IMG/VR virus record: IMGVR_UViG_3300032523_000456
Coordinates: 1-28,033 of that record
Reading direction: 5' to 3' (one strand)
From: a virus
Length of the DNA: 28,033 nt
In this document: piece after piece, positions 1 through 28,033 of the stretch
Layout of the letters: each line of letters starts with the position of its first letter
Numbering within the stretch: position 1 is the first letter of the stretch
Position numbers and translations under genes: made by a program
The notes under the pieces: generated by a model
Database searches by the model: none
What the model was told of the DNA's origin: nothing
The model's input: the letters and a program-made list of their open reading frames with translations, nothing else

Positions 1-10
1 CAGAGAGCAA

Positions 11-496
11 TCAATTCTCGCTGGGCTTCAAGCGCGTGGCGTTCTTGATCATATCCAGCGCGGCCTGCAGTGTCTTCAAGCCGTCGTCCGTCTTGATCTC
101 GATCGCAGCGCCGTCCTTGCCAGTGTGTTCGATCTTGGAGCGATCACTCCAATCATCGGGGAAGCGCGCAGACATCGAGCGGCTGTACAGGCCACCGTCG
201 ATGGACCGATTGCGCATGCCGTCGTAGCCCAGATCCTCCCAGTGCGCCTGCGAAAGCGAGCGCGCCTCTGCCATCGCGACCGAAAAGTCTGGGATGTCGC
301 GCATCCACTCGTGGACCGTGGACTTGGCCACATGGAAGTCTGCAGCGATCTGGCAGAGGCTCTTGCCCAGAGCTCCGAGCTCAACGGCGCGCGCGCAGAA
401 CTCGCTCTTGTACACCGTCGGGCGGCCGAACACGTAGCCGGGTGGCTTGGGAGCCGCCACGATTGCCGCGAGCTTTTTCGTTTTCTTTTTAGCCAT
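11..496 (-). CDS. terminase small subunit-like DNA-binding protein
   Basis: 161 residues. After a Lys-rich start comes a GRPTVY motif (about residues 24-29), then a helix-turn-helix around residues 45-65 (KSLCQIAADFHVAKSTVHEWM region) and a segment with SQAHWEDLG. This order is typical of phage terminase small subunits, which bind the packaging site and recruit the large ATPase/nuclease subunit; the large subunit would lie beyond the left edge. I chose the ATG at 496 (MAKKK) rather than the longer open frame to 565, because the extra residues look non-coding and would run into the small gene at 531-608. It is last of three visible genes in the leftward operon. Family assignment is by motif memory; a generic HTH regulator is the main alternative. 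Confidence 0.72.
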   Translation of the reverse strand: MAKKKTKKLAAIVAAPKPPGYVFGRPTVYKSEFCARAVELGALGKSLCQIAADFHVAKSTVHEWMRDIPDFSVAMAEARSLSQAHWEDLGYDGMRNRSIDGGLYSRSMSARFPDDWSDRSKIEHTGKDGAAIEIKTDDGLKTLQAALDMIKNATRLKPSEN

Positions 497-530
497 AGCC
501 CACACCAATACTATCTCGGACGGCCATGCG

Positions 531-608
531 TCAACGGTGCAGAGCCCAGAGCACGACGGACACAATGACCACCGCCCAGATGGCGCAGCCTATTGGCGCG
601 TCGCTCAT
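531..608 (-). CDS. 25-residue single-pass membrane peptide
   Basis: A short gene: ATG at 608-606, TGA at 533-531. Its peptide begins MSDAPIG and is then almost entirely hydrophobic (CAIWAVVIVSVVLWAL), ending LHR, so it is a single membrane helix. Its ATG overlaps the TGA of the upstream AP2-domain gene as ATGA, which implies translational coupling. It sits between that gene and the terminase-like gene. Tiny membrane proteins in late operons can be holin-like, but at 25 residues nothing more specific can be claimed. Function unknown. The ATGA overlap and clean hydrophobic block argue against a chance frame. Confidence 0.55.
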   Translation of the reverse strand: MSDAPIGCAIWAVVIVSVVLWALHR

Positions 609-1369
609 ACCAGATCAGCGCCTCCGCGCTGCTTGTCCAACATCAACTGCCAGCGGCGACGCGCCTCTGTCTCGCCCAGATCGTCTATCATGCTCGCACA
701 CAACCTGTCGGCCGGATCAAAGGGGCGGCACATCGGGTCCGCAGCCACCGCGTCGCCAATGTGCGCCACGATCTGGGCCTCGGCCCGCACCCTCGGTGTC
801 GCCGGACGCACCTCAGTCCCGGCGTCCGCATCCTTGCGCTGGCCTCGATGCGCGTCGCATGTGCGCGTGATGCCAGACAGTGTCCGAGCCCTAGCCAGCG
901 TGCGCGTGTGATAAGATACTCCGCACACTGCACACTCCGAAGTCCAACGCAGGAAGAGCCAGTTCCGCTTCGGACCCCCCTCACGTTTCTTGAAGTAATT
1001 CTTTCCCACCACCTCGAAGACCTGATCGTCAGGCGTGACGAACAACTCACCCACCGCAGGGTGACCATACTGATCCTTCGCGCAGTTCTCGTGGAAGTCC
1101 GCATAGCACTTGGGCATCGTCCACCTCTCAGGGTCAGACGGCACGCCACCAGATCGCCTCACAGGGTTGTCACGGCGCACCGACTGGTAAGCCGCCGACG
1201 CACCCTCCACTGTCCGAAACGACCCCAGCCACCTCCTCTCGCCCGCTACCATGACCACAGACGTGAAGCGGTCAATCCGCCTGTCATACGTCACGCCGCG
1301 ATGCTCGGCCGCCATGGCGCGCTTCTGTTCGAGGGTAAAATCTTGCAATAATGCTTCGTCCTTCGACAT
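605..1369 (-). CDS. AP2-domain protein with C-terminal zinc-binding motif
   Basis: 254 residues. Residues about 24-65 match the AP2/ERF-like fold: GVTYDRR, then RFTSVVMVAGERRWLGSF, then TVEGASAAYQSV, the usual three strands plus helix. Further on C146-X2-C149 and C171-X2-H174 could form a zinc site. In phages AP2 domains are common in homing endonucleases and DNA-binding proteins; no HNH motif is evident here, so a DNA-binding or regulatory role is more likely (inference). It is the first gene of the leftward operon, directly behind a possible promoter, and its stop overlaps the start of the 25-residue membrane peptide. Confidence 0.6.
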   Translation of the reverse strand: MSKDEALLQDFTLEQKRAMAAEHRGVTYDRRIDRFTSVVMVAGERRWLGSFRTVEGASAAYQSVRRDNPVRRSGGVPSDPERWTMPKCYADFHENCAKDQYGHPAVGELFVTPDDQVFEVVGKNYFKKREGGPKRNWLFLRWTSECAVCGVSYHTRTLARARTLSGITRTCDAHRGQRKDADAGTEVRPATPRVRAEAQIVAHIGDAVAADPMCRPFDPADRLCASMIDDLGETEARRRWQLMLDKQRGGADLV

Positions 1370-1393
1370 CCTGTACCCCCGTGCTGGTGGTCC

Positions 1394-1423
1394 CTTCTAC
1401 AGACAGGGTTTTCACTCTGTCAA
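1394..1423 (-). promoter_or_regulatory. possible sigma70-type promoter of the leftward operon
   Basis: On the minus strand TTGACA (1423-1418) is followed after 18 bases by TAGAAG (1399-1394), 25 bases upstream of the AP2-gene ATG. The -35 is perfect, the -10 only 4/6. The -35 overlaps a small GACAG/CTGTC dyad (1402-1406 and 1417-1421) that could be an operator. Confidence 0.4.
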
Positions 1424-1444
1424 GTGAGCAACACTTTAACCGCA

Positions 1445-1474
1445 TGTGCATCCACATAGATAGTGGGATGCACA
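1445..1474. promoter_or_regulatory. 9-bp inverted repeat, candidate operator
   Basis: TGTGCATCC (1445-1453) and GGATGCACA (1466-1474) are perfect inverted arms around a 12-base centre. Arm centres are 21 bases apart, two helical turns, which suits a dimeric DNA-binding protein better than a terminator; no T-run follows on either strand. It lies just upstream of the leftward -35 box. Confidence 0.45.
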
Positions 1475-1655
1475 CACGTTGCAGTGGTTCGCAGAGTTTT
1501 GCCGACCAGAGCCCATTTGTTGCAAACACTGTGCAGATTACGACCATCCAATTGGTTTGATTATCCTATTCCGTTTTCCTGATCAACCTGCAGACTGTAT
1601 GCAGAGCGTAACTATCCTACTGATCTCATTGGCGTAATTAACCCCCCGCCCCACC

Positions 1656-1680
1656 TGCAGAGCAAACCACCCACTCTGCA
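1656..1680. promoter_or_regulatory. 7-bp inverted repeat upstream of the first early promoter
   Basis: TGCAGAG (1656-1662) and CTCTGCA (1674-1680) form a perfect dyad with an 11-base centre, ending 16 bases before the TTGACG of the 1697 promoter. TGCAGA also occurs nearby at about 1533, 1590 and 1599, so several sites of one binding protein are possible. Confidence 0.35.
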
Positions 1681-1696
1681 CCCCCGAAAATAGATG

Positions 1697-1740
1697 TTGA
1701 CGCCCACCCCGATATAGACCATATTGATCTCCAGCAACGA
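1697..1740 (+). promoter_or_regulatory. early promoter and leader cassette, copy 1
   Basis: TTGACG (1697-1702), 17-base spacer, CATATT (1720-1725), then 8 bases later GCAACGA (1734-1740), where the transcript would be expected to start, and a GAGGA ribosome-binding site before the ATG at 1756. Shares GATATA and CAGCAACGAGAC with the other copies. Confidence 0.55.
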
Positions 1741-1755
1741 GACGAGGACTACCCG

Positions 1756-2103
1756 ATGACCAAGCGCCAGCCCCGCTGCTCCTCCTGCCGCCACGGCGAG
1801 ATCAACTGCCCGGCAGACGTTCAGGTCTCGGGCAAGACCCCCGAGGGCCGCCCCTTCCGCGCCAACGTCTGCCTCGGGCACCTCGACTTGCTGGAGCTTG
1901 ACGGCTACGACGTGCGCCTGACGGCCTACTTCAGCGACCTGCCCGAGGTGCTGGCCTACAAGGCGGCCGCCGTGTGGGAACGCTACGTGGCCGCCAAGGC
2001 CCGCGCCAAGACCTACCCCACGGGCAGCGCCGCCCGCCTGCAGGGCATGAACGCCGCGCTGGCGCTCCACGCCCAGTGGCTGAACCTCGTGCCGGGGGTC
2101 TGA
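1756..2103 (+). CDS. hypothetical early protein with Cys/His cluster
   Basis: 115 residues, not recognised. The N-terminus has CSSC at residues 8-11 and a further Cys in GEINC, followed around residues 39-43 by VCLGH, so a small zinc site is plausible. The C-terminal half is helical and Ala-rich. RBS GAGGA lies 9 bases before the ATG. It is the first gene of the rightward early region, directly behind promoter copy 1. Position suggests an immediate-early host-takeover or regulatory protein, but no function can be assigned. Confidence 0.65.
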   Translation: MTKRQPRCSSCRHGEINCPADVQVSGKTPEGRPFRANVCLGHLDLLELDGYDVRLTAYFSDLPEVLAYKAAAVWERYVAAKARAKTYPTGSAARLQGMNAALALHAQWLNLVPGV

Positions 2104-2112
2104 AAATAGTTC

Positions 2113-2155
2113 TTGCTATCCTCTGCGATATGTGTATACTCCTTGTCAGCAACGA
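2113..2155 (+). promoter_or_regulatory. early promoter and leader cassette, copy 2
   Basis: TTGCTA (2113-2118), 16-base spacer, TATACT (2135-2140), then 8 bases and GCAACGA (2149-2155), followed by AAAAGGAC before the ATG at 2173. The spacer word TATCCTCTGCGATATG is almost identical in copy 3. Confidence 0.72.
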
Positions 2156-2172
2156 GACAAAAGGACTTCCAC

Positions 2173-2262
2173 ATGACCCTCTTCCGCCGCCTCCTGACCG
2201 TCCTCGACGTCTGGGCCGACACGTTCAACGTCCTTGAGATCGACAACACGGAGCTGTTCTAA
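2173..2262 (+). CDS. 29-residue early peptide
   Basis: ATG at 2173, TAA at 2260-2262. The peptide MTLFRRLLTVLDVWADTF followed by NVLEIDNTELF is amphipathic with a basic start and acidic tail. It stands directly behind promoter copy 2 and an AAAAGGAC ribosome-binding site, and its stop overlaps the next ATG (TAATG), so it is either a real small protein or a leader peptide coupling translation of the gene at 2262. Not recognised. Confidence 0.5.
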   Translation: MTLFRRLLTVLDVWADTFNVLEIDNTELF

Positions 2263-2525
2263 TGAACATCCAGACCACCACCGACGCCCGCGCCATTGGC
2301 GCTCCCGCTAGCTCCTACACGTGCCGCCTCGTGGACGCCGACGGCGTCGAGGTCAGCCTGCCCCACCGCGCCAAGGCGTGGGACGGCAGCGAGTACACGA
2401 TCGACAGCTTCAAGCCGTCGCGGTTCCAGAACAACCCCGGCTACCTCTACACGCGCGGCCCGCGCGGCCACGAGACGCTCGTGCCGTCCTGCTTCAAGCT
2501 CGCCATCATCTTTCAGGAGATCTGA
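2262..2525 (+). CDS. hypothetical early protein
   Basis: 87 residues, not recognised. Predicted mostly beta: SSYTCRLVDADGVEVSLP, then YTIDSFKPSR and GHETLVPSCFKLAIIF. No signal peptide or membrane helix. Its ATG overlaps the stop of the 29-residue peptide (TAATG), so both are probably translated from one mRNA starting near 2149. A run of nine C residues (2527-2535) follows its stop. Confidence 0.62.
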   Translation: MNIQTTTDARAIGAPASSYTCRLVDADGVEVSLPHRAKAWDGSEYTIDSFKPSRFQNNPGYLYTRGPRGHETLVPSCFKLAIIFQEI

Positions 2526-2535
2526 ACCCCCCCCC

Positions 2536-2576
2536 TTGTTATCCTCTCCGATATGTATATATTAACTGGGCAACGA
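2536..2576 (+). promoter_or_regulatory. early promoter and leader cassette, copy 3
   Basis: TTGTTA (2536-2541), 16-base spacer, TATATT (2558-2563), 6 bases, GCAACGA (2570-2576), then ACAGGAC before the ATG at 2595. It is immediately preceded by nine C residues. Confidence 0.72.
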
Positions 2577-2594
2577 GAAAACAGGACTTCAGAC

Positions 2595-2864
2595 ATGATC
2601 ACCCGCACCACCCACACTGTTGACGGCATCGCGCTGGAAGTCGTGCGCGGCCCGTCCGGTGCCAACATCCTGCGCGACGGCAAGTCCGTCGCCCACGCCC
2701 GTCCGCGTCGCGGCGTCTGGCTGATCACTGTGCCCGGCCACATCTGGCCCGTGACCCCCGGCATGAACAGCGCCCGCTTCGACATCACCGAGACACCCTG
2801 CAAAGCATTCCCCTCACGCGCAGCCGCGCTGGCCGAAGTCGCCCGCATCCTGAAAGGAAACTGA
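2595..2864 (+). CDS. hypothetical early protein
   Basis: 89 residues from MITRTTHTVDG. Not recognised. Beta-rich N-terminal half (TVDGIALEVVRGPSGANILRD region) and a C-terminal helix ending ALAEVARILKGN. The open frame extends upstream to 2553, but that would put the start inside the promoter; the ATG at 2595 sits behind the AGGAC ribosome-binding site of the leader cassette. It probably forms an operon with the gene at 2867. Confidence 0.62.
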   Translation: MITRTTHTVDGIALEVVRGPSGANILRDGKSVAHARPRRGVWLITVPGHIWPVTPGMNSARFDITETPCKAFPSRAAALAEVARILKGN

Positions 2865-2866
2865 TC

Positions 2867-3070
2867 ATGACCACCCAACTCAGCCAATACCGCGCCAAGA
2901 CCGACGCCGAGCTGCTGTACATCGCCAAGGACGCCCACGCGGCGGCCGTCGCCATGCAGCCCATCAACCCGCAGGCCGAGGCCAAGTACTTGGATCAGGT
3001 CAACGACGCCTGCAGCGTGCTGTTCGAGCGCCGCCGCGCCGAGCGCCGCGCCGCCAAGCAGGAGGCCTGA
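2867..3070 (+). CDS. small helical hypothetical protein
   Basis: 67 residues, not recognised. Almost entirely helical and charged, ending in a basic segment (FERRRAERRAAKQEA). Begins 2 bases after the preceding stop, with AAAGGAAA as ribosome-binding site. No membrane segment. Short helical proteins like this in phage early operons often bind and inhibit host proteins, but nothing here shows a partner. Confidence 0.58.
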   Translation: MTTQLSQYRAKTDAELLYIAKDAHAAAVAMQPINPQAEAKYLDQVNDACSVLFERRRAERRAAKQEA

Positions 3071-3095
3071 TACGCCAGCCCATGCAACAAGCCAC

Positions 3096-3141
3096 TTGAC
3101 CGCCTGCAACAAACCGCTTACCGTACGCAAATCAGCAACGA
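3096..3141 (+). promoter_or_regulatory. early promoter and leader cassette, copy 4 (weak -10)
   Basis: TTGACC (3096-3101) is followed at 17 bases by TACCGT (3119-3124), a poor -10. GCAACGA (3135-3141) and AAAAGGAC follow before the ATG at 3160. The leader half is well conserved, the promoter half weak. Confidence 0.42.
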
Positions 3142-3159
3142 ACCAAAAGGACAACAATC

Positions 3160-3471
3160 ATGAGCAATCAAATCGCCGCCCGCGTCATCGCCGCAACGTC
3201 ACCCGTTGACCGTCTCGGCGCACTGCGCGCCCAGATCGCCGCGTTGGAAAAGATCGAGACGGTTCTGGTCGAGGAGATCAAGGGCTGGGGCGCGGGCGTG
3301 TATCCCGCTGACGTCTTCAGCGCCACCGTCGGCGAGCCCACCAGCCGCGACACGTTCGACGCCGCCAAGGCCAAGAAGCGCCTGAGCCAGCTCGGCGCGT
3401 CCGACGAGTGGATCGCCAACTGCGTCAAGACGGGCGCGCCCTCGTCGCGCCTCACCCTGACGGACCTCTAG
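3160..3471 (+). CDS. hypothetical phage early protein (helical N-terminus, Gly-Val-Tyr motif)
   Basis: 103 residues. A helix (DRLGALRAQIAALEKIETVL) leads into EEIKGWGAGVYPADVFSATVGE and SRDTFDAAKAKKRLSQLG. This layout, a coiled helix then a short strand with G-x-Y then D-x-x-x-A-K, recurs in small early proteins of alphaproteobacterial phages; I recognise the pattern but know no function. Good AAAAGGACAA ribosome-binding site from leader copy 4. Confidence 0.6.
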   Translation: MSNQIAARVIAATSPVDRLGALRAQIAALEKIETVLVEEIKGWGAGVYPADVFSATVGEPTSRDTFDAAKAKKRLSQLGASDEWIANCVKTGAPSSRLTLTDL

Positions 3472-3473
3472 CG

Positions 3474-3689
3474 ATGGCCAAGAAAACACCAAAGCCCGGT
3501 GCCGCCTACTACGAGGGCGGCTACCGCCTCGTCCAGAACGGCGCGCCCATCCGCGTCGCCGCATGGGTCAAGGATTTATCGCCCAACGCCCGCGCCATGA
3601 TGGGCAAGGGATCGGACGCCAAGCCCAACTCGCCGGAGGTGCAGGCGCAGCGCCACCCCCAGACCACCTACCTGCCGCCGGAGAAATAG
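3474..3689 (+). CDS. small basic hypothetical protein
   Basis: 71 residues from MAKKTPKPGAAYYEGGYRLV. Not recognised. Basic, Gly/Pro-rich, probably poorly structured at its ends. The frame opens at 3408, but the region before 3474 overlaps the preceding gene; ATG 3474 starts 2 bases after that gene's TAG. There is no strong ribosome-binding site, suggesting translation by termination-reinitiation. Confidence 0.55.
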   Translation: MAKKTPKPGAAYYEGGYRLVQNGAPIRVAAWVKDLSPNARAMMGKGSDAKPNSPEVQAQRHPQTTYLPPEK

Positions 3690-3693
3690 AGCC

Positions 3694-3852
3694 ATGAGCG
3701 CATCATCCGACTACTTCATCCAGCACCAGCAGGACATCTGCGACCGCTTCGTCGGCGGCGACCTCGATCGGCAGGAGGCCCATCAGGCGCTCGTGCGCAT
3801 GGGCTTCGACCCGCACGAGGCGAAAGATCTGCTGGACGAGGCCGTGGCGTGA
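3694..3852 (+). CDS. 52-residue hypothetical protein
   Basis: ATG 3694, TGA 3850-3852. The peptide MSASSDYFIQHQQDICDRF continues into LDRQEAHQALVRMGFDPHEAKDLLDEAVA. The second half has the helix-loop-helix look of a small three-helix (UBA-like) bundle, with MGFDPHEAKDLL resembling the MGF loop of such folds. No assigned function. Its TGA overlaps the next gene's GTG (GTGA). Confidence 0.55.
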   Translation: MSASSDYFIQHQQDICDRFVGGDLDRQEAHQALVRMGFDPHEAKDLLDEAVA

Positions 3853-4100
3853 CCGTCGGACCCCTCCCCACCATCCATCTGGGCGGCACATCCGCGCGGG
3901 CGCTCTTTGATCAGTACCTGACAGCCGCAGAGGCTGTCAGGGCTGCTCTTGAGGCCCTGCCGCAGGCCGCGCCGCACATGCGCGACTACATCGGCAGGGA
4001 CGACGACTTCCGCGCTGCGGAGGCCGCCCACGCCGTGAGGCGCGTGCTGCTCAAGCAGGTCAAGAGCGAGCTGTTCGCTCTCGCATCGCACGTGGCGTAA
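3849..4100 (+). CDS. hypothetical helical protein, GTG start
   Basis: 83 residues starting at GTG 3849, which overlaps the preceding TGA by GTGA. Not recognised. Mainly helical: SARALFDQYLTAAEAVRAAL and FRAAEAAHAVRRVLLKQV. The GTGA junction is used again at 5348 and 5897 in this phage, which supports the start. Co-translated with its upstream neighbour; no membrane segment or metal motif. Confidence 0.6.
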   Translation: MTVGPLPTIHLGGTSARALFDQYLTAAEAVRAALEALPQAAPHMRDYIGRDDDFRAAEAAHAVRRVLLKQVKSELFALASHVA

Positions 4101-4132
4101 CGAGAACCGGAAACGAAACGGAGTAAACTGAA

Positions 4133-4453
4133 ATGGCAAAGACGATGATGGAAATCCGCGCCCGGCTGTACGTGCTGGCGACGGATCTGAATTGCGCAGA
4201 GTTGAAGCAACTGGCGGACGCCACGAAGCGACGTTTCTTTGGTCGCGTTGCGCCGACACGTCAGGCGAAGATCACGCGTGACATGGTGGCGGAGGTGCGC
4301 GCGGCGTACAAACTGGATCCGAAGATCAGTCAGCGTGCGCTGGCGGCGCGCTTCAAGATAGATCAGGGCCGCGTCAACGAAATCCTGCACGGTTATCGAG
4401 ACGGCACGCCCTTCCGGCTGGACCGCGTCACACCCAAGAAAAGGACACGCTAA
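4133..4453 (+). CDS. helix-turn-helix protein
   Basis: 106 residues. Residues about 45-88 read KITRDMVAEVRAAYKLDP, then ISQRALAARFKIDQGRVNEIL, a helix-turn-helix of the resolvase/HTH_38 type common in phage regulators and homing-endonuclease-associated proteins. The ends are basic (RVTPKKRTR). Likely a DNA-binding regulator of early genes (inference). GGAG 9-10 bases before the ATG is the ribosome-binding site. It heads a cluster with the small zinc-ribbon-like and membrane proteins that follow. Confidence 0.6.
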   Translation: MAKTMMEIRARLYVLATDLNCAELKQLADATKRRFFGRVAPTRQAKITRDMVAEVRAAYKLDPKISQRALAARFKIDQGRVNEILHGYRDGTPFRLDRVTPKKRTR

Positions 4454-4456
4454 GCC

Positions 4457-4633
4457 ATGGCACTGATGCACAAACACACCTGCCCATATTGCAAGGGCGA
4501 AGGCTTCGTGAGCAAGGCCAAGGCTGGGAAGGTTCTGGTCGCTCGCGATCGCACAAAGTTCAACGCATCGATGGTGTCGGTCAACGCCGCATACCGCGCC
4601 CGTCAGAAGGCTAAGAAGGCACTTGAGAAGTAG
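4457..4633 (+). CDS. 58-residue protein with CPYC motif
   Basis: ATG 4457, TAG 4631-4633. MALMHKHTCPYCKGEGF contains CPYC with nearby His residues; the rest is Lys/Arg/Ala-rich and helical (AAYRARQKAKKALEK). Only one CXXC pair is present, so a full zinc ribbon would need a dimer or the His residues. A small nucleic-acid-binding protein is plausible. It starts 3 bases after the HTH gene stop. Not recognised. Confidence 0.55.
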   Translation: MALMHKHTCPYCKGEGFVSKAKAGKVLVARDRTKFNASMVSVNAAYRARQKAKKALEK

Positions 4634-4674
4634 AGACTGGAGAATTAACAATCCAACAGGCCGGGAGAACAACC

Positions 4675-4842
4675 ATGACAAAACGCAACTGGGGCATCAC
4701 TGGTAAATGTTACGAGCCGCCGCCCTTACCGAGCGGCCGCAGTCGCCGCGTGGAGCGTATCAACCACGTGCTGGCGTCGCTGTTGATCATCATCGTGGCG
4801 GTGGGGTCGTTGTTGATCCTGCTGGAAATTGTGAGGACATAA
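4675..4842 (+). CDS. 55-residue single-pass membrane protein
   Basis: ATG 4675, TAA 4840-4842. A basic cytoplasmic N-terminus (MTKRNWGITGKCYEPPPLPS then RSRRVERIN) precedes one clear transmembrane helix (VLASLLIIIVAVGSLLILL) and a short EIVRT tail. The positive-inside rule puts the N-terminus in the cytoplasm. GGGAG lies upstream of the ATG. It is followed after 2 bases by the gcrA-like gene. Could be a superinfection-exclusion or membrane-takeover peptide; nothing proves it. Confidence 0.58.
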   Translation: MTKRNWGITGKCYEPPPLPSGRSRRVERINHVLASLLIIIVAVGSLLILLEIVRT

Positions 4843-4844
4843 CT

Positions 4845-5351
4845 GTGGCAACCGTATCTGACTGGACTGACGACAAGGTGAAGGTGCTGGAGACGCTCTG
4901 GGCGAATGGCCTGACGTCTGCCGCGATCGGCAAGGTGCTCGGCAAGACGCGCAATGCTGTGCTGGGCAAGGCTCACCGCCTCGCCCTGCCCCAGCGTTTT
5001 ATCGCCAGCGCCAAGCCCCGCTCATGCGAGCGCGTGCTGGAGACGCCACCGCGCATGCGCCCCGAGAAGATCGCGCCGAGCGCCCACAACAAGCCCGCAA
5101 AGCTCATGGCCGGTGATCGCAATCTGCGCCTGCGTACCGCCCCGCAGAACGAGGTCGCGGTTGGCGAGGTAGACATCATGGCCCTGCGCGAGTGGCACTG
5201 CCGCTGGCCGCGCATCGAGCCGTCTGCGCCCGGAGGTCATATGTATTGCGGGGGCCAGAGACAAAACGTGGGATCGTACTGTGCGGAGCACGCCGCCATC
5301 GCCTATCAACCAGCCAAGCCGCAGCGCGTCGCCGCGACGAGGGCAACGTGA
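4845..5351 (+). CDS. gcrA-like: GcrA-like cell-cycle regulator
   Basis: 168 residues from GTG 4845. The N-terminus (WTDDKVKVLETLWANGLTSA, then IGKVLGKTRNAVLGKAHRL, residues 7-46) is the GcrA helix-turn-helix, and the C-terminus has the family's Cys-rich end: WHCRWP, MYCGG, YCAEHAAIAYQP (residues about 117-156). In Caulobacter GcrA binds sigma70-RNA polymerase and activates promoters carrying CcrM-methylated GANTC. Length fits the family. The frame opens at 4707 but the upstream part overlaps the membrane-protein gene in another frame. A phage copy could redirect host polymerase. The window has no GANTC, so its own promoters cannot be ordinary GcrA targets. Confidence 0.85.
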   Translation: MATVSDWTDDKVKVLETLWANGLTSAAIGKVLGKTRNAVLGKAHRLALPQRFIASAKPRSCERVLETPPRMRPEKIAPSAHNKPAKLMAGDRNLRLRTAPQNEVAVGEVDIMALREWHCRWPRIEPSAPGGHMYCGGQRQNVGSYCAEHAAIAYQPAKPQRVAATRAT

Positions 5352-5662
5352 CCACACCAGCATACCACCGCCCCACCAGCATACGCTCGCACCACACACT
5401 GCTGGCCGAGCAGCGCGCAGAGCAACGCCAACGCCTGTCCATGTACACGGCAGAGGAGCTGCGCCAGCGGCAAAACGAACTGGCCACACGCAGGCAGTTA
5501 GACGAGGCGCACCAGAGGCGCATCGGCTACATGACGTCGGCCCGGCCTGATAGCGTCGCGCTGGTGCGCTACAGCAACTCGCGCGGCATGAGCAAGCAGG
5601 CCATGGATCGGATCTGGGGCCGGGTGTTTGTTGACGCAGTGCTGCTCCAATCTCAACGGTGA
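5348..5662 (+). CDS. hypothetical coiled-coil protein, GTG start
   Basis: 104 residues from GTG 5348, overlapping the GcrA stop as GTGA. The central part is a long, charged, Gln/Glu/Arg-rich helix (LLAEQRAEQRQRLSMYTAEE, then LRQRQNELATRRQL) that could form a coiled coil. C-terminal GRVFVDAVLL. Not recognised. Tight coupling to GcrA suggests expression in a fixed ratio with it. Confidence 0.6.
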   Translation: MTTPAYHRPTSIRSHHTLLAEQRAEQRQRLSMYTAEELRQRQNELATRRQLDEAHQRRIGYMTSARPDSVALVRYSNSRGMSKQAMDRIWGRVFVDAVLLQSQR

Positions 5663-5675
5663 ACAAGGAGACGTT

Positions 5676-5900
5676 ATGCAGAAACTCAACCTGACCATCG
5701 TGCCGCCCGCCAAGCGGGCGCACGTCTACAACAACGAGCAAGGCATGCGGCGCATGCTGCGGCTCAAGAAGTCGCTGCTGGCGGCCGCCGCGCAGTACGT
5801 GCGCGACGGCGCGACCGGCACACGCAATGATCGCGTGCGGGCCAGCAGCGAAGCCACGGGCATCCCACGCAACCTGATCGAGATCGCGGTGGGCAAGTGA
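5676..5900 (+). CDS. hypothetical basic protein
   Basis: 74 residues from ATG 5676 behind one of the best ribosome-binding sites of the window (AAGGAG, 5 bases before ATG). The frame could start at a TTG at 5628 but that has no such site. Basic helical protein: RMLRLKKSLLAAAAQYVRDG, then ASSEATGIPRNLIEIAVGK, the latter resembling the second half of a small HTH. Possibly nucleic-acid-binding. Not recognised. Its TGA overlaps the next GTG. Confidence 0.6.
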   Translation: MQKLNLTIVPPAKRAHVYNNEQGMRRMLRLKKSLLAAAAQYVRDGATGTRNDRVRASSEATGIPRNLIEIAVGK

Positions 5901-6232
5901 ACCCCAAGGATGCCGCCGCACGTGACCGCTGCCCGCTGGACCTGATCCCCGGCCCTGCGGCGCTGACGGTGGCGTGGGCGCTCAAAAACGGCGCGGACAA
6001 GTACGGGCCGTTCAACTGGCGCTCGCAGCCCATCAAGGCCAGCAACTACCTCGCCGCCGCAGAGCGGCACATCAAGGCGTGGCAGGACGGTGAGCGCAGT
6101 GCGCCAGACAGCGGCGTGCATCACATCGCCCACGCCATTGCCGGGTTGATGATCCTGCTGGACGCCGAGGCGTGCAGCACGCTGATCGATGATCGTCCGC
6201 CGCCCTGCAGAAGCGCACCAGATGTTCGATGA
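5897..6232 (+). CDS. dATP/dGTP diphosphohydrolase-like (DUF5664, MazG-like) protein
   Basis: 111 residues from GTG 5897 (GTGA overlap). It shows the order of the phage DUF5664 family: CPLDLIPGPAALTVAWAL, KNGADKYGPFNWR, YLAAAERHIKAWQDGE, then SGVHHIAHAIAGLMILLDAE. The conserved K-Y-G-P-x-N-W and H-x-A-H-A positions are present. Family members are annotated as dATP/dGTP pyrophosphohydrolases that hydrolyse dNTPs to dNMPs, shaping the nucleotide pool during phage replication; relatives occur in phages with modified adenine. Nothing else seen here indicates 2-aminoadenine. The last 11 bases overlap the next small gene. Confidence 0.7.
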   Translation: MNPKDAAARDRCPLDLIPGPAALTVAWALKNGADKYGPFNWRSQPIKASNYLAAAERHIKAWQDGERSAPDSGVHHIAHAIAGLMILLDAEACSTLIDDRPPPCRSAPDVR

Positions 6233-6302
6233 ATACCCCATCTGCGGACTAGCCCTAGTGCTCACCGTCGTTGCGGTGATCTTTTTTCTGGCGACACGCT
6301 GA
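6222..6302 (+). CDS. 26-residue single-pass membrane peptide
   Basis: ATG 6222, TGA 6300-6302. MFDEYPICGLALVLTVVAV then IFFLATR: an acidic tip, one hydrophobic helix and a basic end. It overlaps the end of the DUF5664 gene by 11 bases in another frame. This is the third such mini membrane protein in the window (others at 531 and 4675). The orientation of charges suggests N-out, C-in. Function unknown. Confidence 0.45.
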   Translation: MFDEYPICGLALVLTVVAVIFFLATR

Positions 6303-6366
6303 ACACCATTGCCTCAAGCATACACTTGCGCCTAGGATCGCGACCCCACACAAGGTGATCTCCATA

Positions 6367-6597
6367 ATGATCGGTATCAGAGAAGCTGTCCGCAAGGCTG
6401 ACGGCGGCCCACAGTTGGCCCGCAAGCTGGGCGTGACGCATCAGGCTGTCTATCAGTGGCTCGCCAAGGGCTGGGTGCCGCTCACGCGCGCACTGCAGAT
6501 CGAGCGCCTCTACGGCATCCCACGCCAGCGGCTGGTGAGCCCGAAGATCGCCCGACTGTTTGAGACGAAGAAGCCAAAGGGCCTTGATCTGATCTAA
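6367..6597 (+). CDS. Cro/YdaS-like helix-turn-helix regulator
   Basis: 76 residues from ATG 6367. REAVRKADGGPQLARKLGVT, then HQAVYQWLAKGWVP and RALQIERLYGIPRQRLVSP, is a textbook Cro/YdaS-type HTH: the recognition helix is THQAVYQWL, and the W-V-P-x-x-R-A-L-x-I-E tail is typical. Such proteins are phage repressors or Cro-like switches acting at nearby operators. I prefer ATG 6367 to GTG 6355 because AAGGTGAT lies upstream. A weak promoter-like pair (TTGCCT 6309, TAGGAT 6333) precedes it. A repressor here would suggest temperate ancestry, although no integrase is seen. Confidence 0.75.
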   Translation: MIGIREAVRKADGGPQLARKLGVTHQAVYQWLAKGWVPLTRALQIERLYGIPRQRLVSPKIARLFETKKPKGLDLI

Positions 6598-6620
6598 CTG
6601 CAAAGTGCGAAGAGGACACC

Positions 6621-7421
6621 ATGACGAATACCAGCAACGTGAAGCTAGAAAACTTTGTGCTCGGGGACGGCTTCGTCGATGCCATTCTCGGCTCAACGGA
6701 GCGCACAAAAGCCTTGAGCAGTACGCTCATCGCAATGGCGGAAGTTGGTATCGACAAGCTGCCCTACGAAAACCTCATGGTGACGCTCTCTGCGGCGGCG
6801 TGGCTCACAGTTGTTACAGACACGCCCGTGGTTGAAGCCATCAAGCGGTTTCCGCGATTAGCCGATAAGAGGTCGTATTTTACCATATACGTCCGCGACG
6901 CCGTTGGGGGCAAAGTGGAAGGGGCGGAAGTATCCACTCAACACACCATGCCATCCGGGCACACGGAGGACGCGACGCGCAGCTACGCGGAGTTCCTAGG
7001 GCTAAACGGAGGGTCGTCTGTAAGCGCAGGCTCCGACATGACGGTGGCCGCAACTAAAATCCTTGGTGCTCTGATTGTCGGTCTTAACATGCGCGGCGCG
7101 CGCAAGGAAAGAAAAGCAGAGAAGGTATCCAAGCTCGCGCAACTGGGCATAGGCAAGAAGCGCCCCGAGCCGCGCTACTCCTACACTACCACAATATCTA
7201 TTTCTTACGCGGATGTTCAAGACGACGGAACAGGAACGCGGCCGGGGCACACCAAGCGGCCCCACCTGCGGCGCGGGCATGTGCGCGAGCAGCACTGGGG
7301 TCCAGCCAATCAGTTTGTCAAAAAGATTTTTGTTGAGCCGATCTTTGTAAACTCCGACGGTGAGTTCGTTTCGTCTCTGCGCGAACGATACAATATCTCG
7401 TCGATGTCGGCCGTCGGCTAA
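6621..7421 (+). CDS. hypothetical protein with C-terminal RRGH motif
   Basis: 266 residues, start supported by GAGGACACC before ATG. Mostly helical N-terminus with a hydrophobic patch (VTLSAAAWLTVV), then an alpha/beta region. The end reads RPHLRRGHVREQHWG, then FVKKIFVEPIFVNSDG. This R-P-H-x-R-R-G-H-x-R...V-x-P module recurs at the C-terminus of many phage and plasmid proteins of unknown function. AT content is visibly higher than in neighbours, suggesting more recent acquisition. Sits just before the primase-helicase. No enzymatic motif recognised. Confidence 0.6.
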   Translation: MTNTSNVKLENFVLGDGFVDAILGSTERTKALSSTLIAMAEVGIDKLPYENLMVTLSAAAWLTVVTDTPVVEAIKRFPRLADKRSYFTIYVRDAVGGKVEGAEVSTQHTMPSGHTEDATRSYAEFLGLNGGSSVSAGSDMTVAATKILGALIVGLNMRGARKERKAEKVSKLAQLGIGKKRPEPRYSYTTTISISYADVQDDGTGTRPGHTKRPHLRRGHVREQHWGPANQFVKKIFVEPIFVNSDGEFVSSLRERYNISSMSAVG

Positions 7422-7442
7422 CCGTTTATCAGAAAGCGCACC

Positions 7443-9497
7443 GTGTCAGTCGTGTCGGTCAAACCACAACACAAGCAGATCGTCGTCCCCTCCGCGCTTG
7501 CCGCGTCGCCGAATTGGGTGATATGGCGCTACGAGCACCACGACGGCGAGAGCAAGCCCCGCAAGGTGCCGTACTACACCGACGGCGGCCGCAGGCACGG
7601 CACGCAGGGCGCACCCGCTGATCGCGCTTCGCTCTCGACGTTTCCTGCCGCGCGCGACGCCGCCGCCCGACGCGGCTTCGACGGCGTTGGTCTCGCCATG
7701 CTCCCCGAACTGGGCATAACGGCGCTGGATTTTGACCAGTGCGTCGGCCCCGACGGCAGCCTGCCGGACGAGGTCAAGGCCATCGTCTGCCGCACCTACG
7801 CTGAGCACAGTCCGTCCGGCACCGGCATCCGCGCCTTCGTGCGCGGCGATCTGGGCAACAACAAGAGCCTCGCAGAGCCGGGCAGGTACGGCTTTGAGAC
7901 ATTTGCCACCAACGGCTTTGTCACGGTCACAGGCGACATGCTGCCCGTCACCGACCTGCTGGGATTGGAGGACACGATTGCCCCCGTAGACGACGCTCTG
8001 AGGGCTCTGGCGGACGCCCGCTTTGGCGCAGATCGCCAGAGCCAAGAGCCGACGGGCGACCCCTTCGACAGCTTCGAGCCGCGCCTCGGCCTGACGCAGG
8101 ATCAGATGCAGACCCTGCTCGATGCGATAGACCCCGACATCGGCCGGGCGGACTGGGTCCGGGTGGGCATGGGCCTGCACCACGAGTGTAGCGGCGACGA
8201 CACCGGCTTTGAGCTTTGGAACGAATGGTCCTCGGGCGGCGGCAAATACCCCTCTGAGGAGAGCCTCAGAGCCCAGTGGGACAGCTTTGACCGGCCCAAG
8301 CGCACTGGGCAGCGCCCCGTGACCATGGCCTCCACGATCCGGCTGGCAAAGCAGGCGGGCGTTGCGCTCAACCGCTCCGCCTCGCCGGACGCGATCAGGG
8401 AGGCCACGGCGCAGACGCCGGACGGCGATCCATTCAGCCACGTGGCGACGCCAGACGGCTACGGTGGGCGATTTCCGATAGTCGGCGCAGAGGCCATGAC
8501 GCGCAAGGAGCCGGGGGACTGGTTCATAAAAAACGTTTTGCCCAATGCCGACGTGGGCCTGATCTTCGGACCCACGTCCTCCGGCAAAACTTTTGCCATC
8601 CTCGATCTGGCTGCGGCCGTGGCGCGCGGCGAGCCGTGGCGCGGGCACCGCACGAAGCGCGGACGTGTACTGATCATCGCAGCCGAGGGCGGCAGCGGCG
8701 TGGGCAAGCGCATCAAGGCCTACTGCCAACACCACAACATCGAGCCGCGCGATCTGGACGTGGGCGTCATCACCGCCGCGCCGAACTTCATGCAGGAGGC
8801 GGACATCACGGACGTGGTGTCGTCCATCAAGGCCGCAGGCGGCGTCAAGCTGATCATCGTGGATACGTTTGCGCAGGTCACGGCTGGTGCGAATGAAAAT
8901 AGCGGCGAGGACATGGGCACGGCTCTGGCCAATGCCAAGGTGCTGCGCGAAGTCACGGGCGCAATGGTCATCCTCGTGCATCACACCGGCAAGGACGTGT
9001 CGCGCGGTGCGCGCGGCTGGAGCGGCATCAAGGCCGCACTGGACGTGGAGCTGGAGGTGATGCGCCACGACAGCGGAGAGCGCGAGCTGCGCATCAGCAA
9101 GATGAAAGACGGCGACGACGGCCTGTCGTGGGGTTTCCGGCTGGAGATCTTGACGGTCGGCGTGGACCGCGACGGCGACGGCGTCACGTCCTGCGTGGCC
9201 GTCGAGGCTGCCGCCCCAGTGCGGATGGCGCAGGACGACGCGACGCCACGCAAGGGCACCCGGCGCATGGGCAAGCTGCAGACGCACATTGTGGATATGG
9301 TGGACACGGTGGACCCGAAGATCATGTCCATGTCACTGACGGACTTCGTCACGCTCTGCGCGGGCGGCACGCCTCCACCGGACGACAGCAAGCGCGACGT
9401 GCGCAGGCAAGTGCTGGCGCGCGACATCCGCGCGATGGCGAAGTGGCCAGACGGAGCATTCACGCTAGATAATAACACCGTTATTTTTCTCAGATAG
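7443..9497 (+). CDS. primase-helicase (prim-pol-like, PriCT-2-like and RepA-type AAA ATPase)
   Basis: 684 residues from GTG 7443. N-terminal domain: WVIWRYE, KVPYYTDG, then LDFDQC (D96/D98, metal-binding D-x-D) and HSPSGTGIRAF (122-132), as in archaeo-eukaryotic primase-polymerase domains. A PriCT-2-like helical linker (about 217-285, WVRVGMGLHHE) follows. The C-terminal half is a RepA/AAA_25 ATPase with Walker A GPTSSGKT (about 376-383), Walker B LIIVDTFAQ (about 470-478) and sensor-like VILVHHTGKD. It would unwind and prime phage DNA for the family A polymerase at 13095. The ribosome-binding site is weak (AGAAAG). No separate DnaB-type helicase is visible. Confidence 0.85.
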   Translation: MSVVSVKPQHKQIVVPSALAASPNWVIWRYEHHDGESKPRKVPYYTDGGRRHGTQGAPADRASLSTFPAARDAAARRGFDGVGLAMLPELGITALDFDQCVGPDGSLPDEVKAIVCRTYAEHSPSGTGIRAFVRGDLGNNKSLAEPGRYGFETFATNGFVTVTGDMLPVTDLLGLEDTIAPVDDALRALADARFGADRQSQEPTGDPFDSFEPRLGLTQDQMQTLLDAIDPDIGRADWVRVGMGLHHECSGDDTGFELWNEWSSGGGKYPSEESLRAQWDSFDRPKRTGQRPVTMASTIRLAKQAGVALNRSASPDAIREATAQTPDGDPFSHVATPDGYGGRFPIVGAEAMTRKEPGDWFIKNVLPNADVGLIFGPTSSGKTFAILDLAAAVARGEPWRGHRTKRGRVLIIAAEGGSGVGKRIKAYCQHHNIEPRDLDVGVITAAPNFMQEADITDVVSSIKAAGGVKLIIVDTFAQVTAGANENSGEDMGTALANAKVLREVTGAMVILVHHTGKDVSRGARGWSGIKAALDVELEVMRHDSGERELRISKMKDGDDGLSWGFRLEILTVGVDRDGDGVTSCVAVEAAAPVRMAQDDATPRKGTRRMGKLQTHIVDMVDTVDPKIMSMSLTDFVTLCAGGTPPPDDSKRDVRRQVLARDIRAMAKWPDGAFTLDNNTVIFLR

Positions 9498-9500
9498 TTC

Positions 9501-9529
9501 TTGCAATGATTGTATTGCGGGAATATAGG
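9501..9529 (+). promoter_or_regulatory. possible promoter
   Basis: TTGCAA (9501-9506), 17-base spacer, TATAGG (9524-9529), shortly before AGGAGG and the ATG at 9547. The upstream word ATAGTTCTTGC is shared with promoter copy 2 (2107-2116). No GCAACGA follows, and the distance to the ribosome-binding site is short. Confidence 0.35.
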
Positions 9530-9546
9530 ATGACACAGGAGGACAC

Positions 9547-9768
9547 ATGACCAGCAAAGATAAAGACCGCACCTACTATTTCCAGAGCACGACGTTAGAC
9601 CTGATTGCGTTTGCCAAAGAGAAAGGCCGCAGCGAGCTTGAGATCGCCATGGGCGAACGGTTGGCGGATTTTACGGACAACGGCTACGAGGATTACGACG
9701 ACTATGAGTACGACGCGCAAGACGAACTGAAAACCAAAAGCAACGAGAAAGAGGACAAATCGCTATGA
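9547..9768 (+). CDS. small acidic hypothetical protein
   Basis: 73 residues behind a strong AGGAGG ribosome-binding site. The helical N-terminal half (DLIAFAKEKGRSELEIAMGE) is followed by a strongly acidic, Tyr-rich tail (NGYEDYDDYEYDAQDE) and a mixed-charge end. The acidic Tyr/Asp tract could mimic DNA or act as a charged linker (inference). Not recognised. Its TGA overlaps the next ATG (ATGA). Its last codons also carry GCAACGAGAAAGAGGAC, matching the promoter leader. Confidence 0.6.
   Translation: MTSKDKDRTYYFQSTTLDLIAFAKEKGRSELEIAMGERLADFTDNGYEDYDDYEYDAQDELKTKSNEKEDKSL
9740..9759 (+). promoter_or_regulatory. leader-like element inside a coding region
   Basis: GCAACGA (9740-9746) followed by GAGGAC lies just before the ATG at 9765 and closely matches the leader of promoter copy 3, but within the 3' end of the preceding gene and without a convincing -10. 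It probably provides the ribosome-binding site; the wider match may mean GCAACGA works at translation level. Confidence 0.3.
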
Positions 9769-10124
9769 AATATAATCTGACGTTCGAGGCGGACGACATC
9801 CGCGAACTTGCGCACAATCTGTTGGTGGTTGGCGCACGCCTGAGCGGTGCACCGCTTGAAACCGTGGCGCAGCCTGCTGCTGTTGAGATCGCGCCACCTG
9901 CGTTGATCGAGACGGTGGTGCCGGAGCCGCCGGAACCCGCCAAGGCTCGCGTGTACGACTACGTCACCGAGATCGCACCGCGCGTGCTGGTGCTGGTGGA
10001 CAAGAAGGGGCGCGACGCTGCCAAGGCGCTGCTGGCTGATTTCGGAGCGGCCAAGGCGTCGGAGGTTGACGTCTCTCGCCACGCCGAGTTCGTCGCTGCT
10101 CTGGATGCGGCGGCGACATCCTAG
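9765..10124 (+). CDS. hypothetical protein with flexible linker
   Basis: 119 residues from the ATGA overlap. A short N-terminal domain (MKYNLTFEADDIRELAHNLL) is joined by an Ala/Pro/Glu-rich linker (about residues 45-65) to a helical C-terminal domain (PRVLVLVDKKGRDAAKALLA, then DFGAAKASEV). The C-terminal module resembles small phage proteins that sit beside replication nucleases, but I cannot name it. Directly upstream of the DUF2800 nuclease, whose GTG overlaps its stop. Confidence 0.6.
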   Translation: MKYNLTFEADDIRELAHNLLVVGARLSGAPLETVAQPAAVEIAPPALIETVVPEPPEPAKARVYDYVTEIAPRVLVLVDKKGRDAAKALLADFGAAKASEVDVSRHAEFVAALDAAATS

Positions 10125-11305
10125 TGGGCGCACACTCAGTCCTGAGCCCGTCGTCGGCGCATCGCTGGATGCGCTGCCCCGGCAGCATCAACGCAGAGAG
10201 CGCGCTGCCCGACACGACGTCAAGCTACGCCGCCGAGGGCAGTGTGGCGCACTTACTCGCAAGCGATGATCTCACGGGCACACCCGCCCGTGAGCGCATC
10301 GGCGAGATCATCACCATCGACGGCTTTGCGTTCGAAGTCACAGAGCACATGGTCGCTCACGTCGAGGACTACTGCAGTCTAGTTAGGGAGCGCGCGCAAG
10401 GCGGCCAGTTGTTGGTTGAGAAGCGCGTGGATTTTTCCAACTTCGTCGGCGTGGCGGGCAGCACAGGAACGTCCGACGCCATCATCCTGCACCCCGGCAC
10501 GATCACGGTTATCGACTTGAAATACGGTATGGGCGTCAAGGTGGACGCGGATAACAACGAGCAGATGCAGTTGTATGCTCTTGGTGCCCTGCACGACTAC
10601 GACCTGCTGGGGGATTTCACGAGCATCGTTATGCTCGTGCATCAGCCGCGCCTCAATCATGTCAGCGAGTTCTGCGTGGGCAGAGAGCAGTTGCTGGAGT
10701 TCGGCGATGATGCGCGTCTGGCGGCGGTGGCGGCGCTGGAGCACAGCGAGCCGCGTCTGGTGCCGGGCGAGAAGCAGTGCCGCTGGTGCCGCGCCAAGTC
10801 GTCTTGCCCGGCTCTGCGCGAGGTGATCAACGACACTGTTGGGGGGATCGCTACCGTGAATGATTTTGCTGATCTGGCGGTTGTGGACACCGCGCCGCTC
10901 GCCGCAGCCATGTCGCGCGTGGATCTGGTGGAGCAGTGGTGCAAGGCGATCCGCGCCGAGGTGGAGCGCCGCCTGCTCAACGCCGAGCCGGTGCCGGGCT
11001 TCAAGCTGGTCGAAGGCCGCAAGAGCAACAGATCATGGACAGACGAGGCGGAGGCTGCGAAACTGCTCAAGAGCTTCAAGCTCAACCGTGATCAGATGTA
11101 CGACTGGAAATTGATCAGCCCCACGTCGGCTGAGAAAGTATTGAAGACCGAGCCCGCGAACTGGAAGGCCCTAAATGCCGTGATCCATCGCGCGGACGGC
11201 AAACCATCCGTGGCATCCGCCACTGATAAGCGCCCAGAGATGGTCGTTTCTAACGCGACGGAAGAACTCCTTCGCATAGCTGCAAACTGCAAAGAGGAAA
11301 ATTGA
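10124..11305 (+). CDS. DUF2800 Cas4/RecB-like PD-(D/E)XK nuclease with Fe-S site
   Basis: 393 residues from GTG 10124, overlapping the previous TAG by one base. Nuclease core: E99 in VEKRV, D118 in GTSDAIIL, D131-x-K133 in VIDLKYG, and EQMQLYALG. Four Cys (C18 in MRCPG, and C219-X2-C222-X5-C228) match the Fe-S cluster of Cas4/AddB-like nucleases. Family role: processing of DNA ends in phage recombination and replication. It is followed by the DUF2815 protein, the usual partner in phages with this type of replication module. All catalytic residues are present. Confidence 0.88.
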   Translation: MGAHSVLSPSSAHRWMRCPGSINAESALPDTTSSYAAEGSVAHLLASDDLTGTPARERIGEIITIDGFAFEVTEHMVAHVEDYCSLVRERAQGGQLLVEKRVDFSNFVGVAGSTGTSDAIILHPGTITVIDLKYGMGVKVDADNNEQMQLYALGALHDYDLLGDFTSIVMLVHQPRLNHVSEFCVGREQLLEFGDDARLAAVAALEHSEPRLVPGEKQCRWCRAKSSCPALREVINDTVGGIATVNDFADLAVVDTAPLAAAMSRVDLVEQWCKAIRAEVERRLLNAEPVPGFKLVEGRKSNRSWTDEAEAAKLLKSFKLNRDQMYDWKLISPTSAEKVLKTEPANWKALNAVIHRADGKPSVASATDKRPEMVVSNATEELLRIAANCKEEN

Positions 11306-11307
11306 AA

Positions 11308-11880
11308 ATGTCTATTCGCTTGAAGAACGTGGTCATTAACTTCCCGACACTGGCAACGCCGGAGGCCTTTGGTGGTGACGACCCGGCCTATTCGGCCAAG
11401 TTCAGCATCGACCCGAAGAGCGAGAACGCCAAGATGCTCGACGCGGCTATCACCGCCGTCGCCAAGGAGAAGTGGGAGGGCAAGGCCGACAGCGTCTTGA
11501 AGTCGTTTGGCGACGACAGCAAAAAGATTTGCTACCTGAAGAAGCCCTACCAGAACCAGAAGACGGGCGAAGTGTATGACGGCTTCGAGGGCATGTACTC
11601 ACTCTCCGCCCGCAACAAAAAGAACCGCCCGACCATCGTGGATCGCTTTGGCCGTGAGGTCACGGACGCGGCGGCCATCAAGTCGCTGATCTACTCCGGT
11701 TGTTCTGTCCACGCCACGATCGAAATCTGGGCGCAGGACAATACGTTTGGGCGCGGTGTGCGCGCCACGCTGACCGGCGTCATGTTTGCCAAGGACGGCA
11801 AGGCGTTTGGTGGTTCGGCTCCGGCTACGGCGAGCGACTTTGCCGATCTGGCCCAGTCCGAAGATGAGGCGCTGGTGTAA
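11308..11880 (+). CDS. DUF2815 ssDNA-binding-like protein
   Basis: 190 residues from ATG 11308 behind AAAGAGGAAAA; an alternative TTG at 11302 is less likely. Features of the family: RLKNVVINFPTLATPEAFGG, YSAKFSIDPKSE, ICYLKKPYQNQKTGEVYDGF, YSLSARNKKNRPTIVDRFG, SGCSVHATIEIWAQDN. DUF2815 proteins are OB-fold-like and thought to be phage single-strand DNA-binding proteins, always next to DUF2800 and a family A polymerase, as here. The acidic C-terminus (SDFADLAQSEDEALV) fits the partner-binding tail of such proteins. Confidence 0.85.
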   Translation: MSIRLKNVVINFPTLATPEAFGGDDPAYSAKFSIDPKSENAKMLDAAITAVAKEKWEGKADSVLKSFGDDSKKICYLKKPYQNQKTGEVYDGFEGMYSLSARNKKNRPTIVDRFGREVTDAAAIKSLIYSGCSVHATIEIWAQDNTFGRGVRATLTGVMFAKDGKAFGGSAPATASDFADLAQSEDEALV

Positions 11881-12167
11881 TGGCAAAGCGCGAGACGGAC
11901 GACAGTGCCGCGACGATCGGGCATAACGCCCCTGTCGCTGCGCAGGAGCTGCGCGCCTTCGTCGAGCGCATAGAAGACCTTGAAAATCGCAAAGCCTTGC
12001 TGGGCGAAGACATCAAGGGCGTCTATGCCGAGGTGAAGTCCACCGGCTTCGACAGCAAAACCCTGCGCAAGATCGTGGCCCTTCGCAAGATGGACGACGA
12101 GAAGCGTGTTGAGCAGCAGAGCCTGCTTCAACTTTATGCTGACGCACTGGGACTTGATCTGGTATAA
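11880..12167 (+). CDS. gapR-like: GapR-family (DUF2312) nucleoid protein
   Basis: 95 residues; ATG 11880 overlaps the previous stop (TAATG). It has the family signature: FVERIEDLENRKALLGEDIK, GVYAEVKSTGFDSKTLRKIV, then ALRKMDDEKR and LLQLYADALGL. Caulobacter GapR forms a clamp around overtwisted DNA ahead of replication and transcription and stimulates type II topoisomerases. A phage copy beside the ssDNA-binding protein could relieve positive supercoils during phage replication, or compete with the host protein (inference). The N-terminal tail (TIGHNAPV) is common in phage copies. It is the last gene before a hairpin. Confidence 0.85.
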   Translation: MAKRETDDSAATIGHNAPVAAQELRAFVERIEDLENRKALLGEDIKGVYAEVKSTGFDSKTLRKIVALRKMDDEKRVEQQSLLQLYADALGLDLV

Positions 12168-12173
12168 CAGCAA

Positions 12174-12201
12174 CGTGGCGGCCGGGAGACTGGCCGCCAC
12201 G
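12174..12201 (+). terminator. strong hairpin, possible terminator
   Basis: CGTGGCGGCC (12174-12183) and GGCCGCCACG (12192-12201) pair perfectly over 10 GC-rich bases around an 8-base loop, just after the GapR stop. GTTCTGTTCTGG follows, only partly T-rich, so termination may be incomplete or the hairpin may protect the 3' end. Confidence 0.5.
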
Positions 12202-12240
12202 GTTCTGTTCTGGTGAGGCGCGCTAGGCGCAGCGGCAAAG

Positions 12241-12312
12241 GGTGTCCTCCCTATCGTTGCTGGTAGCCGAGCGTCTGGCGCGTCTCTCCAGAGCAGAACC
12301 ACCGAGGACACC
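12241..12312 (+). promoter_or_regulatory. 9-bp complementary pair masking a ribosome-binding site
   Basis: GGTGTCCTC (12241-12249) is perfectly complementary to GAGGACACC (12304-12312), the ribosome-binding site of the Mom-like gene (ATG 12317). Folding would sequester it. The enclosed 54 bases may form further structure (CTCTCCAGAG). I see no matching tRNA fold in this interval. Confidence 0.4.
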
Positions 12313-12316
12313 TGAA

Positions 12317-13078
12317 ATGCGCGGCGATAGTTCATTGGTAGAGCATCCGGTTCCACCGGAAAAAGGCGGTTCAATTCCGACCTCGCCGCTCCATTTCAAA
12401 AAAGGCCACTATGGGGTTCACCCCTTGGATAGGAAAATTGCGCAGAGCATATCTGTTGCCAACCATTACCTGCACAGAAAAGCACCATGCTCATTCGCGT
12501 TCGGTCTGTTTACGGAAGGCGTGATAGCCGGGGTTGTTCTTTACGGAACGCCAAGCAATCGTAATTTACGGACAGGTCTTTGCGGCCCAGACGAGGCAAG
12601 CAACGTGATAGAACTTACCCGCCTTTGGGTGAAAGACGGCGTCCCCAAAAACGCAGCAGGGTTTTTAATCACGCACAGTGTCAAGCAGGTAGATAAGGAA
12701 ATCGTGGTAAGCTACGCCGACCCATCGGTCGGACATATCGGGACCGTCTATCAAGCTGCTGGCTGGATATACACAGGGGTGGGGGCCAAGCGCCCAGAAT
12801 ACACAATTCGCGGTCTTGAACATATGCACAAGCAAAGCATTTTTGACAGTCTTGGACGCGGAAAAAGAGAAAAGCACGGTTCTCAAGTCGCAGAGTTGCG
12901 TGAGAAATATGGCGACCGCCTAATCATAGGCGAGCAGATTAGAAAGCACAGGTATGTGCTTATTCGCGGCGTTCGTAGAAAAGAGCTAATACAAAAATTA
13001 CGGTATCCAGTACAGCCGTATCCCAAACGTCTCGAACAACACGACGACAGGTTTAAGCGCGGCCTTGATTTAGTGTAG
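12317..13078 (+). CDS. Mom-like DNA-modification acyltransferase 1
   Basis: 253 residues from ATG 12317 (RBS GAGGACACC). The first ~26 residues are encoded by a tRNA-like sequence (GDSSLVEHPVPPEKGGSIPT). The conserved part is GNAT-like: AFGLFTEGVIAGVVLYGTP, IELTRLWVKDGVPKNAAGFL, then VVSYADPSVGHIG and VYQAAGWIYTG. This matches the Mom family; phage Mu Mom turns adenine into N6-carbamoylmethyladenine and blocks restriction. Base composition is clearly more AT-rich than the neighbouring polymerase gene, suggesting later acquisition. If the tRNA region is not translated, an in-frame TTG at 12425 is an alternative start. Confidence 0.75.
   Translation: MRGDSSLVEHPVPPEKGGSIPTSPLHFKKGHYGVHPLDRKIAQSISVANHYLHRKAPCSFAFGLFTEGVIAGVVLYGTPSNRNLRTGLCGPDEASNVIELTRLWVKDGVPKNAAGFLITHSVKQVDKEIVVSYADPSVGHIGTVYQAAGWIYTGVGAKRPEYTIRGLEHMHKQSIFDSLGRGKREKHGSQVAELREKYGDRLIIGEQIRKHRYVLIRGVRRKELIQKLRYPVQPYPKRLEQHDDRFKRGLDLV
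12321..12393 (+). tRNA. tRNA-Gly(UCC)-like sequence, structurally irregular
   Basis: Acceptor stem GCGGCGA (12321-12327) pairs fully with TCGCCGC (12383-12389), followed by T and an encoded CCA (12391-12393). D-arm GTTC/GAGC with loop ATTGGTA is standard. The anticodon loop GTTCCAC gives UCC (Gly), with U73 as expected for tRNA-Gly, but the anticodon stem has only 4 pairs (TCCG/CGGA). The T-arm has the TTCAATT loop on GGCGG/CCG-A-CC, with one bulged A. It is thus either a degenerate or unusual tRNA. It lies wholly inside the reading frame of the Mom-like gene. Confidence 0.6.
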
Positions 13079-13094
13079 AGTTACGAGGACACCT

Positions 13095-15050
13095 GTGGAC
13101 ACGCTCTATCTCGATCTGGAAACGTACAGCGACGTGCCGATAACGCACGGCACGCACGCCTATGCAGAGAAGGCAGAGGTGTTACTGACCGCGATGCAGT
13201 GGAACGACGAACCGATCAAGGTTTGGGAAGAGTTCGACAGCCGCCACGTCCAGTTCATGGTGGACAGCGCCGACAAGATCGTCATCCACAATAGCGCCTT
13301 TGACCGCACCGTCCTGCGCCACTGCGGCGTCAACGTGCCCGCCGAGAAGATCGAAGACACGATGGTCATGGCGCTGGCGCACAGCCTGCCGGGATCGCTG
13401 GGCCAGCTCTGCGACATCCTCAAGGTGCCGACGGATAAGGCCAAGGACAAGGAGGGCAAGAAGCTAATCAATCTGTTCTGCAAGCCCCGCCCCAAGAACG
13501 TGAAGCTGCGCCGCGCCACTGCGCAGACGCATCCCGAGGAGTGGCAGGCGTTCTGCGCCTACGCCCGCAGCGACATCACGGCCATGCGCGAAGTGTACAA
13601 GCTCCTGCCGCGCTGGAACTGGACACCGTCTGAGCGCCGCCTGTGGCTGCTCGACCAGACCATCAATGATCGTGGCATTGCCGTGGACGTGGATCTGGCG
13701 CGTGCCGCCCTGCGCGCCGCAGACCGCAGCGGCGTCGATCTGGCGCGCCGCTCTAACGACCTGACGGATGGCGGCGTGAAGTCCACGACGCAGCGAGACG
13801 TGCTGAAGCAGTACATCGGCAGCGAGCACGGCGTGGAGATGGTTGACCTTACCAAGGGCACGGTGACGGACATGCTCAAGCATGGCGGCCTTGACCCAGA
13901 CCTGCGTGAATTGCTCGTCATACGCCAGCAGGCGTCCGCCACAAGCCCCGCCAAGTACCGCACCCTTCTGCATGGCGTGTCTGCCGACGGGCGTCTGCGT
14001 GGCACGTTGCAGTTCTGCGGTGCCATGCGCACGGGACGTTGGGGAGGCCGTCTGTTCCAGCCCCAGAACCTGCCCCGCCCGACGATGAAGCAGGCGGTGA
14101 TCGAGGCGGGCATCGCAGCCATGAAACTCAACTGCGAAGATCTGGTCGTCGATAACGTCATGGAGCTGTGCGCCTCCGCCGTGCGCGGATCGCTGGTGGC
14201 GTCCCCCGGCAAGAAGCTGGTGATATCCGATTTGAGCAACATCGAGGGGCGCGTCGCGGCGTGGATCGCCGGGGAGGACTGGAAGCTCGACGCCTTCAAG
14301 GCCTACGATAAGAGCAAGTCCGAACTGGACGACATCTACGTGCAGGCCTACGCCAAGGCCTTCGGTGTCACGCCTGAGCAGGTGCTGGACAACAAGAAGC
14401 AAGGCGACGGCATGATGCGCCAGTTAGGCAAGATCATGGAGCTGGCGCTGGGCTTCGGGGGCAGCATCGGCGCATTCAGCACGATGGCGAAGCTCTACGG
14501 CGTCGAACTGCCCGAGGAGGAGATCGTGCGCATCGTCAAGGCGTGGCGCAAGGCGCACTCGCGCATCGTCTCCTACTGGTATGATCTGGAGAGCGCCGTG
14601 CGCTGGGCCATGAACTCTCCCGGAGAGCGCAGCAAGCTGCGCGACATTGAGATCGACGTGGTAGACGGCTGGCTGCGCGTGCGCCTGCCGTCTGGGCGCT
14701 ACCTGTGTTATCCTAACGTCGGCAAGAACGACGACAACGAGATCGTCTACGACGGCGTCAATCAATACACGCGCAAGTGGGAGCGGATCAAAACCTACGG
14801 CGGGAAACTGTTCGAGAACATCGTGCAGGCCACGGCGCGAGACGTGCTGGCGCACGGCATGATCGGCGCGGAGAAGGCGGGCTATCCGGTTTGTCTACAC
14901 GTGCACGATGAGTTGATCACAGAGGTGCCGGACGACGCAGACTACACGGTGGCGGGCTTGTCGCGTATAATGGGCAGCGCCATGCCGTGGAGCGCAGGCC
15001 TGCCATTGGCTGCGGCGGGCTTCGAGACACACAGATACAGAAAGGATTGA
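13095..15050 (+). CDS. polA-like: family A DNA polymerase with 3'-5' exonuclease
   Basis: 651 residues from GTG 13095 (RBS ACGAGGACACCT). Exonuclease domain: ExoI LDLET (D7, E9), ExoII HNSAFD (N66, D70), ExoIII YARSD (D160). Polymerase: motif A SDLSNIEGR (D379), motif B R442-x3-K446 in RQLGKIMELALGFGG, motif C HVHDELI (H604, D605). All catalytic residues are present, so it is the replicative polymerase. No 5'-3' exonuclease domain. At the position of E. coli Phe762 it has Leu (L450). It lies between two Mom-like genes with the VRR-NUC and SNF2 genes downstream, the usual order of this replication module. Confidence 0.93.
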   Translation: MDTLYLDLETYSDVPITHGTHAYAEKAEVLLTAMQWNDEPIKVWEEFDSRHVQFMVDSADKIVIHNSAFDRTVLRHCGVNVPAEKIEDTMVMALAHSLPGSLGQLCDILKVPTDKAKDKEGKKLINLFCKPRPKNVKLRRATAQTHPEEWQAFCAYARSDITAMREVYKLLPRWNWTPSERRLWLLDQTINDRGIAVDVDLARAALRAADRSGVDLARRSNDLTDGGVKSTTQRDVLKQYIGSEHGVEMVDLTKGTVTDMLKHGGLDPDLRELLVIRQQASATSPAKYRTLLHGVSADGRLRGTLQFCGAMRTGRWGGRLFQPQNLPRPTMKQAVIEAGIAAMKLNCEDLVVDNVMELCASAVRGSLVASPGKKLVISDLSNIEGRVAAWIAGEDWKLDAFKAYDKSKSELDDIYVQAYAKAFGVTPEQVLDNKKQGDGMMRQLGKIMELALGFGGSIGAFSTMAKLYGVELPEEEIVRIVKAWRKAHSRIVSYWYDLESAVRWAMNSPGERSKLRDIEIDVVDGWLRVRLPSGRYLCYPNVGKNDDNEIVYDGVNQYTRKWERIKTYGGKLFENIVQATARDVLAHGMIGAEKAGYPVCLHVHDELITEVPDDADYTVAGLSRIMGSAMPWSAGLPLAAAGFETHRYRKD

Positions 15051-15051
15051 C

Positions 15052-15375
15052 ATGACCCCCGAAGGCAAGATCGAGGCATATTTGAAAAAGCGCGTGCTGG
15101 CGGCTGGCGGGCGTATCCGCAAGCTGTCGTGGCCGGGGCATCGCGGCGCGCCGGATCGTATGATCTGGTATCCGCCTGCGCTGGATCACCTTAGTTTGCG
15201 TCCTGACATGGTTTTCGTGGAAGTCAAAGCCCCCGGCAAAAGGGCTACCAAACAGCAATCGCGCGAAATCTGTAAGCTGATCGCAGACGGCTTCCCCGTG
15301 TACGTTGTGAACTGCAAGGAAGACGTGGAGCGCCTGCTGCGCGACAGAAACTGGCTTCCGCGCGGGAAGAGATGA
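15052..15375 (+). CDS. VRR-NUC domain nuclease
   Basis: 107 residues, a stand-alone VRR-NUC domain of the PD-(D/E)XK superfamily. Catalytic set: RGAPDRM (D35), FVEVKAPGK (E57, K59) and KQQSRE (Q68-Q69). Stand-alone phage VRR-NUC proteins are structure-specific nucleases, active for example on Holliday junctions, and probably resolve replication or recombination intermediates. ATG 15052 starts one base after the polymerase stop, and its own stop overlaps the next gene (ATGA). Confidence 0.9.
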   Translation: MTPEGKIEAYLKKRVLAAGGRIRKLSWPGHRGAPDRMIWYPPALDHLSLRPDMVFVEVKAPGKRATKQQSREICKLIADGFPVYVVNCKEDVERLLRDRNWLPRGKR

Positions 15376-16058
15376 CCCGCACCTTCGCTCTGATCGAGAC
15401 CGACAAGAAAGCCGCCGCAGCTTGGTTCGCGCTGTACCACTACACCGGAACCTGCGGCGGCACGCGCTTCTTCTCTTGGAGCGACGGCGACCAGCGGCTG
15501 GCAATGGTAGCTATCGGCAAAGGTGGGAACCGCTACGGTGTCGGCGACAAGTTCGGCCTGCTGACTTGGAAAGGCGATCTGGAGATAACGCGCGTGGCCT
15601 GCAGCCCAGACGCCCCGAAAAACACCGCGTCCAAGGCGGTGAGCGAAGTGCTACGCACGTTAGCGGCCGAAGGCTATCAGTGGATCTTCACCTACGCCGA
15701 CAGCGCGCAGGGTCATCACGGCGGCATATATCAGGCGCTCAACGGCATCTACGTCGGCACCGACGCGAAGCAGTGGGTCAACTTTGAGATGGACGGAAAG
15801 CGCATCTCTAAGCGGGCTGTGAGCGGCCGTTTCGGTCACACGCGCTGGCCCGAAGTGGCCGAGATCGCCGCAAGCGCCGGGCATGTCTTGAAGCGCGTGC
15901 CGTGGAAGCCGAAGCTGACTTACATCATACCCATCGCCGCCGACCGCCGGGATCGGCGCGCGATCACCCGAACACTGGCGTCCGTTGCGTTGCCTTACGT
16001 CAAGCGCGGCGAGACCGTCGCCCCAACGAAATACCGCAACCACAGGCCCAAGGTATGA
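15372..16058 (+). CDS. Mom-like DNA-modification acyltransferase 2
   Basis: 228 residues; ATG 15372 overlaps the VRR-NUC stop. N-terminal ALYHYTGTCGGTRFFSWSDG and LAMVAIGKGG, then LEITRVACSPDAPKNTASKA and TYADSAQGHHGGIYQALNGIY parallel the Mom-like gene at 12317 motif by motif: E-L/I-T-R, A/P-K-N, Y-A-D-x-x-x-G-H-x-G-x-x-Y-Q-A. Predicted to acylate adenines in phage DNA or a related base; the cofactor and target are unknown. The protein is divergent from the first copy, so the two may have different targets or act in sequence. Composition resembles its neighbours. A generic GNAT function is the alternative. Confidence 0.7.
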   Translation: MTRTFALIETDKKAAAAWFALYHYTGTCGGTRFFSWSDGDQRLAMVAIGKGGNRYGVGDKFGLLTWKGDLEITRVACSPDAPKNTASKAVSEVLRTLAAEGYQWIFTYADSAQGHHGGIYQALNGIYVGTDAKQWVNFEMDGKRISKRAVSGRFGHTRWPEVAEIAASAGHVLKRVPWKPKLTYIIPIAADRRDRRAITRTLASVALPYVKRGETVAPTKYRNHRPKV

Positions 16059-18382
16059 CCCGCACCTTCGAGCCACACGACTACCAGCGCGACGCCATGC
16101 GCCACCTGCACGCCAACCCGCGTGCGGCGCTGTGGATGCCGATGGGAGGCGGCAAGACCGTCGCCACACTGACGGCCCTGAACGATCTGAACCTGACAGA
16201 GGATGTCTTCCCGGCGCTGGTGCTGGCACCACTGCGCGTGGCGCGCACGGTGTGGCCCGTGGAGGTGCAGAAGTGGGCGCACCTCAACCACCTGACCACC
16301 ACGATCGTCACGGGCAGCGTCAAGCAGCGCGAGGCGGCCATCGCCAAGCCAGCAGACATCGTCTGCCTGAACTACGACAATCTCGTCTGGCTCGTGGAAT
16401 ACTACGGAGCGGACTGGCCCTTCAGGACGGTGATCGCGGACGAGGCCACGCGCCTGAAATCGTTCCGCCTGCGTCAGGGCAGCAAGCGCGCGGGCGCGCT
16501 GGGGCGCGTGGCGCACACGCACGTCAATCGCTTCATCCAACTGACGGGCACGCCGTCACCCAACGGCCTGAAGGATCTCTGGGGGCAGTCGTGGTTTTTA
16601 GATCGCGGCGTGCGACTGGGGCACAGCTTCACCGCCTTCAGCGATCGCTGGTTCCGGCAGGGGCGCGACGGTTACAGTCTGGAGCCCATGCCCCACGCGC
16701 AAGCCGAGATCGAAGGCAAGCTGCGCGACCTGTGCCTGACGGTCACCGGCCTGCAGGTGGACGAGCCGATCATCAACGAGATACAAGTCGAACTGCCTCC
16801 CACCGCGCGCGATATGTACCGCAGCATGGAAAAGGATATGTTCGCCCAGATCGCGCGGGACGGCGTGGAGGCGGTCAATGCCGCAGGGCGCACGAACAAG
16901 TGCCTAGCCGCCGGGACGGAGATACTGACACCCTCGGGCTGGAAAGCCATAGAGACGTGGTCCGAGGGCGACAAGCTGTGGGACGGGGTTGAGTGGGTAA
17001 GTGCATACAAACTTGTTTGCAACGGTTATATGCCCGTGGTAGAGTGCTGGGGCGTGTGGATGACGGCCGACCACCGTGTGTTTACGGAAAGTGGCTGGCA
17101 GCAAGCACGTGAGGTTCTGCGTGGCAAATCCGCCCAAAGATATGACAGGAAAGAAGTTTGGCTACCTGACGATACTAGCGCGCGCGGGTTCAGTGAAAGC
17201 AAAAAACAACTCGTCGGCGCGAGCGACGTGGCTGGCGGCGTGCGTCTGCGGGCGCAAGATCGTCGCGCAGGGCGTGAACTTGCGCAACAGCAACCGAGGT
17301 GTGCTGAAGTCGTGCGGGTGCCGCAGAGGGGAGATGCTGGTCGAGGCGTGGGGAAGCCACGGCATGACGCACCACCCAGCGTGGACGACGTGGCGCAACA
17401 TGAAATCCCGTTGCGCAAATCCGAAAGACAAAGATTGGAAAAACTACGGGGCGCGTGGGATCGCGGTGTGTACGCGCTGGCAAAAAACTTTCGACAATTT
17501 CTGGGCGGACATGAGCGAGACATACCGTTCTGGCTTGACACTGGAGCGTGTAGACGTGGACAAAAACTACACGAAAGCGAACTGCCGCTGGGCGACACGT
17601 CGAGAACAAGGGAACAACACGCGGTTCAACGTAGTGATAAAAACCCCGAAAGGGCGCATGACGGTGGCGCAGGCGGCGCGCGCCTTTGGCCTGAAACCGA
17701 TAACGATATACGCGCGCATAGCGCGGGGCTGGGCGGAGAGCCGTCTGCTGATTGCGCCTATGCGCTAGTCTACGACATCGTCAATGCGGGGCCGCGTCAC
17801 AGATTTACGGTGCGTGGAAAAGACGGCACGCCGTTTCTGGCACATAATTGCCTCCAGTTGGCTAACGGGGCGATCTACTTGAGCGAGGAAGAGGAGCGCG
17901 GCCAGTGGCGCGAGGTTCACGACGCCAAGCTGGAGGCGTTGGAGAGCATCATCGAAGAGGCTAACGGCGCGCCCGTGCTGGTGGCGTATAACTTCAAGTC
18001 CGACCTGACGCGGCTGCAGAAAGCGTTCCCCAAGGCGCGCGTGCTGGACAGCAACCCGCAGACCATAGACGACTGGAACGCAGGCAAGATCGATCTGCTC
18101 TTTGCACATCCGGCGTCCGCTGGGCACGGCCTGAACCTAGCCGAGGGCGGCAACATCCTCGTCTTTTTCGGCGTGAACTGGAACCTAGAGGAGCATCAGC
18201 AGATCATCGAGCGCATCGGCCCGATGCGCCAGAAGCAGGCCGGTCTGGACAGGCCCGTGTTCGTGCACCTGATACTGGCGCGGGCGACGGTGGACTACAT
18301 GGTGCTGGACAGGTTGCGCGGCAAGCGCAGCGTGCAGGACATCCTGCTGGAGGCGATGAAGCGCCGCGCGCAGGGTGTTTGA
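16055..18382 (+). CDS. SNF2-type helicase interrupted by an in-frame intein
   Basis: 775-residue precursor; start ATG 16055 (ATGA overlap), not the longer frame from 15902. N-extein (282 residues): FEPHDYQRDAM (Q motif), Walker A GGGKT (31-35), DEAT box (129-132), TGTPSPN (164-170). C-extein (177 residues): helicase C with HPASAGHGLNLAEG and QIIERIGPMRQ. Excising 16901-17848 joins RTNK to CLQLANGAIY, the normal continuous motif, giving a 459-residue helicase, the usual length for phage SNF2 helicases of this replication module. The role is probably DNA remodelling during replication or recombination. Activity depends on splicing. Confidence 0.88.
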   Translation: MTRTFEPHDYQRDAMRHLHANPRAALWMPMGGGKTVATLTALNDLNLTEDVFPALVLAPLRVARTVWPVEVQKWAHLNHLTTTIVTGSVKQREAAIAKPADIVCLNYDNLVWLVEYYGADWPFRTVIADEATRLKSFRLRQGSKRAGALGRVAHTHVNRFIQLTGTPSPNGLKDLWGQSWFLDRGVRLGHSFTAFSDRWFRQGRDGYSLEPMPHAQAEIEGKLRDLCLTVTGLQVDEPIINEIQVELPPTARDMYRSMEKDMFAQIARDGVEAVNAAGRTNKCLAAGTEILTPSGWKAIETWSEGDKLWDGVEWVSAYKLVCNGYMPVVECWGVWMTADHRVFTESGWQQAREVLRGKSAQRYDRKEVWLPDDTSARGFSESKKQLVGASDVAGGVRLRAQDRRAGRELAQQQPRCAEVVRVPQRGDAGRGVGKPRHDAPPSVDDVAQHEIPLRKSERQRLEKLRGAWDRGVYALAKNFRQFLGGHERDIPFWLDTGACRRGQKLHESELPLGDTSRTREQHAVQRSDKNPERAHDGGAGGARLWPETDNDIRAHSAGLGGEPSADCAYALVYDIVNAGPRHRFTVRGKDGTPFLAHNCLQLANGAIYLSEEEERGQWREVHDAKLEALESIIEEANGAPVLVAYNFKSDLTRLQKAFPKARVLDSNPQTIDDWNAGKIDLLFAHPASAGHGLNLAEGGNILVFFGVNWNLEEHQQIIERIGPMRQKQAGLDRPVFVHLILARATVDYMVLDRLRGKRSVQDILLEAMKRRAQGV
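16901..17848 (+). mobile_element. intein in the SNF2 helicase, 316 residues
   Basis: Hint-domain signatures: block A CLAAGTEILTPSGWKAIE starting with Cys 1 (TGC 16901); block B MTADHRVF (T-x-x-H); block F YALVYDIVNAGPRHRFTV; block G PFLAHN followed by Cys +1 (TGC 17849). All splicing residues (C1, block-B T and H, penultimate H, terminal N, +1 C) are present, so it should splice. The middle, about 17121-17755 in this frame, has no recognisable domain and is Arg-rich; that stretch encodes a homing endonuclease in the other frame instead. The length is a multiple of three and the frame is fully open. Confidence 0.87.
17121..17768 (+). CDS. HNH-type homing endonuclease nested out of frame in the intein
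   Basis: 215 residues, one base ahead of the intein frame. Start GTG 17121 with GAGG 6 bases upstream; ATG 17142 is the alternative; TAG 17766-17768. DMTGKKFGYLTIL opens a zinc module (C41-x-C43, C65-x-C67), then WTTWRNMKSRCANP, NYGARGIAVCTRW, GLTLERVDVDKNYTKANCRW, ATRREQGNN, characteristic of a phage HNH-like homing endonuclease family, and a C-terminal HTH (TVAQAARAFGLKPITIYARI). It presumably cuts intein-less helicase alleles to spread the element. The intein frame over this interval shows no domain, so this is the frame under protein-level constraint. Confidence 0.8.
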   Translation: MANPPKDMTGKKFGYLTILARAGSVKAKNNSSARATWLAACVCGRKIVAQGVNLRNSNRGVLKSCGCRRGEMLVEAWGSHGMTHHPAWTTWRNMKSRCANPKDKDWKNYGARGIAVCTRWQKTFDNFWADMSETYRSGLTLERVDVDKNYTKANCRWATRREQGNNTRFNVVIKTPKGRMTVAQAARAFGLKPITIYARIARGWAESRLLIAPMR

Positions 18383-18420
18383 CATCCCCGCAGATATGTG
18401 TATACTGTCTGACGCAACGA
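18379..18420 (+). promoter_or_regulatory. promoter and leader cassette, copy 5 (best -35)
   Basis: TTGACA (18379-18384), 16-base spacer containing AGATATGTG, TATACT (18401-18406), 7 bases, GCAACGA (18414-18420), then AAGGAC before ATG 18435. The -35 lies in the last codons of the helicase gene. It should start a strong separate transcript for the genes at 18435-20016. Confidence 0.75.
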
Positions 18421-18434
18421 ATAAGGACAGCCAC

Positions 18435-19184
18435 ATGATTAAGCTGAAAGCTCCCGTCAATACCGGCAATCGCTACTGCGGCCCGGCCGTCATCTCGGCC
18501 CTCACGGGCATCGGCACCGCCGACGCGGCTACGATCATCCGCAGCGTCACGAGGCAGAAGTACGTCAAGGGCACATCCACCTACGGCTGTCTGCAGACGC
18601 TGCGCCTGCTCGGTGTCAGCAGCGAGCGCGTTCCGCTGCCCGCCAAGAGGCCGACACTGGCTGGGTGGTTGAGATCCACAAAGGCGATACGCACCGCAGG
18701 CCGTGTGTTCCTGCTTGTGGCGGGCAACCATTGGCAGATCGTTAGCGGCCGCCGCTACACGTGCGGCATCGTGGAGGCCGTGGTGTCTGTGCGCGACGCG
18801 CGCGTCAAGCGTCGTGCGCGTGTGACAGAGGTGTACGAGGTTGACAACAACCTTCTGCCCACGCTGGCCCCGAGTGTGTTGGGCGCGAAGAAGGAGAGAG
18901 CAAAGCGGACCAATGCGCACGCATCGGCGCGGAGCAAGGCTAAGGCTCTGGCGAAGACGATCGGCGTCGAGCTGGAGAAGCACTGGAGCGACGAGCGCGG
19001 CAGCGAGCCGGAGTATTGGGTCCACCCACCGGAGGGCATCAGCGACAGCGGCGAGAACGGCAACGATCCGTTTGAGGGCGACCATCTCGCCTTCGGCTGG
19101 CCTGAAGTGCTGCGCCGGGTGCAGGTCTATGCGAAAGCTGCCGCAGAACTAAAAACCTGTGACACGTTGGAGGAAACGAAATGA
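18435..19184 (+). CDS. papain-fold (peptidase C39-like) protein
   Basis: 249 residues from ATG 18435; the open frame from 18375 would include the promoter. NRYCGPAVISALTGIGTADA contains the nucleophile-type Cys at a helix start (residue ~14), VKGTSTYGCLQTLRLLG follows, and VAGNHWQIVSG has the His. This is the C39-like papain fold seen in some phage proteins of unknown role. The C-terminal half (residues ~130-249) is basic then acidic and not recognised. Likely a cysteine peptidase or deamidase-like enzyme acting in the host cytoplasm; no signal peptide. Driven by its own strong promoter. Confidence 0.62.
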   Translation: MIKLKAPVNTGNRYCGPAVISALTGIGTADAATIIRSVTRQKYVKGTSTYGCLQTLRLLGVSSERVPLPAKRPTLAGWLRSTKAIRTAGRVFLLVAGNHWQIVSGRRYTCGIVEAVVSVRDARVKRRARVTEVYEVDNNLLPTLAPSVLGAKKERAKRTNAHASARSKAKALAKTIGVELEKHWSDERGSEPEYWVHPPEGISDSGENGNDPFEGDHLAFGWPEVLRRVQVYAKAAAELKTCDTLEETK

Positions 19185-19393
19185 CCGACATGATTGAACG
19201 GGTGGCGCAAGCCATATTCGCTAAAGATCCCGAGAGTTTGTTTACCATACACCACGCGCGGGTCTACGCCCGCGCTGCCGTCGAGGCCATGCGGGAGCCT
19301 ACCGAGCGCATGAAAGAGGCGGGCTTTTGGGAAGGTTCAGCCAGCCCTAACAATTACCGCACCATGATCGACGCCGCGTTGGAGGAGCAATGA
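19181..19393 (+). CDS. small hypothetical protein
   Basis: 70 residues; ATG 19181 overlaps the previous stop (ATGA) and its own stop overlaps the next ATG. Helical: MTDMIERVAQAIFAKDPESL and ARVYARAAVEAMREPTERM, ending NNYRTMIDAALEEQ. The layout (ERVA-A-I ... ARAAIEAMREPT-M-AG ... W-MIDAAL) matches a small protein found repeatedly in phages and proteobacterial prophages, of unknown function. GAGGAAACG serves as ribosome-binding site. Confidence 0.68.
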   Translation: MTDMIERVAQAIFAKDPESLFTIHHARVYARAAVEAMREPTERMKEAGFWEGSASPNNYRTMIDAALEEQ

Positions 19394-20016
19394 GCTATCT
19401 CATCACAAACCTGCCCGCGCAGCATGTCTGGGTCCGCAAAGAGTATCTGCGCGATCTTGAGGACGGACATGGCGAGTTTGTGAAGGGCATATGGGTTAGC
19501 GCCAAGAGCATACCCGGCAGGGCGCTGTATTTTGAGACGTACCTGCCAGCCTACGGGGCTATGTTCGACAAGCTGCCGTTGTCGGCCTTCGTGGCAGAGC
19601 CTAAAACACCTGACCGGGATTTGCCGCTGACCGACCTGCAATTCTGGAACTGCATGGATTATGGCGTGGTGTCTGTAATCAAACAGTTTACTGCCTCGAT
19701 GTCATACGAGGCTAGGCTGAAATCGGGCGGGTCCATGCGCGGCACATACGTCTGCACACTGGACAATTACCACGCCGCGCCAGACACCATCGACTACTCG
19801 ACTAGCGAGACGCCGTCAGAACACAAGTCCATGAACATTATCGAAATGGAGAACGGCCAGTTCTGCGCATACCCAAATAACCGGCTGCGGATCATAGACA
19901 CGTCGCTGTCACCCAAGACGCTGCTGGTGCCTGACTTCAAATGCTCGACCAAGTTCTTTGCCGTGGAAAATGAAACCACCGCGACTTACGGCGACAGCGA
20001 CGCCTACCACTACTGA
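19390..20016 (+). CDS. hypothetical protein
   Basis: 208 residues, ATGA overlap with the gene before. Not recognised. Mixed alpha/beta without membrane segments; notable segments are AQHVWVRKEYLRDLEDGHGE, IWVSAKSIPGRALYFETYLP and DRDLPLTDLQFWNCMDYGVV. AT content is a little higher than in the helicase region. Last gene of the transcript from 18379; a hairpin follows 10 bases after its stop. Confidence 0.6.
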   Translation: MSYLITNLPAQHVWVRKEYLRDLEDGHGEFVKGIWVSAKSIPGRALYFETYLPAYGAMFDKLPLSAFVAEPKTPDRDLPLTDLQFWNCMDYGVVSVIKQFTASMSYEARLKSGGSMRGTYVCTLDNYHAAPDTIDYSTSETPSEHKSMNIIEMENGQFCAYPNNRLRIIDTSLSPKTLLVPDFKCSTKFFAVENETTATYGDSDAYHY

Positions 20017-20026
20017 GGTGAAAAAC

Positions 20027-20055
20027 GGCCCCGCTGCCTGTCAGGGCGCGGGGCC
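20027..20055 (-). terminator. GC-rich hairpin with U-tract on the minus strand
   Basis: GGCCCCGC (20027-20034) pairs with GCGGGGCC (20048-20055) around a 13-base loop. On the plus strand it is followed by AGTTCGG, but on the minus strand by GTTTTTC, so it best fits a terminator for leftward transcripts coming from the virion-gene side; it may also end the 18379 transcript. Confidence 0.5.
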
Positions 20056-20130
20056 AGTTCGGCTGCAGGCTGCGGGTGGGGTATTCCCGCGTCAATAGGC
20101 TGGGCCCATTAACGCCGATTTTCAAGACGC

Positions 20131-20159
20131 TTGACCCCGGACCCTAGGTCCGCTATACT
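20131..20159 (+). promoter_or_regulatory. promoter with a perfect dyad in the spacer
   Basis: TTGACC (20131-20136), 17-base spacer, TATACT (20154-20159). The spacer is filled by CGGACC-CTA-GGTCCG (20138-20152), a perfect 6-bp inverted repeat. GCAACAA, a variant of the leader word, starts at 20162. A regulator bound to the dyad would sit exactly between -35 and -10. Confidence 0.65.
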
Positions 20160-20169
20160 CTGCAACAAG

Positions 20170-20186
20170 GTCGGCATCCCGCCGAC
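20170..20186 (+). promoter_or_regulatory. 5'-UTR stem-loop
   Basis: GTCGGC (20170-20175), loop ATCCC, GCCGAC (20181-20186), placed near the expected 5' end of the DUF932 transcript and 6 bases before the AGGAG ribosome-binding site. A 5' stem of this kind can stabilise mRNA. Confidence 0.5.
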
Positions 20187-20205
20187 ACAACAGGAGACCA
20201 GCAAC

Positions 20206-21093
20206 ATGACCTTCCAGAACCGCGACATCTACGCCAGCGCCCACGCCACGGCCCTGAGCGACATCGACCTGCATCGCCTCGCGCCGTCCATCTTCGCCAC
20301 CACGGCGCACTCCAGCCGCTCCAGCCGCTTCACGCCGCTGCCCACGATCGACGTGGTCAACGGTCTGCGCCACGCGGGCTTCTACCCCGTGGCGGCCAAG
20401 CAGTCCGGCGCGCGCACCGAAGACCGCAAGGACTTCACCAAGCACCTCGTGCGCTTCCGCCGCTTGGACCGCGCCAGCGACCTCGACCTCGGCCAGATCT
20501 TCGGCGAGATCGTCCTGAGCAACGCCAATGACGGCACGAGCAGCTACCAGCTCTACGGTGGCCTGTTTCGCCTCGTCTGCCTGAATGGTCTGGTCGCCGC
20601 CGACAGCGCGGTCCAGTCCGTCCGCATCGGCCACACCGGCAAGATCGTGGACCGCGTGATCGAGGGCTCCTACAGCGTGCAGGAGCAGACCAGCCGGGCG
20701 CTGGACGTCGCCCACCAGTGGAAGCAGATCACGCTGGACGCGCACGAGCAGCAGGCCTTGGCCGTGTCGGCCCACGCCCTGCGCTTTGGCGCTCCGGTGG
20801 AGGGCGAAGTCGCCGCCATCCAGCCGCAGCAGCTCCTGCACGCCCGCCGCTATGACGACCGCGCCAGCGACCTCTGGACCGTCTTCAACCGCGTGCAGGA
20901 GAATGCGGTCAAGGGCGATCTGCGGGGCCGCACGCAGGCTGGCTACGTGACCAACAAGCACGGCCGCGAAGTGTGGCGTCCGTCTCGCGCCGTCAGCACC
21001 CGCCAGATCAACGGCATCGGTCAGGACGTCAAACTGAACCGTGACCTGTGGGCTCTGGCCTCCGACGTGGCGGCCCAGAAGCTGGCCGCCTAA
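20206..21093 (+). CDS. DUF932 family protein
   Basis: 295 residues from ATG 20206 (RBS AGGAGACC). Family hallmarks: TPLPTIDVVNGLRHAGFYPV, LGQIFGEIVLSNANDGTSSY, GLFRLVCLNGLV, then DLWTVFNRVQENAVKGDLRG near the C-terminus. DUF932 proteins are common in phages and plasmids, often strongly expressed; the biochemical role is not established, though links to recombination have been proposed. The gene has its own promoter with a dyad and a 5' stem-loop, and a hairpin after it, as expected for a single, highly and separately controlled gene. Confidence 0.82.
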   Translation: MTFQNRDIYASAHATALSDIDLHRLAPSIFATTAHSSRSSRFTPLPTIDVVNGLRHAGFYPVAAKQSGARTEDRKDFTKHLVRFRRLDRASDLDLGQIFGEIVLSNANDGTSSYQLYGGLFRLVCLNGLVAADSAVQSVRIGHTGKIVDRVIEGSYSVQEQTSRALDVAHQWKQITLDAHEQQALAVSAHALRFGAPVEGEVAAIQPQQLLHARRYDDRASDLWTVFNRVQENAVKGDLRGRTQAGYVTNKHGREVWRPSRAVSTRQINGIGQDVKLNRDLWALASDVAAQKLAA

Positions 21094-21100
21094 TCCCACC

Positions 21101-21126
21101 GGGCGCTGGTCGAGAGATCAGCGCCC
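21101..21126 (+). terminator. hairpin after the DUF932 gene
   Basis: GGGCGCTG (21101-21108) and CAGCGCCC (21119-21126), 8 perfect pairs with a 10-base loop, followed by ACCTTCTTC. The T content is modest, so it may be a leaky terminator that lowers expression of the genes downstream. Confidence 0.5.
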
Positions 21127-21148
21127 ACCTTCTTCAGGAGAAAGCATC

Positions 21149-21340
21149 ATGCACTACACCACGGTGAACACGTCTGGGGAGAACGTCGGGCCGCCCACCT
21201 CTGTGTTCAAGCACGCACGGGAGCGGGCCGACAAGCTCCGCGAGGAGAGCTTGGAGCACGGCAAGGATGACCACTACGGCGTTCTCGAAGTCCGCTTCGT
21301 CTACACGACGGCGGCGGGGGAGGTGGCGGCAGAGGCATGA
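21149..21340 (+). CDS. 63-residue hypothetical protein
   Basis: Start ATG 21149 behind CAGGAGAAAG. MHYTTVNTSGENVGPPTSVF followed by KHARERADKLREESL and YGVLEVRFVYTTA. Short helix then a beta hairpin. Not recognised. The frame is open further upstream but that part lies in the DUF932 gene and the hairpin. Its stop overlaps the next ATG (ATGA). Confidence 0.58.
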   Translation: MHYTTVNTSGENVGPPTSVFKHARERADKLREESLEHGKDDHYGVLEVRFVYTTAAGEVAAEA

Positions 21341-21552
21341 AAAACCCACCCGGCGGAGCTGACCTCCGCGCTGTGCGCGAGGCCTTGGGCATGACGCCCA
21401 AGGCTTTGGGCATTGCGCTGTACCTGAGCGACAGCGACCCAGCGCGCCACATCAGGCGTCTGGAAAACGAAGTGAAGAAGCCCAGCGGCCCGCTGATCAG
21501 GGCGATGGAGGCGGTGGCCAAGGATGCTGGCGTCGCCGTACCGTGGAGGTAA
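21337..21552 (+). CDS. XRE-like helix-turn-helix protein
   Basis: 71 residues from the ATGA overlap. LRAVREALGMTPKALGIALY, then DSDPARHIRRLENEVKKPSG and LIRAMEAVAKDAG, is a compact lambda-repressor-like HTH: the first helix pair is REALGMTPKALGIAL and the recognition helix is near ARHIRRLE. Likely a small DNA-binding regulator. Together with the HTH proteins at 4133 and 6367 this gives three candidate binders for the dyads at 1445, 1656 and 20138. Confidence 0.62.
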   Translation: MKNPPGGADLRAVREALGMTPKALGIALYLSDSDPARHIRRLENEVKKPSGPLIRAMEAVAKDAGVAVPWR

Positions 21553-21554
21553 GA

Positions 21555-21752
21555 ATGGTTAGAAAGCTAACGGACCAAGGAACAGGATACCACGAGCCGC
21601 CTTACACTGCGGCGGAGGAGGCGGACCTATACCGTCGCATGGGTGGCGTCGTGGCGTTTACCCGCCCCGATCCGAAGAAGGTTGCCCCAGCAAAGCCCGA
21701 CCACCCAGAAGCGCAGCAGCAACAGCCGGAAGCACCTCGCCGCGCTCCTTAG
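21555..21752 (+). CDS. small hypothetical protein overlapping the opposite-strand virion gene
   Basis: 65 residues from ATG 21555 with GGAGG 7 bases upstream; GTG 21543 is less likely. YTAAEEADLYRRMGGVVAFT is a motif known from small phage proteins of unknown function; the remainder is Pro/Lys/Gln-rich and probably disordered. Its last 95 bases overlap the 3' end of the minus-strand gene 21658-23502, tail to tail. The conserved motif lies mainly before the overlap, so the tail could be a by-product. Confidence 0.62.
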   Translation: MVRKLTDQGTGYHEPPYTAAEEADLYRRMGGVVAFTRPDPKKVAPAKPDHPEAQQQQPEAPRRAP

Positions 21753-23502
21753 CGATGCGCAGAGCTTCTATACCACCCTCCGCGAGTATGCGCCGTGCGC
21801 GCTGTATATCCTCGCGGAGGGGCTGGCCGGTCTTTGCCGCCAACTCCGCGTCGCGCTCCATGTTGCCCTTGGCCTTGGCACGCACAGCCAAACTGTTTTG
21901 CAAATTGTTGCGAGCACGTTTGGGCAGAGCGTCAAACACACTCAACATCTCTTGAGTGACTTCGCCCGAGCCGGGACGTGTGCCCACCTCAAACATGGGC
22001 GCGTAGCCCGTGTCGAGACGCATGCGTCTCGGTTCAACACCCAGTATATCCTTGAGGTCCGCGCCGAAGCTGGCCTTTAGGGCCTTGCCCGTTTGCTTTC
22101 CGCCCGGCGCGTCATCCGCAAAGCTGGTCAGCGAAACACCTTGGCCGCTGTCTATGATATCCCCCAGACCGTGCTTCTCACCCAAAACCTTCAACGCGCC
22201 GATAGTGCTGGGCTCAAGAGGCCCCTCGCCGGGCACGAACACAGAACCCATGTTGCCCGCCTTGGCGTTGAAGATAGGCTTGTGCCATGCGCCCGCGCCT
22301 TGAGCATCGACGTAGGCGCGCACACTTTCTGCGGCGGTGAGACCTTGGCGCGAGGCGTCGTCCACGCCCGTGCCGCCAGCCTTCACACCCACGAGCGGGC
22401 GTCCTACTTTGGCGCGGTTGACTTCCAGTGCGCCCCCCGGAGGGGTGTATATGCCTGTCGCGTCCAGTGTAGGGCGCTGATAAAAGCCGAGCGCGTCGTA
22501 GATGCTGTCGCGCCCGTCTACCGTCCAAGAAGAGCGGGGGTCTTCGGCATAGGCTCGGCGCACAGCCAGATCGCTGTTCACAAGATCCGGCAGGTGCCCC
22601 GTCATGATGCCCGGCGTCTGCTCGTGTGTGGCGAAGGCGGTGTATTTGTTGGCGTAGTCCGGGTAGGTCTTGGACGCTAGGGCGATGCCCTCTTCGTCGC
22701 TCAAGCCACGGGACTTAGCGAGGCCGCGTCCTTTGCCAGCAACCCACGGCGCGGCCTGCACCTCGTGCGCCTGCCAGTCGTCGCGCCCAGCCAGTTTGTT
22801 TCTATTGGCGCGATCCGTGGCGAGCACAGTTTCGTAGTCGAGGAAGCGGTGCTCCTGCGGGCTGAGAGCGCGCGAGAACAACGAGCCGTCAGTGTTCTTG
22901 AAACCGAAACCACGCGCGTGCCAGATGTCGTTCGTGCCTGTGGTGCCGTGTTCTACGGTTGGGTCGAGATGCTGTCCGTATACGCCCGTCTTCTTCCCGA
23001 GGGGTATGTCCACACCGAGATCCCGCGCGTCGTTGTACGTGCGCGCCTGCGCCCCGGTGCGCACTTTATCGAGAGGCATACCCATCTCGTATGCGTTGTG
23101 CCCCTGCAGAGCAAAGTTCAGGTTGGTATCCGGGTTGGCCTGCGCAGACCACAGCGCCTCTTCACGAGCCAGAAGTCTCTGGCGCTTGGGGTCGGGACCG
23201 GCCCACTCCTTATTAGTGGCGCGTGCGCGCGTGTACCAATCACCGCCGGGTGCGCCTGCGGCGACATCTCTGTCGAAGTTCCTGCGCATGACGGTTAGTT
23301 GCGGCTTGGACGTCATGCCGCGAGGTGCGCCGATGATCTGGCCAGAAGTATCCTGCGAGATGTGCGGTTGCTTGCGGGCGATCTTTACGGCGAGGTCAGG
23401 CGTTACGTCGCGAAGATCCGGCGTGTTGATGATGCCGCGAAGTTTCTTCTTGACGGCCTTGTTTACCGCATCGCCCAGAAAAGGGATTTTTGATTTAGCC
23501 AC
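21658..23502 (-). CDS. large putative virion or ejection protein
   Basis: 614 residues from GTG 23502, with CCGGAG upstream and 3 bases between it and the preceding stop. No membrane segment except a hydrophobic C-terminal patch (VLPAVAAALLGGRALLG). The body is a mix of polar loops and short helices, with Tyr/Asp/Gly-rich segments (ALQGHNAYEMGMPLDKV, YTPPGGALEV). Not recognised by family. As the last gene of the leftward cluster of large, Ala-rich proteins, it is probably an internal virion or DNA-ejection protein (inference from context). Confidence 0.62.
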   Translation of the reverse strand: MAKSKIPFLGDAVNKAVKKKLRGIINTPDLRDVTPDLAVKIARKQPHISQDTSGQIIGAPRGMTSKPQLTVMRRNFDRDVAAGAPGGDWYTRARATNKEWAGPDPKRQRLLAREEALWSAQANPDTNLNFALQGHNAYEMGMPLDKVRTGAQARTYNDARDLGVDIPLGKKTGVYGQHLDPTVEHGTTGTNDIWHARGFGFKNTDGSLFSRALSPQEHRFLDYETVLATDRANRNKLAGRDDWQAHEVQAAPWVAGKGRGLAKSRGLSDEEGIALASKTYPDYANKYTAFATHEQTPGIMTGHLPDLVNSDLAVRRAYAEDPRSSWTVDGRDSIYDALGFYQRPTLDATGIYTPPGGALEVNRAKVGRPLVGVKAGGTGVDDASRQGLTAAESVRAYVDAQGAGAWHKPIFNAKAGNMGSVFVPGEGPLEPSTIGALKVLGEKHGLGDIIDSGQGVSLTSFADDAPGGKQTGKALKASFGADLKDILGVEPRRMRLDTGYAPMFEVGTRPGSGEVTQEMLSVFDALPKRARNNLQNSLAVRAKAKGNMERDAELAAKTGQPLREDIQRARRILAEGGIEALRIAKERGEVLPAVAAALLGGRALLGQPSSDRGG

Positions 23503-23505
23503 AAG

Positions 23506-24066
23506 CTATACTCCGGCATATCTATTCAAGAGATCGTACAGCTCGCGCTCGGCGGGCTTATCTTTGAAGGCCTTCGCCTTGCGCGCGGCCTTGAAAGCCT
23601 TCTGCCCTGCGAGTGCCCCGCCACCCAGCACAGGGCCGAGGATCGCATTGCCGATCGCCCCTGCAGCGACATCCAGCCCCACGTCTTCAGGGGCGACGTT
23701 GCTCCCATAGCCCTCCGCAGCGCCCGTAGCGGCGTTCGCGGCGAGGCTGCTGAGTGCGCCTGCCGCTATCCGACCCTTCGCCCCCATGCCTGCACGCGCG
23801 GCCATAGCCGCACCGCGACTGCCTGTCAGCACGGGGCCGAGGACTGGTACGAAGTATGGCGCGATGCTGCCAGCCATGCTCAGGCCGCCAGCTTCGTACG
23901 GGTTGGCTTCTTCATACGCGCCGTAGTTCTTGCGGATGCTGTCTCGCGCAGAGCGGTACTCAGGGCCGCTGATGCGCCCGCTGCGCAGTGCCGCCTCCAG
24001 CTCATCGGCAAAGCCCAAGAGGGCTCCGCCAGACACGGCACGAAGGCGGTTTCCATAATCAGCCAT
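23506..24066 (-). CDS. Gly/Ala-rich hydrophobic virion protein, candidate membrane-pore component
   Basis: 186 residues. The N-terminus (SGGALLGFADELEAALRSGR, then YRSARDSIRKNYGAYEEANP) is a pattern seen in phage internal proteins. It is followed by several hydrophobic Gly/Ala stretches (SMAGSIAPYFVPVLGPVL, GRIAAGALSSLAANAATGAA, GAIGNAILGPVLGGGAL) able to insert in membranes, and a basic tail. Such composition fits an ejection protein forming a channel through the cell envelope. Lies between the DUF5872-like gene and the 614-residue gene. Confidence 0.62.
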   Translation of the reverse strand: MADYGNRLRAVSGGALLGFADELEAALRSGRISGPEYRSARDSIRKNYGAYEEANPYEAGGLSMAGSIAPYFVPVLGPVLTGSRGAAMAARAGMGAKGRIAAGALSSLAANAATGAAEGYGSNVAPEDVGLDVAAGAIGNAILGPVLGGGALAGQKAFKAARKAKAFKDKPAERELYDLLNRYAGV

Positions 24067-24073
24067 ACTGCTA

Positions 24074-24334
24074 TCAGTCCCCGTTTCTCTTCACCGCAAA
24101 GCGCGGCTTGGGCTGCGGCACGAACTGCTTGCCCTCGGCTGTGCCCTTGCGCTTGGCGCGCGTCGTGGCGGCGTACTCCTTGACAGACATGGACTGGATC
24201 TTGGCCTTGGGCAGGTATCTCTCGCCGGTGGCCTCTGGCCCCTGCGTCGATGGCTTGCCGGACTTGGTGCCCCAGTCCTCACCGGTCCACTTGGTCAGGG
24301 ACTGCTGCGATGGTTTTTTAGTCACGATACCCAC
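24074..24334 (-). CDS. DUF5872-like phage protein
   Basis: 86 residues from a GTG at 24334 (a second GTG at 24325 is possible). SQQSLTKWTGEDWGTKSGKP, TGERYLPKAKIQSMSVKEYA, then TTRAKRKGTAEGKQFVPQ. I recognise this K-W-x-x-x-x-W-x-T-K-S-G-K ... GERYLP ... K-R-K-G-x-x-x-G-K-Q-F pattern from marine phages, where it occurs alone or joined to the module encoded by the next gene. Strongly basic, presumably nucleic-acid-associated. It overlaps the upstream gene's 3' end by 17 bases. Confidence 0.7.
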   Translation of the reverse strand: MGIVTKKPSQQSLTKWTGEDWGTKSGKPSTQGPEATGERYLPKAKIQSMSVKEYAATTRAKRKGTAEGKQFVPQPKPRFAVKRNGD

Positions 24335-24506
24335 CGCCCTTTTCCTTGTAGCGGACTGCCAGCATCTGCGCCTTTCGCGCGGACCACTGTCCGGGGTTGC
24401 CGCCCTTGTCGCCCGCCTTTATAACCTCGAACAGCGACTTGCGCATGCCCGGCTTGGTGTAGTTGCCAGCCTCGTTGACCGTGGACTTTTTCACAGCGTA
24501 GGACAT
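24318..24506 (-). CDS. small basic phage protein (DUF6321-like module)
   Basis: 62 residues from ATG 24506; this ATG overlaps the upstream TGA (TGATG). A GTG three bases earlier is also in frame. MSYAVKKSTVNEAGNYTKPG, MRKSLFEVIKAGDKGGNPGQ, WSARKAQMLAVRYKEKGGGY is a conserved basic module of marine phages that is often fused to the DUF5872-like module encoded next. Here the two are separate, overlapping genes. Family name from memory; function unknown. Confidence 0.68.
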   Translation of the reverse strand: MSYAVKKSTVNEAGNYTKPGMRKSLFEVIKAGDKGGNPGQWSARKAQMLAVRYKEKGGGYRD

Positions 24507-26590
24507 CACTGCAGCCCCGGACTGGAGATGTAGGTAGGCTCGGCAGGCAAAGCGATGTCAGGAATGTCTACTTCTTCTTGTGGGAGAGGCGCGGGTCCGG
24601 CAGCGGCTAGAGCGTCTTCGGTAAGTGTCGAGGGGTCCAGCAACGTCGGAGAGGTCGCATCGCCTCTGCTGTAGTCGATCTGCGGCTGCGGGTTGGACAC
24701 CGCCTCGCTGACCTTGTCGATGTACGGAGCCAGCCCCGGCTCGCGCGCGGCCAGAGACCTGAGATTGGTCAGTACGCGCTGGCGTTGCGCGGCGCTCGCC
24801 GCAGTGCGCGGCGCGTTGGCGAGTATCCGTGCAAAGCCGGGGGATGCGAGCAGAGCGCCGCCGCCGACATTTAACGCGAGCGCGGCGAGCGTGGGGGCTA
24901 CACCAAGGAACGTCCCTGAAAGGGCAGCAACACCCGCATCGCGAAGGCCCTGCCCATAGTTCACTGCGCGACCAGTGCCGGACGTGTTGGCATAAGACGC
25001 CGTGAGTTTCTTGGCCTCTGCTATACGCGCCAGATCATCTAGCTCCTGCGCCACACGCGGGTTGTTGTTGAACAACGCGCGCCTGCCCTCGACAGACATC
25101 TTAGACCAGTTAGTGAGGAAGGTGGACGTGTTGAACGCATCTTGGGCGGCGTTCTGCTGCCCGGCGGGGGCTGCGCCCAGACGGTTTATGATGGTAGCAC
25201 GGGCATTGTTGGCGTCGGCGGCGGGCATGCTGGACAAGACACGACGCAAGCGGTTCACGCCGCCTTTCTTGGAGGCAGACATAGCCACGATGCCATCCAG
25301 CGCGTCCTCGCCAGACTTCCCGGCCCCCAGAATAGGTTCGAGGACGTTGTCTATAGTCTCCACACGATCACGCCAGAAAGTGTTAGCTCGGCGATAAAGT
25401 TGGGCGGCGCGCATGCGTCCGGCTGCGGTCAGGCTGATGTCTACGTCTTCCGCGCCTCTTCTCGCCACGTCTCCCATTATTCTACTTACGGGGGTTCCTC
25501 GCAGAGCGTCGGTGCGACCTGATGTTTTAGCGTCGCTGAGTATTTGTTGCATACCCTCAAAGTTCAGGCCGCCTTGGCGCGTCAGACGATCTCTGTAAGA
25601 CTGAAGCTCATCTATTTCCGGGTAGGCCCGTCCGGGAACACGGCTCTGAGACAGACGGTAGATTTCGCTGTCGATATAATTCACCGCCCGCGACGGGTCT
25701 ATCTGGACGTTTCCTGCCTCCGCTTGTGCTTGGCGGTACATTCTGCCGCCTTGTTCTGACGTGCGCGTTGAGAAAGTTCGGGCACCTCTTTGGAGCGCCT
25801 CGCCTGCGTCCGCCGGGGACATGACGTTCCCTTGCCGTCCAGCCACGGCGCGCGCTGCCTCCGACATCTGTGCATTGGCGCGCGTGGCTGCGCTGTCCAC
25901 AAAGGCTCCGCCAACGGCGGTCTGACGCGAGCCCGCCGTAAGTCCGCGCGTCATCGGGCCACCAACATCCGCCGGAAGCAGATCAACATTGTGTCTGTAT
26001 GCCAGCGCCTGAAGCTCCGCACGTCTTATCTGTTCGGCGCGCGCGGCGGCGGCGCGTCTATCCAGCGCCGGGCCTACCACGGGTATGCGCGAGGTCAGCG
26101 ATAGTCCACTAGCCGGAATGCGAAACAAACCAGCAGGGTTCGTGCCCGCCATCCGCGACACGATCTCTACGGGTTCAAAGGCCTTGTCGGCGATGGACGA
26201 TGGCGAGCTTTGCGACAAGCCGCTGTTATAGATGGCCTGTCCCGTGGCGCGCTTTAAACCGCCGTAAAGCCCCTCGCCGATTTCCAGACCGGCACGAAGA
26301 GATGATGCGGGCAGATCAAAAAATCCACCAGCCACCTTGCCACGGTTCTCTGGGTTGAGCCCCAGAACGCGATCACCGCCGCGCCCCTCGTCCCACCCTT
26401 CGCTGAAGGCGGCGAGAACAGGTTTCTTGAACGCATCGACAGGAGAAATATCTATAGGACGCGGGCCGAACTCTTTCGGAAACGGAACTTGCGGCGGCCT
26501 GCCGCTTTCAACCAACGACGGCACAACCACGGCAGTGTCCGGGTCGAACTTCTTTTTTACAAGTTTTGCGCTTGCTGGGTCAAAAGCCAT
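24506..26590 (-). CDS. large putative internal virion / DNA-ejection protein
   Basis: 694 residues. I start at ATG 26590 (MAFDPASAK), preceded by GGAGG and overlapping the previous TGA (TGATG); an ATG 18 bases earlier lies upstream of the ribosome-binding site. Long helical, Ala/Arg/Gln-rich body (residues ~150-540), then a hydrophobic stretch near 555-590 (VAALSGTFLGVAPTLAALAL, NVGGGALLASPGF), then a Pro/acidic tail. This is the profile of podovirus-like internal core proteins. No lysozyme or transglycosylase motif seen. Adjacent to other virion-type genes. Confidence 0.62.
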   Translation of the reverse strand: MAFDPASAKLVKKKFDPDTAVVVPSLVESGRPPQVPFPKEFGPRPIDISPVDAFKKPVLAAFSEGWDEGRGGDRVLGLNPENRGKVAGGFFDLPASSLRAGLEIGEGLYGGLKRATGQAIYNSGLSQSSPSSIADKAFEPVEIVSRMAGTNPAGLFRIPASGLSLTSRIPVVGPALDRRAAAARAEQIRRAELQALAYRHNVDLLPADVGGPMTRGLTAGSRQTAVGGAFVDSAATRANAQMSEAARAVAGRQGNVMSPADAGEALQRGARTFSTRTSEQGGRMYRQAQAEAGNVQIDPSRAVNYIDSEIYRLSQSRVPGRAYPEIDELQSYRDRLTRQGGLNFEGMQQILSDAKTSGRTDALRGTPVSRIMGDVARRGAEDVDISLTAAGRMRAAQLYRRANTFWRDRVETIDNVLEPILGAGKSGEDALDGIVAMSASKKGGVNRLRRVLSSMPAADANNARATIINRLGAAPAGQQNAAQDAFNTSTFLTNWSKMSVEGRRALFNNNPRVAQELDDLARIAEAKKLTASYANTSGTGRAVNYGQGLRDAGVAALSGTFLGVAPTLAALALNVGGGALLASPGFARILANAPRTAASAAQRQRVLTNLRSLAAREPGLAPYIDKVSEAVSNPQPQIDYSRGDATSPTLLDPSTLTEDALAAAGPAPLPQEEVDIPDIALPAEPTYISSPGLQ

Positions 26591-27372
26591 CAGGGCACCT
26601 CCACCCATTTGCCTTTTTTAAACACTGCGGTAACGCCGTTTGCGTCTTTAGCCACGTCCCCTTCTTTGAAAGTCGAAGGGCGAAGACGACCTTCTTTCAA
26701 AGAACGTCTGCGTTCCGCTTCTTGGTTGAGAAGGTACTTGTTGGCCAGCCGTATCTTTTCGTCCTGAAACCTTCTGGCGTTCGCGGCAAAAGCCTGCGGA
26801 GACTGGTCCCAGTTCAAGTTTACCTGAGAGGCACCCGCCATCTTCTGCTCTTGCTGACCGATCTGTGGGTCCGGACGCAGAGCTGCGCGGCCCGTCATCG
26901 CGGCTTGTTTTTGCAAGAAGTCTACGTCAGAAACTAAGTTGGCGGCTTGTGAGCCTCCGAAGAGAAGACGGGGCCACCCGGCTTCAGGACTTTCCGACGC
27001 CGGATCGTTATGCCCAACCATTCCGTATTTAAGGTTCATTCTGCGGCCAATGATGCCGTCAAACGTGGGGTTGTTAAGAACGCGTTCCGTAGTAGTTATG
27101 ATTTTTTTGGCTGTCTCTACTTCTTTTTCAGCCGCCTGCTTTTGTTTTATGCGCACTTCTTCTGCTTTGTAAGCAGCTAGGTCGCCTGCGGCTTGGGCTT
27201 GGCGTGATCTGCCTTCGGCTTCCTTTCTCACAAACGGTAGCTTGCGCTCGCCCGTAGCTGCAGACACGTTGCTCTGCCGCGTGCCCGCCTCCGTGCGAGG
27301 TACGGTGACATCGGCCGTGGGTCCGAAGCCTGACTGCCCACTCTTAGGGAACGGCGGTAAAACTCCGGCCAT
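26590..27372 (-). CDS. putative virion-associated protein
   Basis: 260 residues from ATG 27372 (AGGAG 7 bases upstream). Helical middle with a probable coiled coil (AYKAEEVRIKQKQAAEKEVE), then FLQKQAAMTGRAALRPDPQI and NLNWDQSPQAFAANARRF, and a small C-terminal strand pair (GDVAKDANGVTAVFKKGKWV) that resembles the end of phage structural or ejection proteins. Not recognised by family. Its stop overlaps the following gene (TGATG). Confidence 0.6.
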   Translation of the reverse strand: MAGVLPPFPKSGQSGFGPTADVTVPRTEAGTRQSNVSAATGERKLPFVRKEAEGRSRQAQAAGDLAAYKAEEVRIKQKQAAEKEVETAKKIITTTERVLNNPTFDGIIGRRMNLKYGMVGHNDPASESPEAGWPRLLFGGSQAANLVSDVDFLQKQAAMTGRAALRPDPQIGQQEQKMAGASQVNLNWDQSPQAFAANARRFQDEKIRLANKYLLNQEAERRRSLKEGRLRPSTFKEGDVAKDANGVTAVFKKGKWVEVP

Positions 27373-27374
27373 TG

Positions 27375-28033
27375 TTACTCTCCTGTGTCCGTATCGTCGT
27401 CGGGCATCGTGTTAGGGACATCGCGGTTGAAGTAGTCTATGTACTGCTCGGCAGCACCCATACCGACTTCCGCATTGAAAAGCGCCTTTGCCCGCTCGCG
27501 AAGTTGCGGGTCCGGGTTGCTTTGGGCTGCCAACAGCCAGTTCACTTGCGCTTGGTCTGCGGCCTTTAGCGGTGTTCCGAGGTATGGGTGCGCCGCTATG
27601 CCCGTTGTCGGCGAGAACATCACCTTCCCAAGCGGGGGCTTCTTCCCGGTCTTTGTGAGGTATTGCAACTGCAGAGCGCGCATCTTTTCCGCAGCAGACA
27701 TCCGCTTGTCGAACCGGTTCTCCTCTTCGCCCATGCGGGCCATCTGGTACTTCGTCGCCAAGTCCTCATTGGCGAGGCGCTCTTCGCGCTGCGCCTTCTG
27801 CTGATCCGCAAAGACGGACGAGATGGCCCCGAACATAGCGCCGGGGCCGGAATACTTCGTGGGCTGCGCCAATGCCGCGCTGTACTGCGCCAGACGCTCG
27901 GACAGCGGCGGGCCTGCGCGGCGGGCGGCAAGTTTGGCCGTCAGGTCTTCGTACATCTTCACGCGCGGCGCGTAGAACTCGTTGATCAGCTTGTTCTGCT
28001 GCTCAAGACTGCTCTGCAGTCCGGGGACAACAC
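27375..28033 (-). CDS. partial virion-associated protein, 5' end beyond the window
   Basis: The frame is open from TAA 27377-27375 to the right edge: 218 residues visible. An internal ATG at 27962 exists, but coding character continues upstream (SLEQQNKLINEFYAPRVK), so the true start is outside. Helical, Gln/Lys/Arg-rich, with LTAKLAARRAGPPLSERLAQ and ADQQKAQREERLANEDLATK. The C-terminus contains GAAEQYIDYFNRDV and an acidic tail. Part of the same leftward virion cluster. Confidence 0.62.
   Translation of the reverse strand, partial: VVPGLQSSLEQQNKLINEFYAPRVKMYEDLTAKLAARRAGPPLSERLAQYSAALAQPTKYSGPGAMFGAISSVFADQQKAQREERLANEDLATKYQMARMGEEENRFDKRMSAAEKMRALQLQYLTKTGKKPPLGKVMFSPTTGIAAHPYLGTPLKAADQAQVNWLLAAQSNPDPQLRERAKALFNAEVGMGAAEQYIDYFNRDVPNTMPDDDTDTGE

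Follow-up and report, generated by a model that had tools for sequence, protein, structure and literature searches.

We found that a virus fragment encodes a GcrA-family protein that keeps every DNA-reading residue invariant among the cellular GcrAs compared, although the fragment itself contains no GANTC. The window, by which we mean the whole stretch of DNA analysed, is a 28,033-base IMG/VR virus record, perhaps half of a phage genome as judged from its gene-order match with Caulobacter phage RW (62 kb), and the absence of GANTC holds for that part of the genome. In the reading we prefer, with a probability of about 0.55, the protein is directed at the host, where it works with sigma70 as a GcrA-type cofactor on methylated promoters, and the purge of sites is a separate matter that stems from Type II restriction.

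The gcrA-like gene lies on the plus strand at 4845..5351, begins with a GTG at 4845 and has a product of 168 amino acids. An earlier note on this DNA had described a GcrA with a helix-turn-helix and a Cys-rich C-terminus, and the searches bore this out: Pfam family PF07750 covers both domains over residues 6-161 (E 3.5e-28; 99.4 bits against a cut-off of 26.9) and is the sole family above cut-off, and both halves known from the PDB align. The significant PDB relatives by sequence were solely entries of C. crescentus GcrA, namely the full-length protein (7ye1, E 7.7e-22), its DNA-binding domain (DBD; 5yiu) and its sigma-interacting C-terminal domain (SID; 5yix). The window protein is laid out as a DBD at about residues 5-51, a low-confidence linker and a SID-type domain at about 112-156. 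An AF2 model built on a 20-row alignment reached a mean pLDDT of 76.5, with a confident N-terminal part of three helices and a mostly confident C-terminal part, whereas the single-sequence model was poor (pLDDT 48). In Foldseek the DBD model matched 5yiv (TMt 0.90, rmsd 0.7 A, 56% identity over 43 columns) and the C-terminal part matched 5yix (TMt 0.76, rmsd 2.5, 39% identity over 49 columns); 5yiv is the DBD in a methyl-DNA complex and 5yix the SID in complex with sigma70 domain 2. VIA-align gave Z scores of 9.1 and 8.7 for two DBD entries and no separate SID row, the SID match coming from Foldseek alone. The residues through which GcrA contacts sigma70 were reportedly defined by Wu 2018 and Haakonsen 2015. 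Judged from sequence and predicted model, 4845-5351 encodes a genuine, intact GcrA-family protein with both domains present and a fold predicted to be like that of C. crescentus GcrA. No close relative was found in named phages, viral contigs or genomes, where the closest full-length GcrAs shared 31.5%, 36% and about 38-43% identity, respectively; aligned cellular GcrAs were 29-40% identical to it. Among named phages, no nucleotide-level relative of window positions 1-25000 was found either.

The comparison of the recognition helix, which the earlier note had proposed to make with host GcrA, was run on 50 cellular GcrAs, a non-random set biased toward the query (the 30 most query-like loci from a class search, and 20 others out of the 77 that an initial genome scan had supplied). 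Positions with at least 98% identity across these 50 were called invariant and then compared with 18 other phage GcrAs. The window GcrA kept 13/13 cell-invariant DBD residues, including 8/8 in the recognition helix (residues 37-48, NAVLGKAHRLAL, codons 4953..4988 on the plus strand; helix 36-45 in the model). In the SID it kept 9/11, with G124 changed to I and F132 to H in a region of uncertain alignment. All 13 DBD invariants were found in just two of the 18 other phage GcrAs (L013 and L019); in the recognition helix, H44 was kept in 11, A38 in 12 and N37 in 13. The SID core, comprising C119, P122, C135, Y145, C146 and H149, was kept in 18/18, and the SID positions G124, P126 and F132 in just 5/18. 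Thus phage GcrAs generally retain the SID core more firmly than DNA reading, and by its sequence the window protein is unusual among them in that DNA reading appears fully retained though the fragment offers no site.

Two alternatives can be weighed against these residues. The first holds that the phage protein reads some other DNA motif and controls phage promoters by way of that motif; the earlier note had also allowed for another recognition sequence. The recognition helix does vary in other phage GcrAs, but the window copy keeps every cell-invariant helix residue and its DBD model lies within 0.7 A of the DBD in 5yiv, and we regard this idea as highly improbable. The second makes the protein a competitor that blocks the GcrA-binding site of sigma70 and so keeps host GcrA from using it, with DNA reading dispensable and host cell-cycle promoters falling silent. 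The C-terminal core as the common denominator of phage GcrAs, next to the more variable H44, A38 and N37, would fit such a role, as would a possible C-terminal-only relative in phage RW, RW_GP049 (hhalign probability 78.9; Pfam 0.043, below cut-off; no match to our own SID profile at 1e-3). We find competition rather doubtful for the window copy, which keeps all 13 DBD positions that a pure competitor would not need, and DBD-only proteins exist too, in RW (gp061; Pfam E 5.7e-8, above cut-off), in L016 and in Phaeobacter phage MD18 (L047). A further possible SID-only relative occurs in Labrenzia phage V1, and the single-domain loci lie at L042:29325-29639 and L042:18371-18931 in RW, at L041:27798-28409, and in L016 and L047. 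The GcrA of L183 (L183:7789-8205), which is syntenic with that of the window, has lost a lysine of the recognition helix that all 50 cellular GcrAs count as invariant (GK to GA) and has kept the SID core.

The statement in the earlier note that GANTC is missing proved correct for the 28,033-base fragment: there were 0 matches on either strand, compared with a mean of 102 in 100 dinucleotide shuffles (both strands counted, or about 51 sites) and 97 expected from base composition only. In 100 synonymous-codon shuffles of the 25,968 coding bases the count was 47.6 ± 6.0, with a minimum of 35, which rules out chance or codon usage as the source of the zero. GANTC was not the only missing site. Across 1..28033 the fragment was free of ten motifs in all, and in the coding part zero stood against codon-shuffle means of 103.0 for CCWGG, 24.9 for GGCGCC, 27.7 for GCCGGC, 28.4 for CCGCGG, 10.2 for CCCGGG, 11.3 for GTCGAC, 6.9 for CTCGAG, 11.9 for CAGCTG and 12.1 for AGCGCT. 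Type II sites are thus absent beyond composition and codon use, with ten motifs at 0 against means of 6.9-103.0. By the same codon shuffles, GATC was over-represented and GGWCC was present.

To place this absence in its lineage, relatives were gathered by primase and polymerase, with expected site counts for loci taken from base composition only. The primase/helicase gene at 7443..9497 (plus strand; PHROG primase/helicase matches) served as the basis of the tree, which grouped the window with L183 and the RW-like Caulobacter phages, whose replication-module order it shares (support 95/93, moderately secure given the long branches). The primase clade (L158-L181 without L178, plus L186) comprises 24 loci, of which the 22 of at least 10 kb were counted and L171 and L172 (<10 kb) dropped; many are near-identical fragments, and the counts are of records rather than of independent events. 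GANTC and CCWGG were both eliminated in nearly all of these records: GANTC was at 0 in 19/22 (exceptions L159 with 1, L162 with 1 and L161 with 7) and CCWGG in 20/22 (exceptions L158 with 14 and L159 with 10). When the 24 loci were pooled (360,474 bases), the most depleted 5-mers were GAATC/GATTC (0 of 558 expected), GACTC/GAGTC (10 of 763) and CCAGG/CCTGG (24 of 1285). A whole-record search found GcrA in 0/24 of these clade records, which are fragments, and in 1/28 when L178, L183, L187 and L206 were included, the positive one being L183. L183 carries GcrA and has GANTC at 40/83 observed/expected, and RW has 59/208 (39/149 + 20/59). L023, a second GANTC-free record (0/40), has a GcrA with 8/13 DBD invariants, and CCWGG at 130/58. 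L183, RW, L023 and the GcrA-less clade show all combinations, so GcrA and GANTC absence are separate traits. The notion that GANTC absence is a consequence of GcrA was rejected, as relatives lacking GcrA share the absence and relatives carrying GcrA keep GANTC.

A different link would be that the GcrA/CcrM system itself drove the loss of GANTC, so that phage DNA would escape CcrM methylation or go unseen by host GcrA. Consistent with this, the window and L023 are both GcrA-encoding and GANTC-free, GANTC together with CCWGG is the most depleted 5-mer of the clade, and passages of PMC9516812 describe GANTC depletion in pelagiphages whose hosts have no known R-M systems. However, CCWGG and many palindromes are gone from the window just as completely, RW, annotated as a phage of C. 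vibrioides, in which a control search matched GcrA, keeps GANTC, and 69 alphaproteobacterial loci retain a median of 0.51 of the expected GANTC (range 0.15-0.90; base-composition expectation, loci <12 kb removed before counting, 3/80 cellular GcrAs left out). In that sample some shortage of GANTC is the rule, and no locus lacked the site altogether. We consider a purge driven by GcrA/CcrM decidedly unlikely, and the best reading of GANTC loss is that the whole lineage avoids restriction sites, irrespective of GcrA. The observation of the earlier note is sound, and lineage-wide site elimination explains the coupling of GcrA with missing GANTC; the view that the absence informs on GcrA did not hold up, since relatives that have no GcrA lack GANTC too, and CCWGG and many palindromes have gone along with it. 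GANTC loss in this lineage is no evidence of cell-cycle manipulation, and this guards against over-reading similar cases. As a side observation, a 49-kb part of MD18 has CCWGG at 0 of 150 expected and GANTC at 86 of 179.

The loss of many sites suggests strong pressure by several Type II restriction systems. Passages of PMC6286503 report complete or almost complete site elimination in about one-tenth of viral genomes; the window resembles such restriction-avoiding phages in its complete elimination of Type II sites and differs in losing ten specificities at once and in encoding two Mom proteins. These Mom-family DNA-modification (anti-restriction) genes lie at 12362..13078 (PF25680 E 1.5e-41; PHROG 1384 E 1.2e-44) and 15372..16058 (PF25680 E 1e-19; PHROG 1384 E 8.4e-26), both on the plus strand, and neither product had a match in the primase clade (0/24 loci). 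Together, ten specificities at zero and two Mom proteins would argue for the restriction reading. On the other hand, two Mom genes beside complete elimination are unexpected if modification relieves avoidance, and coliphages with a hydroxymethylase avoid few sites according to PMC6286503. In their arrangement, the two Mom genes of this site-eliminating fragment flank the gene for a family A DNA polymerase (13095..15050, plus strand; 62.9% identity to Caulobacter phage RW).

Complete retention of DNA reading in a fragment without sites is our main argument for a host-directed role. A DBD that served phage promoters should have decayed with the sites; as 13/13 positions are kept, host DNA would be the remaining obvious target. 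According to passages of PMC7987155 and PMC7403470, GcrA binds sigma70 domain 2, stimulates solely promoters with a methylated site and has the extended motif YGAKTCG. The window GcrA would bind sigma70 of the host RNA polymerase through its C-terminal domain and boost transcription from chromosomal host promoters with methylated GANTC, including those of replication and division genes. In an infected alphaproteobacterium it would supplement host GcrA at these promoters or take its place, and thereby hold the cell in a replication-competent state, and the phage's own promoters would be read without GcrA and be unaffected by it. Separately, the lineage would have lost GANTC, CCWGG and many palindromes, since genomes with such sites fall victim to Type II restriction. 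The claim of the earlier note that the phage's own promoters cannot be activated through methylated GANTC agrees with the lack of GANTC in the fragment, and points most naturally to a protein that acts in trans on transcription of the host.

More tentatively, the phage may be a one-sided reader, with a GcrA that activates methylated host GANTC promoters only and with its own DNA blank for the mark. If true, this would be transcriptional self/non-self discrimination by an epigenetic mark, enabled by a loss of sites whose original cause was pressure from restriction enzymes. Reports of phage GcrAs date back to 2012, and as far as the papers examined go, these proteins may act on phage or on host promoters. 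The two options come apart in a phage that has no GANTC but whose GcrA still has its DNA-reading domain intact: there, only the host can show an effect that depends on methylation, and the host-directed hypothesis becomes directly testable. Phage-borne GcrA is already in the literature, and so is the depletion of GANTC in phages of Alphaproteobacteria; in the open-access literature, of which our coverage was incomplete, none of the papers listed dealt with a GANTC-free phage that encodes GcrA.

The remaining alternative is that the protein is a methylation-independent co-activator of phage sigma70 early promoters, which sits on the holoenzyme and eases promoter opening without GANTC. Five sigma70 consensus-like sites in 1300-7500, compared with 1.5 +/- 1.2 in shuffles, would suit it, the candidate phage promoters including 1697-1725 and 2113-2140, and a passage of PMC7987155 has GcrA presumably binding sigma70 first and promoters afterwards. 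The same source has GcrA activating methylated-site promoters only, consensus scans are no evidence of function, and RW-type relatives lack an intact gcrA; we judge co-activation of this kind unlikely. The earlier suggestion of sigma70-dependent early genes gained weakly from the excess of sites, as far as a consensus scan reaches.

The gene neighbourhood places gcrA in the early, replication-side region of an RW-related phage, and its expression would probably be early. It is the last gene of a three-gene cassette (4457-5351), preceded by genes for a 58-aa CPYCKGEG protein (4457..4633) and a 55-aa protein whose C-terminal half is hydrophobic (4675..4842), both on the plus strand; the latter has no PHROG match and its gene stops 2 bases ahead of gcrA. 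L183 has the same order upstream of its primase. The first protein scored 106 against L183:7419-7586 and the second 62 against L183:7628-7789, scores reached by 0/2000 shuffles in each case, and the two GcrAs share 34% identity over 156 residues. The common order suggests that the cassette was probably inherited and is not a recent capture. A search for further copies yielded the window and L183 only, L219 having a CPYCKGEG stretch with no GcrA match. An ORF of 104 aa from the ORF list (5348..5662, plus strand; no Pfam match) overlaps the end of gcrA by 4 bases, and the two are likely in one transcription unit. Downstream, the gene at 5897-6232 (plus strand) belongs to the dATP/dGTP pyrophosphohydrolase N-terminal family (PF18909, E 9.3e-29); its best PHROG is labelled 'endolysin; inhibits RNA polymerase', probably through annotation transfer. 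A YdaS/Cro-like HTH gene follows upstream of the primase gene (6355..6597, plus strand; PF15943, E 3e-10) and is present in 24/24 primase-clade loci by tblastn.

Compared with known systems, the window protein shares with C. crescentus GcrA the two-domain layout and all cell-invariant DBD residues, and differs in being phage-borne and in its two changed SID positions. The cellular GcrA/CcrM system has GANTC targets in the genome that carries gcrA, unlike this fragment, a contrast that concerns the system and not the protein family. Another phage-encoded GcrA is gp222 of the phiCbK-like Caulobacter phages (29% identity), for which Gill et al. 2012 (PMC3556154) proposed that it pushes the host into a replicating state. 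The balance of residues is reversed between the two: gp222 keeps 5/8 recognition-helix and 11/11 SID residues, and the window copy 8/8 and 9/11. A 50-kb part of phiCbK keeps GANTC at 45/158 (base-composition expectation), compared with 0 in the window. Like the window, pelagiphages are GANTC-depleted phages of CcrM-methylating Alphaproteobacteria according to passages of PMC9516812; the window additionally lacks CCWGG and many palindromes, and GcrA has 0 occurrences in the main text of that paper.

The nearest named phages were Caulobacter phages RW, KcrB, RLK and GB2A, by DNA polymerase (62.9%) and primase (52.2%). RW and the window are alike in the order of terS, early, replication and late genes and in lacking CCCGGG, CCGCGG, GCCGGC and CAGCTG. 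RW is unlike the window in having GcrA as a DBD-only gene plus a weakly supported SID-only gene, and in that its GANTC and CCWGG are merely depleted. From these relationships the host probably belongs to Caulobacterales, and the window phage may infect Caulobacter. The window also has a gene for an SNF2-type helicase (16034-18382, plus strand) that, as we read the sequence, is split by an intein-like insert at about residues 290-605, and an HNH endonuclease (17076-17768, plus strand; PHROG 374, E 1.1e-55) is encoded within that insert, out of frame with it. The DNA polymerase of RW contains a relative of the insert, and there too a related HNH ORF lies in another frame.

Follow-up and report, generated by a model that had tools for sequence, protein, structure and literature searches.

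Inteins are usually described as a splicing domain with an in-frame endonuclease. What, then, is a gene for an HNH-type endonuclease doing out of frame inside the intein of a phage helicase gene, where the intein frame also stays open? We studied this locus in a virus record that consists of a single contig of 28,033 bases, referred to here as the window. The first-pass annotation had assigned coordinates to the intein and to the endonuclease, and both pairs hold (Table 1). The helicase gene is a single ORF that is open through the whole intein; its product after intein removal is predicted to have 459 residues. An out-of-frame endonuclease inside the intact intein of a phage helicase gene is thus confirmed.

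Table 1. Features of the helicase gene, its intein and the overprinted endonuclease gene in the window
Feature	Position	Strand	Evidence or remark
SNF2-type phage helicase precursor CDS, 775 aa	16055..18382	+	PF00176 (SNF2-rel) 4e-13, phrog_62 7e-144
Helicase N-extein	16055-16900	+	part of precursor CDS
Helicase C-extein	17849-18379	+	part of precursor CDS; stop 18380-18382
Intein, 316 aa, C1...HN then C	16901..17848	+	sits between ..GRTNK and CLQLANGA..
Intein block A (CLAAGTEILTPSGW)	16901..16942	+	conserved column set; AF2 pLDDT ~98
Intein block B (GVWMTADHRVFTESGW), with T-x-x-H	17051..17098	+	conserved columns
Shine-Dalgarno GAGGT, 5 nt 5' of endonuclease GTG	17111..17115	+	start and SD conserved in relatives
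Overprinted HNH-type endonuclease gene, 215 aa	17121..17768	+	phrog_374 1e-55, phrog_3377 7e-50; start GTG 17121, stop TAG 17766-17768
Intein-frame linker, intein residues 91-282	17171..17746	+	AF2 pLDDT mostly 37-64; predicted disordered
Intein block F (VYDIVNAGPRHRFTVRG)	17768..17818	+	conserved columns; AF2 pLDDT ~97
Intein block G (PFLAHN), C-terminal His-Asn, then Cys+1	17831..17848	+	sequence and conserved columns

The intein starts CLAAGTEILT, includes MTADH and ends VYDIVNAGPRHRFTV...FLAHN, and CLQLANG follows. It lies in the helicase frame and has a nucleophile at position 1, T-x-x-H in block B, a block F, a C-terminal His-Asn and Cys+1. AF2 modelled both halves of the Hint fold with pLDDT of ~97. 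A profile search matched PDB inteins, and the Foldseek matches of the Hint model were the Mtu RecA, gp41-1 and DnaB inteins; Pfam Hint_2 matched below its cut-off only. The earlier statement that this frame is open with all splicing residues is therefore borne out by block conservation and by the Hint fold, and the intein is predicted to splice.

The endonuclease gene lies one base ahead of the intein frame (+1). As first described, it has its own Shine-Dalgarno (SD) sequence, GTG and TAG, the last touching the first base of block F. AF2 gave the protein a mean pLDDT of 91.8. Is it an HNH enzyme? The first-pass annotation called it HNH-type, and one part of that label stood: in PHROGs its profile similarity is to HNH families only. 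Pfam and the PDB fold search did not confirm the label. The Pfam search returned weak helix-turn-helix matches and no HNH match, and neither the fold search against the PDB nor a profile search of PDB sequences gave anything significant. On our reading of the alignment, the conserved residue at the canonical HNH first-His position appears to be Arg, within a conserved R..N..W. We use the name HNH as a weak assignment taken from PHROGs. With profile searches of both frames now in hand, the endonuclease frame matches PHROG HNH families and the helicase flanks match phrog_62.

We then took a census of related loci. We scanned every fetched locus in six frames with profiles for Hint-N, Hint-C and the endonuclease, masking stop codons so that none could block detection. 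Among 141 Hint-N hits, 128 were followed by Hint-C in their own frame without a stop, and had the endonuclease in +1. The rest comprised five with the endonuclease in +2, two mini-inteins without an endonuclease, one locus (L276) whose endonuclease fragments are spread over all three frames, and another five without a same-frame Hint-C. None of the 141 carried an intact HNH in frame with its own intein, and no complete intein among them (Hint-N plus same-frame Hint-C) contained a stop. Redundancy removal at 75% DNA identity left 91 distinct intein clusters; the arrangement is not unique to the window and recurs in all of these. The same layout is present in the DNA polymerases of the cultured Caulobacter phages RW/GB2A and Shewanella phage SFCi1 and in those of the APSE phages of aphid symbionts. 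Our frequencies come from a sample of intein relatives that is the best 80 of 453 confirmed. That scan was confirmed using the window's own intein frame, which is a bias; endonuclease-led scans without this bias gave the same result. Viral contigs searched with the single intein-frame sequence yielded no matches, and alignments were required.

The elements occupy several sites, which we name by reading the flanking residues. Members of the +1 class occupy PolA motif C in 61 clusters, where the exact position varies slightly; in 23 clusters, the window among them, they lie at neighbouring positions within helicase motif IV, and in L067/L080 at helicase motif V. Those of the +2 class interrupt the PolA O-helix and come from jerseyvirus/dhillonvirus and IMG contigs. 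In a quick maximum-likelihood tree of the endonucleases, 84 rows of the +1 class formed one clade (SH-aLRT 88); the motif V members were placed elsewhere, and well-supported branches require two origins or more. A separate clade (100) held the +2 class. Because the tree separates the main +1, motif V and +2 classes, phages appear to have evolved overprinting at least three times. Hint and endonuclease distance matrices correlated (r 0.50; 0 of 2000 permutations as high), which indicates that in the main class the two parts move as a unit. The window had been read as a local invasion of a mini-intein in this helicase. That idea is not supported, given the co-divergence of Hint and endonuclease at several polymerase and helicase sites; most likely the window inherited an old composite element.

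Which of the two frames is selection reading? We took independent pairs of related inteins and scored differences per site separately for intein codon positions 1, 2 and 3. In that order, the rates were 0.168/0.114/0.385 in Hint-N and 0.125/0.073/0.295 in Hint-C, the pattern of a normal coding frame. In the overlap they were 0.372/0.154/0.125, and the fastest position was the endonuclease third position. The +2 pair gave 0.083/0.369/0.143, where the fastest position was again the endonuclease third. Since substitutions in the overlap concentrate at the third codon position of the endonuclease, selection acts on the endonuclease. On the codon-substitution check proposed with the first-pass annotation, the codon-position rates thus point to selection on the endonuclease frame, with no amino-acid constraint detectable on the linker.

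We conclude, with a probability of roughly 0.87, that this is a mobile intein in which a complete, separately translated homing endonuclease gene is overprinted in +1 on the linker between the Hint halves. It is the best explanation of what was computed, namely the dual open frames, the codon-position rates, the conservation of start and SD, the recurrence and the sporadic distribution. Splicing, expression of both products, cleavage and homing are the predicted part of the account. A ribosome starting at the helicase ATG would read the N-extein, Hint-N, a disordered spacer of ~190 residues, Hint-C and the C-extein; the Hint halves would fold together and splice out to leave the 459-residue helicase. 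Other ribosomes would initiate inside the intein just after block B, at the conserved start with its own SD, and make a free HNH-type endonuclease that could cut intein-less alleles and so drive homing. The bases of the overlap would be selected for endonuclease amino acids, and the intein frame only for open, in-phase reading.

Does the endonuclease still act in homing? Alternatively, the gene could be a relic or do something other than homing, with the intein simply inherited vertically. The HNH assignment is weak outside PHROGs, and degraded versions are known (L147 and L276). The endonuclease frame is nevertheless under strong purifying selection, and the distribution of the insert among close helicase relatives is sporadic: in 77 of the 80 nearest relatives (63-74% identity) the site is empty, one alignment spanning the insertion point unbroken, and of the others L003 and L030 have the insert while L045 ends before the site. 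L003 in addition carries two overprinted inteins in one phage contig, in PolA and in the helicase (760-1671; 3844-4761). We consider loss of the homing function unlikely. It is from the sporadic distribution, and not from observed transfer, that we infer cleavage of intein-less alleles and homing by the endonuclease.

How might the endonuclease be translated? In 94% of +1 members, an in-frame ATG, GTG or TTG with an SD match of at least 4 nt occurs in intein nt 180-235, and in most of them these starts cluster at nt 202, 187 or 220. A start with an SD occurs in the other two frames in 14-17% of members, and in 29% of sequences with the codons of this region shuffled. Shortly before the start, nearly all members have a stop in the +1 frame, mostly at nt 160 or 181, that derives from block B codons. 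We weighed the alternative that programmed +1 frameshifting, and not internal initiation, produces the endonuclease as a fusion to the N-extein and Hint-N. Such a fusion would suit the position of the endonuclease directly after Hint-N and in +1 in almost all members. It is argued against by the upstream +1 stop, by the clustering of SD-bearing starts at three positions and by a second class that has the same layout with +2; we regard it as very unlikely. Given the conserved start and SD together with the upstream stop, internal initiation is the best supported route by which the endonuclease would be made.

Could the linker itself be a functional protein domain, with the endonuclease frame secondary? 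Used as a tblastn query, the intein frame does match relatives across the whole linker, at 27-42% identity. However, the fastest overlap position, which is the endonuclease position 3, changes at about the silent rate of Hint (0.37 versus 0.30-0.39), so the linker is without detectable amino-acid constraint; AF2 placed intein residues 91-282 mostly below pLDDT 60, versus 91.8 for the endonuclease, and the +2 class encodes an unrelated linker. A functional linker domain is accordingly hard to credit. The substitutions fall mainly on the first codon position of the linker, the silent third position of the endonuclease, and a conserved linker protein, which had been named as a possible refutation, is not what we find. 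The gap totals in the listed intein pairs are multiples of three. Judged from these comparisons, all that selection maintains in the intein frame of the overlap is freedom from stops and an indel length divisible by three. The first-pass annotation had also held that the intein frame between blocks B and F encodes nothing recognisable. This is right in that the linker contains no Pfam or NCBIfam domain, and needs amending for the weak matches to relatives, which echo conservation of the endonuclease. Its proposal that the open second frame serves only as a linker fits a frame that is always open and whose amino acids are not conserved.

Is an open frame of this length remarkable? We shuffled endonuclease codons among synonymous positions, leaving the protein and its exact codon composition unchanged. 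This permutation is conservative because the observed codons have already passed through stop avoidance. For the window endonuclease, 4.69 intein-frame stops were expected and 0 observed, and the frame was open in 0.15% of trials (P = 0.0015), in agreement with an initial rough estimate near 0.1%. Over the 91 clusters, ~540 intein-frame stops were expected and again 0 were observed; the third frame, as a control, had 1031 stops against 995 expected. Free-standing homologues of the endonuclease from the same search were open in the equivalent frame in 0 of 119 clusters (1993 stops observed, 2155 expected), and in 0 of 39 with GC of 0.50-0.66. Although the window is a metagenomic virus fragment and long chance frames arise in GC-rich DNA, an artefact of sequencing or assembly, or a frame left open by chance, is next to impossible when 91 clusters lack a single stop beside a normal third-frame control, free-standing homologues are never open, and finished phage genomes share the layout. 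The overlap is neither chance nor error; the sequencing error once raised against it is excluded by the clusters and cultured phages that carry the same layout.

Several relatives depart from the common form. L147 (3001-3498) and L150 have a mini-intein at the window's helicase site in which the endonuclease core is deleted and both frames are kept. In three PolA loci (L136:317-4119, L148:312-4018 and L164:1-2927), Hint-N, the endonuclease and Hint-C lie in three different frames, in the order N-half with Hint-N, HNH ORF, and Hint-C with C-half, and Hint-C has its own start, MLVPVYD(I). As read from their sequence, these are fractured, split-intein arrangements; the C-terminal polymerase half of L136 contains a second, contiguous overprinted intein. 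The dhillonvirus/jerseyvirus 'Intein-containing DNA polymerase precursor' (L087:3001-3897, L088:3001-3897) contains an un-annotated HNH-type endonuclease in +2. We had at first suspected an in-frame HNH in the jerseyvirus polymerase inteins and rejected this, as the HNH sits in +2. With the window intein as tblastn query, 142 Salmonella phage records matched. In an Arsenophonus endosymbiont, L276:2278-3195 is a polymerase intein of the APSE type that contains indels and is closely followed by a stop in the extein. We considered it as a decaying endonuclease in a maintained intein and set this aside; because the polymerase frame itself stops right after the intein, the locus is unclean evidence, and it is apparently a decaying prophage gene.

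Might splicing domains have gained homing endonucleases repeatedly through overprinting? On this view, a free endonuclease gene would insert between blocks B and F in a frame that leaves the host frame open, and no fold-compatible fusion would be necessary. The endonuclease would then be coupled to the host gene, as frameshifts or stops that kill it would also kill the extein, and its separate translation could ease the step to a naturally split intein of the kind in L136, L148 and L164. Taken jointly, with its insertion, coupling and split-intein steps, we hold this reading tentatively, at somewhat less than even odds.

Elsewhere in the window, two Mom-like DNA modification proteins (phrog_1384; 12242-13078 and 15372-16058) flank the polymerase gene region. 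A tRNA-Gly (tcc) at 12321-12393 falls within the first of these ORFs, towards its 5' end, when GTG 12242 is taken as the start; the true start of that ORF is therefore probably later. An ORF at 605-1369 (-) shows weak similarity to the final portion of profiles for phage HNH endonucleases (phrog_953, 6e-6); the similarity is probably to the DNA-binding (AP2-like) part, as the nuclease part of these profiles was unmatched. A 613-aa open frame at 7446-9287 (-), antisense to the primase/helicase gene, is probably a by-product of GC-rich codon usage and illustrates that long open frames alone mean little in this DNA.

In the overprinted inteins, two selfish functions share the same bases in different frames. 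Such inteins, in 91 clusters from phages of many hosts and with at least three origins, are usually missed by annotation because only the long ORF is called. As overlapping genes they are an unusually clean case: amino-acid selection acts on one frame and selection against stops alone on the other, and the mini-inteins, the two registers and the split forms serve as natural controls. They also suggest, in a form that can be tested, how mini-inteins come by their endonucleases and how split inteins might originate. New splicing domains could be drawn from them, with linkers that are disordered and perhaps replaceable.

How does the window compare with known systems? Our literature search found no description of an intein that has a complete splicing domain and an overprinted endonuclease; recent preprints were incompletely covered, and priority is uncertain. 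The main text of a published viral-intein library makes no mention of such inteins shown to splice. For the APSE-1 DNA polymerase P45, GenBank annotates a P46/HNH endonuclease ORF inside the gene, in the same +1 architecture as the window. The pair is annotated merely as two overlapping ORFs, P46 is shorter than the conserved endonuclease match, and the search found no paper that interprets the overlap.

The closest published precedent, and the only direct one found, is the ShiLan domain or Pacc40 insertion in mycobacteriophage DNA methylases, with an out-of-frame HNH (Arsenault, Gosselin, Gogarten 2025, PMC11855218). That insert has no splicing motifs, its authors expect it to be retained in the protein, and they found no ribosome-binding site (PMC11855218). 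Both systems have an in-frame insertion, a stop-free host frame, an HNH-type endonuclease hidden out of frame and a mobile distribution. The window differs in the complete Hint domain that flanks the overlap, which sets it apart from a ShiLan-type insertion, in the SD at the start, and in its recurrence in polymerases and helicases at several sites.

Canonical inteins, with an in-frame LAGLIDADG or HNH, share with the window the Hint domain, an endonuclease between blocks B and F and the homing logic, whereas the window endonuclease lies in another frame and does not belong to the polypeptide that would be spliced out. Fractured genes, reportedly described by Dassa et al. in 2009, are said to contain an intein split in two, with a free-standing endonuclease lying between its parts. 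Separate translation of an endonuclease between intein halves is common to both, and the phage polymerases L136, L148 and L164 show the same; in contrast, the window intein is contiguous, its extein halves are in a single ORF that makes one precursor protein, and the frames overlap. Group I introns with an internal endonuclease ORF likewise have an endonuclease translated independently of the host gene, but the window element would be removed at the protein level, and its second frame must stay open.
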